A stretch of 64,000 bases of DNA from Rubrivivax sp. (GTDB lineage Bacteria; Pseudomonadota; Gammaproteobacteria; Burkholderiales; Burkholderiaceae_C), in the NCBI GenBank assembly GCA_022842305.1, contig JALHPY010000002.1:80573-144572 (forward strand), in the 5' to 3' direction. The notes beneath the pieces are model-generated. The model worked only from the letters and a program-made list of their open reading frames with translations. It searched no databases and was not told the DNA's origin. This document shows positions 1 through 64,000 of the stretch, piece after piece. How positions within the stretch are numbered: the first letter of the stretch is position 1; every line of letters starts with the position of its first letter. The position numbers and the translations under genes were made by a program.

Positions 1-436
1 CCGCGGGCACCACGGTCTCGTCGGCGGGCGGCGGCGGCGGGGCCTGGAACTTGAGGCGATGGCGGCCTTCCGCCGTCAGCACCCAGGCGTCGGGCACGTA
101 GCAGCGCCCGGCTTGTTCATCCAGCACGCACAGGCCCAGCTTCAGGGCCTGGCTCACCAGCGCCGGCAGCAGGCCCTGAATGCCGCCGCCATACAGGCCC
201 AGGCTGTAGACGGCGCTGCCATAGGTGTCACCGTCGGGCACGCTTTCCAGCCACAGCGGTTGCAAGGGATCCTGGCCGCCCACTTCTGAAGGGAAGCGTT
301 CGATCAGGGCCTGGGCCAGCTGGACGAACTGGGGGCGGGGTGCGGCGGGTTGCCGATGCAGGCCTTCGAGCAGCGTGAGGGCTTCGTCGAGGGTGGAGGG
401 CGGCTCAGCGGCGAAGACGTGGATGACGTAGCTCAA
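1..436 (-). CDS. Partial uncharacterized protein (3' end beyond window; TTG start near 436)
   Basis: Reverse complement of 1-436 is open: LSYVIHVFAAEPPSTLDEALTLLEGLHRQPAAPRPQFVQLAQALIERFPSEVGGQDPLQPLWLESVPDGDTYGSAVYSLGLYGGG...; absent from the ORF track because it is truncated. Confidence 0.6.
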   Translation of the reverse strand, partial: MSYVIHVFAAEPPSTLDEALTLLEGLHRQPAAPRPQFVQLAQALIERFPSEVGGQDPLQPLWLESVPDGDTYGSAVYSLGLYGGGIQGLLPALVSQALKLGLCVLDEQAGRCYVPDAWVLTAEGRHRLKFQAPPPPPADETVVPA

Positions 437-663
437 GGCTGGGGTCCAGGGTTCAGACGCGAGATCGTAGCGATTCGGAGGGGGTGGGGGTGTGGGCGGC
501 TTGGACTTGAAGGAGTGAATGGAGCCTGCCGGCTGAACCTTGCCTGGACTGCCAGCGGCAGGTGGCTTTGCGCAACAAAGGGTGGCACTCTTCTGCCCCT
601 TCGACGGAGCAAGGCGCACCGAGCAGAGCCCAAGAAGGCATCAACCCACCGGCCCAGGCTCCT

Positions 664-726
664 CACCCGAAGAAGGACTTGGGCGTTGGACTGGTGAAGG
701 CCTTACGGCAACAGGCCGGTATTTGA
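664..726 (+). pseudogene. C-terminal remnant of a HicA-type toxin gene
   Basis: Frame reads HPKKDLGVGLVKALRQQAGI*, the typical HicA C-terminus, 14 bp upstream of a HicB ORF; preceding residues (HQPTGPG) lie in another frame and no intact N-terminus is visible. Confidence 0.6.
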
Positions 727-740
727 AGTGAGGCTGCAAC

Positions 741-1148
741 ATGCGTTACCCCGTAGCGATTGAACCTGGCACCGAGAACGAAGCGTTCGGCGTCGTTGTG
801 CCTGACCTGCCTGGGTGCTTCTCGGCCGGCGACACGATGGAAGAGGCCATGGCCAAGGCCGAAGAAGCCATCACCGCATGGATCGAAACCGCCCTTGATT
901 TGGGGCAGGACATTCCTCAGCCGTCCAGCGTCGATGCATTGCGCAAGACGCACAAGGAATGGAAGACATGGGTCTGGGCTGTCGTCAAGGTGGATCCCGC
1001 CGTGCTTGATGACACGCTGGAGCGAGTCAACATCAGTTTGCCGCGTCGCGTGCTGCACCGATTGGACGCACTGGCGCGCGCCGCGGGAGAGACTCGATCG
1101 GGATTCATCGCCCGGATGGCCCTGGAGAACCACCAGACCACCACCTGA
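741..1148 (+). CDS. hicB: HicB-family antitoxin
   Basis: MRYPVAIEPG...FGVVVPDLPGCFSAGDTMEEAMAKAEEAI, HicB fold, plus a RHH-like C-terminus. Confidence 0.8.
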   Translation: MRYPVAIEPGTENEAFGVVVPDLPGCFSAGDTMEEAMAKAEEAITAWIETALDLGQDIPQPSSVDALRKTHKEWKTWVWAVVKVDPAVLDDTLERVNISLPRRVLHRLDALARAAGETRSGFIARMALENHQTTT

Positions 1149-1234
1149 TCACCGGCGCTGCCAAGAAGCACACCAAACAACCATCGAAGAGAACCGAGTC
1201 CAACCCAGGTTTCACAAGACCCTGCGCCCGCCCC

Positions 1235-2422
1235 TCAAAACGCCGCAATCCCCGTCATCGCCCTGCCCAGGATCAACGCATGCACGTCATGCGTGCCCTC
1301 GTAGGTGTTAACCACCTCCAGGTTGACCATGTGGCGCGCGATGCCGAACTCGTCGCTGATGCCGTTGCCGCCCAGCATGTCGCGCGCGGTGCGGGCGATG
1401 TCCAGGCTCTTGCCGCAGCTGTTGCGCTTCATGATGCTGGTGATCTCGACCGCGGCCGTGCCCTCGTCCTTCATGCGGCCCAGGCGCAGGCAGCCCTGCA
1501 GGCCCAGCGTGATCTCGGTCTGCATGTCGGCCAGCTTCTTCTGCACCAGCTGGTTGGCGGCCAGCGGCTTGCCGAACTGCTTGCGGTCCAGCACGTACTG
1601 GCGCGCGCGGTGCCAGCAGTCCTCGGCCGCGCCCAGTGCCCCCCAGGCAATGCCGTAGCGCGCGCTGTCCAGGCAGGTGAAGGGGCCCTTCAGGCCGCGC
1701 ACCTCGGGGAAGGCGTTTTCTTCGGGGCAGAAGACCTCGTCCATGACAATCTCGCCGGTGATGCTGGCGCGCAGGCCCACCTTGCCGTGGATGGCCGGGG
1801 CGCTCAGGCCCTTCCAGCCTTTCTCGAGCACGAAGCCGCGGATGGCGCCAGCGTCGTCCTTGGCCCACACCACGAACACGTCTGCGATGGGGCTGTTGGT
1901 GATCCACATCTTGGCGCCGCTTAAGGAATAGCCGCCCGCAACCTTGCGCGCCCGCGTGACCATGCTGCCGGGGTCCGATCCGTGGTTGGGCTCGGTCAGG
2001 CCGAAGCAGCCGATAGCCTCACCGCGCGCCAGCGCCGGCAGGTACTTCTGCTTGGTGGCCTCGTTGCCGAAGGCGTTGATGGGCACCATCACCAGCGATG
2101 ACTGCACGCTCATCATGGATCGGTAGCCCGAGTCGATGCGCTCGACCTCGCGCGCGATCAGGCCGTAGCAGACGTAGTTGAGCCCGGCACCGCCATAGGC
2201 CTCGGGGATGGTGGCGCCCAGCAGGCCCAGCTCGCCCATCTCGCGGAAGATGGCCACGTCGGTGCGCTCGTGGCGGAAGGCCTCCAGCACGCGCGGCGCC
2301 AGGCGGTCCTGGCAATAGGCGCGCGCGGCGTCGCGCACCTGGCGCTCGTCGTCGGCCAGTTGCTGCTCCAGCAGCAGCGGGTCGTCCCATTGAAAGCTGG
2401 CGCGGGGCTTGGGGGTGCTCAT
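1235..2422 (-). CDS. gcdH: Glutaryl-CoA dehydrogenase
   Basis: 395 aa acyl-CoA dehydrogenase with GcdH-type motifs ([70 protein letters not shown]). Confidence 0.92.
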
Positions 2423-2445
2423 GGTCGGGGTCCTAAAGGATGCGG

Positions 2446-2907
2446 TCAGGGTTGGGGTGCGGTGCCGGTGGCGGCACTCGCGCTGGACAGTGCGGTCTGC
2501 TGGCGTTCGATCTGGCGCAGCATGGTGGCCTGGGTGATGGAGCTGAAGGTGGCGCGCGCGTTGGCGTCGATCTCGGCCAGCACCGCGCCCAGCGCGCGCT
2601 CCACCGGCGTGCTGGCCTCGGGGCGCACGTGGTGGGCCACGTCGGCGGTGTCCACCGCCTCGAACAGCTCGATCACGTCCAGCAGCGTCAGGCGCCGCGC
2701 GTTGCCGGCAAAGCGGTAGCCGCCACCGGCGCCGCGCACCGAATCGACGATGCCGGCGCGGGTGAGCTGCGCCAGCACCTTGGCCAGGTGGTGGGGTGAG
2801 ACGCCGTACTTGTCGGCGATCTCGGTGGCCGAGATGTGGCGCTCGGGCGCACCGGCAAATTCGAGCACGCTGTACAGCGCCAGCTCGGTGCTCTTCTGCA
2901 GCTTCAC
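2446..2907 (-). CDS. Rrf2-family transcriptional regulator (BadM-like), no cysteines
   Basis: [18 protein letters not shown]...[30 protein letters not shown]; Rrf2 wHTH signature; paralog of 55811-56269. Confidence 0.9.
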
Positions 2908-2937
2908 GGCGTGCCCTGCGCAGGGTGGCGGCGCTGC

Positions 2938-3468
2938 TCAGGCCTCAAGGTCCATCTCCAGCGATATCAACGGCCCGGCCATCATGCCCTGGCTGCGAAA
3001 GAAGCTCAGGATCAGGGTGTTGTCGATGGCCATCATGGTGCGCAGCTTGCGCACGCCGGCGCGCCGGAACTGCGCGCTGATGGCCTGCAACAGTTGCGTG
3101 CCGATGCCGCCCAACCGCGCCTGCGGATCGACGTCGATGGCAAAGACCCAACCGCAGGGCGGCGAGCCGAACTCCCAGTCGCGCACCTCGCCGATGACGA
3201 AGCCGACCACACGCCCGCCGGCAACGGCCACCAGGAACTGCTGCTCGCTGCGTGTGCCGCTGCCGTAGCGGCGGTAGACGCTGGCCCAGTAGCTGCGCTT
3301 CTCCAGCCCGGTGACGGTGGCGTCGATGGCGATCACCTGATCCAGGTCGGCGCGGCGCACGGCACGCACCGCCAGGGCCGGCTCGGGCGCGGCCGGGGCG
3401 TTGGCGGCATCGGCGCGGGCACGGCGCGGGGTGGGTGCGGGTGCGGTGGGTGTTGTTGGCTTGCTCAT
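2938..3468 (-). CDS. GNAT-family N-acetyltransferase (BadL-like by context)
   Basis: [17 protein letters not shown]...[27 protein letters not shown] acetyl-CoA binding region; operon with Rrf2 and gcdH. Confidence 0.82.
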
Positions 3469-3479
3469 CTTTTTTGACC

Positions 3480-3516
3480 TGGCTTAAGCCAATACTAGTA
3501 TTGCGGTACCATAATA
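3480..3516. promoter_or_regulatory. Array of three adjacent palindromes between divergent operons
   Basis: TGGCTTAAGCCA (3480-3491), AATACTAGTATT (3491-3502), TATTGCGGTACCATAATA (3499-3516). Confidence 0.75.
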
Positions 3517-3680
3517 GCAAAATGGGTCGTTGACATCAGCTTTCTTCCGGCCGACCGGGCGCAGCATCAGCGCCGGACGCCGGTGGTTCCCAGCACCGAA
3601 GAGTGTATGTGTCGCACGGCAACGGGGCCGCAGGCCCGCGCTGCCGGCGTGTTCCAAGACTGGCCCCTAGGAGACAAGAC

Positions 3681-4853
3681 ATGGCTTTCCCTTACCGCAT
3701 CCGCGGCGCGCTGCGCCGTGGTCAATCGGCCCTCGCGGCCCTGGCGGCCACCCTGCTGGCCGCCACCGGCGCACAGGCACAAGAGCCGATTCGCATCGGC
3801 ACCTTCCTGTCCGTCACCGGCCCGGCATCCTTCCTGGGTGACCCCGAGCAGAAGACGCTGCAGATGGTGGTGGAACGCATCAACGCCGATGGCGGCGTGC
3901 TAGGGCGCAAGCTGCAGCTGGTGGCCTATGACGACAGCGGTGACGCCGAGAAGGCGCGCACCTTTGCCAAGCGCCTGCTCGACCAGGACAAGGTCGACGC
4001 CATCGTCGGTGGCTCGACCACCGGCACCACCATGGCCGCGGTGCCGCTGATCGAAGAAGCGCAAACGCCCTTCGTGTCGCTGGCCGGTGCGGTGGTCATC
4101 GTCGAGCCGGTGAAGAAGTGGGTCTTCAAGACGCCGCACACCGACCGCATGGCCTGCGAGAAGATCTTCGTCGACCTGCAGGCGCGCAAGCTCGGCAAGG
4201 TGGCGCTGATATCGGGCAGCGGCGGCTTCGACAAGAGCATGCGCGGCGAATGCCTGAAGGTGGCGCCCAAGTACGGCATCGAGGTGGTGGCCGACGAGAC
4301 CTACGGCCCCAACGACAACGACATGACGGCGCAGCTCACCAAGATCCGCGCCAGCGGCGCGCAGGCGGTGCTGAACGCCGGCTTCGGCCAGGGGCCGGCC
4401 ATCGTCACGCGCAACTACCGCCAGGTGGGCCTGACGCTGCCGTTGTACCAGTCGCACGGCGTGGCATCCAAGGAATACATCAAGCTCTCGGGCCCCGCCG
4501 CTGAAGGCGTGCGCCTGCCCGCCGCGGCGCTGCTGGTGCCCGAGCTGCTGGCTGCGGGCGACCCGCAGAAGCCCGTGGTCACGGCCTACAAGCGCGACTA
4601 CGAGGCGCGCTACAAGAGCGACGTGTCCACCTTCGGCGGCCATGCCTACGACGGCCTGATGCTGGTGGTGGGCGCGATCAAGCGCGCCGGCAGCACCGAC
4701 AAGGCCAAGGTGCGCGACGCGCTCGAGGCCACGCAGGGCTACGTGGGCACCGGCGGCGTGGTCAACATGAGCCCCACCGACCACATGGGCCTGAGCCTGG
4801 CGGCCTTCTTGATGCTTGAGGTGAAGAACGGCGAGTGGGCGCTGGCGCGCTAG
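3681..4853 (+). CDS. Branched-chain-amino-acid-type (LivK-like) ABC substrate-binding protein, probably for aromatic acids
   Basis: MAFPYRIRGALRR...IRIGTFLSVTGPASFLGDPEQKTLQMVVERINADGGVLGRKLQLVAYDD; ATG with upstream AGGAGA. Confidence 0.9.
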   Translation: MAFPYRIRGALRRGQSALAALAATLLAATGAQAQEPIRIGTFLSVTGPASFLGDPEQKTLQMVVERINADGGVLGRKLQLVAYDDSGDAEKARTFAKRLLDQDKVDAIVGGSTTGTTMAAVPLIEEAQTPFVSLAGAVVIVEPVKKWVFKTPHTDRMACEKIFVDLQARKLGKVALISGSGGFDKSMRGECLKVAPKYGIEVVADETYGPNDNDMTAQLTKIRASGAQAVLNAGFGQGPAIVTRNYRQVGLTLPLYQSHGVASKEYIKLSGPAAEGVRLPAAALLVPELLAAGDPQKPVVTAYKRDYEARYKSDVSTFGGHAYDGLMLVVGAIKRAGSTDKAKVRDALEATQGYVGTGGVVNMSPTDHMGLSLAAFLMLEVKNGEWALAR

Positions 4854-4883
4854 CCACGCAGCCCAGCCCCACGCGAGGCCGCG

Positions 4884-5759
4884 ATGCACAGCCAGTGGCT
4901 CCAGTACCTGGCCGGCGGGTTGACTGCCGGCGCCATCTACGCGCTCGTCGCGTTGGGCTTCTCGATCATCTTCAACGCCAGCCGCGCCATCAACTTCGCC
5001 CAGGGTGAGTTCGTGATGATCGGCGGCATGTGCGCGGTGACGCTGGTGAACGCCGGCACGCCGCTGGCCCTGGCCCTGCCGCTGGCCGTGCTGGCTGCGG
5101 TGATCGTGGGCCTGGTGCTGGAGAAGGTGGCCATAGAGCCCGCGCGCAAGGCCGACACGGTGACGCTGATCATCATCACCATCGGCGCGGCGCTGCTGCT
5201 GCGCGGCCTGGCGCAGATCGTGTGGGACAAGCGCGTGCATGCGCTGCCGGCCTTCAGCGGTGACCAGCCGCTGCAGCTGTGGGGCGCCACCATCCTGCCG
5301 CAAAGCCTGTGGGTGCTGGGCGGCGCGGGCCTGGCCTTTGCGGGGCTGTCGTGGTTCTTCGGCCGCACGCTGTTCGGCAAGGCCATGCTGGCCACGTCCT
5401 ACAACCCGCTGGCGGCGCAACTGGTGGGCATCAGCACGCGGCGCGTGCTGTTCGTGAGCTTCGGCCTGGCCGCGGCGCTGGGCGCGCTGGCCGGGGTGCT
5501 GACGGCGCCCATCACCTTCACCTCTTACGACAGCGGCATCATGCTGGGTCTGAAGGGCTTTGCCGCGGCCATGCTGGGCGGGCTGGGCAGCTTTGGCGGC
5601 GCGGTGCTGGGCGGGTTGCTGCTGGGCCTGGCCGAAAGCCTGGGCGCGGGCTTCATCTCATCGGCCTACAAGGACGCCATCGCCTTCGTGGTGATCCTGG
5701 CCGTGCTCTTCTTCATGCCCGGAGGCCTTCGTGGCGCGCGCCGCAGCGACCGGGTCTGA
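4884..5759 (+). CDS. ABC transporter permease, LivH type
   Basis: AGGLTAGAIYALVALGFSIIFNASRAINFAQGEFVMIG. Confidence 0.93.
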   Translation: MHSQWLQYLAGGLTAGAIYALVALGFSIIFNASRAINFAQGEFVMIGGMCAVTLVNAGTPLALALPLAVLAAVIVGLVLEKVAIEPARKADTVTLIIITIGAALLLRGLAQIVWDKRVHALPAFSGDQPLQLWGATILPQSLWVLGGAGLAFAGLSWFFGRTLFGKAMLATSYNPLAAQLVGISTRRVLFVSFGLAAALGALAGVLTAPITFTSYDSGIMLGLKGFAAAMLGGLGSFGGAVLGGLLLGLAESLGAGFISSAYKDAIAFVVILAVLFFMPGGLRGARRSDRV

Positions 5760-6723
5760 GCCGCTGCTCACGCGGCTGTGGAGCCAGGGCACGGCCACGC
5801 GCCGCCATGGCCTGATGGTGCTGGCCGCGGTGGTGCTGGTGCTGCCGCTGGTGCTGCCCAACAGCTTCTTCATGGACATCGCCATCGCCGTGGCCCTCAA
5901 CGCCATGGCCTGCGTGGGCCTGAACCTGCTGATCGGCTACGCCGGGCAGATCAGCCTGGGCCACGCCGGCTTCTTTGCACTGGGCGGCTACGGCTCGGCC
6001 ATCCTCAGCGCCAACCATGGCTGGCCGGCCTGGCTGTCGCTGCTGGTCAGCAGCGCCGCGGTGGGTGTGCTGGCCTTCATCGTGGGCCGGCCCACGCTGC
6101 GCCTGAAGGGCCACTACCTGGCCGTGGCCACGCTGGGCCTGGGCATCATCATCTCCATCGTGCTGTCCACCGAAGACCGCCTCACCGGCGGGCCCGACGG
6201 CATGTCGGTGCCGCCGCTGCTGCTGTTCGGCTGGAAGGTGCACGGCGAGCTCGCCTGGTACGCCATCAGCGGCGGCGCGCTGCTGCTCACCGTGTGGCTG
6301 GCGCTGAACCTGGTCGAATCCCCCATCGGCCGCGCGCTGCGGGCGCTGCACGGGTCCGAGGTGGCGGCTGAGACCCTGGGCATCCACGCGGCGCGGCACA
6401 AGCTGCTGGTGTTCGTGATCTCGGCCGTGGTGGCCGCGGTGGCCGGTGCATTGACTGCTCACCACGCGGCCTTCATCACGCCGGGGCAGGCCTCGTTCAT
6501 GCACTCGGTCGAGCTGGTGATCATGGTGGTCTTCGGCGGCATGGCCTCGATCTTCGGCGCCGTCGTGGGCGCCGCGGTGCTGACCACGCTGCCGCAGCTG
6601 CTGACGGTGCTGAAGGACTACGAGATGGTGGTCTTCGGCGCCGTGCTCATCGCCACCATGGTGTTCTTCCCGCAGGGCCTGGTGCCCACGGTCAGCCGCT
6701 GGGTGAGACGGTGGAAAAAGTGA
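5731..6723 (+). CDS. ABC transporter permease, LivM type
   Basis: NAMACVGLNLLIGYAGQISLGHAGFFALGGYGSAIL. Confidence 0.93.
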   Translation: MARAAATGSEPLLTRLWSQGTATRRHGLMVLAAVVLVLPLVLPNSFFMDIAIAVALNAMACVGLNLLIGYAGQISLGHAGFFALGGYGSAILSANHGWPAWLSLLVSSAAVGVLAFIVGRPTLRLKGHYLAVATLGLGIIISIVLSTEDRLTGGPDGMSVPPLLLFGWKVHGELAWYAISGGALLLTVWLALNLVESPIGRALRALHGSEVAAETLGIHAARHKLLVFVISAVVAAVAGALTAHHAAFITPGQASFMHSVELVIMVVFGGMASIFGAVVGAAVLTTLPQLLTVLKDYEMVVFGAVLIATMVFFPQGLVPTVSRWVRRWKK

Positions 6724-7517
6724 GCCTGCTCTCGGTGCAAGGCCTGTCCAAGGCCTTCGGCGGCGTGCACGCCATCGAGGACGTGTCCTTCGAGATCCGG
6801 CCCGGCACGGTGCATTCCATCATCGGCCCCAACGGCGCGGGCAAGACCACGCTGCTCAACATGCTGGCCGGCATCTACGTGCCCGACCGCGGCAGCATCC
6901 GCCTCGAAGGGCAAGACCTGGCGGGGCGGCCCACGCACCGCTTTGCCGCGGCGGGCATCGGCCGCACTTTCCAGAACCTGCAGATCTTCTTCAACATGAC
7001 GGCGCTTGAGAACGTCATGACCGGCCGCCACCTGCGCGAGCCCTGCTCGCTGCTGGCCGCGCTGCTGCGCCTGCCCAGCCAGGTGCGCGCCGAACAACAT
7101 TGCCGCGATGTCTCACGCGCCCTGCTCGAACGCGTGGGCCTGGAAGCCTATGTCGACGCGCGCGCCGACACCATGCCCTACGGCGCGCTCAAGCGCCTGG
7201 AGATCGCCCGCGCCCTGGCCGCCGAGCCGCGCCTGCTGCTGCTGGACGAGCCGGCCGCGGGCCTGAACCACACCGAGGCGCACGAGCTGGACGCGCTGAT
7301 CAAGCGCCTGTCCACCGAGGGCACGACGGTGATCCTGGTGGAACACAACATGCGCCTGGTGATGGAGGTGTCCGACCACCTGCTGGTGCTGGACCACGGC
7401 CGCAAGCTGGCCGAAGGCACGCCGGAGCAGATCGCCCGCGACCCGCGCGTGATCGAGGCCTACCTGGGCATGGCCGACGACGCGGCCGCACCTGAAGCGG
7501 TGGCGCAGCATGCTTGA
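6711..7517 (+). CDS. ABC transporter ATPase, LivG type
   Basis: Walker A GPNGAGKTTLLNM; LLLLDEPAAGLN. Confidence 0.93.
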   Translation: MEKVSLLSVQGLSKAFGGVHAIEDVSFEIRPGTVHSIIGPNGAGKTTLLNMLAGIYVPDRGSIRLEGQDLAGRPTHRFAAAGIGRTFQNLQIFFNMTALENVMTGRHLREPCSLLAALLRLPSQVRAEQHCRDVSRALLERVGLEAYVDARADTMPYGALKRLEIARALAAEPRLLLLDEPAAGLNHTEAHELDALIKRLSTEGTTVILVEHNMRLVMEVSDHLLVLDHGRKLAEGTPEQIARDPRVIEAYLGMADDAAAPEAVAQHA

Positions 7518-8202
7518 AGTCAGCAGTCTGGACAGCCGCTACGGCCGCATTCAGGCCCTGCGCGGCGTGGATCTCAACGTGGCCGGCGGCGAGCTGGTGG
7601 CCCTGGTGGGCGCCAACGGTGCCGGCAAGACCACGCTGCTGCGCGCGCTCTCGGGCGTGCAGCCGGTCAGTGGTGGTGCCATCCGCTTCGAGGGGCAGGA
7701 TCTGGCCCGGCTCACCACACGCGAGCGCGTGCAACTGGGCATCGTGCAGGTGCCCGAAGGCCGGCAGGTGTTCGAGCCGCTCAGCGTGGAAGACAACCTG
7801 CGCCTGGGCGCCTTTGCACGCGGCCGGGCCGACGCGCTGGAGTCGGTGCTGGCCTTGTTTCCGGCCCTGCTGCAGAAGCGGCACCAGGCCGCGGGCACGC
7901 TCTCGGGCGGGCAGCAGCAGATGCTGGCCATCGGCCGCGCGCTGATGGCCCAGCCGCGCCTGCTGCTGCTGGACGAACCCAGCATGGGCCTGGCGCCGCG
8001 CCTGGTGGCCGAGATCTTTGCGCAGATCGAGGCGCTCAAGGCCGGCGGCACGACCATCCTGCTGGTCGACCAGAACGCCCGCGCCGCGTTGGCCATCGCC
8101 GACCGCGGCTACGTCATGGAGACCGGCCGCATCGTGCTGCAAGGCCCCGGCGCCGAGCTGCTGCGCAACCCACAGGTGCAGCAGGCCTACATGGGTATGT
8201 AA
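7510..8202 (+). CDS. ABC transporter ATPase, LivF type
   Basis: GANGAGKTTLLRALSG, LSGGQQQMLAIGRALMAQPRLLLLDEPSMGLAP. Confidence 0.93.
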   Translation: MLEVSSLDSRYGRIQALRGVDLNVAGGELVALVGANGAGKTTLLRALSGVQPVSGGAIRFEGQDLARLTTRERVQLGIVQVPEGRQVFEPLSVEDNLRLGAFARGRADALESVLALFPALLQKRHQAAGTLSGGQQQMLAIGRALMAQPRLLLLDEPSMGLAPRLVAEIFAQIEALKAGGTTILLVDQNARAALAIADRGYVMETGRIVLQGPGAELLRNPQVQQAYMGM

Positions 8203-8253
8203 ACGGCGTCCCTGCCGCAGCTTTCGCATTCCGCCCCCCTTCGAGGAGACCAC

Positions 8254-8674
8254 CATGAAGCCCAGCCTGCAACCCGGCGTCAGCAGCACTGTCAAGGTCG
8301 GCATCGACCGCGAGCGCACCATCAGCTTCATGGGCGAGAAGGCGCGCGTCTACGCCACGCCCAGCTTGGTGATGGACATCGAGATGGCCTGCCGCAACCT
8401 GCTGCTGCAGCACCTGGACGCGGGCGAGGATTCGGTGGGCACGCGCGTCGAGATCGACCACCTGGCGGCCACGCTGCTGGGCATGCAGGCCGAGATCACG
8501 GTGACGCTGGCCGAACTGCAAGGGCGCGCCGCCACCTTCGACGTGAGCGGCAACGACGGTGTCGAGCCCATCTGCCGCGGCCGCCACATGCGCTTCATCG
8601 TCGACGTCGCCAAGACCGAGCAGCGCCTGGCCGCCAAGGCGCAAAAGGCCGGGCTTGCGGCGGGGCTGGCGTGA
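8254..8674 (+). CDS. Hotdog-fold thioesterase (FlK-like)
   Basis: MKPSLQPGVSSTVKVGIDRERTISFMGEKARVYATPSLVMDIEMACRNLL...VEIDHLAATLLGM. Confidence 0.8.
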
Positions 8675-11445
8675 ACACCGCCACCGCCCCGGCGCGGGCC
8701 GGCACGCGCAGCGTGCCCACCTACTGCTACCAGTGCGTGGCCGGCCCCGACCTGCTGCGCGTGAAGGTGGTGGACGGCGTGGCCACCGAGGTCGAACCCA
8801 ATGCCGACGCGCGCGGCATCCACCCCGGCGACGGCCGGCCCTGCGTGCGCGCCTACGGGTTGGTCGAGAAGACCTACAACCCGCATCGTGTGCTCACGCC
8901 GATGAAGCGCACCAACCCCAAGAAGGGCCGGCACGAGGACCCCGGCTTCGTGCCCATCAGCTGGGACGAGGCACTGGACACCGTGGCCGGGCGCATTGCC
9001 GACATCCGCGCGCGCGGCGTACTGGACGACGCCGGACTGCCGCGCATCGCCGCCACCTTCGGCCACGGCGGCACGCCGGCCAGCTACATGGGCAGCTTCC
9101 CGGCCTACCTGGCCACGCTGGGGCCCATCGACTACAGCCTGGGCTCGGGCCAGGGCGTGAAGTGCGTGCACTCCGAACACCTGTACGGCGAGTTCTGGCA
9201 CCGCGGCTTCACGGTGTGCAGCGACACGCCGCACACGCGCCTGGTGGTGTCCTTCGGCGCCAATGTAGAGGTGACCGGCGGCGTCTGCGCCGTGCGCCGC
9301 CACGCCGACGGCCGCGTGCGCGGCGTCAAGCGCATCAACATCGAGCCGCACCTGTCGGTCACCGGCGCCTGCTCGGCCGAATGGGTGCCCATCAAGCCCA
9401 AGACCGACCCGGCCTTCATGCTGGCCATGCTGCACGTGCTGCTGTGCGAACAGCCGCTGGATCGCCTGGACGTGCCCTTCCTGCGCGACCGCACCGCATC
9501 GCCCTACCTGGTGGCGCCCGACGGCTATTACTTGCGCTGCGCCGCCAGTGGCAAGCCGCTGATCTGGGATGAGATCACCGAAGCGGCCGTGCCTTTCGAC
9601 ACCCCCGGCACACGGCCGGCGCTGCTGGGCCGCTACAGCGTGCACGGCGGCGTGACGCAGCGCGCCGACGGCGAGGCCGGGCAGTACGAGCATGCGCAGG
9701 CGTGCACATCGCTCACCGAGACCGTGGAGGCCATGCGCCCCTACCCGCCCGAATGGGCGCAGGCGGTGTGCGACGTGCCCGCGGCCACCATCCGCCGGGT
9801 GGCGCTGGAATACCTGGGCGCCGCCTGCGTCGGCCAGACCATCGTCATCGATGGCCGCACCCTGCCCTTCCGCCCGGTGGCCGTGACCCTGGGCAAGACC
9901 GTCAACAACGGCTGGGGCGCCTTCGAATGCTGCTGGGCCCGTACCGTGCTGGCGGCCGTGGTGGGCGCGCTGGAAGTACCCGGCGGCACGCTGGGCACCA
10001 CGGTGCGCCTGAACAAGCCGCACGACAACCGGCTGCTCAGCGTCAAGCCGGGCGAAGACGGCTTCATGGCGTGCAACTTCAACGCCACCACGCCGCAAGG
10101 CTGGGTGGGCAAGCCCACCGGCCGCAACGCCCACCGCGCGCTGGTGCCGCACGTGGGCGACTCGCCCTGGAGCCAGGCCCTGGGCCCCACCCACCTGGCC
10201 TGGGCCTTCATGCGCGAGGCGCCGGCCAGCTGGCCGCAGCCCAGCATGCCCGAGCTGTGGATCGCCTACCGCACCAACCCGGCCATCAGCTTCTGGCAGA
10301 ACGAGCGCATGGCCGAGACCATCGCCAAACTGCCCTACATCGTGTCCTTCGCCTACACGATGGATGAGACCAACCACATGGCCGACATCCTGCTGCCCGA
10401 GGCCACGGACCTGGAGAGCACGCAGCTCATCCGCTGCGGTGGCACCAAGTTCGTCGAGCAGGCCTGGGATTGGCGCGGCTTCGTGCTGCGCCAGCCGGTG
10501 GCCGAACCGCAAGGCCAGGCGCGCGACTTCACCTGGATCGCCACCGAACTGGCGCAGCGCACCGGCGTGCTCGAGGCCTATGTGCAGCGCATCAACCGCG
10601 GCACGGCGCTGGTGCCGCTCAAGGGCGAGGGCTTCGACTACAGCCTGCCCACCGACCAGCCGCCCACGGTGGACGGCATCTGGGACGCCGTGTGCAAGGC
10701 GGCCACGGCCGATCTGAGCGGCGGGCGCGAGGTGCGCGACCTGGACTGGATGAAGGAGCACGGCTTCTACGTGCAGCCGCACACGCGCGTCGACTGGTAC
10801 CTGACACCCACGATGGAAGAACAGGGCCTGCGCTACGAACTGCCCTATCAAGAGCGGCTGCTGCGCATCGGCGAACAGCTCAAGCGCCGGCTGCACGGCC
10901 AGGGCATCCAGTGGTGGGAAAAGCAGCTGGCCGAGTACACCGCCCTGCCCGCCTGGCATGACTTCCCCGGCGTCTGGACGCAGGCCGTGCGCACCGCAGG
11001 CAAGAACCCCGACGACTATCCGTTCTGGGGCATCACCACCAAGAGCATGCAGTACAGCGCCGGCGCCAACGTCGGCATACCGCTGATGAACGAGGTGGGC
11101 GTCAACGTGCGCGGCCACGGCCGGGTGGTCATCAACAAGGCCACGGCGCAGCGCCTGGGCATCGCCATGGACGACTGGGTCGAGGTCTCGTCCATCACCG
11201 GCGTCACGCGCGGCCGGGCCGAGCTGGTGCAGGGCTGCCGGCCCGACACCATCGTCATACCGGGGCAGTTCCAGCACTGGAAGATCCCCTATGCCAAGGA
11301 CCTGGACTTCCCGTCGCTCAACGCGGTGACGCAGCTGTCGGGCGCGCTGCTGGACCTGACCGATTCCAGCGGCTCGGGTGCCGACGTGGTGCGCGTGCAG
11401 CTCAAGCGCGTGGCCGGCCCGCTGCCGGCGGGGGAGCGCTCGTGA
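8671..11445 (+). CDS. padB: Phenylacetyl-CoA:acceptor oxidoreductase, molybdopterin catalytic subunit
   Basis: 924 aa Mo-bisPGD oxidoreductase starting TYCYQCVAGPDLLRVKVVDGVATEVEPN; followed by fdhD, Fe-S and membrane subunits. Confidence 0.82.
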   Translation: MNTATAPARAGTRSVPTYCYQCVAGPDLLRVKVVDGVATEVEPNADARGIHPGDGRPCVRAYGLVEKTYNPHRVLTPMKRTNPKKGRHEDPGFVPISWDEALDTVAGRIADIRARGVLDDAGLPRIAATFGHGGTPASYMGSFPAYLATLGPIDYSLGSGQGVKCVHSEHLYGEFWHRGFTVCSDTPHTRLVVSFGANVEVTGGVCAVRRHADGRVRGVKRINIEPHLSVTGACSAEWVPIKPKTDPAFMLAMLHVLLCEQPLDRLDVPFLRDRTASPYLVAPDGYYLRCAASGKPLIWDEITEAAVPFDTPGTRPALLGRYSVHGGVTQRADGEAGQYEHAQACTSLTETVEAMRPYPPEWAQAVCDVPAATIRRVALEYLGAACVGQTIVIDGRTLPFRPVAVTLGKTVNNGWGAFECCWARTVLAAVVGALEVPGGTLGTTVRLNKPHDNRLLSVKPGEDGFMACNFNATTPQGWVGKPTGRNAHRALVPHVGDSPWSQALGPTHLAWAFMREAPASWPQPSMPELWIAYRTNPAISFWQNERMAETIAKLPYIVSFAYTMDETNHMADILLPEATDLESTQLIRCGGTKFVEQAWDWRGFVLRQPVAEPQGQARDFTWIATELAQRTGVLEAYVQRINRGTALVPLKGEGFDYSLPTDQPPTVDGIWDAVCKAATADLSGGREVRDLDWMKEHGFYVQPHTRVDWYLTPTMEEQGLRYELPYQERLLRIGEQLKRRLHGQGIQWWEKQLAEYTALPAWHDFPGVWTQAVRTAGKNPDDYPFWGITTKSMQYSAGANVGIPLMNEVGVNVRGHGRVVINKATAQRLGIAMDDWVEVSSITGVTRGRAELVQGCRPDTIVIPGQFQHWKIPYAKDLDFPSLNAVTQLSGALLDLTDSSGSGADVVRVQLKRVAGPLPAGERS

Positions 11446-12311
11446 GCGCGCTGGCTTTGCAGGGCCAGGCCGCCTGCGCAGCGGGCGCGGCGCCGGGGCC
11501 ACTCAGCTCGGTCGGCGTGCAGCGCTGGCATGACGGCCAGCTGGAGCCCGGCCTGGACTGGGCCGCCGAGGAAGTGCCGGTGAGCCTGGAATACAACGGC
11601 ATCGCCCACGCCGTGATGATGGCCACACCGGCCGAACTGGACGAACTGGCGCTGGGCTTCAGCCTGAGCGAAGGCATCGTCGAACACCGGCAGGACGTGC
11701 TGGACATCCAGGTGAGCGCCCTCTCGCAAGGCATGCGCGTGGCGCTGCAGATCACCGCGCGGCGTGAACGTGCGCTCAAGGAACGCCGCCGCAGCCTGGC
11801 TGGCCGCACCGGCTGCGGCCTGTGCGGCGTGCAGAGCCTGGACCAGGTGCTGCGCCCGCTGCCGCCCGTGCCTGCGGGCACGCCGCTGGACGCGGCCTTG
11901 TTCGCCGACGCACTGGCAGCGATGGAGCAGGCGCAGACCCTGCGCGCCATCGCCGGTGCCACCCATGCCGCGGCCTGGATGGACGCTGGCGGGCAGCTTC
12001 TGTGGGTGCGCGAGGACGTGGGCCGCCACAACGCGCTGGACAAGGTGCTGGGCGCGATGGCGCGGGCCGGCGCCGACCCCGGTGCCGGTGCGTTGCTGCT
12101 GAGCAGCCGCGCCAGCTACGAGATGGTGCACAAGGCGGCGGCGCTGGGCATAGGCCTGGTGGTGGCGGTGTCGGCGCCCACGGCACTGGCCATCCGCGTG
12201 GCGCGCGAACTGCGGCTCACGCTGGCCGGCTTTGCGCGCGGCGGCCGGCACGTGGTCTACACGCACGCCGCCCGCCTGCAAGGCCTGGCCGTGGAAGGAG
12301 GTGCAACATGA
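11442..12311 (+). CDS. fdhD: FdhD-like sulfurtransferase
   Basis: LEYNGIAHAVMMATPAELDELALGFSLSEGIV; GRTGCGLCGVQSL CxxC; REDVGRHNALDKVLG. Confidence 0.92.
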   Translation: MSALALQGQAACAAGAAPGPLSSVGVQRWHDGQLEPGLDWAAEEVPVSLEYNGIAHAVMMATPAELDELALGFSLSEGIVEHRQDVLDIQVSALSQGMRVALQITARRERALKERRRSLAGRTGCGLCGVQSLDQVLRPLPPVPAGTPLDAALFADALAAMEQAQTLRAIAGATHAAAWMDAGGQLLWVREDVGRHNALDKVLGAMARAGADPGAGALLLSSRASYEMVHKAAALGIGLVVAVSAPTALAIRVARELRLTLAGFARGGRHVVYTHAARLQGLAVEGGAT

Positions 12312-12961
12312 CCCGTTACGCGATGGTTGCCGACCTGCGCCGCTGCGTCGGCTGCCAGACCTGCACCGCCGCCTGCAAGCACGCCAACGCCACGCCGCCC
12401 GGCGTGCAGTGGCGCCGCGTGCTCGACATGGAATTCGGCGAATACCCCGAAGTGCAGCGCGCCTTCGTGCCCGTGGGCTGCCAGCACTGCGAAGACCCGC
12501 CCTGCCTGCCGGTGTGCCCCACCACGGCCACCAAGCAGCGTGCCGACGGCATCGTCACGGTGGACTACGACCTGTGCATAGGCTGCGCCTACTGCGCCGT
12601 GGCCTGCCCCTACCAGGCCCGCTACAAGACCAACCGCGCCAGCTTTGCCTTCGGTGAAGCCACGGCCAGCGAAGCCAGCCGCCACGACGCATCGCGCCTG
12701 GCCGTGGCCACCAAGTGCAGCTTCTGCGTGGACCGCATCGACGCCGGCCTGGCCCGCGGCCTGAAGCCCGGCACCGACCCCGAGGCCACGCCGGCCTGCG
12801 TCAACGCCTGCATCTCGGTCGCCCTGGCCTTTGGCGATCTGGACGACCCGCAGGATCCCATCCAACCGCTGCTGGCGCAGAACCAGCACTTCCGCATGCA
12901 CGAGGAACTGGGCACCGGGCCCGGCTTCTACTACCTGTGGGACCGGGAGAACGCATCATGA
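12308..12961 (+). CDS. padC: Phenylacetyl-CoA:acceptor oxidoreductase, iron-sulfur subunit
   Basis: MTRYAMVADLRRCVGCQTCTAACKHAN... multiple [4Fe-4S] motifs; ATGA overlap with fdhD. Confidence 0.85.
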   Translation: MTRYAMVADLRRCVGCQTCTAACKHANATPPGVQWRRVLDMEFGEYPEVQRAFVPVGCQHCEDPPCLPVCPTTATKQRADGIVTVDYDLCIGCAYCAVACPYQARYKTNRASFAFGEATASEASRHDASRLAVATKCSFCVDRIDAGLARGLKPGTDPEATPACVNACISVALAFGDLDDPQDPIQPLLAQNQHFRMHEELGTGPGFYYLWDRENAS

Positions 12962-13791
12962 TCTTCGGACCCGATCCGGCGCAGCAACGCCAATGGGACT
13001 GGCGCGCCGCCGGCAACTTCATCTGCGGCGGCGGTGGTGGCGGCCTCATCCTGATGGCGGCCTTGTCGGGTGCGCAGGGTGCCACGCTCACGATATTGAT
13101 GCTGGCCGGCGTGGCGCTGGTGGGCCTGGGCCTGACCTGCGTGTGGTTCGAGCTGGGCCGGCCGCTGCGCGCGCTCAACGTCTTCATCAACCCGCGCGGG
13201 TCATGGATGTCGCGTGAGGCCTTCGTGGCCACGCTGCTGATGCCCGCGGCGCTGGCCGCGGCCTTCGGCGTGCCCGGCGCCGCGCCGCTGGCCGCCCCGC
13301 TGGCCTTGGGCTTCGTCTACTGCCAGGCGCGCATGCTGCAGGCGGGCAAGGGCATACCGGCCTGGCGTTCGCCGCTGACCGTGCCGCTGATCGTGGTCAC
13401 CGGCCTGGCCGAAGGCGGCGGCTGGTTGCTGCTGCTGGCCGCGGCCGTGTCTTTCGACCCCGGCCCGCTGCTGCCGCTGCTGCTGGGCCTGCTGGTGATG
13501 GCGCGCGGGCTGATCGTGCGCGCGCACCGCCAGGCCCTGGGTCGCAGCGCCGCGCCGCAAGCCATGGCCGCGCTGGACAGTGCCGGCCGCGTAATGCTGT
13601 GGGCCGGCACTGCACTGCCCCTGGCCGGCCTGCTGCTGGCCGCCATGGGCAGCGGCGCGGCGCTGGCGGCCCTGGCCGGGTTGCTGGCAGCGCTGGCCGG
13701 CGCCTGGTTCAAGTTCGTGCTCATCACCCGCGCCGGCTTCAACCAGGGCTTTGCGCTGGTCCACCTGCCGGTGCGCGGCGCCGCGCGCTGA
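12958..13791 (+). CDS. padD: Membrane anchor subunit (NrfD/DmsC-like)
   Basis: Hydrophobic multi-TM protein overlapping padC by ATGA. Confidence 0.8.
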   Translation: MIFGPDPAQQRQWDWRAAGNFICGGGGGGLILMAALSGAQGATLTILMLAGVALVGLGLTCVWFELGRPLRALNVFINPRGSWMSREAFVATLLMPAALAAAFGVPGAAPLAAPLALGFVYCQARMLQAGKGIPAWRSPLTVPLIVVTGLAEGGGWLLLLAAAVSFDPGPLLPLLLGLLVMARGLIVRAHRQALGRSAAPQAMAALDSAGRVMLWAGTALPLAGLLLAAMGSGAALAALAGLLAALAGAWFKFVLITRAGFNQGFALVHLPVRGAAR

Positions 13792-13825
13792 CAGCTCCTC
13801 TGCCCCCTCACCCCAAGGAGTGCCC

Positions 13826-15172
13826 ATGGCCGCCGTCCTGGAAGAGAAGTCGCTGTCTGTCGCCGCCCCCACCCGGCGCCACCTGCACCCGGGCATGGAG
13901 ACCCTGCCGCGCGAACAACTGGCCGCGCTGCAGCTGACCCGGCTGCGCGAGACCGTGCGCAACGCCTGGGACCACGTGCCCATGCAGCGCGCGCGCCTGG
14001 CCGCCGCCGGCGTGCGGCCCGAAGACATCCGCACCCTGGCCGACCTGAAGCGCCTGCCCTTCACCGTCAAGACCGACCTGCGCGACCACTACCCCTACGG
14101 CATGTTCGCGCGGCCGCTGGATCAGCTGGCGCGGCTGCACGCTTCTTCAGGCACCACCGGCAAACCCACGGTGGTGGGCTACACGCAGCAGGACATCAGC
14201 ACCTGGGCCGACCTGATGGCGCGCTCGCTCTACTCGGCCGGTGCGCGCCGCGGCGACGTCATCCACAACGCCTATGGCTACGGCCTGTTCACCGGCGGTC
14301 TGGGCGCGCACTACGGCGCCGAACGCCTGGGCGGCGTGGTCGTGCCCATGAGCGGCGGCTCTACCGAACGCCAGGTGGCGTTGATCATGGACTTCCGCGC
14401 CCGCGTCCTGTGCGCCACGCCGTCCTACGCGCTGGCCATCGCCGAGGTGGCCGAATCGCAAGGTGTGGACCTGCGCAAGGGCGCATTGCGCGTGGGCCTG
14501 TTCGGCGCCGAGCCCTGGAGCAACGCCATGCGCGCCGAGATCGAGGCCCGGCTGGGCGTGAAGGCGGTGGACATCTACGGCCTGTCCGAGATCATGGGCC
14601 CGGGCGTGGCCTGCGAATGCGAATGCCGCAACGGCCTGCACGGCTGGGAAGACCATTTCCTGTTCGAGACCATAGACCCTGACACCGGCCGCCCAATGCC
14701 CGAGGGCGAGGCCGGCGAGCTGGTGATCACCACGCTCACCAAGCAGGCCCTGCCCATGCTGCGGTACCGCACGCGCGACATCACGCGGCTGGCCACCGCG
14801 CCCTGCGACTGCGGCCGCACGCACCTGCGCATCCTGCGCATCACAGGGCGCAACGACGACATGCTGATCATCCGCGGCGTCAACGTCTACCCGTCGCAGA
14901 TCGAGGCGGTGCTGATCGGCCTGCCGGCCATCGCCCCGCACTACCAGATCGTGGTGCAGCGCCGCGGCAGCCTGGACGAAGTGGAGGTCGAGGTCGAAGC
15001 CCTGCCCGGCATTCCGCAAGACGAGTTCGGCGCCATCGCCCACAGCGTGGCGCACCACATCAAGTCGATGATCGGCATCAGTGCCGGCATTACCGTCAAA
15101 TTGCCGGGCGAGATCCCGCGCTCGCAGGGCAAGGCGGTGCGCGTGCGCGACCTGCGGCCCAAGGCACAGTAG
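13826..15172 (+). CDS. paaK: Phenylacetate-CoA ligase (PaaK family)
   Basis: RLHASSGTTGKPTVVGYTQQDI, YGYGLFTGGLGAHYGAERLG, IYGLSEIMGPGVACEC. Confidence 0.93.
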   Translation: MAAVLEEKSLSVAAPTRRHLHPGMETLPREQLAALQLTRLRETVRNAWDHVPMQRARLAAAGVRPEDIRTLADLKRLPFTVKTDLRDHYPYGMFARPLDQLARLHASSGTTGKPTVVGYTQQDISTWADLMARSLYSAGARRGDVIHNAYGYGLFTGGLGAHYGAERLGGVVVPMSGGSTERQVALIMDFRARVLCATPSYALAIAEVAESQGVDLRKGALRVGLFGAEPWSNAMRAEIEARLGVKAVDIYGLSEIMGPGVACECECRNGLHGWEDHFLFETIDPDTGRPMPEGEAGELVITTLTKQALPMLRYRTRDITRLATAPCDCGRTHLRILRITGRNDDMLIIRGVNVYPSQIEAVLIGLPAIAPHYQIVVQRRGSLDEVEVEVEALPGIPQDEFGAIAHSVAHHIKSMIGISAGITVKLPGEIPRSQGKAVRVRDLRPKAQ

Positions 15173-15195
15173 GCCCGCGGGAAGGAGCAGCAACC

Positions 15196-15978
15196 ATGGA
15201 CTTCGAGGACATCCTGTACGAGGTGCGCCAGGGCGTGGCCTGGATCACCATCAACCGGCCCGAGAAGATGAACGCCTTCCGCGGCCAGACCTGCGACGAG
15301 CTGATCCGCGCGCTCAACAAGGCCGGCTACGACAAGAGCGTCGGCGCCATCGTGCTGGCCGGCGCCGGCGACCGCGCCTTCTGCACCGGCGGCGACCAGT
15401 CGTCGCACGACGGCAACTACGACGGCCGCGGCACCATCGGCCTGCCGATGGAAGAGTTGCACACCGCCATCCGCGACGTGCCCAAGCCGGTGATCGCGCG
15501 CGTGCAGGGCTACGCCATCGGCGGCGGCAACGTGCTGTGCACGATCTGCGACCTGACCATCTGTTCCGACAAGGCGCAGTTCGGCCAGGTGGGGCCCAAG
15601 ATGGGTTCGGTCGACCCCGGCTACGGCACCGCTTTCCTGGCGCGCGTGGTGGGCGAGAAGAAGGCGCGCGAGATGTGGTATTTCTGCCGCCGCTACAGCG
15701 GCGCCGAGGCCGTGGCCATGGGCCTGGCCAATGCCTGCGTGCCGCACGATCAGCTCGACGCCGAGGTGCAGAAGTGGGCCGAAGAGCTGTGCGAGCGCAG
15801 CCCCACCGCGCTGGCCATCGCCAAGCGCAGCTTCAACATGGACACCGCGCACCAGGCCGGCATCGCCGGCATGGGCATGCTGGCGCTGAAGCTCTACTAC
15901 GACACCGACGAATCGCGCGAAGGCGTGGCCGCGCTCAAGGAAAAGCGCAAGCCCGACTTCCGCAAGCACGCCAAGTAG
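15196..15978 (+). CDS. badI: 2-ketocyclohexanecarboxyl-CoA hydrolase-like (BadI family)
   Basis: FEDILYEVRQGVAWITINRPEKMNAFRGQTCDELIRALNKAGYDKSVGAIVLAGAGDRAFCTGGDQSSHDGNYDGRGTIGLPMEELHTAIRDVPKPVIARVQGYAIGGGNVL, near-identical to recalled R. palustris BadI. Confidence 0.85.
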   Translation: MDFEDILYEVRQGVAWITINRPEKMNAFRGQTCDELIRALNKAGYDKSVGAIVLAGAGDRAFCTGGDQSSHDGNYDGRGTIGLPMEELHTAIRDVPKPVIARVQGYAIGGGNVLCTICDLTICSDKAQFGQVGPKMGSVDPGYGTAFLARVVGEKKAREMWYFCRRYSGAEAVAMGLANACVPHDQLDAEVQKWAEELCERSPTALAIAKRSFNMDTAHQAGIAGMGMLALKLYYDTDESREGVAALKEKRKPDFRKHAK

Positions 15979-16080
15979 CCCGGGTGCCGGCAGGCGGCGC
16001 AAGGGCGGCGCACCGCCGCTGCCCGCTGCTGCGGGCCGAGGCCGTAGACTGGCGGGCCCCACCCTTGCCGGAGACCCGCA

Positions 16081-16662
16081 TTGAAGCTGCAGATGGCCAA
16101 GAACTCGCTTTTTGCCGTGCTGCTGCGTTCGCCATGGTGGGTGAGCCTGGCGATCGCGGCGGGCATGGCCGCAGCGTTGATGGCGCTGCTGCCACCGGAC
16201 TGGCGCGGCCCCGCACTGTTCTCCGTCATTCCCTTCCTGGTGCTGTCGGTGCTGGCCGCGCGGAACCAGCGGCGCCTGCCCAGCCCGGCGCGCGTCGAGC
16301 AGACGCGGCAGGCGGTGGCGGCGATGACGTGGCCGGCCTTCAGCCGCCTGCTGGAAGACGCCTTCAAGCGCGACGGCTATAGCGTGCAGCGCGGCAGCGG
16401 CGAAGTCGTGGATTTCGTGCTGGAACGCCAGGGCCGGCGCATGGTGGTCAGCGCGCGGCGCTGGAAGTCGGCGCGCACGGGGCTGGAGACGCTGCGGGCG
16501 CTGCAGGCCGCGCGCGATGCGGCCGAGGCCGCCGACGCCTTGTACATCGGCCTGGGTGCGCTGACCGACACGGCGCGGCCCTTTGCGGCCGAGCAGCGCT
16601 TGGCGGTATGGCAGGTGCCAGAGCTCGCACAGGCCCTGCGCGGGATGCCGCTGGAGCCCTGA
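16081..16662 (+). CDS. Membrane-anchored Mrr-like restriction-endonuclease-fold protein (TTG start)
   Basis: N-terminal TM segments then MTWPAFSRLLEDAFKRDGYSVQRGSGEVVDFVLERQGRRMVVSARRWKS. Confidence 0.65.
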   Translation: MKLQMAKNSLFAVLLRSPWWVSLAIAAGMAAALMALLPPDWRGPALFSVIPFLVLSVLAARNQRRLPSPARVEQTRQAVAAMTWPAFSRLLEDAFKRDGYSVQRGSGEVVDFVLERQGRRMVVSARRWKSARTGLETLRALQAARDAAEAADALYIGLGALTDTARPFAAEQRLAVWQVPELAQALRGMPLEP

Positions 16663-16674
16663 AGCCCCCCGCCC

Positions 16675-16815
16675 TCAGCCCTGCGCCTTCACCCACTGGC
16701 GCACCACGCTGCTCAGCACGTCCAGCGGCACCGAGCCGGTCTTCAGCACCACGTCGCGAAAGGCCGGCAGGCTGAAGCCCGGGCCCAGCGCCGCCCGGGC
16801 CTCGTCGCGGCCATG
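16675..16815 (-). pseudogene. C-terminal fragment of a DUF885-type protein
   Basis: HGRDEARAALGPGFSLPAFRDVVLKTGSVPLDVLSSVVRQWVKAQG*; no upstream remainder, ridA-like gene begins ~12 bp away. Confidence 0.65.
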
Positions 16816-16827
16816 CGTTCCTTCCGA

Positions 16828-17226
16828 TCAGCCCGGTGGCAGCACCGCCGTGGCCTCGAGCTCGATCTTGCCGGGGCTGTCCAGCAGGTCGGCCACGAAG
16901 ATCATGCTCATGGCCGGGTAGTGGCGGCCCATGAGCCGGCGCCAGATGGCGCCCAGCTCACCGCGCGCCGCCAGGTAGGCCGGCTTGTCGCAGCAGAAGG
17001 CGGTGATGCGGCAGATGTGCTGCGGCTGGCCGCCGGCCTGGGCCAGCACCGCCAGCACGTTGCGCAGCGCCTGCTCGAACTGCGGCGCGATGGCTTCGCT
17101 CTCGAACACCTGGCGGGCGTTCCAGCCCACCTGGCCGGCGATGAAGACCAGCCGGCCCGCTGCGACTTCGATGCCGTTGGCGTAGCCGATGGGCGCGTCC
17201 CAGCCCTCGGGCAGCAGCGTGCGCAT
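16828..17226 (-). CDS. RidA/YjgF family protein
   Basis: YANGIEVAAGRLVFIAGQVGWNA...QFEQALRNVLAVLAQAGG. Confidence 0.85.
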   Translation of the reverse strand: MRTLLPEGWDAPIGYANGIEVAAGRLVFIAGQVGWNARQVFESEAIAPQFEQALRNVLAVLAQAGGQPQHICRITAFCCDKPAYLAARGELGAIWRRLMGRHYPAMSMIFVADLLDSPGKIELEATAVLPPG

Positions 17227-17236
17227 GGTCTTGCCT

Positions 17237-17752
17237 TCAGTCGTTGTAGCGCGGCGGGTCGGGGTCTTCGTCCCAGCCCTCTTCTGGCTGCGGCACCTTC
17301 TTCATCCAGGCCTGCACCAGCTGCACGTGCTCGTGCTCCTCGGCCTGCATCTCCAGCGCGGCCTGGCGCACGTCGTCCTGCGTGGCGGCCTCGGCCAGTT
17401 GGCCGAAGAAGGCCTCGGCACGCTGCTCGGCAGCCAGCGCCACGTGCAGTGCGTGCAGCGGCTGCATCAGGTAGTGCACGTCCTCCAGCGGTGCGGTCTC
17501 GGGGGCCTCGAAGCCGGGCCAGTCGGTCACGGCCACGCGCGGCGCAGTGGCCTCGGTCCAGCCCATGCGCGCCATGATCTCGGCCACGTGCTTGGCCTCG
17601 TAGCCGGCCATGGTGCGGAACAGCGCCGCCACCTCGCGGTTGTTGTGCTCCTCCATGGCGTCGGCGAACTCGTTGTAGCGCTGCACGGCCTCGCGCTCCA
17701 TCAGCAGCGCCTGGGCCATGAACTCTTGCAGCGTGCGCGGCGCGGCCTTCAC
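17237..17752 (-). CDS. Ferritin-like (rubrerythrin-type diiron) protein
   Basis: MEREAVQRYNEFADAM...GYEAKHVAEIM...EQRAEAFFGQL...AEEHEHVQLVQ diiron ligand pattern. Confidence 0.8.
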   Translation of the reverse strand: MKAAPRTLQEFMAQALLMEREAVQRYNEFADAMEEHNNREVAALFRTMAGYEAKHVAEIMARMGWTEATAPRVAVTDWPGFEAPETAPLEDVHYLMQPLHALHVALAAEQRAEAFFGQLAEAATQDDVRQAALEMQAEEHEHVQLVQAWMKKVPQPEEGWDEDPDPPRYND

Positions 17753-18588
17753 AGCACGAACTCCGCGGCCAGGTCGGCCACCGTGCGCGTGGGCTTGCCC
17801 GCGCGCGACTCGTAGGGGGGGCGCGTGCCGGCGTAGAGCACACCGAGGTTCATGCCGTCGTCGGCCATGATGCGGCGCGCCGCCAGCACCGGGTCGTCGG
17901 TGGCTTCGACCGGCGACGGGCGCACCTGGTTGCGCCAGTCGCGCTGCTCGGGTCTGAAGGTGACGCAGGGGCTCAGGATCTCGATGAACGAGAAGCCCGG
18001 GTGGCGGATGGCCTGGGCGATGAGACTGGCCGCGCCGTTGGGATCACCCGCAAAGCCGCGCGCCACGAAGCTGGCGCCGGCCGCCAGCGCGATGACCAGC
18101 GGGTGGAACGAGCGTATGCCGGTGCCGCCGGGCGAGAGCTTGTTGTCCCAGTCGGGCTCGGTGGTGGGTGAGGCCTGGCCCTTGGTCATGCCGTAGACGT
18201 GGTTGTCCATCACGATGTAGGTCATGTCGACGTTGCGCCGGCAGGCGTGCATGAAGTGGTTGCCGCCGATGGAATAGCCGTCGCCGTCGCCGCCGGTCAC
18301 CAGCACCGTAAGGTCGGGACGCGCCACCTTCAGCCCGGTGGCGGCGGCCAGCGAGCGGCCGTGCACGCCGTGGAAGCCGTAGCAGGTGGTGTAGGCCGGG
18401 ATGCGCGACGAGCAGCCGATGCCCGAGACCACCGCCACCTCGTGCGGCGGCAGCTGCAGCTGGGCCAGCGCCTTGGTGATGGCGCTCAGCACGGTGAAGT
18501 CACCGCAGCCGGGGCACCAGATCGGCTTGTAGCCGGACTTGTAATCGGCCGCGGTCAGCACGGCCACGGGGGTGGTGACGTCGTTCAT
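17749..18588 (-). CDS. korB: 2-oxoacid:ferredoxin oxidoreductase beta subunit
   Basis: KPIWCPGCGDFTVLSAITKAL, GIGCSSRIPAY, VTGGDGDGYSIGGNHF. Confidence 0.92.
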   Translation of the reverse strand: MNDVTTPVAVLTAADYKSGYKPIWCPGCGDFTVLSAITKALAQLQLPPHEVAVVSGIGCSSRIPAYTTCYGFHGVHGRSLAAATGLKVARPDLTVLVTGGDGDGYSIGGNHFMHACRRNVDMTYIVMDNHVYGMTKGQASPTTEPDWDNKLSPGGTGIRSFHPLVIALAAGASFVARGFAGDPNGAASLIAQAIRHPGFSFIEILSPCVTFRPEQRDWRNQVRPSPVEATDDPVLAARRIMADDGMNLGVLYAGTRPPYESRAGKPTRTVADLAAEFVL

Positions 18589-20393
18589 GCGGGGACCCTT
18601 TCAAGGGCAGCGGCGCGCTGCCATTCGACGATGACAGCGGCCAGTTCGGCGGGCCGCAGCGGCAGCGGGCCGGGGCGGTGGAAGCTGCGCGGCTTGCCCG
18701 GCAGGTCATACATGGCACGCAGGTAACGGTACAGCTGCGCGCCGTGGTTCTGCTCGACCACCAGCACGCGCGTCACGCCGGCCAGGGCTGCGTCCAGCTT
18801 CTCGGGCAGGGCCGGGGCCAGCAGGCGCAGGCTGATCAGCCGCGTCGGGCAGCCGGCGGCATTGGCGCGCGCCACGGCCTCGCGCACGGTGCCGGTGACC
18901 GAGCCGAAGGTGATCACCGCGCATTCCTCGGCGCAGTCGCCCTGCCCTTCCACGTCGGCCCAGCGCGGGCCGTAGTCGAACAGCGCCAGCTTGCGCTCGC
19001 GCTTGGCCAGCTGCAGCAGGTGGTCGCGCGACTGGCTGCTGGGGATGCCGGCCTCGGTGTGCTCAAGCCCGTCTGCCGTGTACACCACGCCCGGCGTGCC
19101 GGGGATGGCCATGGGCGACACGCCGCTGGGGGTGTCGCGGTAGCGCTTGTAGTCGGCCGTGTGCGCGGCCACGGTCTGGCGCTGCGCCACCGGGCCGCCT
19201 TCGGGCGGCTCGTCGATGATGGCGCGCGACTGGCCCATGAACTGGTCCGACAGCACGATGGCCGCCGTCTGCAGCGCCTCGGCCAGCTGCACCGCCCACT
19301 GGGTGGCGTGCAGGCAATCGGCGATGGAGTTGGGCGCCACCACCAGGCGCGGCGCGTCACCGGGCAGGCCGCTCACGGCGAATGCCAGGTCGCTCTGCTC
19401 GCTCTTGGCCGGGATGCCGGTGGACGGGCCGCCGCGCATCACGTCGACCACGACGATGGGCACCTCGGCGCAGACCGCCAGGCCGATGGCCTCGGTCATC
19501 AGCGCCAGGCCGGGGCCGGCTGTGGCGGTGAGCGACGGCACGCCGCCGTAGCTGGCGCCGATGATCATGTTGACCGAGGCCAGTTCGTCCTCGGCCTGCA
19601 GCAGGCTGCCCCCCACGCGGGTGAGCGCCGGTGCCATCCACTCCAGCAACTCGGTGGCCGGGGTGATGGGATAGGCGGCGACGAAGCGGATGCCGCCGCG
19701 CACGGCGCCGTAGCCCGCGGCCTCGTTGCCGCTGATGAGCCAGCGCCTGGCGGTGGCCGCAGCACCCGCTTCCAGCCGCGCCATGCCCTGCATCGCGGCG
19801 TGGGCCGATGCTTGTTCGAAGCCCTTGTGCAGCGCCGCCAGGTTGGCGACCAGGCCTTCATCGGCGCGCTTCCAGGATGCGCGCAGCGCCGCTTCCAGCG
19901 CCGTGATCGGCAGGCCGCACAGGCCGCCGGCCAGGCCCAGCGCGATCATGTTGACCCAGCAGCCGGGGATGGCCTTGGCCATCTTCTTGAGCGGCAGCGC
20001 CACGCAGGCGGCGCCGCTGCGCGCAAAGACCTCGGGCGCGTCGCCCTCGTCGCTGTCGCCGATGACCAGGCTGCCGGCGTGCAGCGGGATCTCGTCGGCG
20101 AAGCGGTTGACGTTGCCCCAGTCCATGGCCAGCAGCAGGTCGAAGTGGTCGCCCAGCGCGTCCTGCGGCGTGCGGCCCAGGCGCAGCAGGCCGGCGGCTT
20201 CACCGCCGCGGATCTGCGGGCCGCTGGTGCGCACCATCAGGCCGTACAGGCCGGCGCGCGCGGCGGCGTCCAGCAGCATGGTGCCGGCCGTCATGACGCC
20301 GCTGCCGCCGCTTCCGGCCAGGGCCAGCGCGACGAAAGCGCCGCCGGGCGGGCCGGCGGCGCGCTGGGCTTCGGGGTTGCTAGGGGTTTGCAC
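18585..20393 (-). CDS. korA: 2-oxoacid:ferredoxin oxidoreductase, fused gamma-alpha subunit (GTG start)
   Basis: GAFVALALAGSGGSGVMTAGTMLLDAAARAGLYG then AAGYGAVRGGIRFVAAYPITPATELLEWMA; AAGGAG upstream of GTG 20393. Confidence 0.9.
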   Translation of the reverse strand: MQTPSNPEAQRAAGPPGGAFVALALAGSGGSGVMTAGTMLLDAAARAGLYGLMVRTSGPQIRGGEAAGLLRLGRTPQDALGDHFDLLLAMDWGNVNRFADEIPLHAGSLVIGDSDEGDAPEVFARSGAACVALPLKKMAKAIPGCWVNMIALGLAGGLCGLPITALEAALRASWKRADEGLVANLAALHKGFEQASAHAAMQGMARLEAGAAATARRWLISGNEAAGYGAVRGGIRFVAAYPITPATELLEWMAPALTRVGGSLLQAEDELASVNMIIGASYGGVPSLTATAGPGLALMTEAIGLAVCAEVPIVVVDVMRGGPSTGIPAKSEQSDLAFAVSGLPGDAPRLVVAPNSIADCLHATQWAVQLAEALQTAAIVLSDQFMGQSRAIIDEPPEGGPVAQRQTVAAHTADYKRYRDTPSGVSPMAIPGTPGVVYTADGLEHTEAGIPSSQSRDHLLQLAKRERKLALFDYGPRWADVEGQGDCAEECAVITFGSVTGTVREAVARANAAGCPTRLISLRLLAPALPEKLDAALAGVTRVLVVEQNHGAQLYRYLRAMYDLPGKPRSFHRPGPLPLRPAELAAVIVEWQRAAALERVPA

Positions 20394-20499
20394 GGGTACT
20401 CCTTGGCTCGGGTGGCGCCCGTCTGGGCTTGCGCCGCATTCTGGACTGACAAGGATCAAGTTGGGAACTGAAGCTTCACGCGGCACTTGCTTAAATAAG

Positions 20500-20517
20500 C
20501 ATTGCGGTACCACAATA
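20500..20517. promoter_or_regulatory. Palindromic operator CATTGCGGTACCACAATA
   Basis: Near-perfect palindrome in the korA/had divergent intergenic region; same motif as 3499-3516 and 55654-55671; preceded by inverted repeat GCTTAAATAAGC. Confidence 0.75.
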
Positions 20518-20607
20518 CAACAATAGCGACGGAGCCCACATCCGTCAAGGCGCTACGCCAGACGGCCCCCGGGCCGCGACCGGCCCACCGCACAAGAGGA
20601 GACAGGC

Positions 20608-21675
20608 ATGAGCATCCCCGCCCACCGCTGGCTGATGACCGGCGTGAACCAGCCGCTGCAGCGCGACAGCTTCAGTGCCCAGCCCGGCGCCGGCGAGGTG
20701 GTGGTGGCGGTGGCCGGCTGCGGCGTGTGCCACACCGACCTGGGCTACTACTACGACGGCGTGCGCACCAACCAGCCGCTGCCGCTGGCCCTGGGGCACG
20801 AGGTCAGCGGCCGCGTGGTGGCCTGCGGCGCCGGCGCCGAACACTGGGCCGGCCGCGCCGTCATCGTGCCGGCGGTGCTGCCTTGCGGCACCTGCGACCT
20901 GTGCCAGCGCGGCCTGTCCACCATCTGCCGCGCGCAGAAGATGCCAGGCAACGACATCCAGGGCGGCTTTGCCAGCCACATCGTCGTGCTCGGGCGCGGC
21001 CTGTGCGCCGTGGACGAGCAACGCCTGGCGGCGGCCGGCCTGACGCTGCCGCAGGTGTCGATCGTGGCCGACGCGCTGACCACGCCCTACCAGGCCGTCA
21101 GCCGCGCCGGCGTGACGCCCGGCAGCCTGGCCATCGTGGTGGGCGCCGGCGGCGTGGGCGGCTACTGCGTGCAGGTGGCGCATGCCTTCGGCGCCACGGT
21201 GGTGGCCATCGACGTGGACGACGCCAAGCTGCAGGCCATCGCCGGCCACGGCGCCGCCCTCACCCTGAACAGCCGGCAGATGGACGCCAAGGCGCTGAAG
21301 GCCGCGATCTCGGCCTTCGCCAAGGCCCAGGGGCTGCGCAGCACCGAGTGGTTCATCTTCGAATGCTCGGGCACGGCGCCGGGGCAGCTGGCGGCCTACG
21401 GCCTGCTGGTACACGGCGCCACGCTGTCGGTGGTGGGCTTCACGATGGACAAGGTCGAAGTACGGCTGTCCAACCTGATGGCCTTCGACGCGCGCGCCAT
21501 CGGCAACTGGGGCTGCCCGCCCGAGGCCTATCCCGCCGCGCTGGACCTGGTGCTGGACGGCCGCGTGCAGATCGCCCCCTTCGTGGAAACGCACCCCCTG
21601 GACGACATCAACCGCGTCTTTGCCGCCGTGCACCACCGCGAAATAAAGAAGCGGGCCGTGATGGTCCCCGCCTGA
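20608..21675 (+). CDS. had: 6-hydroxycyclohex-1-ene-1-carbonyl-CoA dehydrogenase
   Basis: Zn-dependent ADH fold, first gene of had-oah-dch-bcr operon. Confidence 0.92.
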
Positions 21676-21703
21676 ACCCCCAAGCCTTGCAGGAGCCCCG
21701 CCC

Positions 21704-22813
21704 ATGAACACCCCCCGTACCTTCAAGAACCACGATCTGGTGGACGACACCAGCAAGCCCGGCGTACGCGTCGAGAAGCGCCCTGCCAGGCGCCCCAACG
21801 GCGAAGTGGTGCCCGGCCTGTACAACACCTGGATCACGCTGGACAACCCCAGCCAGTACAACAGCTACACCACCGACATGGTGAAGGGCGTGATCCTGGC
21901 CATGCGCGCGGCCAGCAATGCGCGCGACGTCAACTGCGTGGTCTTTACCGGCACGGGAGACAAGGCCTTCTGCACCGGCGGCAACACCAAGGAATACGCC
22001 GAGTACTACGCCGGCCACCCGCAGGAATACCGCCAGTACATGCGGCTGTTCAACGACATGGTGTCGGCCATCCTGGCCTGCGACAAGCCGGTGATCTGCC
22101 GCGTCAACGGCATGCGCATCGGCGGCGGGCAGGAGATCGGCATGGCCTGCGACTTCTCGGTATCCAGCGACCTGGCACGCTATGGCCAGGCCGGGCCCAA
22201 GCACGGCTCGGCGCCCATCGGCGGCGCTACAGACTTCTTGCCCGTGATCGTGGGCGCCGAGCGCGCCATGGCCGCCTGCGTGCTGTGCGAACCCTTCAGC
22301 GCGCACAAGGCCTACCAGATGGGCATCCTCACCGACGTGGTGCCGGCGCTCAAGGTCGATGGCAAGTTCGTCGCCAATCCGCTGGTGGAGACGCAGCGCC
22401 AGTACGACGAATTCGGCCGCAACGCCTACGGCGAGGCCAAGACCGGCGCGGCGCTGGATGAAGGCAAGGCGCTGATGAAGCGCGGCACGGTGGACCTGGG
22501 CATGCTGGACGCGCGCGTGGAAGAGCTGTGCGCCAAGATCCTGCTGACCTTCCCCGACTGCACCACCAAGACGCTGGAAGAACTGCGCAAGCCCAAGCTC
22601 GAGGCCTGGAACCGCAACAAGGAAGACTCGCGTTCCTGGCTGGCGCTGAACATGATGACCGAGGCCCGCAGCGGCTTCACCGCCTTCAACGAAGGCCCCA
22701 AGGACGACCGCGAGATCGACTTCGTGCTGCTGCGCCAGAAGCTGGCCGCGGGGCAAAGCTGGGTGGGCAGCCTGCACGACGAGATCCAGCCGGGCGCCAA
22801 GAACCATGGCTGA
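21704..22813 (+). CDS. oah: 6-oxocyclohex-1-ene-1-carbonyl-CoA hydrolase
   Basis: KNHDLVDDTSKPGVRVEKRPARRPNGEVVPGLYNTWITLDNPSQYNSYTTDMVKGVILAMRAASNARDVNCVVFTG. Confidence 0.95.
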   Translation: MNTPRTFKNHDLVDDTSKPGVRVEKRPARRPNGEVVPGLYNTWITLDNPSQYNSYTTDMVKGVILAMRAASNARDVNCVVFTGTGDKAFCTGGNTKEYAEYYAGHPQEYRQYMRLFNDMVSAILACDKPVICRVNGMRIGGGQEIGMACDFSVSSDLARYGQAGPKHGSAPIGGATDFLPVIVGAERAMAACVLCEPFSAHKAYQMGILTDVVPALKVDGKFVANPLVETQRQYDEFGRNAYGEAKTGAALDEGKALMKRGTVDLGMLDARVEELCAKILLTFPDCTTKTLEELRKPKLEAWNRNKEDSRSWLALNMMTEARSGFTAFNEGPKDDREIDFVLLRQKLAAGQSWVGSLHDEIQPGAKNHG

Positions 22814-23627
22814 GGAAGCGAGCACAGTCCCCTCGGGGGACCGGGCGCGGTACTCCGCGACCGAGGGGCCATTGAAAGTCTGGCTGGAGCACGACGGCGC
22901 CCTGCTGCGCCTGCGCCTGGCCCGGCCCAAGGCCAACATCGTGGACGCGCAGATGATCGCCGCGCTGCAGGCGGCGCTGGACGCACACCGCGCCACTCCC
23001 GGCCTGCGCGGCGTGCTGCTGGACGCCGAAGGCCCGCACTTCAGCTTTGGCGCCAGCGTCGAAGAGCATGTGGCCGAGCGCTGTGCCGCCATGCTGGCCA
23101 GCCTGCACGCGTTGGTGCTGACGATGGCTGCGTTTCCGCTGCCCATCCTGGTGGCCGTGCGTGGCCAGTGCCTGGGCGGCGGGCTCGAGGTCGCCCTGGC
23201 CGGCGGCCCAATCTTTGCTCACCCCGAAGCACAGTTCGGCCAGCCCGAGATCAAGCTGGGCGTGTTTGCCCCCGCGGCCAGCTGCCTGCTGCCCTGGCGC
23301 ATCAACCAGAGCAGCGCCGAAGACCTGCTGTGGAGCGGCCGCAGCATCAACGGCACTGCCGCGCTGGCCCTGGGCCTGGTGCAGGCCCTGGCCGACGACC
23401 CCGCGGCCGCGGCACTGGCCTACTTTGACGAGCACCTGCTGCCGCGCAGCGCCGCCGCGCTGGCCCATGCCGTGGCCGCGGTGCGCGCGCCGCGCTTGCG
23501 TGAGCTTGCCCAGCGCCTGGCCGAGGTCGAGCAGCTGTACCTGGACGGACTGATGAAGACCTTCGATGCCAACGAAGGCCTGGCCGCCTTCATGGCCCGC
23601 CGCACGCCCACCTGGCAACACCGATGA
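22806..23627 (+). CDS. dch: Cyclohexa-1,5-diene-1-carbonyl-CoA hydratase
   Basis: Crotonase fold LRLARPKANIVDAQMIAALQAAL...RGQCLGGGLEVALAG; position between oah and bcrC. Confidence 0.92.
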   Translation: MAEEASTVPSGDRARYSATEGPLKVWLEHDGALLRLRLARPKANIVDAQMIAALQAALDAHRATPGLRGVLLDAEGPHFSFGASVEEHVAERCAAMLASLHALVLTMAAFPLPILVAVRGQCLGGGLEVALAGGPIFAHPEAQFGQPEIKLGVFAPAASCLLPWRINQSSAEDLLWSGRSINGTAALALGLVQALADDPAAAALAYFDEHLLPRSAAALAHAVAAVRAPRLRELAQRLAEVEQLYLDGLMKTFDANEGLAAFMARRTPTWQHR

Positions 23628-23641
23628 CAGGAGCCCCGCTC

Positions 23642-24823
23642 ATGAACACCAGCATCCCGAAGGTCACGCAGATCGTGCAGCGTTGCGAGGCGCTGTTCGA
23701 AGACCTGCACTTCAACGCCGTCAAGGACTGGAAGGCGGCAGTGCCCGGCCGCAAGGCCATCGGCTACATGCCGGTGTACGTGCCGCGCGAGCTGATCCAC
23801 GCCGCCGGCATGCTGCCCGTGGGCATCCTGGGCGGCGGCGACGCGCTCGAAGTGATACAGGGCGACGCCTACTACCAGAGCTACATCTGCCGCATCCCGC
23901 GCAGCACCATCGAACTGGGCCTGACCGGGCGGCTGGACTGCCTGGACGGCATGCTGTTTCCCAGCATCTGCGACGTGATCCGCAACCTCAGCGGCATGTG
24001 GCAGATGCTGTTCAAGGACAAGTTCGTGCGCTACATCGACGTGCCGCAGAACTATCAAGATGAGGTTGGCGGACGCTTCTACATGGAAGAGATGCAGATC
24101 CTGCGCGAAGAACTCGCCAAGCTGGGCGGGCGCGAGATCACCGACGACGACATCAACCGCAGCATTGCTGCCTACAACGACAACCGCGCCGCCATCCGCG
24201 ACCTGTACGCCTACCGGGCTGCCAAGCCCTGGCAGGCGCCCACGTCCGAGATCTACCTGGTGCTGCGCGCCGGCATGGTGCTGCCGGTGGAAGAGCACAC
24301 GGCCCTGGTGCGCGAGTACCTGGCCGCGGCCGAACTGCTGCAGCGTGTGAAGCGCGACAACGCCCGCGTGGTGCTCACCGGCGGCTTCTGCGAACAGCCG
24401 CCGCTGGCGCTGATCAAGTCGATAGAGATGTCGGGCTGCTACGTGGTGGACGACGACTTCATGCTCATCACGCGCTGGCTGCTGGACGAAGTGCCGACCG
24501 ACGGCAACCCGCTGCAGGAGCTGTCGCGTGCCTTCCTGCACCGCAGTGCCAGCACAGCGGCCAAGTACGACGCCACGCGCGAGGAAAAAGGCGTGTTCCT
24601 GATGAAGCAGGTCAAGACGCGCGGCGCCGAAGGCGTGATCTTCGCCGCCCCGTCCTTCTGCGACCCGGCGCTGCTGGAGCGGCCCATGCTGCAGGACGTG
24701 CTGACCAAGCACGCCATCCCGCACACCGCCTTCAAGTACGCCGAGAACACCGGCCAGATGGCGCCGATCCGCGAACAGGCGGGCACCTTCGCCGACTCGA
24801 TCAAGCTCTGGAACGCCGCTTAA
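23642..24823 (+). CDS. bcrC: Benzoyl-CoA reductase subunit C
   Basis: BcrC/HgdB-type subunit upstream of bcrB; GDAYYQSYICRIPRSTIELGL. Confidence 0.94.
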   Translation: MNTSIPKVTQIVQRCEALFEDLHFNAVKDWKAAVPGRKAIGYMPVYVPRELIHAAGMLPVGILGGGDALEVIQGDAYYQSYICRIPRSTIELGLTGRLDCLDGMLFPSICDVIRNLSGMWQMLFKDKFVRYIDVPQNYQDEVGGRFYMEEMQILREELAKLGGREITDDDINRSIAAYNDNRAAIRDLYAYRAAKPWQAPTSEIYLVLRAGMVLPVEEHTALVREYLAAAELLQRVKRDNARVVLTGGFCEQPPLALIKSIEMSGCYVVDDDFMLITRWLLDEVPTDGNPLQELSRAFLHRSASTAAKYDATREEKGVFLMKQVKTRGAEGVIFAAPSFCDPALLERPMLQDVLTKHAIPHTAFKYAENTGQMAPIREQAGTFADSIKLWNAA

Positions 24824-24843
24824 AGCCGCAAGAGGACGACGCC

Positions 24844-26256
24844 ATGAACACCCCCATCGCCATGCCCACGCCCACCGGCAGCGCCAAGAAGCCGCCCAAG
24901 GTCGAGAAAGAAGACGCGATGTGGCTCCAGAAGGAGCTCATCAACAAGAACTACAGCGAACTGGCCAACGCCCGCGCCAACAACCAGAAGGTGGCGGCCA
25001 CCTTCGTGCCTGGCAACCTGAATGAGTTGCTGATGTGCTTTGACTTCGCGCGCAGCCTGCCCGAGACCAATGCGCTGCAGAACGGCATGCGCAAGAAGAG
25101 CGGCAAGATGATCATGGACGCCGAACGCGACGGCCAGAGCGAGGACGTCTGCACCTACGTCAAGGCCGACCTGGGCATGATGCTGGGCGGCGAGACCGGC
25201 CCCAACGGCGAGACCCTGCCCAAGCCCGACATCCTGCTGCTCAGCTACACCGGCTGCTTCACCTTCATGAAGTGGTTCGAGCTGATCCGCCACAAGTACG
25301 GCTGCGAAACCGTGATGCTGCACGTGCCCTACCAGGGCGAAGGCCGCATCGCGCCCAACATGCGCGACTACGTCGTGCGGCAGTTGAAGGAGACCGTGAT
25401 CCCGACGCTGGAGCGCGTCTCGGGCGTCAAGTTCGACATCGACCGCCTGCGCCAGTACATGCGCGAATCGGTCAAGGCCGAGGACGATCTGGTCAAGGTG
25501 CTGCAGTCGGCCAAGAACCGGCCCAGCCCCATCGACGGCTACTTCGGCGCCGTGTACTACATCGGCCCCATCTTCACCGCCTTCCGCGGCACGCCCGAGG
25601 CCACCGAGTACTACCGCGTGCTGCGCGCCGAGATCGAGGAGCGCGTGCGCCTGGGCCTGGGCCCGGTGACACCCGAGGGCGCGATGGGCGAAGAGAAGTA
25701 CCGCCTGGTGGTCGAGGGCCCGCCCAACTGGACCAGCTTCCGCGAGTTCTGGAAGATGTTCTACGACGAGGGCGCGGTGGTGGTCTCGTCCACCTACGCC
25801 AAGGTCGGCGGGCTGTACGACTTCGGCTTCCGCCACGACCCGGATCACCCGCTGGAATCGCTGGCCGACTACTGCCTGGGCTGCTACACCAACCTGAACC
25901 TGCCCTCGCGCGTGGACATGATCTGCAAGTACATCGACGAGTACCAGGCCGACGGCCTGCTGATCAACAGCATCAAGAGCTGCAACAGCTTCTCGGCCGG
26001 CCAGCTGCTGATGATGCGCGAGGTCGAGCGCCGCACCGGCAAGCCCGCGGCCTTCATCGAGACCGATCTGGTGGACCCGCGCTACTTCTCGGCGGCCAAC
26101 GTCAAGAACCGGCTCGAGAGCTACTTCCAGATGGTCAAGGCCAAGCGCGTGGCGGGCGTCACCGGGCTGGGCTCGGCCGGCATGTCCTTGCCTTCCGGGC
26201 TGGAAGGCCCGGGCGGACCCGGCGGCCCGATCATCCCCATCCACGCGGCCCACTGA
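24844..26256 (+). CDS. bcrB: Benzoyl-CoA reductase subunit B
   Basis: [59 protein letters not shown]. Confidence 0.95.
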
Positions 26257-26272
26257 GAGCGAGGGCGACCAC

Positions 26273-27613
26273 ATGCGCTGCTTCATCGGCATCGACCTGG
26301 GCTCCACCACCACCAAGGCGGTGGTGGTGGACGAGAACCAGAACATCCTCGGGCGTGGCATCACCAATTCGCGCTCCAACTACGACACGGCCGCGGCCAT
26401 CGCCAAGCAGGAGGCGCTGGTCAACAGCCGCTTCCACCTGTTCCGGCAGAAGCTGGGCAGTGAAGGCGCGCTCAACGGCGCGCTGGACGGCTTCATCGCG
26501 CAGCTGGAACGCGACTTCCGCTCCGAGCAATACCTGGAACAGCTGGCCGACCTGCACAAGACCTGCGAACGCAGCCTGGCCACGTCGCGCTTCGGCGAAG
26601 GCGCGGCCGCGGTGGGCCCGGCGCTGGAAGAGGTGTTCCGCCGCCTCACGGCAGAAGCGCCCTTGCTGTTTGCGCCCGGCGCCAAGCGCAAGAGCGACTT
26701 CTTCCGCGACATCGCCGGCAGCCAGTACCTGGCCACCGGCGAGGTGGTGGCCAAGGAGGCCGGCACCAAGTACGAGTACCTGCTCAACCTGTTCGACCGC
26801 AGCATCATCGAGGTCGAGAACCGCGTCTACGCCGACAGCATCCGGCGGCATTTGCTGGCGGCGCTGGAGCGCACCTTCATCGCCCTGCCCGAGACCACGG
26901 CGCGGCGCGCGCAGGTCGAAGCGCCCATCAAGGGCATCCTCGACACCGATCTGGAAGAGACCTACGTCGTGGGCACCGGCTACGGCCGCGCGCGCCTGCC
27001 CTTCAGCAAGGAGCACATCCGCAGCGAGATCCTGTGCCACGGCCTGGGCGCGCACGTCATGTACCCGGGCACGGCCACGGTGCTGGACATCGGCGGCCAG
27101 GACACCAAGGCCATCCAGATCGACCCGGCGGGCATCGTCGAGAGCTTCCAGATGAACGACCGCTGCGCCGCCGGCTGCGGCCGCTACCTGGGCTACATCG
27201 CCGATGAGATGAACATGGGTCTGCACGAGCTGGGCCCGCTGGCGATGAAGTCGACCAAGAGCATCCGCATCAACAGCACCTGCACGGTGTTCGCCGGCGC
27301 CGAGCTGCGCGACCGCCTGAGCCTGGGCGACAAGCGCGAGGACATCATGGCCGGCCTGCACCGCGCCATCATGCTGCGCGCCATGTCGATCCTGGCGCGT
27401 TCGGGCGGCGTGCGCGACCAGTTCACCTTCACCGGCGGCGTGGCCAAGAACGAGGCCGCGGTCAAGTCGCTGAAAGAGCTGATCAAGGACAACTACGGCG
27501 AGGTCACGCTCAACATCGACCCCGATTCCATCTACACCGGCGCCCTGGGCGGTGCCACCTTTGCCTGGCGGGCCGTGGTCGAGGAAGGCCGCTCCGCTGA
27601 AGCAAGGGTCTGA
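26273..27613 (+). CDS. bcrA: Benzoyl-CoA reductase ATPase subunit A
   Basis: [60 protein letters not shown]. Confidence 0.95.
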
Positions 27614-27626
27614 GGGAGCCAGCAGC

Positions 27627-28472
27627 ATGATCCACACCATCGGCATCGACATCGGCTCGGGCGCGGTCAAGTCCGTGCTCTTCCGCCACGGCGCAGACGG
27701 CGCAAAACCCACCTGGGTGGCGCGGCGCTGCGAACGCATCCGCAGCCGCGACCCCATGACCCTGGCGCGCCAGGGCTTTGATGACGTGCTGGCCGACGCC
27801 GGCCTGGCCGAAGGCGACGTGGCCTACACGGCCACCACCGGTGAGGGCGAGAACGTCAAGTTCGCCACCGGGCACTTCTATTCGATGACCACGCACGCCC
27901 GCGGCGGCGTGTTCCTGGAGCCGACGGCGCGCGCGGTGGTCGACATCGGCGCGCTCAACGGCCGCGCCATCTACATCGACGAGCGCGGCAAGGTGCTGTC
28001 GTACAAGATGACCAGCCAGTGCGCCTCGGGCTCGGGCCAGTTCCTGGAAAACATCGCGCGCTACCTGGGCGTGGCGGTCGAGGAGATCGGCCCGCTGTCG
28101 CAGAGCAGCCTGGACCCCGAGAAGGTCAGTTCCATCTGCGCCGTGCTGGCCGAGACCGACGTCATCAACATGGTGTCGCGCGGCATCGCCACGCCCGACA
28201 TCCTCAAGGGCATCCACCTGTCGATGGCCTCGCGCATCGTCAAGCTGCTCAAGGTGACGGGCATCAAGAGCGGCACCGCGCTGCTGACCGGCGGCCTGGC
28301 GCTGGACAGCGGGCTGCTGGCCGCCATCCAGGAAGAGATGGTCAACGAGAAGGTCACGGTCAGCGCCATGTCGCACCCCGATTCCATCTACGCCGGGGCC
28401 GTGGGCGCGGCGCTGTGGGGCGCCTTCCGCCACCGCAAGCTGCAGGAGCTGGAAGCCACGGCTGCGGCATGA
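27627..28472 (+). CDS. bcrD: Benzoyl-CoA reductase ATPase subunit D
   Basis: MIHTIGIDIGSGAVKSVLFR; MTSQCASGSGQFLENIARYLG. Confidence 0.95.
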   Translation: MIHTIGIDIGSGAVKSVLFRHGADGAKPTWVARRCERIRSRDPMTLARQGFDDVLADAGLAEGDVAYTATTGEGENVKFATGHFYSMTTHARGGVFLEPTARAVVDIGALNGRAIYIDERGKVLSYKMTSQCASGSGQFLENIARYLGVAVEEIGPLSQSSLDPEKVSSICAVLAETDVINMVSRGIATPDILKGIHLSMASRIVKLLKVTGIKSGTALLTGGLALDSGLLAAIQEEMVNEKVTVSAMSHPDSIYAGAVGAALWGAFRHRKLQELEATAAA

Positions 28473-28515
28473 TGCGCGCCGTCTTTCCACAACCCCGACC
28501 CCGGAGACCCCCGCC

Positions 28516-28761
28516 ATGGCCTTGATGATCACCCAGGACTGCACCGCCTGCGACGCCTGCAAGCCGGCCTGCCCCAACGAGGCCATCGCCGAAGGCAGCC
28601 CGATGTACGTGATCGACGCACTGCGCTGCACCGAATGCGTGGGCGCCGAGGACGACCCGCAGTGCGCGCTGATGTGCCCGGCCGACTGCATCGTGCCCAA
28701 CCCCGACTTCGTCGAGTCGCGCGAGGAGTTGATGGCCAAGTACGAGTCGCTGCACGGCTGA
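28516..28761 (+). CDS. fdx: 2[4Fe-4S] ferredoxin of the benzoyl-CoA pathway
   Basis: MALMITQDCTACDACKPACPNEAIAEGSPMYVIDALRCTECVGAEDDPQCALMCPADCI. Confidence 0.95.
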   Translation: MALMITQDCTACDACKPACPNEAIAEGSPMYVIDALRCTECVGAEDDPQCALMCPADCIVPNPDFVESREELMAKYESLHG

Positions 28762-28774
28762 GCGGGCTGCCGCG

Positions 28775-29362
28775 ATGCCCTGCTATTCGATCGAGGGCGT
28801 TGTCCCGGTCGTGGACCCCGGCGCCTACGTGCACCCCACCGCGGTGCTCATCGGTGACGTGATCGTCGGCCCGGGCTGCTACGTCGGCCCGCTGGCCAGC
28901 CTGCGCGGCGACTTCGGCCGCATCGTGTTGCAAGCCGGCGCCAACCTGCAGGACTGCTGCGTGGTGCACGGCTTCCCCTTTGCCGACACCGTGATCGAGG
29001 AGAACGGCCACATCGGCCACGGCGCCGTGCTGCACGCCTGCGTGGTGCGGCGCGACGCGCTGGTGGGCATGAACGCGGTGGTCATGGACGAGGCCGAGAT
29101 CGGCGAGCGCGCCATGGTGGCCGCTTGCGCCTTCGTGCGCGCCGGCCACCAGGTGCCCGCCGGCTGGCTGGCCGCGGGCTTGCCGGCCAAGAACCTGCGG
29201 CCGCTCAGCGAAGACGAGATCGCCGGCAAGGCCGAGGGCACGGCCATCTACCACGACCTGGCGCGCCGCTGCCTGGCCAGCATGGCCGAGGTGCACCCGC
29301 TGGAGGCGCTGGACGAGGGCCGGCCGCGGCTGCAGAACCCGGCGCAGTGGAGGCGGCGCTGA
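28775..29362 (+). CDS. PaaY-like hexapeptide-repeat protein (gamma-carbonic-anhydrase fold, possible thioesterase)
   Basis: AYVHPTAVLIGDVIVGPGCYVGPLASLRGDFGRIVLQAGANLQDCCVVHGFP. Confidence 0.85.
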   Translation: MPCYSIEGVVPVVDPGAYVHPTAVLIGDVIVGPGCYVGPLASLRGDFGRIVLQAGANLQDCCVVHGFPFADTVIEENGHIGHGAVLHACVVRRDALVGMNAVVMDEAEIGERAMVAACAFVRAGHQVPAGWLAAGLPAKNLRPLSEDEIAGKAEGTAIYHDLARRCLASMAEVHPLEALDEGRPRLQNPAQWRRR

Positions 29363-29374
29363 GGCGCCGGCCTG

Positions 29375-30580
29375 TCACGTCGTGCGCGCGACCTGGCGCA
29401 GCGCCTCGATCAGGACGTCGACATCGGCCAAGCTGTGCGCGGCCGACAAGGCGATGCGCAGCCGCGCCGTCCCGGCCGGCACCGTCGGCGGCCTGATCGC
29501 CGGCACCCACAGGCCACGCTCGCGCAGTGCTGCCATCACGGCCAGCGCGGCCGTGTTGTCGCCGATGATCAGCGGTTGTATGGCGGTGGACGACGGCAGC
29601 AAGGCCCAGCCGGCCGCGGCTATGCCGGCGTCCGCGCCCGGCTGCAGGCCGGCCTGCAGCCGCGCAATCAACGCCTGCAGGTGCTGGCGGCGGCGCTCGC
29701 CCTCCGCCCCCAGCACGCAGCGCAGGCTGGCGCGCACGGCCTCGGCCAGCAGCGCTGGCGCGGCCGTGGCATAGGTGTAGCTGCGGGTCTTCTGCAGCAG
29801 CCACTCCACCAGGCTGTAGTGCCCGGCGACGAAGGCCCCCGCCACGCCGATGGCCTTGCCCAGCGTGGCCATGTACAGCACCCGACGCGAGGCCGCGGCG
29901 CCGCTCAGGCCCACGGCAGCCAGCGCGCCGCGGCCCTGGGGCCCCAGCACGCCGAAGCCGTGCGCGTCGTCCAGCAGCAGCAGGGCGTCGTGGCGTTCGC
30001 ACAGCGCAACCAGCCCGCGCAGGTCGGCCACGTCGCCGTCCATGCTGAACACCGCGTCGCTGAGCACCAGCTTGCGCCGCGCCGTGCTGGCCGCCAGCAG
30101 CGCGTCCAGTTGCTGCAGGTCGGCATGCGCGAAGCGCTGCACGCTGGCCCGGGACAGGCGCGCGCCGTCGATCAGGCAGGCATGGTTCAGCGCGTCGGAG
30201 AACAGCGCGTCGCCCGCGCCCACCAGCGCCGGCACGATGCTGGCGTTGGTGGCGTAGCCAGCGTAGAAGTACAGCGCGCGCGGCAGTTGCACGGCGGCGG
30301 CCAGTTCCAGCTCGAGCGCGGCATTTGCCACGCTGTGGCCGCTGACCATGGGCGAGGCGCCGGAGCCCACGCCATAGGTGTCGACGGCGGCGTGCACGGC
30401 CGCCCGCAGGGGCGCGGCGCCGGCCAGGCCCAGGTAGTCGTTGCTGCAGAAGGCCAGCAGCGATTCGCCGTCGACCTGCAGGCGCGCCCCGGCTTCGGGC
30501 AGCACGGCGCGGCGGCGGCGGCGCAGCGATTGGGCGTCGAGCTGTGCCAGCCGCTCGTCGAATTCGTCCAGCCAACTCAT
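29375..30580 (-). CDS. bioF: 8-amino-7-oxononanoate synthase
   Basis: [58 protein letters not shown]. Confidence 0.93.
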
Positions 30581-30582
30581 CG

Positions 30583-31263
30583 TCACCATCCGGGCGGCAG
30601 TTCCAGCGCGACCGTGCGTGGATCGGGCGTCGGCATCCAGGGCAGCACCCCCAGCAGCGGCGCCGGCAGTCGCGTGCGCAGCGTGGCGATGTTCTCGTCG
30701 CGGCAGGGCATGTCGGGCGACAGGCTGTTGGCCACCCAGCCGGCCAGTTGCAGTCCGTCGGCGCGGATGGCCTCGGCCGACAGCAAGGCGTGGTTGATGC
30801 AGCCCAGGCGCAGGCCCACCACCAGCACCACCGGCGCGGCCATCGCGATGGCCAGGTCGGCCAGGGTTTCGTGCTCGTTGAGCGGCACGCGCCAGCCGCC
30901 GGCGCCCTCTACCACCACCACGTCGGCCAGCGCCAGCAGCGCGCGCTGCGCCGCCAGCAGCTCGGCCACACCCAGCTGCCGGCCCGCCCGAGCCGCCGCC
31001 AGATGCGGCGCCAGGGGCTCGGGCAAGGCCACCGGGTTGTCCAGCGCGGCGGGCACGCGCACAGTGGACGCGGCGCGCAAGGCCAGCACGTCTTCGCTGA
31101 CCCATTGGCCGTCGCTGCACACCAGCCCGGCGGCCACGGGCTTCATGCCGACCACGCGCGCATGGCGGGCGGCCAGCGCATGCAGCAGCGCGGCGCTGAC
31201 CAGGGTCTTGCCGACACCGGTGTCGGTGCCGGTGACGAACAGCGATCGCAGCTCAGACGCCAT
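30583..31263 (-). CDS. bioD: Dethiobiotin synthetase
   Basis: [24 protein letters not shown]...GMKPVAAG. Confidence 0.93.
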
Positions 31264-32626
31264 CGGCAATGGCTTCCTCGGCATTCGGAAAGTCGGGCTC
31301 GTCGGCCAGCGTGGCCTCCAGCGCGGCCAGCGCGCCGCGGGCCAGGTGCTCGCCCTCGGCTTCGGAGATCACATAAGGCGGCATGGCGTACAGCGTGCGC
31401 CCGATGGGCCGCAGCAGCAGCCCCTGCGCCAGCGCGTGGCGGGCGTAGCGGCGGCCGAAGTCCGGCAGCGTGGTGTCGATGTCCCACGCGAAGATCATCC
31501 CGCGGCGGCGGGCGTGGCGCACCCGGATGTGCTGCGACAGCGCCTCGAACTGTGCCGCCAGGCGGGCACCGGTCAGTTCATTGGCGCGCAAGGCGTCGGT
31601 CTGCTCGAACAGGTCCAGCGTGGCCAGCGCGGCGCGGCAGGCCAGTGCGTTGCCGGTGTAGCTGTGCGAATGCAGGAAGCCGCGCGCCACCTCGTCGTCG
31701 TAGAAGGCCGCGTACACCGCGTCGGTGGTCAGCACCGCCGACAGCGGCAGCGTGCCGCCGGTCAGGCCCTTGGACAGGCAGATGAAGTCGGGGCGTATGC
31801 CGGCTTGGTTGTGCGCGAACATCGTGCCGGTGCGGCCGAAGCCGACCGCGATCTCGTCGGCCACCAGGTGCACCTGATAGCGATCGCAGAGTTCGCGCGC
31901 ACGCTGCAGGTACAGCGGGTGGTGCATGGCCATGCCCGCGGCGCACTGCACCAGCGGCTCCACGATCAGGGCCGCGGTGTCCTCGTGGTGCTGCTCCAGC
32001 CAGGTGGCCAGCGCGACGGCGGCGCGTTCGGCCACCGCGGCGGCATCCTCGCCGGGGCCGGCTTGGCGTTCGTCGGGGCTGGGCACGGTGGCGGCCAGGC
32101 GCAGCAGCGGCGCGTAGGCCTCGCGGAACAGCGGTATGTCGGTCACTGCCAGGGCGCCCACGGTTTCGCCGTGGTAACCCCCGGCCAGGCCCACGAAGCG
32201 GCACTTGCGCGGCCGGCCGGCGTTGCGCCAATGGTGGGCGCTCATCTTGAGCGCGATCTCCACCGCCGAAGCACCGTCGCTGCCGTAGAAGGCGTGGCCC
32301 AGGCCGGTGAGCGCGGCCAGCCGCTCGGACAGCTCGACCACCGGCGCATGGGTGAAGCCGGCCAGCATCACGTGGTCGAGCCGGCTGAGCTGATCCGCCA
32401 GCGCGGCGCGGATGGCGGGGTGGTTATGGCCGAACAGGTTGACCCACCAGGAGCTGATGCCGTCCAGGTAGCGCCGGCCCTCGAAGTCGTGCAGCCACAC
32501 GCCCTGGGCACTTGCCGCCGGGATCAGCGGCAGCGCGGCCCCGTCCGGGTCGTGCAGCTTCATCTGGGTGCAGGGATGCCACACCGCGGCCAGGCTGCGG
32601 CGGCGCCAGTCCTCGTTCAGGCCCAT
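31253..32626 (-). CDS. bioA: Adenosylmethionine-8-amino-7-oxononanoate aminotransferase
   Basis: AVWHPCTQMKLHD...YLDGISSWWVNLFGHNHP. Confidence 0.93.
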   Translation of the reverse strand: MGLNEDWRRRSLAAVWHPCTQMKLHDPDGAALPLIPAASAQGVWLHDFEGRRYLDGISSWWVNLFGHNHPAIRAALADQLSRLDHVMLAGFTHAPVVELSERLAALTGLGHAFYGSDGASAVEIALKMSAHHWRNAGRPRKCRFVGLAGGYHGETVGALAVTDIPLFREAYAPLLRLAATVPSPDERQAGPGEDAAAVAERAAVALATWLEQHHEDTAALIVEPLVQCAAGMAMHHPLYLQRARELCDRYQVHLVADEIAVGFGRTGTMFAHNQAGIRPDFICLSKGLTGGTLPLSAVLTTDAVYAAFYDDEVARGFLHSHSYTGNALACRAALATLDLFEQTDALRANELTGARLAAQFEALSQHIRVRHARRRGMIFAWDIDTTLPDFGRRYARHALAQGLLLRPIGRTLYAMPPYVISEAEGEHLARGALAALEATLADEPDFPNAEEAIADGV

Positions 32627-32843
32627 GGCGATCGGTCCCTCGGCAGCGCGCCACCGGGGCAGGCCAACGCCGGCCCGCTGCTTGCGGGAGCCGGCGTCCG
32701 CGATCGAGGTGCCAGGATTTGCATGAGGCGCGCAGTCTAGCCGGGTGGCCGTCGCCGCCCTCCAGGCCTTCCGCAAGGCCGGGCAAAGCGGACTCTGCGC
32801 GTCGCACGGCGAACGCGCCGCACCGCGGACCCTCGCCCGCGCC

Positions 32844-33560
32844 TCAAAGCCCCAGGTTGCGCGCCAGATCCGGGTGCGCCGCCACCTCGGCCGCGCTGCC
32901 CTTCAGCACCACCTGCCCCTTCTGCAGCACCACCGCGCGGTCGCTGTGGGCCAGCACGCGGCGGTAGTCGCGGTCGACGGTGAGCGTGGCGATGCCGGCG
33001 CTGCGGATGCTGCGGATGACGCGCCAGATCTCGGCCACGATCTGCGGCGCCAGGCCCTCGGTGGCCTCGTCCAGGATGATGAGCTCGGGGTGCGTCATGA
33101 GCGCGCGGCCGATGGACAGCATCTGCTGCTCGCCGCCCGACAACTGCCCGCCCTGGTGGCCCAGGCGTTCGCCCAGGCGCGGAAAGGTCTCGAGCACGCG
33201 CGCCAGCGGCCAGTCGCGGCGGCCGTCGCGCCCAGGGCGCTCGGCCATCACCAGGTTCTCGCGCACGCTCAGGTTGGGGAAGATGCCGCGGCCCTCGGGA
33301 ACGTAGGCCACGCCCAGGCGCGCCACCTCGTGCGGGCGCGCCTGCGACATGTCCTTGCCGAACAGGCGGATGCGCCCTTCGCGCTGCGTCACGTGGCCCA
33401 GCAGCGTGCGGATCAGCGTGCTCTTGCCCATGCCGTTGCGGCCCAGCAGCGCGAGCGTCTCGCCGCGGCCCAGTTGAAGCTCCACGCCGTGCAGCACGTG
33501 GCTGGAGCCGTACCAGCTGTGCAGCCCGGCCACGTCGACGATGAGATCAGTCGTGTTCAT
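32844..33560 (-). CDS. ABC transporter ATPase, LivF type (second system)
   Basis: GRNGMGKSTLIRTLLG, LSGGEQQMLSIGRALMTHPELIILDEATEGLAP. Confidence 0.92.
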   Translation of the reverse strand: MNTTDLIVDVAGLHSWYGSSHVLHGVELQLGRGETLALLGRNGMGKSTLIRTLLGHVTQREGRIRLFGKDMSQARPHEVARLGVAYVPEGRGIFPNLSVRENLVMAERPGRDGRRDWPLARVLETFPRLGERLGHQGGQLSGGEQQMLSIGRALMTHPELIILDEATEGLAPQIVAEIWRVIRSIRSAGIATLTVDRDYRRVLAHSDRAVVLQKGQVVLKGSAAEVAAHPDLARNLGL

Positions 33561-34308
33561 CGGCGCCCAGGTAGGCCAGCTGCACCGCCGGGTCGGCACG
33601 CACCGCGTCCGGCGCGTCGCTGGCGATGACGGCGCCGTTGACCATCACCGTGATGCGGTCGGCGATGCGGAACACCGCGTCCATGTCGTGCTCGACCAGC
33701 AGGATGGCGTGCTGCGCCCTCAGCTCGGCCAGCAGGCCCAGCATGCGGTCGGTCTCTTCGGCGCCCATGCCGGCCAGGGGTTCGTCCAGCAGCAGCACCT
33801 GCGGCCCCGGGGCCAGGCACATGGCGATCTCGAGCTGGCGCTTCTGGCCGTGCGACAGCAGCCCGGCCGGACGCTGCAGCAGGTCCTGCAGCCCGGCGCG
33901 CGCGGCCGCGTCGTGCGCCGCCGCTGTGCTGTCGGCGCAGGCCTGCGCGCTGCGCCACCAGACCCAGGGCCGCTGCGTGCGCGCCTGCGCCGCCAGGCGG
34001 CAGTTCTCGAACACCGTGAAGGGCGGGAAGATGGTGTTGCGCTGGTAGCTGCGGCCCAGGCCGGCGCGCGCACGTCGCGGCTGCGTCCAGGTGGTGACGT
34101 CCTGCCCCAGCAGCTCGACACTGCCGCTGGACGGCGGGATCTCGCCCGAGAGGATGTTGATCAGCGTGGACTTGCCCGCGCCGTTGGTGCCGATGACCGC
34201 ATGCACCTGGCCGCGCGTCATTGCGATGTCCACGCGGTCCAGCGCCACCAGCCCGCCCCAGCGCCGCGTGAGGCCTGAAGCGCGCAGCAGCACCGGCTGC
34301 TCGCTCAC
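33547..34308 (-). CDS. ABC transporter ATPase, LivG type (GTG start)
   Basis: GTNGAGKSTLINILSGEI; LLLDEPLAGMGAEE. Confidence 0.92.
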   Translation of the reverse strand: MSEQPVLLRASGLTRRWGGLVALDRVDIAMTRGQVHAVIGTNGAGKSTLINILSGEIPPSSGSVELLGQDVTTWTQPRRARAGLGRSYQRNTIFPPFTVFENCRLAAQARTQRPWVWWRSAQACADSTAAAHDAAARAGLQDLLQRPAGLLSHGQKRQLEIAMCLAPGPQVLLLDEPLAGMGAEETDRMLGLLAELRAQHAILLVEHDMDAVFRIADRITVMVNGAVIASDAPDAVRADPAVQLAYLGADEHD

Positions 34309-35306
34309 TTGTAGAACCCCATGCTGCGCATGATGCCGCGCCGCCCTTCCAGGCGTTCGCGCCATTGCGCCGGCAGCCCCACCAGGCCGCGCGGCAGCAG
34401 CGCCACGCTGACGATGATGCTCAGGCCCAGGCCCAGGGTCCAGTGCTTGGCGAAGGCACCGAAGATAGCCTCGGACTTGAAGAACTCCTGCAGCAGCGCA
34501 AAGGCATAGGCGCCGATGATCGCGCCGCGCAGATGGCCCAGGCCGCCCAGGATGATCATGATCAGCACCGAGCCGCTGAAGTGCCAGCTCAGCAGTTCGG
34601 GGTTGACGAAGCCGTCCTTCACCGCAAACAGGAAGCCGGCCAGCCCGGCGATGCCGCCGGAGATCGTGAAGGCTGCCAGCTTGTACGGGTAGGTGGAAAA
34701 GCCGGTGGCGCGCATGCGCTGCTCGTTCACCTTGATGCCGGCCAGCGCGCGGCCGAAGCGCGAACGCAGCAGCACCGCCAGGAAGCCGAACACCGCCACC
34801 AGGCAGCCCAGCGTGAAGCCGTACAACACCAGCGGCTTGTCCAGGTCCAGCACGCCGCCCAGCGTGGGCTTGAAGTTGAGGTAGATGCCGTCGGTGCCGC
34901 CGCCCAGCGGTGTGTCGTGCACCACGTAATAGGCCATCTGTGCAAAGGCCAGCGTGACCATGATGAAGTACACGCCGCGCGTGCGCAGCGACAGCGCGCC
35001 CACCGCCAGCGCATAGGCTGCTGCCGCCAGCATGCACACCGGCAGCAGCCACCACAGGCCGGCCGGGCCGTCATCCGGCGTCAGCAGCACGGTGGCATAG
35101 GCGCCGATGCCGAAGAAGGCCGCCTGGCCGAAGCACACCAGGCCGGTGGCGCCCACCAGCAGTTCCAGGCTGAGCGCGAGGATGGCGAAGATCATGATCT
35201 TGGTGACCAGGTCGATGCCGAAGGCGCCGGTCATCCAGGGCAGCGCCGCATGCGCCACGAACACCGCGGCCATGAAGGCGAGCTTGCCGCGCGGCAGATC
35301 CATCAT
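34305..35306 (-). CDS. ABC transporter permease, LivM type
   Basis: LSLELLVGATGLVCFGQAAFFGIGAYATVLL. Confidence 0.92.
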   Translation of the reverse strand: MMDLPRGKLAFMAAVFVAHAALPWMTGAFGIDLVTKIMIFAILALSLELLVGATGLVCFGQAAFFGIGAYATVLLTPDDGPAGLWWLLPVCMLAAAAYALAVGALSLRTRGVYFIMVTLAFAQMAYYVVHDTPLGGGTDGIYLNFKPTLGGVLDLDKPLVLYGFTLGCLVAVFGFLAVLLRSRFGRALAGIKVNEQRMRATGFSTYPYKLAAFTISGGIAGLAGFLFAVKDGFVNPELLSWHFSGSVLIMIILGGLGHLRGAIIGAYAFALLQEFFKSEAIFGAFAKHWTLGLGLSIIVSVALLPRGLVGLPAQWRERLEGRRGIMRSMGFYK

Positions 35307-36184
35307 GCGGCCTTGAACAAACCGTCGGGGCGCCACAGCAGGATCAGCGCCATCAGCACGTACACCAGCACGCCCGCGGCCTGGGGCAGCAGCACCTTGC
35401 CGAAGGTGTCGACGAAGCCGATCAGCAGCGCCGCCAGCAGCGCGCCACGGATGCTGCCGATGCCGCCGATCACCACCACAACGAAGCAGATGATGAGCAC
35501 GCTGCCACCCATGCCCGGGTAGACGCTGCTGACCGGTGCCGCCACCATGCCCGCCAGCACGGCGATGGCCACGCCCGCGGCAAAGACCACGCGGTACAGG
35601 AACTGGATGTCGATGCCCAGGCTCTGCACCATCTCGCGGTTGGCGCTGCCGGCGCGGATCATCATGCCCAGCCGCGTGCGCGTGAACACGAAGTACATGC
35701 CCAGCGCCAGCGCCAGGCACACGCCGCTGATGAAGAGGCGGTAGACCGGGTAGGTCATGGTGTCGCCTAAAGCGATGCTGCCCGAAAGCCAGGGCGGCGC
35801 CTGCACGCCGTGCACGTCGTCACCGACCAGCAGGCTGCGCAGTTCCTCGAAGACCAGGATCAGGCCATAGGTCATCAGCACCTGCTGCAGGTGCTCGCGC
35901 TCGTACAGGTAGCTGAAGAACACCCACTCCAGCACGTAGCCCAGCATCACCGCCAGCACCAGACCCACGAACAGCGTGGCCACGAAGCCGCCGCCGAAGC
36001 TGCGCTCGACCACCGGCGCCAGCGCAAAGGCCATGTAGGCGCCGATCATGTAGAAGCTGCCGTGCGCCAGGTTGATGACGCCCATGATGCCGAAGATCAG
36101 CGTCAGGCCGCTGGCCACCAGGAACAGCAGCAGCCCGTACTGCAGCGCGTTCAGGCACTGGATGAGGAAGGTGGCGAGGTCCAT
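35303..36184 (-). CDS. ABC transporter permease, LivH type
   Basis: LQYGLLLFLVASGLTLIFGIMGVINLAHGSFYMIGAYMAF. Confidence 0.92.
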   Translation of the reverse strand: MDLATFLIQCLNALQYGLLLFLVASGLTLIFGIMGVINLAHGSFYMIGAYMAFALAPVVERSFGGGFVATLFVGLVLAVMLGYVLEWVFFSYLYEREHLQQVLMTYGLILVFEELRSLLVGDDVHGVQAPPWLSGSIALGDTMTYPVYRLFISGVCLALALGMYFVFTRTRLGMMIRAGSANREMVQSLGIDIQFLYRVVFAAGVAIAVLAGMVAAPVSSVYPGMGGSVLIICFVVVVIGGIGSIRGALLAALLIGFVDTFGKVLLPQAAGVLVYVLMALILLWRPDGLFKAA

Positions 36185-36205
36185 TGTTCGAGAATTGGCA
36201 GGGGC

Positions 36206-36332
36206 CCGGATGTGACGTAGCTTCCGTCGCGAGCGGGTCGCGATCGGGTCGAGCAGCACAGCCGTACACCCGTACGGCGCGCAGCGCAGGCCCGAGCCCG
36301 GCCCGCGCAGCAGGAAGATACGTTACATCCGG
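36206..36332. repeat. ~127-bp imperfect palindrome / long stem-loop
   Basis: Outer arms CCGGATGTGACGTAGCTTCC (36206-36225) and reverse complement of 36313-36332 CCGGATGTAACGTATCTTCC match 18/20; apex GCCGTAC-ACCC-GTACGGC (36261-36278) is concentric. Confidence 0.8.
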
Positions 36333-37492
36333 CAGCCGCGCGCGGGGTCGGTCAGCGCCTTGCTGGCCACGCCCACCACCTTGTTCTCCTTGCCCACCAC
36401 CTGGCGCAGGTAGATGTCCTGCACCGGGTTGTGCGCCTTGGACAGCATGAAGGGCCCGCGCGGGCTGTCGATGCGGGCCCTCTGCACCGCGGCGGCGAAC
36501 TCGGCCTTCTTGCCCACGTCGCCCTTCACCGCGGTCAGGCCTATGCCCAGGATCTGCGCCGCGTCATAGCCCTGCACGGCGTACACGTCGGGCTGCAGCT
36601 TGTAGCTCTTGGCATAGGCCAGGCGGAAGGCGCTGTCGCGCGGCGTGCCCAGGCTGTCGGCGTAATGCAGCGTGGTCAGCAGCCCGTCGGCGTCGGCGCC
36701 CTGGGCCTCGAGCGTGCCATCGGTCAGGAAGCCGGCGCCGTACAGCGGAATGTTCTTCTTCAGGCCTGCTGCGGCGTAGTCCTTGACGAACTTGACCGCG
36801 CCACCGCCGGCAAAGAAGGTGTACACCGCATCGGGCCGGGTGGACGCGATATCGGTCAGCAGCGCCTGGAACTCCACGCCGGGGAAGGGCAGGTTCAACT
36901 CCTTGACGACCTGGCCCCCTCCCTTCTCGAAGGCTTCCTTGAAGCCGCGCACCGATTCGTCGCCGGCGGCGTACTTCCAGGTGATGGTCACCACCTTCTT
37001 GTGGCCCTTCTTGGCCACCACCTCGCCCATGGCGTAACCGGGCTGCCAGTTGCTGAAGCTGCTGCGGAAGATGTTGGGCCCGCACATGGCGCCGGTGACG
37101 GCGTCGGCGCCGGCGTTGGGCACGATCAGCAGCGTGCCGCTGTCCTTGGCCACCTTGGCCATGGCCATGGCCACGCCGCTGTGCACCGTGCCCACCAGCA
37201 CGTCCACGTTGTCGCGCTTGACCAGCTTGTTGACGTTGTCGGTGGCCTTGGACGGGTCGCTCTCGTCGTCGACCTTGACGAACTCGACCTCGCGCCCGCC
37301 CAGCTTGCCGCCCTGCTCGGCCACGTAGAGCCGGAAGCCGTTCTCGATGGCCGTGCCCAGGGCGGCAAAGGTGCCGGTGTAGGGCAGCATCAGGCCGACC
37401 TTGAGCTTGGCGCCCTGGGCCAGCGTGGCGCTGGAGGCTAGGGCCAGCAAGGCGGTGGTGAAGAGGCTGAGGCCGAGGCGGGTGTTCTTCAT
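36323..37492 (-). CDS. ABC transporter substrate-binding protein (second system)
   Basis: MKNTRLGLSLFTTALLALASSATLAQGAKLKVGLMLPYTGTFAALGTAIENGFRLYV. Confidence 0.92.
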   Translation of the reverse strand: MKNTRLGLSLFTTALLALASSATLAQGAKLKVGLMLPYTGTFAALGTAIENGFRLYVAEQGGKLGGREVEFVKVDDESDPSKATDNVNKLVKRDNVDVLVGTVHSGVAMAMAKVAKDSGTLLIVPNAGADAVTGAMCGPNIFRSSFSNWQPGYAMGEVVAKKGHKKVVTITWKYAAGDESVRGFKEAFEKGGGQVVKELNLPFPGVEFQALLTDIASTRPDAVYTFFAGGGAVKFVKDYAAAGLKKNIPLYGAGFLTDGTLEAQGADADGLLTTLHYADSLGTPRDSAFRLAYAKSYKLQPDVYAVQGYDAAQILGIGLTAVKGDVGKKAEFAAAVQRARIDSPRGPFMLSKAHNPVQDIYLRQVVGKENKVVGVASKALTDPARGCRM

Positions 37493-37535
37493 GGTGTCTT
37501 GTCTCCTGCTGTTGTGGTGAATGCCGTTCCTGCTG

Positions 37536-39119
37536 TCAGCGCCCGGCCGCCTCGCGCTCGCGCAGCCTGAAGCGCTGGATCTTGCCCGTGGCGGTCTTGG
37601 GCAGTTCGTCCAGGAACTCGATCTGGCGCGGGTACTTGTAGGGCGCCAGCCGGTCCTTGACGAAGGCCTTGAGCTCGGCGTCGCTGGCCTTCGCCCCGGG
37701 TTTGAGCACGACAAAGGCCTTGGACTTGGTCAGTCCCTGCTCGTCGACCACACCGATGACCGCGGCCTCGAGCACCGAGGGGTGCTGCACCAGCGTGGCC
37801 TCAACCTCGAAAGGGCTGACGTAGATGCCGCTGACCTTGAGCATGTCGTCGCTGCGGCCGCTGTAGGTGTAGCTGCCGTCGGCGTTGCGCTGGTACTTGT
37901 CGCCGCTGCGCGTCCAGCGGCCCTGGAAGGTGTCCAGCGTCTTGTCGCGGCTGCCCCAGTACATCAGCGCCGCGCTGGGGCCCTGGATGAACAGGTCGCC
38001 GGTGTCGCTGGAACCGTCTTCGTTCAGCGGCAGCGGCAGGCCATCGTCGCCGCGCAGTTCGACCTGGTAGCCCGGCACGGGCCAGCCGGTGGTGCCGTAG
38101 CGCACGCGGCCGGGCACGTTGGACAGGAAGATGTGCAGCATCTCGGTGGAGCCTATGCCGTCGATGATCTCCACGCCGTAGTGCGCGGTGAAGCGCTTGC
38201 CCACGTCGGCCGGCAGCGCCTCGCCGGCTGAAGAGGCCAGGCGCAGCGCGACATCGGCCCGCGCCGGCAGCGCGGGCGATGCCAGCATGCCGGCATAGCC
38301 CGTGGGCGCGCCGAAGAACACCGTGGGGCTGACGCCGCCCACCTGGCCACGCCAGCGCTTGAACACCGCGTCGGGCGTGGGCCGTTCGGCCATCAGCAGC
38401 GTGGTGGCGCCCACGCTCAGCGGAAAGCTCAGAGCGTTGCCCAGGCCATAGGCGAAGAACAGCTTGGCGGCCGAGAAGCAGATGTCGTCCGGCCGCAGGC
38501 CCAGCACCGGGCCGCCGTACAGCTCGGCCGTCCAGTAGGGGTTGGCGTGGCTGTGCAGCGTGCCCTTGGGCCGGCCGGTGGAACCCGAGGAGTAGAGCCA
38601 GAAGCCGGGGTCGTCGGGCCCGGTGCTGGCGGGCTGGTCCAGCGGCGCCTGCGCCGCCAGCGCGGCTTCCAGTGCCTGCGTGCCTTCGGGTGCCTCGGCC
38701 CCGGCCACGAACACCGCGCGCAACTCGTGCGGCCCGGCGGCCATGGCCGCCTGCAGCGCCGGCAGCAGCGCCGGTGACACCAGCGCGGCCTGCGCGCGGC
38801 TGTGCGCCAGCATGAAGGTGTAGTCGTCGGCGCTGAGCAGCGTGTTCACCGCCACCGGCACCACGCCCGCGTACAGCGCGCCCAGAAAGCACACCGGCCA
38901 GTCGTTGCAGTCCAGCATCAGCAGCAGCACGCGCTCTTCGCGGCGCACGCCTGCCGCCAGCAGCGCGGCGGCCAGGCGCCGGCTGCGATCGGCCAGTGCG
39001 TCGTAGCGCAGGCTGCCCTGGTCGTCGATGTAGGCCAGGCGCTGCGGGTAGGCTTGGTGGCGCTCGAACAGGTGCTGCGCGAAGTTGAAGCGCGGGCCGG
39101 GAGCGGGGGGCATGGGCAT
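37536..39119 (-). CDS. bclA: Benzoate-CoA ligase
   Basis: FNFAQHLFERHQAYPQRLAYIDDQGSLRYDALADRSRRLA; LYSSGSTGRPKGTLHSHANPYWTAELYG; C-terminal PKTATGKIQRFRLRE. Confidence 0.9.
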   Translation of the reverse strand: MPMPPAPGPRFNFAQHLFERHQAYPQRLAYIDDQGSLRYDALADRSRRLAAALLAAGVRREERVLLLMLDCNDWPVCFLGALYAGVVPVAVNTLLSADDYTFMLAHSRAQAALVSPALLPALQAAMAAGPHELRAVFVAGAEAPEGTQALEAALAAQAPLDQPASTGPDDPGFWLYSSGSTGRPKGTLHSHANPYWTAELYGGPVLGLRPDDICFSAAKLFFAYGLGNALSFPLSVGATTLLMAERPTPDAVFKRWRGQVGGVSPTVFFGAPTGYAGMLASPALPARADVALRLASSAGEALPADVGKRFTAHYGVEIIDGIGSTEMLHIFLSNVPGRVRYGTTGWPVPGYQVELRGDDGLPLPLNEDGSSDTGDLFIQGPSAALMYWGSRDKTLDTFQGRWTRSGDKYQRNADGSYTYSGRSDDMLKVSGIYVSPFEVEATLVQHPSVLEAAVIGVVDEQGLTKSKAFVVLKPGAKASDAELKAFVKDRLAPYKYPRQIEFLDELPKTATGKIQRFRLREREAAGR

Positions 39120-39169
39120 GGTGGTCTCCTTCTCCTCACCCGGGGCTTGGGCGCCCCTGGGCGGGCGGT

Positions 39170-40177
39170 CTACACGGCGCGCGCGAAGGCCAGGCGCTGC
39201 GAGCGCACGAAGCCGCAGTTCAGCAAGAAGCCCAGCAGCGGCAGTTCGGTGGGCCGCACGGCGGTCTCGACGCGGTCGATGTGCAGCGCCTGCAGGCTGG
39301 CGAAGAGCTGCGAGACCAGCGCGTGGCCGACGCCGCGGTGGCCGTAGCCGGGGTCGACGCCGATGGTGTCGAGCACGGCCACCGGCTCGGCCCGGCCGAA
39401 GTCGCCCAGGTCGACCCGCGCCATCAGGAAGCCGACCACGGCGCCGTCCAGCTGTGCGGTCAGCGACACGCGGATGGCCGAGTCGTCCATGGCCTCGCCC
39501 AGCTTGCCCTCGATGTAGGCGCTGCGGTTGCGGCCGGTGATCTGCTGGTCGATGCGCAGGATGCGCGGCAGGTCTTCGGCTCGCATGGCACGCACGTCGC
39601 AGTGGCTGCGCGAGGCGCGCTCGAAATCGTTGCCTTCGGGGGCGCCGTAGTCGGTCTCATGGCCCGGGGTCTGGGCCGCGGGCAGGCCCAGCGCGTCGTC
39701 GCGTTCGGCCTGGTAGCCGTCGGCCACGCTGCATTCGAGCACCATGTCGCTGGTGAGCTGGAAGCCCATGCTGTGCAGCCATTGCAGCATGCCGTGGTCG
39801 GTCCAGGCAGCCACGGTACGCAACTCGCCCACGCCGTGGCGGCGGGCGTAGTCGGCCAGCGCATCCAGCAGCTGCCGGCCCACGCCATGGCCCTGGCGCT
39901 CGGCCCGCACGCCCAGCGCCTCGACGCGCAGGCCCTGGCGGATGCGGCCGAACTCGCCCTGCGAGCGCCGCGCCAGGATAAAGCCGGCCACGCCCTGCCC
40001 GTCTTGCGCCGCCAGCTGCACGTGCAGGTCGGGCTGGGCCAGGGCCGCCTTGACGCGGCGCTGGAAGTAGCTCTTGCGCACGCGGCCCACGATGGCGGCG
40101 TCGATGGCCACCACGGCGTCCAGGTCTTGCTGGGTGAGCGCGCGGATGGGGGCATCGGCTAGGGTGGCGGTCTGCAT
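39170..40177 (-). CDS. Tandem (two-domain) GNAT acetyltransferase
   Basis: Two related GNAT units: IRALTQQDLDAVVAIDAAIVGRVRKSYF... and VRAMRAEDLPRILRIDQQITGRNRSAYIEG... Confidence 0.82.
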   Translation of the reverse strand: MQTATLADAPIRALTQQDLDAVVAIDAAIVGRVRKSYFQRRVKAALAQPDLHVQLAAQDGQGVAGFILARRSQGEFGRIRQGLRVEALGVRAERQGHGVGRQLLDALADYARRHGVGELRTVAAWTDHGMLQWLHSMGFQLTSDMVLECSVADGYQAERDDALGLPAAQTPGHETDYGAPEGNDFERASRSHCDVRAMRAEDLPRILRIDQQITGRNRSAYIEGKLGEAMDDSAIRVSLTAQLDGAVVGFLMARVDLGDFGRAEPVAVLDTIGVDPGYGHRGVGHALVSQLFASLQALHIDRVETAVRPTELPLLGFLLNCGFVRSQRLAFARAV

Positions 40178-40239
40178 GGTCACGGGTCTCCTGGATCGCA
40201 TGGGTCGTGTCGGGCCGCGCGGACCGGCCGCGCAGGCGT

Positions 40240-40746
40240 TCAGTGCGCGCTGTAGTCCATTGCCAGCTGGCGGTCGGTGTCGTCGTCGAGCAGGTCTTCG
40301 AGCAGCGGCAGCAAGGCCATCTCTTCCTTCTGGATGTGCGAGACCTGGCGTTCCACCAGTTCCAGCGCGGCCTGGGCCAGGGCGGACCAGCCGGCCTCGT
40401 CCAGCGTGCCGGCGGCGGCGTCGTGGGCCAGCGGCAGCAACTCGGCGGCCAGGTCGCGGATGGCCTCGTGTTCGCTGGTCAGCAGCCGGGCGATGCCGCT
40501 GTCTCCGCTGCTGGCCATGCGCGTGAACAGCTCGCCTTCCTCGAAGACGAAGTGGCGTTCCACGTCCTGCAGCACCTGGTGCTGCAGCGCGCCCATCAGG
40601 CGGGCCAGCGCGGTGCCCGGGCCGGCGGCACGGTGCAACGCCGCGCCGTTGCCCGGGCCCAGGGCTCTTTCGACCTGCGCCAGCAGGTCCAGGTTGGCGC
40701 GGTGGTCGTCGTGCAGCGCACGACCGGTGTGTCGGGTGAGGTTCAT
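40240..40746 (-). CDS. Hemerythrin HHE-domain protein
   Basis: LHDDHRANLDLLAQVERAL...HFVFEEGELFTRM...LLTSEHEAIRDLAAELL...VSHIQKEEMALLPLLE. Confidence 0.85.
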   Translation of the reverse strand: MNLTRHTGRALHDDHRANLDLLAQVERALGPGNGAALHRAAGPGTALARLMGALQHQVLQDVERHFVFEEGELFTRMASSGDSGIARLLTSEHEAIRDLAAELLPLAHDAAAGTLDEAGWSALAQAALELVERQVSHIQKEEMALLPLLEDLLDDDTDRQLAMDYSAH

Positions 40747-40791
40747 GTTCGGGCGATAACGGTAATCCGGTACCGATTTGCTTGATTGATC

Positions 40792-42090
40792 TTATGCCTG
40801 CGGCCGCGGCGGCGCAAGCGGGGGAATGCCCGACGCCGGCGGCGCGCGCATGCGCCGCCAGGCGTAGACAAAGAACCAGGCGAAGGAAAACGCACCGACG
40901 CAGCCGCACAGGGCCGCGGCGCGCGCTAGCCAAGGGCTGCCGGCCAGCACCGCCAGCAGCAGCAGCGCAAAGGCTGCCAGGTGGCAGCGGAAGTGCAGCC
41001 TCAGCGCCGGCTCGGACGTCAGCGCAGAGGGCAGCGGCGGCCCGCGCCGCCCAGGCGGCGCATGCATGGCCGCCAGGAACGGCACGATGCGCGCCAGCAC
41101 GCCCAGCAGGAAGCTCAGCAGCCCGCCCACCAGCAGCACGACGAACAGCGCGCGCAGGCGCTCGAAGCCGGCGCCGGCCTCCAGCGCCAACGCCGCCAGC
41201 AGGCTGGCCGCCAGCGCCGCCCACCCCACGCGCATCAGCAGCAGCGGCCTGCCCAGCTGCCGGCGCATTCCGCTGCGCAGCATGCGCGTCATCAAGAGCA
41301 CATGCAGGCCCAGCCCGGCCAGGCCCAGCAGCACCGCCAGGACGCCTAGCCAGCCCGGCGGCGCCAGCGCGGCCAGCGCCAACCCGCCGATCACCAGCCC
41401 GGCCGAGGCGAGTGACGGCCGCTGCGGCGGCGCGTCGGCCAGCGCGAACATGGGCAGCAGGATGTAGGAAAAGCCCAGCAGCAGCAGCCCCATGAAGCCA
41501 TAGCCGGCCAGCACCACGTGCAGGCGCAGCGCCAGGCCGTGGTCCATGAAGCCCTGGCCCCGGTAGGTGGCGGCCAGCGACAGCCCGCTGGCCAGCAACG
41601 CCAGCAGGCACAGCAGCGCGGCCCCGCCGTGCGCGGCCACCACCGCCATGCCGCGGGCGCGCATCAGGTTGCGCCCCAGCAGCGCGGCAAAGAACAGCAG
41701 CGCCAGCACCGCCGCCGCCGCGCCCCAGACCATGCCGTCGGCCCAGCCCTGCGCCATGGCCAGGGCCAGCAGGCCCACGGCGGGCATGTACAGCCAACCC
41801 AGGGCGGCCAGGGTGCGCGGTGCAGCCACGGCCTGGCGCGTGGCCACCGGCAGCAGTTGCAGGCTGGCGCCGATGGCCGTCATGGCCAGCACGCCCAGGG
41901 TGAACAGGTGCAGCCCCGCCAACGGCAGGCCCGGGCCGCCACCGAAGGCCGGCGTCTGGGCCGCGCCGGCCAGCAGCGCCAGCCAGGCCAGCAGCTGGCA
42001 CAGCACCGCGGCGCCGAAGAAACGGAAGGGGATGGAAGCCGGCAGCAGGCGGCCGCTCAGGTCGCCCAGGAACGCCGGCCCGGCAGCCAT
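40792..42090 (-). CDS. Polytopic membrane protein (NnrS / heme-copper-subunit-like), uncertain
   Basis: ~12 hydrophobic segments with conserved-looking His (GLHLFTLGVLAMTAIGASLQLLPVATRQ; RLHVVLAGYGFMGLLLLGFSYILLPMFALAD); next to DUF2249 and hemerythrin genes. Confidence 0.55.
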   Translation of the reverse strand: MAAGPAFLGDLSGRLLPASIPFRFFGAAVLCQLLAWLALLAGAAQTPAFGGGPGLPLAGLHLFTLGVLAMTAIGASLQLLPVATRQAVAAPRTLAALGWLYMPAVGLLALAMAQGWADGMVWGAAAAVLALLFFAALLGRNLMRARGMAVVAAHGGAALLCLLALLASGLSLAATYRGQGFMDHGLALRLHVVLAGYGFMGLLLLGFSYILLPMFALADAPPQRPSLASAGLVIGGLALAALAPPGWLGVLAVLLGLAGLGLHVLLMTRMLRSGMRRQLGRPLLLMRVGWAALAASLLAALALEAGAGFERLRALFVVLLVGGLLSFLLGVLARIVPFLAAMHAPPGRRGPPLPSALTSEPALRLHFRCHLAAFALLLLAVLAGSPWLARAAALCGCVGAFSFAWFFVYAWRRMRAPPASGIPPLAPPRPQA

Positions 42091-42398
42091 CAGGCCCCCG
42101 GCGTCAGGCGCAACAACAACTCACCGGGCTCGCTGGCCAGACGTTCGGCCGACCAGCCGATCTCGGCCAGCTCGGGGTACAGCAGCACCGGGTCACGGTC
42201 GTGGTGCACCAGCACCACGCCGCGGCCGGCCATCTGCTGCACCAGGCGCAGGATGTCCACCAGCGGCTGCGGCGGCTGCAGGCCGCGCACGTCGATGTGC
42301 TCGCCGTCGGCCTCTTGCCAGCGGCGCGGGCCCGAGCGCGGCGCGCCGCCCGGCAGCACGGCGCAGGGCTGGGGTGCGGACGCCGGATCAGCGGTCAT
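42090..42398 (-). CDS. DUF2249 domain protein
   Basis: HIDVRGLQPPQPLVDILRLVQQMAGRGVVLVHHDRDPVLLYPELAEIGW. Confidence 0.8.
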   Translation of the reverse strand: MTADPASAPQPCAVLPGGAPRSGPRRWQEADGEHIDVRGLQPPQPLVDILRLVQQMAGRGVVLVHHDRDPVLLYPELAEIGWSAERLASEPGELLLRLTPGA

Positions 42399-43425
42399 AT
42401 TGCAGGATCAGCGTGCGCGCCTGCTCCAGCAGGGCCGGGCCATTGGCGCCCTTGGCCGAGACCTCCTTGACCCACTGGTCGTCGACGTCGGATGCGGCCT
42501 TGATCCAGCGCTGGTACTCGGCGGCGTCCAGCGTGAGCAGCGTGTTGCCGCGGTCGCTGGCCAGCTTGTGGTTGGCCACCACCACGGCGTCGAAGCCCTT
42601 CTCGCCAGCCCAGGCCGACACCGCCAGGCCGCTGTTGGCCTCGATCACCTTCTTCAGGTCGGCCGGCAGCGCGTTGTAGCGCGCCTGGTTCATCACGAAG
42701 GCGAAGATCGAGTTGGCAAACTTGGGCTGGCCGGCGGGCGCATCGAGGTGGCTCTTGGCGATCTCCTGCAGCTTGGCCGCGGGCACGCCTTCCCAGGGCA
42801 CCATGGCGCCGTCGATCACGCCCTTGGACATGGCCTCGGGCACGGCCGGCAGCGGCATCTGCACCGGTGCGGCGCCCAGGGCCGTCAGCATGCGCGAGTT
42901 CAGCCGCGTGGCGGCGCGGATCTTCATGCCTTTCAGGTCGTCCAGCGTGCGCACGCCCTTGGCGCTGCTCAGGTGGAAGGCCGAGCCGTCGTTGGTGTGC
43001 AGGAACAGGGGCTTGACGCCCTGGTACTCGTCCAGCGCCGACTTCTGCACGTAGTCCCAGTAGGCCTGGCTCGAGCCCTTGGCGCTGCGCGTGAAGAAGG
43101 GCAGCTCGAAGACCTCGGACTTGACAAAGCGACCGGCCGAATAGGTGGGGATGGTCCAGACGATGTCGGCCACGCCGTCGCGCGCCTGGTCGAACAGCTG
43201 CGCCGGCGTGCCGCCCAGCTGCATGGCCGGGTAGATCTGGCACTTCATGCGGTCGCCCGATTCCTGGGCGATCTTGTCGCACCAGGGCTGGATGAGGTTG
43301 CGGTGCACGTTGGCCGTGGCGGGCAGGAAGTGGTGCACCTTGAGCACCACGGTCTGCGCCTGCGCACAGGTGCCGACGGTCAGCAGGGCAGCAGCCACGA
43401 AGGCGGCGAGTCGGGACATGGTCAT
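42388..43425 (-). CDS. TRAP transporter substrate-binding protein (DctP family)
   Basis: AQTVVLKVHHFLPATANVHRNLIQPWCDKIAQESGDRMKCQIYPAMQLGGTPAQLFDQARDGVADIVW. Confidence 0.93.
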   Translation of the reverse strand: MTMSRLAAFVAAALLTVGTCAQAQTVVLKVHHFLPATANVHRNLIQPWCDKIAQESGDRMKCQIYPAMQLGGTPAQLFDQARDGVADIVWTIPTYSAGRFVKSEVFELPFFTRSAKGSSQAYWDYVQKSALDEYQGVKPLFLHTNDGSAFHLSSAKGVRTLDDLKGMKIRAATRLNSRMLTALGAAPVQMPLPAVPEAMSKGVIDGAMVPWEGVPAAKLQEIAKSHLDAPAGQPKFANSIFAFVMNQARYNALPADLKKVIEANSGLAVSAWAGEKGFDAVVVANHKLASDRGNTLLTLDAAEYQRWIKAASDVDDQWVKEVSAKGANGPALLEQARTLILQYDR

Positions 43426-43440
43426 CTCCTTGTTGGTGAT

Positions 43441-44772
43441 TCAGGTCTGAAAGCTGTGCACCAGCACCAGCGACAGCGACGGGAAGAACAGCAGCACGAT
43501 GATGCGTATGAAGTCCGAGGCCAGGAAGGGCATCACGCCCTTGAAGGTTTCTTTCAGCGGCACATTCTGGGCGATGCGGTTGATGACGTAGACGTTCATC
43601 CCCACCGGCGGGTGCACCAGGCCGATCTCCACCACCATCAGCGCCAGGATGCCGAACCAGATGGACTTGTCGGTGGGCGACAGGCCCCAGAAGTCCAGCC
43701 CCATGACCACCGGGTAGAACACCGGGATGGTGAGCAGGATCATGGCCAGCGAATCCATCACGCAGCCCAGCAGGATGTAGGTGAGCAGGATGGCCGACAT
43801 CACCAGCAGCGGCGGCAGGCCGCTGGCCTGCACCCAGGCCGCCAGTTCGGCCGGCATCTGCGACACCGCCAGCGCGGTGTTCAGCTGGTCGGCGCCCAGC
43901 AGCACCAGGAAGATCATGGCGGTGGCCTGGGCCGTGCCCAGCGCGGTGGCGATCAGGCCCTTCAGGCGCATGCCGCCGCTGGTGACGGCCAGCACGCCGC
44001 AGGCCGCCGCGCCGATGGCCGCGGCCTCGGTGGGGTTGGCCCAGCCGCCGTAGATGCCCACGATCACCACCACGAACACGCCGATCACCGGCGCCACCGC
44101 CGCCAGCGCCCGCAGCCGCTCGGACCAGGGCGCGCGCGGGCCGGCCGGGCCGGATTCGGGCTTCCAGGCCACCATGATGCGGATCACCAGCATGTAGCCC
44201 ACCATGGCGATCAATCCCGGCAGCAGCGCGGCCATGAACAGCTTGCCGATGGACTCCTGCGTGAGGATGGCGTAGATCACCAATGGCACCGAGGGCGGGA
44301 TCATGATGCCCAGCGTGCCGCCCGCGGCCAGCGTGCCGGTGGCCAGGCTGTCCGAATAGCCCAGGCGCTTGAGCTCGGGCAGCGCCACCTGCCCCATGGT
44401 GGCCGCAGTGGCCAGTGACGAGCCGCAGATGGCGCCGAAGCCGGCACAGGCGCCCACCGACGCCATGGCCACCCCACCGCGCCAATGGCCCATGAAGGCG
44501 CTGACGAAGCGGAACAGCGCGCGCGACAGCCCGCCGTGCGTGGCGAACTGGCCCATCAGCAGGAACAGCGGGATGACGATCAGGTCGTAGTTGGACAGGC
44601 GCGCATAGGCCAGGTTCTTGAGCGAATTGAGCAGCGGCGTCCAGTCGCCCCCGGTCAGCCAGACATAGCCACCGGCGCCCACCGAGAACATGGCGATGCC
44701 GATGGGCACGCGCAGCGCCAGCAGCCCCAGCAGCACGGCAAACAGCAGCAGGCCGGCGGAGATGCCGCTCAA
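43441..44772 (-). CDS. TRAP transporter large permease (DctM family; TTG start)
   Basis: LRVPIGIAMFSVGAGGYVWL...FLLMGQFATHGGLSRALFRFVSAFMGHWRGG...ASVGACAGFGAICGSS. Confidence 0.93.
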   Translation of the reverse strand: MSGISAGLLLFAVLLGLLALRVPIGIAMFSVGAGGYVWLTGGDWTPLLNSLKNLAYARLSNYDLIVIPLFLLMGQFATHGGLSRALFRFVSAFMGHWRGGVAMASVGACAGFGAICGSSLATAATMGQVALPELKRLGYSDSLATGTLAAGGTLGIMIPPSVPLVIYAILTQESIGKLFMAALLPGLIAMVGYMLVIRIMVAWKPESGPAGPRAPWSERLRALAAVAPVIGVFVVVIVGIYGGWANPTEAAAIGAAACGVLAVTSGGMRLKGLIATALGTAQATAMIFLVLLGADQLNTALAVSQMPAELAAWVQASGLPPLLVMSAILLTYILLGCVMDSLAMILLTIPVFYPVVMGLDFWGLSPTDKSIWFGILALMVVEIGLVHPPVGMNVYVINRIAQNVPLKETFKGVMPFLASDFIRIIVLLFFPSLSLVLVHSFQT

Positions 44773-45326
44773 GACGCGTCCTCGGCCACCACCGGCGTGG
44801 CCGGCGGGCTGCCACCCAGCGCCTGGCGCGCGTGCTCGGTGGCGCGGTACAGGCCGGCCAGGGCCAGCAGCACGAAGCCCGGCACCATCAGCGCCTGCCC
44901 CACCCAGACCGGGGCACCCAGGATCATGGTGGTCTCGCCCACGGCCTGCAGCGAAGCCGCGCCCACCCCCGTGCGCCAGGCGATGAGCGCGCCGAAGCCG
45001 GCCACCAGCAGCGAGCCCACGGCGTCCAGCGCGTGCACGCGCCGCGCCGGCAGCCAGTCGGTGAAGAAATCGACCTTCACGTCGCCGTGGCTCAGGTGGC
45101 ACCAGGCGAAGAACGAGGCCGAGGCAAAGGCCGCGCACAGCTGCAGCATCTCCACGTCGCCCGGCACCGGCATGGACAGCAGCTTGCGCCCGGTGATGGA
45201 GACGATGGACATGAGCACCAGCGCCACAAACACCAGCGTGCCGGCGATGGCCGAGCACTTGCAGGCCAGTTCCAGGCCGCGGCCGTAGCGGCCCGTGGCC
45301 CGTGAGGGACCCAGCAGCTTCATCAT
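44769..45326 (-). CDS. TRAP transporter small permease (DctQ family)
   Basis: Four-TM protein: ALVLMSIVSITGRKLLSMPVPGDVEMLQLCAAFASASFFAWCHLSHGDVKVDFFTDWLP. Confidence 0.88.
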   Translation of the reverse strand: MMKLLGPSRATGRYGRGLELACKCSAIAGTLVFVALVLMSIVSITGRKLLSMPVPGDVEMLQLCAAFASASFFAWCHLSHGDVKVDFFTDWLPARRVHALDAVGSLLVAGFGALIAWRTGVGAASLQAVGETTMILGAPVWVGQALMVPGFVLLALAGLYRATEHARQALGGSPPATPVVAEDAS

Positions 45327-46507
45327 CCGCCGGCCTCGAGCGCCTGCGCGCCGATGATGAGCTTGAGCACCTCGCTGGCGCCTTCGTAGATGCGCAGCGC
45401 GCGGATCTCGCGGTACAGCCGCTCCACCGGCACGCCCTGCACCACGCCCAGGCCGCCCCACAGCTGCACCGCGGCGTCTATCACCTGCTGTGCCGATTCG
45501 GTGGCAAAGAGCTTGGCCATCGAGGCCTCGCGCGTGACGCGGCGGCGCTGCACGTCCTTGGTCCAGGCCGCGCGGTAGACCATCAGCGCCGAGGCGTCGA
45601 TGGCCAGGGCCATCTCGCCCAGCTTCATATGCGTGAGCTGGAACTCGGCCAGCGTCCGCCCGAACAGCCTGCGGCTGCGCGCGCGCAGCAGGGCTTCGTC
45701 CAGCGCGCGCCGCGCAAAGCCCAGCGCGGCCGCGCCCACCGTGGTGCGGAAGGTGTCGAGCGTGCCCATGGCGATCTTGAAGCCCTGCCCCTCCTCGCCC
45801 AGCAGGGCGTCATCGGGCACGCAGCAGGCCGTCAGGCGCAGCGTGCCCAGCGGGTGCGGGGCGATGACCGGGATGCGTTCGCTGGCGTCCAGCCCCGGCG
45901 TGCTGGCCGGCACGATGAAGGCCGAGATGCCGCGCGTGCCGGCCTGTCCGCTGCGCGCGAAGACCACGTAGCTGTCGGCCAGGCCGGCGTTGCTGATCCA
46001 GGTCTTCACGCCGTCCAGCTGCCAGCCGCCGGGCACGCGCGTGGCACGGCAGGCCAGCGCGGCCACGTCGGAGCCGGCGTCGGGTTCGGACAGCGCAAAG
46101 GCCGCCACCGTGCGCCCTTCGGCCACGCCCGGAAGCAGCGCCAGCTTTTGTGCGTGCGTGCCGAACAGGCTGACCGGCGCGCTGCCGAGGCCCTGCATGG
46201 CCAGCGCAAAGTCGGCCAGGCCCGAGGCCCGCGCCAGAGTTTCGCGCGCCAGGCTCAGGCCACGCACGTCCAGCTGCTCGCGCAAGCCGCCGTAGGCCGC
46301 CGGCACGCACACGCGCAGCAGCCCGGCGCGGCCCAGCTCGGTCACCAGCCGGCGCACGCAGGCGTAGACGGCGTCCAGGCTGTCCTCGGCGCCCTCCAGC
46401 AGCGGCGGCAGTTGCTGCTGTGCCCACTGCCGCACCTGCGCCGCATAGACACGGTGGCCCTCGTCGAAGAAGGGCCAGTCCAGGTCGCTGGCGGGCGTGG
46501 CGGCCAT
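45323..46507 (-). CDS. Acyl-CoA dehydrogenase
   Basis: [40 protein letters not shown]-terminal [14 protein letters not shown]. Confidence 0.9.
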
Positions 46508-47325
46508 CAGTTGCCTTCGAACACCGGCTTGGACTTGGCGGCAAAGGCGTGGTAGGCGCGCTCGAAGTCCTGGGTCTGCATGCAGATGGCCTGGGCCTGG
46601 GCCTCGGCCTCGATGCATTCGCCCAGGCCGGAGCTCCACTCCTGCCAGAGCATGGTCTTGGTCATGGCGTGGCCGAAGGTCGGGCCCTCGGCCAGGCTTT
46701 GCGCCAGGGCTTGCGCTTCTTCCAGCAGCTTGTCGGGTTCGACCAGGCGGTTGTGGAAGCCGTAGCGTTCGGCCTCTTCACCGCCGACCACGCGGCCGGT
46801 GAACAGCAGATCGGCGGCGCGCGACAGCCCGATGAGCCGCGGCAGCAGCGTGCAGGCGCCCATGTCGGCGCCGGCCAGGCCCACGCGCACGAACAGGAAG
46901 GCCAGCTTGCTGCGCGCCGTGGCCAGGCGCATGTCCGAGCCGCAGGCGATCATCGCGCCGGCACCGGTGCACACGCCGTCGATGGCGGCGATGATGGGTT
47001 GCGGGCAGGCGCGCATGGCCTTGACCAGATCGCCCGTCATGCGCGTGAAGGCCAGCAGCTCGGGCATGTCCATACCCACCAGCGGGCCGATGATCTCGTG
47101 CACGTCGCCGCCGCTGCAGAAGTTGCCGCCCTCGCCGGTGAAGACGATGGCCTTGATGTCGCTGGCGTAGACCATCTCGCGGAACAGGTCGCGCAGCTCG
47201 CCATACGAATCGAAGGTGAGCGGGTTCTTGCGGTCGGGCCGGTTCAGCCGGATGGTGGCCACCTTGCCCTGGGCCGAGTAGCCGAAGTGCCGGGCCTGGT
47301 AGGCGGCGAGCTGTAGGTTCTTCAT
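46507..47325 (-). CDS. Enoyl-CoA hydratase/isomerase family protein
   Basis: [31 protein letters not shown]...[13 protein letters not shown]...[20 protein letters not shown]. Confidence 0.9.
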
Positions 47326-47441
47326 GGTCATCTCCTGTTGTTGTAATCGATGGCACATCCGCCCCGCCCCCGCGGCAACCCGCGGCCGGGCAGGGGCACA
47401 TCCTGGAACTCACCGCTCCAGCACCCAGGGGCCATGGGCGG

Positions 47442-47939
47442 TCAGGCCCGCGCCGGGCGTTCGGGGTCTTCGCGCAGGAACACGGCCGGTGGGACGGTGC
47501 GCGCCATCCAGTCTTCCAGCGCCTGCACATGCTCGGTTTCCTCGGCCGCAAACTCGGCAGCCATGCGCCGCACCTCGGCGTCGGCGGTCTGCTCGCTCAC
47601 GCTGCAGTAGTAGTCCAGCGCGCGCATCTCGTTCTTGAGCGCGTAAGTCAACGCTTGGTAGGCGTCGAGCATGACGTCGAAGCCTTCTTCATCGCCGGCC
47701 TCGGGCGCCTGCAGCCAGCGGTACTGCCCCGGGCGCAGCGTGGGCAGCGTCACGCCGCGGGCGCGCTCGATGATGGAGTCACGGTGCATGCGCGAGTAGC
47801 GCACCATGTCGCGGAACAGCGCCGACACCGGGTCGTTGCGGTGCGCTTCCATCCTGTCGGCCAGTTCCAGATAGCGTTCGGCCGCCTCGTGCTCCAGCGC
47901 GATGGCGTGGGCCAGGAATTCCGGCAGCGTGTAGTCCAT
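47442..47939 (-). CDS. Ferritin-like diiron protein
   Basis: ALEHEAAERYLELADRM...YSRMHRDSII...LKNEMRALDYYCSV...FAAEETEHVQAL. Confidence 0.78.
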   Translation of the reverse strand: MDYTLPEFLAHAIALEHEAAERYLELADRMEAHRNDPVSALFRDMVRYSRMHRDSIIERARGVTLPTLRPGQYRWLQAPEAGDEEGFDVMLDAYQALTYALKNEMRALDYYCSVSEQTADAEVRRMAAEFAAEETEHVQALEDWMARTVPPAVFLREDPERPARA

Positions 47940-47961
47940 GGGCGTCTCCTCGGTCGGGTTT

Positions 47962-48717
47962 TCAGCCCGCCATCGTGAGGCCGCCGCTGACGCTGAGCAC
48001 CTGCCCTGTTATGTAGGCCGCGCGGTCGCTTGCGAAAAAAACCACGGCATCGGCCACTTCCTCGGGCTTGCCCAGACGGCGGAAGGGGATGGCCTTGGTC
48101 AGCGCGTCCTTCACCTTGTCGGGCACGGCGGCCATCAGCGGCGTGTCGGTGGGGCCAGGGCAGACGCAGTTGACGTTGATGTTGTAGCGCGCCACCTCGC
48201 GCGCCAGCGACTTGGTGAAGGCGATCAGCCCGCCCTTGGCGCCCGAGTACACCGTCTCGCCCAGGCTGCCCACCCGCCCGGCGTCGCTGGCGATGTTGAC
48301 GATGCGGCCGCTGGCGCGCTCCATCATGCCCGGCAGCAGGGCCTTGGCCAGCTGCATGGGGCCGACGAAGTTGAGCGCCACCAGCTTGGCCCAGAACTCG
48401 TTGCTGCCCTCGATGAAGGGCGCCGTGCGGCCCCAGCCTGCCGCGTTGACCAGCACATCCACGGCGCCGCAACGCGCCTGCGCGGCGGCGGCAAAGGCCT
48501 CGATGGACAGCGGGTCGGTCATGTCCACGTGCAGGTAGTCGGCCTGCAGGCCATCCGCCCGCAGCGCGGCGGCGGTGGCCTCGCCGCCTTGGGCGTCGAT
48601 GTCGGCCACGACCACCCGCGCCCCGGCGCGCGCCAGCGCGGCGGCGGTGGCGCGGCCGATGCCGGAGGCGGCGCCGGTGACGATGGCGGTCTTGTGCGCA
48701 AATTCCATGGGTCGGCC
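47962..48717 (-). CDS. Short-chain dehydrogenase/reductase, BadH-like
   Basis: KTAIVTGAASGIGRATAAALARAGARVVVADID; VNIASDAGRVGSLGETVYSGAKGGLIAFTKSLAREVARYNINVNCVCPGPTDTPLM...GQVLSVSGGLTMAG. Confidence 0.85.
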   Translation of the reverse strand, partial: GRPMEFAHKTAIVTGAASGIGRATAAALARAGARVVVADIDAQGGEATAAALRADGLQADYLHVDMTDPLSIEAFAAAAQARCGAVDVLVNAAGWGRTAPFIEGSNEFWAKLVALNFVGPMQLAKALLPGMMERASGRIVNIASDAGRVGSLGETVYSGAKGGLIAFTKSLAREVARYNINVNCVCPGPTDTPLMAAVPDKVKDALTKAIPFRRLGKPEEVADAVVFFASDRAAYITGQVLSVSGGLTMAG

Positions 48718-48742
48718 TTTCGAGTGAGGCAAGGGATGGGTG

Positions 48743-49513
48743 TCAGCGGGTGCGCCGGGCCAGGAAGTTCGACACCTTGCGCCGCGACTCGGGGTGTTCG
48801 TACAGCGCCCGGGTCTCGATCAGCTCTTCGGCGTAGCCGTCGCGCTGCGCGTCCTGCGCGGCGGCGATGCAGCGCTTGTTGGCCGCCAGCGCCGCGCGCG
48901 GGCTGGCGGCGCAGGCGGCGGCCAGGTCGCGCGTGAAGCCCAACAGCTCTGCACGCGGCCGCGCCCATTGCACCAGCCCCAGGCGTTCGGCCTGCGCGCC
49001 GTCCACCACCTCGGCGCCCAGGATCAGGCGCTTGGCCACGCCGACGCCGCACAGCCGCGTCAGGCGCTGCGTGCCGCCGGCCCCGGGCACAAGGCCCAGG
49101 CTGGCCTCGGGAAGGCCCAGCCGGGCCTCGCTGGCGGCCACGCGCAGGTCGCAGGCCAGAGCAAGCTCGAGCCCGCCGCCCAGCGCGGCGCCGCCGATCT
49201 CGGCCAATGTCACGACCGGCGCTGTCTCCAGCCGCATGAACAGCCGCTGCATGCGCCGCACCACCTCGGTCATCTCGGCCGGGCCTTCGGGCGTGGCAAA
49301 GCAGTCGCGCATCAGCGCCAGGTCGGCACCGGCGCAGAAGGCGCGCTGCTCGCTGCGCAGGTGCAGCAGCGTGAGACTTTCGTCGTCGCAGGCCGTGTCC
49401 AGCGCCGCGTCCAGCGCGCCGATGAGCTGATCGTCCAGCGCGTTGACCGGCGCGCGCGCCAGCGTGGCCACCAGCACGCGGCCTTGTCGTTCGGTGTGCA
49501 GCACGGCAGTCAT
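48743..49513 (-). CDS. Enoyl-CoA hydratase/isomerase family protein
   Basis: SEQRAFCAGADLALMRDC...EIGGAALGGGLELALACDLRVAASEARLGLPEASLGLVPGAGGTQRL. Confidence 0.9.
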   Translation of the reverse strand: MTAVLHTERQGRVLVATLARAPVNALDDQLIGALDAALDTACDDESLTLLHLRSEQRAFCAGADLALMRDCFATPEGPAEMTEVVRRMQRLFMRLETAPVVTLAEIGGAALGGGLELALACDLRVAASEARLGLPEASLGLVPGAGGTQRLTRLCGVGVAKRLILGAEVVDGAQAERLGLVQWARPRAELLGFTRDLAAACAASPRAALAANKRCIAAAQDAQRDGYAEELIETRALYEHPESRRKVSNFLARRTR

Positions 49514-49516
49514 GAC

Positions 49517-51676
49517 CTAGAGCGTGCCGTGCAGCTCTTGCAGCTTGCGCCGCAGCAGCTTGCCGGTGGGGCCGCGCGGCAGCGCGTCCACGGCATGCCA
49601 CCAGCGCGGGCGCTGATGCGGTGGCAGGGTTGCGGCGCGGGCCCGCAAGAGGTCGGCAACGACCGCGGCCGCGTCGCCGGCGCAGTAGAAAAAGGCCACC
49701 GCGTCCACGCCGTCTTCGTCGGGCACCAGCACCGCTGCGCCCTCGCGGATGCCCGGAGTCTGGGCCGACAGGCACTCTTCCAGCTCGACCAGGTTGACCC
49801 AGCGGCCGTGGATCTTGACCAGCGAGTCTTCGCGCCCGGCAAAGCGCCAACCGCCGTTGTCGTCGCGCGCAAACAGATCGGCCGGGCAGAAGGCGTCGTC
49901 GCGGAAGGCCTCGGCCTGGGCCTGCGGCCGGTCCAGGTAGCCCAGCGCCACGGTGCCCACGCGGATGCGCAGGCGCGAGGGCTGGCCGGGCAACACCTCG
50001 CCCAGCGGCTGGATCTCCACGCCGGGCGAGGGCCTGAAGCCCCGGCCGTCGCCGCGGTCCAGCATCACCAGCACCAGCACCTCGGACGCGCCATAGCCGT
50101 TGACGATGGCCAGGCCGGTCTGGCGCTGCCATTCGTCGCGCAGGCTGGGCGGCAGCGCCTCGCCGGCCGACAGGCACAGGCGCACGCCAGCCGCGGCGAT
50201 GCCCGGCGCCAGGCCTTCGTGCAGCAGGTTGCGGTAGAGCGAGGGCACGCTCAGCAGCACGGTCGGCCGTTGCGCCGCCACCGTGGCGGCCACGCTGGCG
50301 GCGGTGGGCCATTGCGGGTCGAGGATGACCGTGGCGCCCAGCTTCAGCCCGGCCCACAGGCTGTTGGTCTGCGGGTACGAGAAGAACAGGCGCGAACTGG
50401 CAAACAGCCGGTCGCCCCCGTGGATGCCCACGCCGTCGCGCGAGACCTGTTCGATGCTGCGCGCGAAGCGGTGCGCGTGCACCACCGCCTTGGGTTTGCC
50501 CGAGGTGCCCGATGAATGGCACCAGAAGGCCGGCGTGTCCGCGCTCACCGGGCAGGCCGGAAGCGGCTGCGCCGCCGCCTGGCCCTGGTGGAAGCTGTCA
50601 AGACCCAGCGTGCGCTCGCGCCAGGGTGCGGGCGTGTCGTCGGCGCTCTCGGCCAGGATCAGGCTGAAGCCGGCTTCGTCCAGGATGTAGTGCCATTCGG
50701 GCGCGGGCACGCGTGGGTTCACGGGCACGGCCACGGCACCGGCCCACATGGCGCCCAGGAAGGCGGTGACCCAGGCTATGCCGTCGGGCAGCTTGATGGC
50801 GATGCGGTCGCCAGGGCGCAGGCCCAGGCTGCGCCAATAGCCGGCTGTGCGCGCCACGGTGTCGCGCAGTTGGCCGTAGCTGAGCGTGGCTTCGCCGCAC
50901 ACCAGCGCGGTGCGCGCCGCGTCCTGCCCGGTGACCAGTAGCCGTGCCGCGTTGTCGGCGCCGCTGGCCGTGGCCTGGGCGTGAGCCTGGGCCTGCGCGT
51001 TCGAATGCAGGGGCAGCGGCCGGCCCATCAGGTCGGTGCTGAACACCCCCGCCCGGCCGCTGCGCCAGCGCGCTTGCTCGGTGGCCAGCATCAGGGCGTG
51101 CTCGCGTTCCTCGGCCGCCAGTTCGGCGTAGAGCTGGCGTTCGGCCGTGCCCTGCCCCGGGCGCGCCGCGCACTCGGCAAAGTAGGCGGCGGCGCGGTTC
51201 TCCAGGCCGATGGCGATGCGGAACAGGTTGTCGGGGTCCTGCGGGCGGTGCTCGACATCGGCAAAGACGGCCGCCACCTCCAGCCGGAAACCGGGCGAAG
51301 CTTCGGGCACGTCCACGTGGTAGCGCCGCGACAGCGTCTCCATGTGCTCGCCCTCCATCAGGGCAAAGCGGCCGAAGAGCTGCTGCAGATCGGCATCACG
51401 GCACTCGGCCGCGGCGCGCTGGTAGAAGGCGCGCCCGCCCAGTTCGATCTCGAAGGCCGCGCGCAGCCCGCCCAGCGCCGAGGCCGGCTCGGGGCGGCTG
51501 CCGTCTACCACCGCCAGCGCGCCGCTGCAGTGCGGGCAGCGGCCGTAGGGGAAGGCAAAGCCTTCGCTGACCTTGGCGCATTGGGCGCAGCGCCAGCGCA
51601 GGCTGGCATCGGCGCAGCAGATGTAGACGCCTTCGGACGCGTCTTCCAGCGGGCGCTGGCACTTGGGGCAGCGCAT
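49517..51676 (-). CDS. Zinc ribbon - rubrerythrin-like - acyl-CoA (hydroxybenzoate-type) ligase fusion
   Basis: MRCPKCQRPL...CC...CAQC...CPHC; then FEIELGGRAFYQRAAAE..EGEHMETL..GLENRAAAYFAE..AAEEREHALML; then WCHSSGTSGKPKAVVHAHRFARSIEQVSRDGVGIHGGDRLFASSRLFFSYPQTNSLW...LPRGPTGKLLRRKLQEL in one frame. Confidence 0.88.
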   Translation of the reverse strand: MRCPKCQRPLEDASEGVYICCADASLRWRCAQCAKVSEGFAFPYGRCPHCSGALAVVDGSRPEPASALGGLRAAFEIELGGRAFYQRAAAECRDADLQQLFGRFALMEGEHMETLSRRYHVDVPEASPGFRLEVAAVFADVEHRPQDPDNLFRIAIGLENRAAAYFAECAARPGQGTAERQLYAELAAEEREHALMLATEQARWRSGRAGVFSTDLMGRPLPLHSNAQAQAHAQATASGADNAARLLVTGQDAARTALVCGEATLSYGQLRDTVARTAGYWRSLGLRPGDRIAIKLPDGIAWVTAFLGAMWAGAVAVPVNPRVPAPEWHYILDEAGFSLILAESADDTPAPWRERTLGLDSFHQGQAAAQPLPACPVSADTPAFWCHSSGTSGKPKAVVHAHRFARSIEQVSRDGVGIHGGDRLFASSRLFFSYPQTNSLWAGLKLGATVILDPQWPTAASVAATVAAQRPTVLLSVPSLYRNLLHEGLAPGIAAAGVRLCLSAGEALPPSLRDEWQRQTGLAIVNGYGASEVLVLVMLDRGDGRGFRPSPGVEIQPLGEVLPGQPSRLRIRVGTVALGYLDRPQAQAEAFRDDAFCPADLFARDDNGGWRFAGREDSLVKIHGRWVNLVELEECLSAQTPGIREGAAVLVPDEDGVDAVAFFYCAGDAAAVVADLLRARAATLPPHQRPRWWHAVDALPRGPTGKLLRRKLQELHGTL

Positions 51677-51686
51677 GGCCGGTGCT

Positions 51687-52685
51687 TCAGGCCGTGACGG
51701 CATGGCCGGCACGTTCGGCCAGCTCTGCCACCAGGCGCTGCACCTGCACGGCCGCCACCAACCGGCGGTAGTGCGACTGCATGACCGTGGTGCGCATGGG
51801 GCTGACCTGCTTGTGCACCAGCTTGCCCAGAGCAGCGACTGCTGCCTCGTCCAGCGGGCTTCCGACAAAGGCCTCGGTGCCCTGCAGCAGCAGCGGGTGC
51901 GAATTGGTGCCGGTGAGCGCGATGCGCAGGCTGGCCAGCTCGCCGCCCTGGACGCGCAGTGCGCAGGCGGCGCCGGCCAGCGCAAAGTCCATCGAGCCGC
52001 GCGCGCGCGCCTTGCGGTAGCCGCTCAGCAGGCCGGCGGCCGGCGCCGGCAGCACGATGCGGGTGAGCACCTCGTCGCTCGCCAGCGTCAGGTGCGCGGC
52101 GCCGTCGTCGCGGTAGCAGTCGGCCAGCGGCAGGCGGCGCGTGCCGCGGGCCGAGAGCAGGTCGACGCTGGCGTCCAGCGCGATGAGTGCCGGCGCCACG
52201 TCGCCACTGAAGGCGGCGTGACAGCGGCTGCCCTGCGGCGCCACGTGGCAGGTCTGGCCGCCGCGCTTGAGGCAGTAGTCGTTGGCCTGGCGCCACCATT
52301 CGCTCTGGTTGTAGTAGACGCAACGCGTGTCCTGGCACAGGTTGCCGGCCAGCGTGGCCACCGTGCGGTGCCCCGGGCCGGCCGCGGCGCGCGCGCCCTC
52401 GGCCAGCGCCACGGCAGCGCCTTGCAGGCGCGGCTCTACAGCCAGGCGCGCCAGGGTGATGCCGGCGCCCAGGGTCCAGTGCTGCTCGCCGCACACCAGG
52501 CCAGCCTGGCCCTGCACGGCGCCCAGGTCGACCAGGCGCGAGGGCTTGCCCAGGCCGCGGCGCAGGTTGGGTACCAGGTCGGTACCGCCGGCCAGCAGGC
52601 GCGCGCCGGGCTCGGCGGCCAGCAGCGTGGCGGCCTCGGCATAGCTGGCCGGACGCGACAGTTCGAACTCGGGCATGCGTTCCAT
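51687..52685 (-). CDS. hcrB: 4-hydroxybenzoyl-CoA reductase FAD subunit
   Basis: ARLLAGGTDLVPNLRRGLGKPSRLVDLGAV and the Cys-rich insert LCQDTRCVYYNQSEWWRQANDYCLKRGGQTCHVAPQGSRCHAAFSGD. Confidence 0.9.
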   Translation of the reverse strand: MERMPEFELSRPASYAEAATLLAAEPGARLLAGGTDLVPNLRRGLGKPSRLVDLGAVQGQAGLVCGEQHWTLGAGITLARLAVEPRLQGAAVALAEGARAAAGPGHRTVATLAGNLCQDTRCVYYNQSEWWRQANDYCLKRGGQTCHVAPQGSRCHAAFSGDVAPALIALDASVDLLSARGTRRLPLADCYRDDGAAHLTLASDEVLTRIVLPAPAAGLLSGYRKARARGSMDFALAGAACALRVQGGELASLRIALTGTNSHPLLLQGTEAFVGSPLDEAAVAALGKLVHKQVSPMRTTVMQSHYRRLVAAVQVQRLVAELAERAGHAVTA

Positions 52686-52686
52686 C

Positions 52687-55101
52687 TCACTCCCCTTGCG
52701 CGGGTGCGCTGGCGGCCTGGGCTTGGGTCAGTGCGCGGCGCGCCTGCAGTTGCTGCTGTCGGCGCTGCTTGTGCAGCGCGTCAAGCACGCGGTCGGGCGT
52801 GGCCGGCAGCTCGTGCAGACGAATGCCCACGGCGTCGAAGATGGCGTTGGTCAGCGCCGGCGGAAAGCCGTGCAGCGCGCCTTCGCTGGCCTCCTTCGCG
52901 CCGAAGGGCCCCAGCGGGTCCATGCTCTCCACCAGGTGCACGGCGATGGGCGGCGACTCGACGATGGTGGGGATGCGGTAGTCCAGAAAGTTGGGGCGCA
53001 GCGGCAGGCCTTCGTGGTACTGCGTCTCTTCGCCCAACGCCTGGCCCATGCCCATCCACACGGCACCCTGCACCTGGCCCTCTACCGCCAGCGGGTTGAT
53101 GGCAAAGCCGCAGTCGTGCGCCACCCACACCTGTTCGACCTGCACCAGGCCGGTGTCCACGTCCACCGCCACCTGCACCACCTGCGCGGCGTAGGAAAAG
53201 CCGGCGGTCGAGCCCACCGCGGCGCCGCGGAACTTGCCGCCCTGCGTTTCGGGCGGGGTGGACCACACGCCCTTGACGGTGATGGTGCCGCTGTCCACCA
53301 GCGCGGCCTCCACCACCTGGGCAAAGTTCAGCGTCTTGTCGGTGCCCACCACGGCGCAGCATTCGCCGGCCCAGTCCACCTCTTCGGGGCTGACCTGCAG
53401 CACGCGTGCCGCCGCCGTGACCAGCAGGCGCTTCAGTTCCTCGGCCGCGCGCAGCGCCGCGTTGCCCACCATGAAGGACACGCGCGATGAGTACGAGCCG
53501 TTGTCCTTGGGCGTGAGCGCGCTGTCGGTGGCGATGACGCGGATGCGCGCCATCGGCAACTGCAGCACCTCGGCCACCACCTGCGTCAGCAGCGTGGACG
53601 AGCCCTGGCCGATGTCGGACGCGCCCGTGAGGATGGTGATGCCGCCGTCGAAGTCGAGCTTGAGGTTGATCACCGCGTGCGGCTCGCCGCTCCAGTGCAC
53701 CGGCTTGGCCGAGCCCGAGACGTAGTGCGAGCAGGCCAGCCCCAGGCCGCGCTTCACCGGGCCGTCGGCCGGCAGGTGGCCGCGCCACTGGCGCCAGCCC
53801 GAGGCCTGCTCCACCCAGTCCAGGCAGGCCGGCAGGCCATAGGAATTGACCTGCAGATCGTTGAGCGTGCGGTAGGGCGCGTCAATCAAATTGGCGCGGC
53901 GCAGCGCGATCGGGTCGATGCCCAACTGCCCCGCCATCTCGTCCAGCAGCGACTCGAAGGCATGGCGCACGTCCACCGCGCCGTGGCCGCGCATGGCGCC
54001 GCAGGGCGGCAGGTTGGCGTAGACGCGAAAGCCGCGGTAGCGCACCGCACCCACGCGGTACAGCGCGTGCAGCAGCGCACCGGCGTAGAGGATGGTGACC
54101 AGGCCGTAGCCCCCGTAGGCCCCGCCGCGCTGCACCACTTCGCAGTCCACCGCGGTGATCTCGCCGCTGCGCTTGAGGCCGATCTTGAGCCGGATGTCGG
54201 TGGCCGGACGGCCGCGGTGCGTGAGGAAACCTTCCTCGCGCGTGAGCTGCATGCGCACCGTGCCACCGGCGGCACGCGCCAGCGCGGCCGTGACCATCTC
54301 GAAGTTGAGCGGTTCCACGCGGTGGCCGAAACCGCCGCCGACAAAGGGCTTGACCACGCGGATGCGCGAACTGTCCATGCCCAGCACCTGCGCCAGCGTC
54401 AGGTGCAGGTAGTACGGCACCTGGGTCACCGAATGCGTGGTCAGGCGGCCGGCCTCGGGCTCGTAGCAGGCCACGGCGGCGTTGAGCTCGATCTGGCCGT
54501 GGGCGACTTCGGCATAGGTGGTGCTGCGCTCCAACACCAGGTCGGCCTGCGCAAAGCCGGCATCCAAGTCGCCGAAATCCTGCTCGACCTGGCGCTCGAT
54601 GTTGCCGGGCTTCTTGGGGTGCAGCGGCACGGCGCCCTCGGCGCGCGCCTCGGCAGCAGTGAAATAGGCCGGCAGGGTCTCGATGTCCAGCGTGATGGCG
54701 CGCAGCGCGGCCTCGGCCGTGGCTTCGTCCACCGCCGCCACGGCGGCCAGCGGCTCGCCGCGGTAGCGCACCACGTCGCGCGCCAGCGGCCATTCGTTCT
54801 GGGCGATGGGGATCACGCCATAAGGCGCGGCGAAGTCGGCGCCGGTGATGACGGCGCGCACGCCGGGGATGGCCAGCGCGGCTTCGACGTCGATGGCGTG
54901 GATGCGGCCGTGCGCCACCGGGCTGCGCAGTATGCGGCCCACCAGCGCCTGGCCGAAAGGCAGGTCGGCGGTGTAGCGCGCGCGGCCGGTGACCTTGTCG
55001 ATGCCGTCGACCAGCGGCGTGCGCTGGCCCACGCCGCCGGCGGGGGCGGTGGCGCTGACCTTGGTCGTGGCGGGCAGGCCGGCGGGGTCGCGCGCGTTCA
55101 T
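52687..55101 (-). CDS. hcrA: 4-hydroxybenzoyl-CoA reductase molybdenum subunit
   Basis: Xanthine oxidase family: TPLVDGIDKVTGRARYTADLPFGQALVGRILRSPVAHGRI; VKPFVGGGFGHRVEPLNFE. Confidence 0.9.
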   Translation of the reverse strand: MNARDPAGLPATTKVSATAPAGGVGQRTPLVDGIDKVTGRARYTADLPFGQALVGRILRSPVAHGRIHAIDVEAALAIPGVRAVITGADFAAPYGVIPIAQNEWPLARDVVRYRGEPLAAVAAVDEATAEAALRAITLDIETLPAYFTAAEARAEGAVPLHPKKPGNIERQVEQDFGDLDAGFAQADLVLERSTTYAEVAHGQIELNAAVACYEPEAGRLTTHSVTQVPYYLHLTLAQVLGMDSSRIRVVKPFVGGGFGHRVEPLNFEMVTAALARAAGGTVRMQLTREEGFLTHRGRPATDIRLKIGLKRSGEITAVDCEVVQRGGAYGGYGLVTILYAGALLHALYRVGAVRYRGFRVYANLPPCGAMRGHGAVDVRHAFESLLDEMAGQLGIDPIALRRANLIDAPYRTLNDLQVNSYGLPACLDWVEQASGWRQWRGHLPADGPVKRGLGLACSHYVSGSAKPVHWSGEPHAVINLKLDFDGGITILTGASDIGQGSSTLLTQVVAEVLQLPMARIRVIATDSALTPKDNGSYSSRVSFMVGNAALRAAEELKRLLVTAAARVLQVSPEEVDWAGECCAVVGTDKTLNFAQVVEAALVDSGTITVKGVWSTPPETQGGKFRGAAVGSTAGFSYAAQVVQVAVDVDTGLVQVEQVWVAHDCGFAINPLAVEGQVQGAVWMGMGQALGEETQYHEGLPLRPNFLDYRIPTIVESPPIAVHLVESMDPLGPFGAKEASEGALHGFPPALTNAIFDAVGIRLHELPATPDRVLDALHKQRRQQQLQARRALTQAQAASAPAQGE

Positions 55102-55568
55102 GCCGCGGCTCCGGTGGCGGCCTGCACCGATTCGATGATCTTCACGTAGCCGGTGCAGCGGCACAGGTTGCCGGCCAGGGCCTCGCGGATCTGCGCCGCG
55201 CTGGGGTCGGGGCAGCGCCGCAGCAGCGCTTCGGCCGCCATCACCATGCCGGGGGTGCAGAAGCCGCACTGCGTGCCCAGCTTCTCGTGGAAGGCCTGCT
55301 GCAGCCGGCTCATGCGGCCATTGGCCGACAGGTGCTCGATGGTCTCGATGCGTTTGCCCGTGCAGCCTGCCGCCAGCGTGATGCAGGCCAGCAGCGGCTG
55401 GTCGTCCATCAGCACGGTGCAGGCGCCGCACTCGCCGCCGTCGCAGCCTTGCTTGGTGCCGGTCAGGCCCAGGGTGTCGCGCAGCACGTCCAGCAGCAGC
55501 GCGTTGTCGGCCACGGCCAGCTGATGCGTGCGCCCGTTGACATGGAGGGTCAGCAACTTCTTGCTCAC
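55098..55568 (-). CDS. hcrC: 4-hydroxybenzoyl-CoA reductase [2Fe-2S] subunit (GTG start 55568; ATG at 55610 also possible)
   Basis: LTGTKQGCDGGECGACTVLMDDQPLLACITLA...KLGTQCGFCTPGMVM...NLCRCTGYVKI. Confidence 0.92.
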   Translation of the reverse strand: MSKKLLTLHVNGRTHQLAVADNALLLDVLRDTLGLTGTKQGCDGGECGACTVLMDDQPLLACITLAAGCTGKRIETIEHLSANGRMSRLQQAFHEKLGTQCGFCTPGMVMAAEALLRRCPDPSAAQIREALAGNLCRCTGYVKIIESVQAATGAAA

Positions 55569-55653
55569 GGCCGGGGACTCCTGGTCTGCAATGGGCTGAA
55601 CTGCACGCACGGGCGCCGGGCGGCGCCAGACCGCGCCGCGGTCTCTATTGGTG

Positions 55654-55671
55654 TATTGTGGTACCTTATTA
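55654..55671. promoter_or_regulatory. Palindromic operator TATTGTGGTACCTTATTA
   Basis: Same GGTACC-centred motif as at 3499 and 20500, between divergent hcrC and Rrf2 genes. Confidence 0.72.
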
Positions 55672-55810
55672 CCGGATTAGACAAGAATGCGTTGGACATA
55701 TGCTTTGTGGTTTACCCAGCCGTGGCCAGCAGTCGCCACCCGGGCAGGAGGAAGACCTTGAGGTGTGATGTACACGGGGCCGACTTGGCCTCCCCGCGGT
55801 GGAGCGCAGC

Positions 55811-56269
55811 ATGAAGCTGCAGAAGAACACCTTGCTGGCGCTGTACAGCGTGCTCGACTTCGCAGGCGACGCCGAGCGCCACATCCCAGCGGCCGAGATC
55901 GCCGCCAAGTACGGTGTCTCGCCGCACCACCTGGCCAAGGTGCTGGCGCAGATGGCGCGCTCGGGCATCGTGGCCTCGGTGCGCGGCGCGGGTGGCGGTT
56001 ACCGCTTCACCGGCAATGCGCGCCGACTGACCCTGATGGACATCATCCAGATGTTCGAGGACATCGCCGCCCCCGCGCCGCTGCTGGACGAACACGGCGT
56101 GGCCACCCCGGTGGAAGGCGCGCTGCAGGTGGTGTTGACCGAGATCGACGGCCACGCCAAGGCCACGCTCAGCTCCATCACCCTGGCAACCATGCTTCGG
56201 CTGATCCAGCGCCAGCAAGGCGCCGCGCCAACGCCCGCCCCTCCCGCCCCGCCGGCCCTGCCGACCTGA
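55811..56269 (+). CDS. Rrf2-family regulator, paralog of 2446-2907, no cysteines
   Basis: [79 protein letters not shown]. Confidence 0.9.
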   Translation: MKLQKNTLLALYSVLDFAGDAERHIPAAEIAAKYGVSPHHLAKVLAQMARSGIVASVRGAGGGYRFTGNARRLTLMDIIQMFEDIAAPAPLLDEHGVATPVEGALQVVLTEIDGHAKATLSSITLATMLRLIQRQQGAAPTPAPPAPPALPT

Positions 56270-56280
56270 GGCGGCAGCGC

Positions 56281-57195
56281 TCACGCGCCCTGCCCTGCAC
56301 TGGCCAGCGCACTCGCCGCCACCCGCTGCTGCAGCCGCGCCCAGCCACTGTCCAGCTCGGACTGCAGCGCCTGGGTCTGTGCCGGCGTCAGGTGGCGGTA
56401 GCGCCGCTGCAGCGCCAGGTATTCGGCCACGGGACGCGAGGGCGATTCCTGGTTGATGGTGTAGCGCAGCCCGTCCTCGATCTCGAACAGCGGAAACGCG
56501 CCGCAGGCCACGGCCGCGCGCGCCGTGGTGAGCGCGCTGTCGTCGGCCACGCCCCAGCCGTCCAGGCAGGGGATCAGCAGCGTGATCAGGCGGAAGCCGC
56601 GCGTGGCCTTGGCTTTGGCCACCTTGCGCTTCAGATCGGCCAGGTGGCCGATGCTGGCCGTGGCCACGTAGGGCACGTTGTGCGCGGCCATGATCTCGCT
56701 CAGGTTCTTCTTGCGCGACACCTTGCCGGCCGGCGTGGAGCCGGTGCGCGCGAACAGCGGCGTCGACGACGACTTCTGCGCGCCGGTGTTCATGTAGCCC
56801 TCGTTGTCGAAGCAGAAGTACAGGATGTCCTCGTTGCGCTCGGCCGCGGACGACAGGCACTGGAAGCCGATGTCGTAGGTGCCGCCGTCGCCGGCCAGCA
56901 CGATGACCTGGGTGTCGCGCTCGCCGCGCGCGTCCAGCGCCCGGCGCAGGCCGGTGGCCGCGGCCGCGCTGGATTCCAGCGTGGGCTGGTAGACGGGGAT
57001 GCGCAGCGAGCTGTAGGGCTGCGGTCCGGCGATGATGGCCATGCAGGACGGCGGGATCACCGCCATCGTCTGCGGGCCCATCACGTCCAGGATATGGCGC
57101 AGCGTCAGCGGCTCCACGCATCCCGGGCAGGCGGCGTGCCCAGAGCACAGCAGCGGCTCTTCGCTGTGCGCGGCATTGATGGCGATGGTCGTCAT
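56281..57195 (-). CDS. padI: Phenylglyoxylate oxidoreductase-like beta (TPP) subunit
   Basis: CSGHAACPGCVEPLTLRHILDVMGPQTMAVIPPSCMAIIAG; VLAGDGGTYDIGFQCLSSAAERNED. Confidence 0.82.
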   Translation of the reverse strand: MTTIAINAAHSEEPLLCSGHAACPGCVEPLTLRHILDVMGPQTMAVIPPSCMAIIAGPQPYSSLRIPVYQPTLESSAAAATGLRRALDARGERDTQVIVLAGDGGTYDIGFQCLSSAAERNEDILYFCFDNEGYMNTGAQKSSSTPLFARTGSTPAGKVSRKKNLSEIMAAHNVPYVATASIGHLADLKRKVAKAKATRGFRLITLLIPCLDGWGVADDSALTTARAAVACGAFPLFEIEDGLRYTINQESPSRPVAEYLALQRRYRHLTPAQTQALQSELDSGWARLQQRVAASALASAGQGA

Positions 57196-57200
57196 GGCGC

Positions 57201-58373
57201 TTACCTCACCCATTGCGAAGTGGCCAGATCGGCCGCGTCGGCGCCGCTGGCCAGCGCCTGCTGCACGAAGGCCACGATGCGTTCGGGCGGCACGTTCAGC
57301 CCGCCCACCCCCGACAGCAGGCCGTGGATGCGCGGCGCCTCGGGCTGGCCGTAGAGCGCGGCACGCAGTTCCTGGTGCAGCACGCCGCCCATGCCGGGCG
57401 AATGGTTGCGGTCCAGCACCACCACCTGGGCCACGCCGGCCAGCGCGGCGCGCAGCGCGGCCGCCGGCAGCGGTCGGAACAGCCGCAGCTTGACCAGACC
57501 CACCGCCTGCCCCTGCTCGCGCAGCAGGTCCACGGCCTCGCGCGCCGTGCCGCACAGGCTGCCCATGCTCAGGATCACCGTGCGCGCGCCGTCGCAGCGG
57601 TAGCGCTCGATCACGCCGTGGCTGCGCCCGGTGCGCGCCGCCCAGTCGCGGTCGGCCTCGGCGGCCAGCGCCGGCACGCGCGCCATCGCCGTTTCTATCT
57701 CCTGCCGGTGACGGTAGAACATGTCCTGGCTGATGACGTTGCCCCAGCCCGAGGGCGCGGCCGTGTCCAGGCGCTGCGCCGGGGCAAAGGGCGGCAGGTA
57801 GTCGTCCACCAGCGCCTGCGCCGGCACGTGCACCGGTTCGAGCGCGTGCGACACGTAGAAGGCGTCCAGGTTCACCAGCACCGGCAGCAGCACCTGCTCG
57901 GCCACGCGGAAAGCCTGGATCACGGTGTCCAGCGCGTCCTGCGCCGACTCCACGTAGAACTGGATCCAGCCGGTGTCGCGCTGCGCCAGGCTGTCGGTCT
58001 GGTCGGGCCAGAAGGCCCAGGGCGAGGCCACGGTGCGGTTGACGTTGGCCATGACGATGGGCGCGCGCGCGCCGGCCGCGTAGTGCAGCAGCTCGTGCAT
58101 CAGCAGCAGGCCCTGCGAGGCCGTGGCGGTGAACACGCGCACCCCCGCCAGCGAGGCCGGAATGCAGGCCGACATCACCGAATGCTCGCTTTCGGGGGTG
58201 ATGATCTCGGCGTCGAACACGCCTTCGGCCTGGAAGTCGGTGAGCTTTTCCAGCACCGGCGTCTGCGGTGTGATGGGGTAGACCGGCACCACCTGCGGCC
58301 GCGCCAGGCGCGCGGCCCAGGCCACGGCGTGGTTGCCGGTGAGCAGCACGGGTGCGTCGGCAGCAGCATTCAT
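57201..58373 (-). CDS. padG: Phenylglyoxylate oxidoreductase-like alpha subunit
   Basis: LLTGNHAVAWAARLARPQVVPVYPITPQTPVLEKLTDF; TATASQGLLLMHELLHYAAG. Confidence 0.82.
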   Translation of the reverse strand: MNAAADAPVLLTGNHAVAWAARLARPQVVPVYPITPQTPVLEKLTDFQAEGVFDAEIITPESEHSVMSACIPASLAGVRVFTATASQGLLLMHELLHYAAGARAPIVMANVNRTVASPWAFWPDQTDSLAQRDTGWIQFYVESAQDALDTVIQAFRVAEQVLLPVLVNLDAFYVSHALEPVHVPAQALVDDYLPPFAPAQRLDTAAPSGWGNVISQDMFYRHRQEIETAMARVPALAAEADRDWAARTGRSHGVIERYRCDGARTVILSMGSLCGTAREAVDLLREQGQAVGLVKLRLFRPLPAAALRAALAGVAQVVVLDRNHSPGMGGVLHQELRAALYGQPEAPRIHGLLSGVGGLNVPPERIVAFVQQALASGADAADLATSQWVR

Positions 58374-60034
58374 CGCAGTTCCTCCAGCATCGTCATCGAT
58401 CCCGTGGGGCATTCGCGCACGCACAGGCCGCAGCCCTTGCAGTAGTCGCCCAGCACCACGTAGCCCTCGCCCTGACGCAGCACCGCCAGGTCGGGGCAGT
58501 AGCTGACGCAGTTGTCGCAGTGGGTGCAGGTGCCGCAGGAGTAGCAGCGCGCGGCCTCGCCCAGGGCCTGCACCATGCTCAGGCCTTGCTGCACCTCGCT
58601 GCCCTGGGCCAGGCGCTGCTCAACGCCCAGTTGCGGCGCGGCGGCGCGCGCGGCCGGCGGGTGGTAGTGGCGGTTGATGTCGGCCAGGGGGACGGTGGTT
58701 TGCAGCGCCTCGGCAGCCGCCTCGACGCCCTGCCCGTCAGCCGTGCGCAGGCTGCGCACGATGGACAGCGCGGCGCGCTCGCCCATGGCGATGGCCTCGG
58801 AGACGAAGCGCGCACCGCTGGCCAGGTCACCCGCGGCCCAGACGCGGGTCACGCTGGTGGCGCCTTCGGCGTCCATGGCCAGCAGCGGGCCCGCGCTAGC
58901 AAAGTCCGGCGTCAGCGGTGACAGGTCCGGGTCCTGGCCGATGGAGACGATGATGGCGTCGGCCTCGAGCTGGAAGCCGCTGTCGGCCAGCGCCTCCACG
59001 GTGAAGGCGCCGCGGGCTTCGCCGCGCTGCAGCCGCACGCGCTGGCAGTCCAGGCGCAGGCCACCGGGGCCGGGCTTTGCGGCCAGCAGTTGGGCGCCGT
59101 CGGCCAGGACGATGCCTTCTTCCAGCGCCTCGATGACTTCCTCGCGCTGTGCCGGCATCTCGGCCTCGGCCTCCAGCGACAGGATGGTCACGGCATGGCC
59201 GGCGCGGCGCGCGCTGCGTGCGGCGTCCAGCGCGGCGCTGCCGCCGCCCACCACCAGCACGCGCGGGCCCAGCGCCGGTGGCTCGCCGCGGTTGCCGAGA
59301 TTGGTGCTGGCCAGGTAGTCGGCGCCGTCCACCACCCAAGGCTGGCCGTAGTCCAGCTGCGGCAGGCGCTTGCTGCGGCGCGCGCCAAAGGCCAGCAGCA
59401 CGGCGTCGTACTCGTCGCGCAAGGCCTGCAGCGCCGGCCGGTCCAGCGTCTGACCACAGCGCAACTCCACGCCCAGCGCCAGCAGGCGCGCGATCTCGGC
59501 GTCCAGCACGGCGCGCGCCAGGCGGTAGCCGGGGATGCCGTCGCGCATCAGGCCGCCGGGTTCGGGCTGGGCCTCGAACACGGTCACGCCGTAGCCGCGC
59601 CGGCGCAGCTGGTAGGCGGCAGACAGCCCCGCCGGCCCGGCGCCGACGATGGCCACGCGCTGCGCCTGGCCTTCGGCCGGCGCGGGGTAGGCCCAGCCGC
59701 CGTCCAGCGCCAGGTCGCCGACGAAGCGCTCGAGCTTGCAGATGGACAACGCGCCGTCAACGTCCACGCGGTTGCAGGCGGCTTCGCAGGGGTGGTGGCA
59801 GATGCGGCCGATCACCGCCGGAAAGGGGTTGTGGCGCGACAGCGTCTGCCAGGCGGCGGCAAAGTCGCCGGCGCGCGCCTGGCCTATCCATTCGGCGATG
59901 TCGCCGTGCAGCGGACAGGCGGCGTGGCAGGGCGAAGGCGCATAGCGGTGCTGCGGCAGCGCGGCGCGCCAGGTGCCGGTCTTGATGACGGCGGTGGTGC
60001 CGGTGGTCCAGGTGGGGCGCACGGCCGTCTTCAT
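58370..60034 (-). CDS. padH: FAD/NAD(P)-dependent subunit with N-terminal DPYD/GltD-type and C-terminal 2[4Fe-4S] domains (PadH-like)
   Basis: CHAACPLHGDIAEWIGQARAGDF...VAIVGAGPAGLSAAYQLRRRGYGVTVFE...CYSCGTCTHCDNCVSYCPDLAV...CKGCGLCVRECPTGSM. Confidence 0.82.
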   Translation of the reverse strand: MKTAVRPTWTTGTTAVIKTGTWRAALPQHRYAPSPCHAACPLHGDIAEWIGQARAGDFAAAWQTLSRHNPFPAVIGRICHHPCEAACNRVDVDGALSICKLERFVGDLALDGGWAYPAPAEGQAQRVAIVGAGPAGLSAAYQLRRRGYGVTVFEAQPEPGGLMRDGIPGYRLARAVLDAEIARLLALGVELRCGQTLDRPALQALRDEYDAVLLAFGARRSKRLPQLDYGQPWVVDGADYLASTNLGNRGEPPALGPRVLVVGGGSAALDAARSARRAGHAVTILSLEAEAEMPAQREEVIEALEEGIVLADGAQLLAAKPGPGGLRLDCQRVRLQRGEARGAFTVEALADSGFQLEADAIIVSIGQDPDLSPLTPDFASAGPLLAMDAEGATSVTRVWAAGDLASGARFVSEAIAMGERAALSIVRSLRTADGQGVEAAAEALQTTVPLADINRHYHPPAARAAAPQLGVEQRLAQGSEVQQGLSMVQALGEAARCYSCGTCTHCDNCVSYCPDLAVLRQGEGYVVLGDYCKGCGLCVRECPTGSMTMLEELR

Positions 60035-60609
60035 GAAGCCACCCCTGCCAACAGCGCGGCCACGCAGGCATGGCCTTCGGTACACGCGGCGATGTTCTCG
60101 TCGTGCAGCTTGGGCGCCTGCTCGACCAGTGTTCGCGCCAAGACTTCCAGCGAAGGCGCCTGCAGCGCGCAGGCCAGGCCCCCCAGCAGCGCCGAGTTGA
60201 CGATGCGCCCCAGCCCGTGGCGGCGCGCGATGCCCAGGCCGTCGACGGGGATCACGCGGTAGCCGGGTAGCACCTGCGCGAAGTGCGCCGGGTCGTGCGC
60301 CGAGTTGACGACGATCAGCGTGCCGGCGTGCGCGCTGGCCAGCAGCCGGCCTTCCAGCAGGCTGGCGTCGAAGCACAGGATGGCGTCGGCACGCTCGATG
60401 TCGCAGCGCAGGCGCACGGGCTTGTCGTCCACGCGCAGGTAGCTGCTGACCGGCGTGCCGCGGCGCGCGCCGCCGTAGCTGGCAAAGCACTGCACCTGCC
60501 GGCCCTGGACGAAGAAGGCCATGGCCAGCAGGTTGCCGGCGGTCTGCGCGCCCTGGCCACCCCGGCCCTGGATGATGATCTGCTGCAAGGTTTGTCTCCT
60601 CGAGGCCAT
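60031..60609 (-). CDS. padE: Phenylglyoxylate oxidoreductase-like gamma subunit
   Basis: QTLQQIIIQGRGGQGAQTAGNLLAMAFFVQGRQVQCFASYGGARRGTPVSSYLRVDD. Confidence 0.82.
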   Translation of the reverse strand: MASRRQTLQQIIIQGRGGQGAQTAGNLLAMAFFVQGRQVQCFASYGGARRGTPVSSYLRVDDKPVRLRCDIERADAILCFDASLLEGRLLASAHAGTLIVVNSAHDPAHFAQVLPGYRVIPVDGLGIARRHGLGRIVNSALLGGLACALQAPSLEVLARTLVEQAPKLHDENIAACTEGHACVAALLAGVAS

Positions 60610-60671
60610 GGCCGGCCCGGGTGCGGCACGCTCCGGGCATGCTCTGGGTGCGCAATCTAGCGGCCGTCCTT

Positions 60672-60699
60672 GCATTCGTCCAATTGATGAGCAGAATGC
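60672..60699. promoter_or_regulatory. Inverted repeat GCATTC-N16-GAATGC, candidate LysR operator
   Basis: Perfect 6-bp arms in the padE/LysR divergent intergenic region. Confidence 0.5.
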
Positions 60700-60722
60700 G
60701 GCCCATTGACCAAGCGCATGCG

Positions 60723-61643
60723 ATGAACTTCCGCCAGCTCGACCTGAACCTGCTGCGCGTGCTGTGCGCCGTGCACCGCACCGGCTCGGTGACCGAGGCC
60801 GGCCGGCAACTGGCGCTGTCGCAACCCGCGGCCAGCAACGCGCTGGCGCGGCTGCGGCGCAGCTTCGACGACGCGCTGTTCGTGCGCTCGCCCAGCGGGC
60901 TGCACCCCACGCGGCTGGCCGAGCGCATCGTGCCCGTGGTGGCCAGCCACCTGCGCGAGCTGGAAGCGGCGCTGTCGGCCGACGAGCGCTTCGACCCGGC
61001 CAGCGCGCGCGTGCACTGGCGGCTGTCGCTGTCGGACCTGGGCGAGATGATGTTCCTGCCGCCGCTGGCGCGCGCGCTGCTGGACGCGTCACCGGCCAGC
61101 CAGCTGAGCAACGTGCCGGTGGCCGCCGCGCAGGTGAGCGCCGCGCTCGAGGCGCGCGACATCGACCTGGCCATCGGCATCCTGCTGCCCGAACACAGCG
61201 GCATCGCCAGCGAATCGCTGTTCCACGAGCACTTCGTGGCCATCACCGCGCCGCAGTGGCGCCCGGCCGTGGGCCGCGCCGGCAAGGCGCTGAGCGCCGA
61301 GCAACTGGCCGGCGCGCGTCTGGCGCTGGCCGCGCCCACCGCCACCTTCCACGGCAGCATCGACCAGATGCTGGCCCGCCTGCGCCTGAGCGACCGCGCC
61401 GTGGTGCGTGTGCGCCACTACGGCGCCCTGCCCGAGCTGGTGACCTGCACCGAGCTGATGGCCATCGTGCCGCAGATGTACGCCGACGCGCTGCTGCCGC
61501 GCTACGACCTGCGCGTGTGGGCCCTGCCCGGCCCCGACACGCGCTACAACGTGCGCATGATGTGGCACCAGAGTGCCACCCACGAAGGCGCCCACACCTG
61601 GCTGCGCGACCATGTGCGCCGCATCTTTGCCCGCCCCGCCTGA
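60723..61643 (+). CDS. LysR-family transcriptional regulator
   Basis: MNFRQLDLNLLRVLCAVHRTGSVTEAGRQLALSQPAASNALARLRRSFDDALFVR. Confidence 0.92.
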   Translation: MNFRQLDLNLLRVLCAVHRTGSVTEAGRQLALSQPAASNALARLRRSFDDALFVRSPSGLHPTRLAERIVPVVASHLRELEAALSADERFDPASARVHWRLSLSDLGEMMFLPPLARALLDASPASQLSNVPVAAAQVSAALEARDIDLAIGILLPEHSGIASESLFHEHFVAITAPQWRPAVGRAGKALSAEQLAGARLALAAPTATFHGSIDQMLARLRLSDRAVVRVRHYGALPELVTCTELMAIVPQMYADALLPRYDLRVWALPGPDTRYNVRMMWHQSATHEGAHTWLRDHVRRIFARPA

Positions 61644-61658
61644 GCACCATCCCACCCC

Positions 61659-62369
61659 ATGTGCACGCGCTACATCTCCCCCGAAGCCGGCGACATCGAA
61701 CGGCAGTGGCAGGTGGGTGGCCGCAGCCCGCTGCGCTGGGTACGCGAGGTCTTCCCCGGCTACCAGGGCGTGTTCATCCGCGCGGCGCGTGACAGTGCCG
61801 AGTTCCAGCGCGAGCTGGTGGCCGGCCAATGGGCGCTGATCCCCTGGTTTGCCAAGGCACGCAAGCTGCCCTACCCCACCTGCAACGCGCGCAGCGAAGA
61901 GCTGGCGGCCAAGGCCAGCTACAAGCAGCCCTGGGCGCGCGGACAGCGCTGCATCATCCCGGCCCAGGCCTTCTTCGAACCCTGCTGGGAGACCGGCCGC
62001 CACGTGCCCTGGCGCTTCACCCGCGCCGACGCCACGCCCTGGGGCCTGGCGGGGCTGTGGAACACCTGGGCCGACCCGCAGACCGGCGAGCTGGTCGAGA
62101 GCTACACCATGCTCACGCTCAACGCCGACGCACACCCGCTGATGCGCCGCATGCACCGGCCCGACCCCAAGCGCCCGCCCGAACTGCAGGACAAGCGCAG
62201 CGTCGTGCCCATCGCGCCCGAAGACGTGGACACCTGGCTGGCCGGCCCGCCGTCGCAGGCCGCGGCGCTGGTGCGGCTGGCGCCAGTGGAGCTGTTCGTG
62301 GCGGAACCGATGCCGGGCACCAACGGCAAGCTCACGCCGCCCGCGGCGCCACCACAAAGCGGCAAATGA
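61659..62369 (+). CDS. SOS response-associated peptidase (HMCES/YedK family)
   Basis: MCTRYISPEAGDIE...NARSEELAAKASYKQPWARGQRCIIPAQAFFEP. Confidence 0.92.
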   Translation: MCTRYISPEAGDIERQWQVGGRSPLRWVREVFPGYQGVFIRAARDSAEFQRELVAGQWALIPWFAKARKLPYPTCNARSEELAAKASYKQPWARGQRCIIPAQAFFEPCWETGRHVPWRFTRADATPWGLAGLWNTWADPQTGELVESYTMLTLNADAHPLMRRMHRPDPKRPPELQDKRSVVPIAPEDVDTWLAGPPSQAAALVRLAPVELFVAEPMPGTNGKLTPPAAPPQSGK

Positions 62370-63450
62370 AGCCGCGGTCGATGTGGTCCTTCCAGCGCCA
62401 GACCCAGCGCCCCTGCGCCCCCAGCCCGCCGCGCGACGCGATCGCGCGGCCGTCACCCGTGGCCAGCAGCACCAGGAAGTGGCTCTGCGGCCGGTGCGCC
62501 AGCGCCTGCCCCTGGCCCAGCGCGGCGCGCAGGTTGTGCAGCAGCACCGGCCCCATGCGGACCGCGTGCACGCCGGCCTTGGGCAGCGACGGCGTCCATT
62601 CGGCGCAGTCGCCCACGGCGTAGACCTGCGGGTGCGAGACCGAGCGCAGCTGCGCGTCGATGCAGACGAAGCCGCGCGCGCTGACGGCCAGCGGGCCGCG
62701 GCGCGCCGGGTCCAGTTGCCAGTCGTGGGCCTGGGCGCCGGTGGCCCACAGCAGCAGGTCGCTGTCGCGCGCGAGGGCGGCGCCGTCTTCGACGCCCAGG
62801 TGCAGCGCCACGCCAGCCTGCATCAAGGCCCGGGCCGCGGCGTGCTGCGCGAAGGGCGCCAGGCCGGGCAGCAGTTGCGCATCGCGGCTGTACAGCCGGC
62901 CCTGCACCGGGCAATCGGGCCGCAGCGTGCGCAGCCGCGCCAGCACGGCCAGCAGCGATTCGAAGCCTGCGGCGCCGCCGCCCACGGCGCTGACGGTGAA
63001 CGGCCGCCCAGCCGGAGCCGTGGCCCAGCGCTGCAGCAGCGCCTCATAACCCTGGCGCAGGGCGGACAGCGGGCGCAGCGCCAGCAGCGCCGGCCCGGAC
63101 TTGGCCACCTCGGCCGGCGGGCGCAGCGTCGAGCCCAGGTTCAGCGACAGCAGGTCGTAGTCCAGCCATTCGCCCGTGACCAGCCGCACGCGGCGGGCGG
63201 GGGCGTCCAGCGCGTCCATCTCACCCGGCAGCCAGCGTGCACCCGCGGCCGCGCACAGCGCGGCAAAGTCGACGGCGATGTCCTCAAAGCGGTAGCGGCC
63301 CGCCAACCAGCCCGGCACCATGCCGCTGTAGGGCGCCAGGGCCTGGGGCGAGACCAGCACCAGTTCCACCCCCGGCAGCGGCGCGCGCATCCAGTCCAGC
63401 AGCACCTGCGCGTGGGCGTGGCCGGCGCCGGCCAGCAGCAGGCGCCTCAC
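62332..63450 (-). CDS. FAD-dependent pyridine nucleotide-disulfide oxidoreductase
   Basis: MRRLLLAGAGHAHAQVLLDWMRAPLPGVELVLVSPQALAPYSGMVPGWLAGRY. Confidence 0.82.
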   Translation of the reverse strand: MRRLLLAGAGHAHAQVLLDWMRAPLPGVELVLVSPQALAPYSGMVPGWLAGRYRFEDIAVDFAALCAAAGARWLPGEMDALDAPARRVRLVTGEWLDYDLLSLNLGSTLRPPAEVAKSGPALLALRPLSALRQGYEALLQRWATAPAGRPFTVSAVGGGAAGFESLLAVLARLRTLRPDCPVQGRLYSRDAQLLPGLAPFAQHAAARALMQAGVALHLGVEDGAALARDSDLLLWATGAQAHDWQLDPARRGPLAVSARGFVCIDAQLRSVSHPQVYAVGDCAEWTPSLPKAGVHAVRMGPVLLHNLRAALGQGQALAHRPQSHFLVLLATGDGRAIASRGGLGAQGRWVWRWKDHIDRGFICRFVVAPRAA

Positions 63451-64000
63451 GCCGGCTCCGGCCAGCCGGGCAGGCGCAGGCCGGCCAGATCTTCCGGCTC
63501 GTCGATGTCGGCCACGGCCGGCATTTCCACCCAGCGCAGGCCGGCGGCGCGGGCGCGCTCACGCGTGTCGGCCATGACCTGCGGCGTGCTCCAGCGCATG
63601 CCCTCGAACAGCGTGGGCGCGGGCCGGCTCAGGCCCACCAGCGCGTAGCCGCCGTCCAGCGCCGGCACGAACACGGCGTCGTGGCCGCGCAGCGCTTCCT
63701 CCGCGGCGCGCAGCATCGGCGCGTCCAGGTCGGGCGCGTCGGTGCCCATCAGCAAGGCGCGGGTTTGGGTCTGCAAGGCCCGCAGCAGTGCGCGCTGCAT
63801 GCGCGCGCCCAGGTCGCCCTCGCCCTGCACACTGAGCGTGAGACCGTGGCGCTGCGCCAGGCGCTGAAAGGCGGCGTGGCTGGCATCGGGCGTGGTGCAC
63901 AGCTCCACGCGCGCCAGGCCGGCGGCGGCGGCCGCGGCCACGGCATGCTCCAGCAGGCGCTCGGCCAGCGCGGCAGCGCCGGCCGCGCCCAGCGCCGGGA
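63447..64000 (-). CDS. TIGR04282/DUF2064 glycosyltransferase-like protein (5' end beyond window)
   Basis: AAAAAGLARVELCTTPDASHAAFQRLAQRHGLTLSVQGEGDLGARMQRALLRAL...LLMGTDAPDLDAPML; frame remains open to 64000. Confidence 0.8.
   Translation of the reverse strand, partial: PALGAAGAAALAERLLEHAVAAAAAAGLARVELCTTPDASHAAFQRLAQRHGLTLSVQGEGDLGARMQRALLRALQTQTRALLMGTDAPDLDAPMLRAAEEALRGHDAVFVPALDGGYALVGLSRPAPTLFEGMRWSTPQVMADTRERARAAGLRWVEMPAVADIDEPEDLAGLRLPGWPEPA

Follow-up and report, generated by a model that had tools for sequence, protein, structure and literature searches.

Why should an aryl-CoA ligase carry, at the front of the same polypeptide, a cysteine-rich region and a rubrerythrin-like diiron domain? 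The question is raised by one gene in the 64,000-nucleotide stretch of DNA analysed here (the window). The gene occupies 49517..51676 on the minus strand, with its ATG at 51676 and its stop at 49517-49519, and encodes 719 aa without an internal stop. An earlier note on this DNA, which did not give the strand, had claimed an uninterrupted frame of about 719 aa with three modules in one chain, marked by cysteine-pair, diiron, SSGTSGKPK and TGKLLRRK motifs. Frame and motifs were all found where it had placed them, and the three modules are borne out by the sequence and by the architecture of homologues. From N to C terminus, the order is an eight-Cys region and a ferritin-like four-helix domain (together called ZnFer below), a linker and an AMP-forming aryl-CoA ligase. 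The linker (aa 212-241; 50954..51043, minus strand) is variable in the alignment and of low confidence, with pLDDT below 50 at residues 213-238; in the AlphaFold model of the full-length protein these residues are disordered, the N-terminus is of low confidence and no confident interdomain contact is seen. The ATG lies 10 bp past the end of hcrB, and an enoyl-CoA hydratase gene follows 3 bp past the stop. A TTG-initiated extension of the frame to 51985 was considered as the start and rejected, as it merely overlaps hcrB and the homologues begin at the equivalent of M1.

The 719-aa fusion is a real protein and not an artefact. A scan of named contigs yielded 80 loci with the ZnFer module, comprising 37 ZnFer-ligase fusions and 43 non-fusions. 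A frameshift or assembly error, the objection that the earlier note itself had raised, is ruled out by 37 other named contigs that share the continuous architecture, 35 of them with closed frames of 701-760 aa; the ligase of these other fusions is 59-78% identical to that of the window. Nor is the fusion an oddity of a single genome, since a survey of 301 family genomes turned it up at full length in 10, that of the window counted, at 59-70% identity. The fusions are nearly all from Burkholderiales (Ramlibacter, Rubrivivax, Rhodoferax, Piscinibacter, Ideonella, Aquabacterium and MAGs), and within the sampled family the fusion has been kept in at least eight genera, at 55-78% identity and similar length; a class-level search returned no further fusion. 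One copy, on a MAG contig labelled Anaerolineales (L055), is nearly identical to the Aquabacterium copy, and its label probably reflects mis-binning. No description of the architecture was found in the open literature searched (most subscription journals lay outside its scope), while none of the curated NCBIfam models seen in the profile scans covers the fusion. The parts are each of a known kind; for the way they are combined, the conservation of this arrangement and its derivation from an Nfn companion, no account was found in that literature.

The N-terminal region (aa 1-57; 51506..51676, minus strand) holds eight cysteines, arranged as C3xxC6 (CPKC), C20C21 (CC), C30xxC33 and C47xxC50, the last four forming a rubredoxin-like CxxC-x13-CxxC. 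Where the earlier note saw a double zinc ribbon, the second half appears to resemble the rubredoxin domain of rubrerythrin as strongly as it does a zinc ribbon: RUBY_RBDX matched 28 of 64 relatives and the double zinc ribbon 30 of 64, every match being weak, and the weak profile match of the region to the rubredoxin end of rubrerythrin (1ryt/1b71; 0.03) is a hint at most. C30, C33, C47 and C50 are present in 80 of 80 relatives, and the first four cysteines are missing from just one of the 80, L099. The gene at this locus (9956-12112), the nearest relative by its ligase, has a frame that starts past the first four cysteines and keeps the rubredoxin-like second half.

The ferritin-like four-helix domain (aa 66-211; 51044..51481, minus strand) was delimited by AlphaFold helices, Foldseek and a profile match to 2FZF (E 9.5e-10). 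AlphaFold run on alignment A3 (pLDDT 80.7) placed helices at 66-91, 95-119, 148-171 and 177-205 and a small beta element at 26-57, with residues 1-20 poorly predicted. Foldseek with the model of this domain gave weak E-values (best 5e-3, probability 1.00), and its top rows were all ferritin-like (2FZF, 2OH3, thioferritin, Dps and bacterioferritin). Pfam Rubrerythrin (PF02915) matched aa 71-198 at E 7.5e-4 in the whole protein, under threshold; the excised domain narrowly passes (23.3 bits, threshold 22.8), and all 64 aligned relatives match the model (E up to 0.1; best 2.2e-11). The full six-residue set of diiron ligands, E78, E108xxH111, E159 and E190xxH193, is invariant in 80 of 80 ZnFer relatives, with E190 taken as the helix D ligand for this count, and 13 of the 14 putative metal ligands fall within the 37 invariant columns of 213 (alignment A3; hypergeometric P ~2e-10). 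Rubrerythrin has a further glutamate in helix C, three residues on from the first one, which we take to be E97 of D. vulgaris; its expected position, placed by motif spacing and not by structural superposition, is held here by A162, invariant in A3, so that the diiron site would be a six-ligand, bacterioferritin-like one. Conserved ligands of this kind are compatible alike with a peroxidase, an iron-binding or a structural role and do not distinguish among them, and diiron catalysis by ZnFer is a suggestion drawn from its residues.

Of the rubrerythrin-like domain that had been claimed, the ferritin-like fold and the six ligands therefore hold, while the extra glutamate of rubrerythrin is absent; moreover, the module is that found at the C-terminus of PRK12775. 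This NCBIfam model (NF009413), for a trifunctional NfnS-NfnL-ferritin protein, matches aa 2-211 at 3e-84 (283.5 bits, below the whole-protein cut-off of 1895) over profile positions 798-1005, the last 208 of 1006, which marks ZnFer as a known recurrent module, normally a partner of NfnSL, rather than a free rubrerythrin. An NfnS-NfnL-ZnFer protein of Anaeromyxobacter (L083) is itself PRK12775 above cut-off (2100 versus 1895 bits). Where a non-fusion locus has 2.5 kb or more of upstream sequence, ZnFer always lies directly behind NfnSL or is fused to its end (37 of 37). The window's own genome has such a locus on contig C25, where NfnSL (802 aa; L143 10136-12541) and ZnFer (211 aa) are followed by a pyruvate:ferredoxin oxidoreductase (TIGR02176, 1715 bits). 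NfnSL is named here by homology; the alternative that related loci have GltD alone at this upstream place was rejected, the full gene being a fused NfnS-NfnL. By these matches and neighbourhoods, ZnFer is an established companion of a predicted ferredoxin/NAD(P)H flavoprotein, often adjoining ferredoxin-dependent enzymes, which are known as oxygen-sensitive. Of 28 fusions, 16 have NfnSL directly upstream, at no more than 40 bp, and 19 have hcr genes in the locus; the window's fusion has NfnSL neither in its chain nor in its neighbourhood.

The remainder of the protein (aa 242-719; 49520..50953, minus strand) is an AMP-forming aryl-CoA ligase domain by Pfam (AMP-binding, PF00501, aa 253-581, E 2.8e-58), by NCBIfam HbdA and by Foldseek matches to benzoate-CoA ligases (~1e-40). 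It carries the P-loop SSGTSGKPK (388-396) and PTGKLLRRK with K706, and has the marks of the ANL superfamily (P-loop, A5 Glu, A7 Asp, A8 Arg/hinge, A10 Lys and fold); the catalytic residues K396, E532, D600, R615 and K706 are invariant among relatives. The best curated ligase model, HbdA (3-hydroxybenzoate-CoA ligase, NF053567), scored 308.7 bits, far below its cut-off of 1000, and the benzoate-CoA ligase model TIGR02262 scored 247.9 bits, below its cut-off of 375. When the fused ligases were placed in one tree together with 30 stand-alone ones, a branch 0.57 long with support 1.0 set them apart, and identity was 55.5% at the minimum within the fused set and 46.5% at the maximum to an outsider, tree and identities excluding three ZnFer-less relatives found later. 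The pocket differs from that of benzoate ligases in having H387 for Y, P435 for G and A530 for S, with V535/L536 at the positions of BadA H333/I334, and an assignment of substrate from the pocket gave no result, as no characterised ligase among those compared shares it. Because of this pocket, and because a true benzoate-CoA ligase has its own gene elsewhere in the window (37536-39119; TIGR02262, 777 bits), the fusion is probably not a benzoate enzyme; the hcr context makes a hydroxybenzoate its likely substrate.

That context was examined across the window. The fusion gene lies directly downstream of hcrCAB, as had been observed earlier, and the three genes encode the gamma (hcrC, 55098..55610; TIGR03193, 257.0 bits against a cut-off of 257.8), alpha (hcrA, 52687..55110, start uncertain; TIGR03194 above cut-off) and beta (hcrB, 51687..52685; TIGR03195 above cut-off) subunits of 4-hydroxybenzoyl-CoA reductase, all on the minus strand. 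On the same strand, the genes behind it encode an enoyl-CoA hydratase/isomerase (48743..49513; profile matches and synteny), a BadH-like SDR dehydrogenase (47962..48732; a profile match below cut-off, and synteny), a separate COG1633 ferritin-like protein (47442..47939; 2oh3 E 2.3e-49 and synteny), an enoyl-CoA hydratase (46507..47358; PRK08258 above cut-off) and an acyl-CoA dehydrogenase (45323..46579; profile matches). The COG1633 gene belongs to the same operon as the fusion and is conserved there in many relatives. The O2-sensitive, anaerobic pathway that had been supposed around the fusion is present in the window as a complete ATP-dependent benzoyl-CoA reductase cluster, had-oah-dch-bcrCBAD (20608..28469, plus strand; NCBIfam equivalogs above cut-off). 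Beside this cluster lies korBA, for a 2-oxoacid:ferredoxin oxidoreductase, with a rubrerythrin-family ferritin-like gene (17240-17752) directly behind it (together 17240-20513, minus strand), and a hemerythrin HHE-domain gene (40243-40746, minus strand) is found in the same aromatic island. Upstream of hcrCAB, 56281-61092 (minus strand) carries genes for a further 2-oxoacid:acceptor oxidoreductase (alpha, beta and gamma) and for a PRK12771-like GltD-type flavoprotein. Two Rrf2-family regulators with 68% mutual identity stand at opposite ends of the island (55799-56269, plus strand, and 2449-2907, minus strand). Counting the fusion, three genes of the island are ferritin-like and one encodes a hemerythrin, in keeping with a need to deal with oxygen.

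Related loci show four arrangements around hcrCAB: hcrCAB-NfnSL-ZnFer with no attached ligase (L059, L060 and L159); hcrCAB-NfnSL-[ZnFer-ligase] (e.g., L034, L037, L039, L050, from the culturable Ramlibacter lithotrophicus RBP-1, and L054); hcrCAB-[ZnFer-ligase] with no NfnSL between (the window, L043, L045, L049, L082, L099 and L160-L162); and hcrCAB-[ligase] with no ZnFer (L153, L154 and L155, from genomes G144, G091 and G283). In L060 (7649-14181), hcrCAB-NfnSL-ZnFer is followed by a 1175-aa protein that by eye is indolepyruvate ferredoxin oxidoreductase-like. An earlier generalisation, that the ligase clade has no relative without ZnFer (the unfused matches at order level were all at or below 46%), was given up when the wider family search found the three of the fourth arrangement. 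Genome G095, of the same genus, was set aside as an unfused case, as the two halves end at two contig ends and allow no judgement. The ZnFer-less ligase of L153 (9150-11174) begins MPCPPCHPP, which resembles a leftover of the first CxxC. In the tree it falls, with modest support, beside that of L155 within the fused clade; hence the module was probably lost in both. L154 stands at the base (98.4/96), and its state may be ancestral or a loss. On the ZnFer tree the fusion label needs four changes, at least three of them forced by well-supported branches, and the sequences leave room both for one origin with losses and for several origins. ZnFer and the ligase were probably once neighbours, and the direction in which the series is read is in part our inference.

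For the role of the fusion, we give a little better than an even chance to its being an aryl-CoA ligase of the anaerobic hydroxybenzoate branch with a rubrerythrin-like guard of its own, taken from an Nfn partner. ZnFer would at first have been a separate partner of NfnSL in the hcrCAB operon, and would later have been joined to the ligase behind it. The ligase would use ATP and CoA to turn a benzoate, probably a hydroxylated one, into an aroyl-CoA; HcrCAB with ferredoxin would reduce this product and lead it into the O2-sensitive benzoyl-CoA reductase route; and the putative diiron site would reduce H2O2 or O2 near the pathway enzymes, with electrons arriving via the N-terminal metal-Cys region from Nfn or from another NAD(P)H/ferredoxin reductase. 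As three relatives in the same position do without ZnFer, the module would be accessory and the protection not essential. In favour of this reading are the PRK12775 homology of ZnFer and its pairing with NfnSL, also in the window's own genome, the conserved diiron ligands and cysteines, the ferritin-like fold, the intact catalytic residues of the ligase, the complete bcr cluster and, as an intermediate stage, the loci with hcrCAB-NfnSL-ZnFer unfused. Against a guard count the absence of the rubrerythrin-specific extra glutamate and of the first CxxC in L099, the nearest relative by ligase, and against the proposed electron supply the absence of NfnSL, at E<=1e-100, from 5 of 11 fusion genomes (incomplete MAGs).

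That ZnFer is constantly paired with NfnSL, whether as a separate protein or in one chain, could also be read as docking, a possible but doubtful alternative: ZnFer would hold the ligase near NfnSL, HcrCAB and ferredoxin, bringing aroyl-CoA and low-potential electrons together, and its metal sites would be mainly structural. The flexible linker and the preservation of NfnSL-ZnFer adjacency by the fusion in many loci agree with this, but in many other loci the fusion is retained with NfnSL not adjacent and, as the strongest fact against a mere scaffold, strictly conserved diiron ligands exceed what it needs. An unlikely extension of the guard would have a built-in, Nfn-fed diiron peroxide/O2 reductase both protect and redox-control the entry of hydroxybenzoate into the benzoyl-CoA pathway; were it so, the pathway would start only when the ferredoxin/NAD(P)H state permits. 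Quite unlikely is the gating by O2 or peroxide that the earlier note had suggested, in which an oxidised diiron or Cys site alters the ligase and blocks hydroxybenzoate entry. The covalent joining and a ligase that feeds an O2-sensitive pathway speak for it, but the module also stands beside enzymes that are not ligases, the modelled linker is long and disordered with no confident interdomain contact, and above all the natural relatives lacking ZnFer disfavour an obligatory gate; we found no support for sensing or gating. We rate slightly lower still a fusion without benefit, in which a lost stop codon joined two neighbouring genes and the domains act as before: the probable former adjacency and the apparent loss of the module in L153, with its relic, and in L155 are as expected from it, but its retention across genera at similar length is not. 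Hydroxylation or epoxidation of the ligase-made aroyl-CoA by the diiron domain, in the fashion of BoxB, which like PaaA is a ferritin-like diiron enzyme with CoA thioester substrates, is very improbable, since the operon is anaerobic and the module also serves as a partner of NfnSL and of pyruvate:ferredoxin oxidoreductase in settings without an aromatic substrate.

The guard reading, if right, offers a possible answer to how facultative anaerobes could run an oxygen-sensitive ring-reducing pathway near air. Whatever its role, the fusion ties a widespread diiron module of unknown function, the third part of PRK12775, to a single, defined step in the anaerobic breakdown of aromatics, and this link makes the function of ZnFer testable by a simple assay. 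It also makes visible every stage of a domain exchange along one operon, from separate and fused parts to loss of the partner and loss of the module.

Compared with known systems, the closest counterparts of the first 211 residues are the C-terminal ferritin part of PRK12775/NF009413 and the ZnFer of the split NfnSL + ZnFer pairs, which are homologous to them, the PRK12775 part having the same eight cysteines and the same diiron ligands; unlike in PRK12775, the module here stands in front of an aryl-CoA ligase, with no Nfn part in the chain or nearby. Rubrerythrin and reverse rubrerythrin (1RYT, 1B71) likewise combine a diiron ferritin-like domain with a CxxC..CxxC element, which in the fusion may be rubredoxin-like, whereas the fusion has its Cys region at the N-terminus, four extra cysteines, no extra helix-C carboxylate and a larger enzyme attached. 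The COG1633 proteins (2OH3, 2FZF) are the closest solved folds to ZnFer by sequence and structure, but they have no Cys region and are unfused. HbdA and the benzoate-CoA ligases (TIGR02262; 2V7B, 4EAT) have the ANL fold and motifs in common with the fusion, which nevertheless falls far under both model cut-offs, forms a clade of its own on the well-supported stem described above and has a different pocket, and whose ZnFer part neither model covers.
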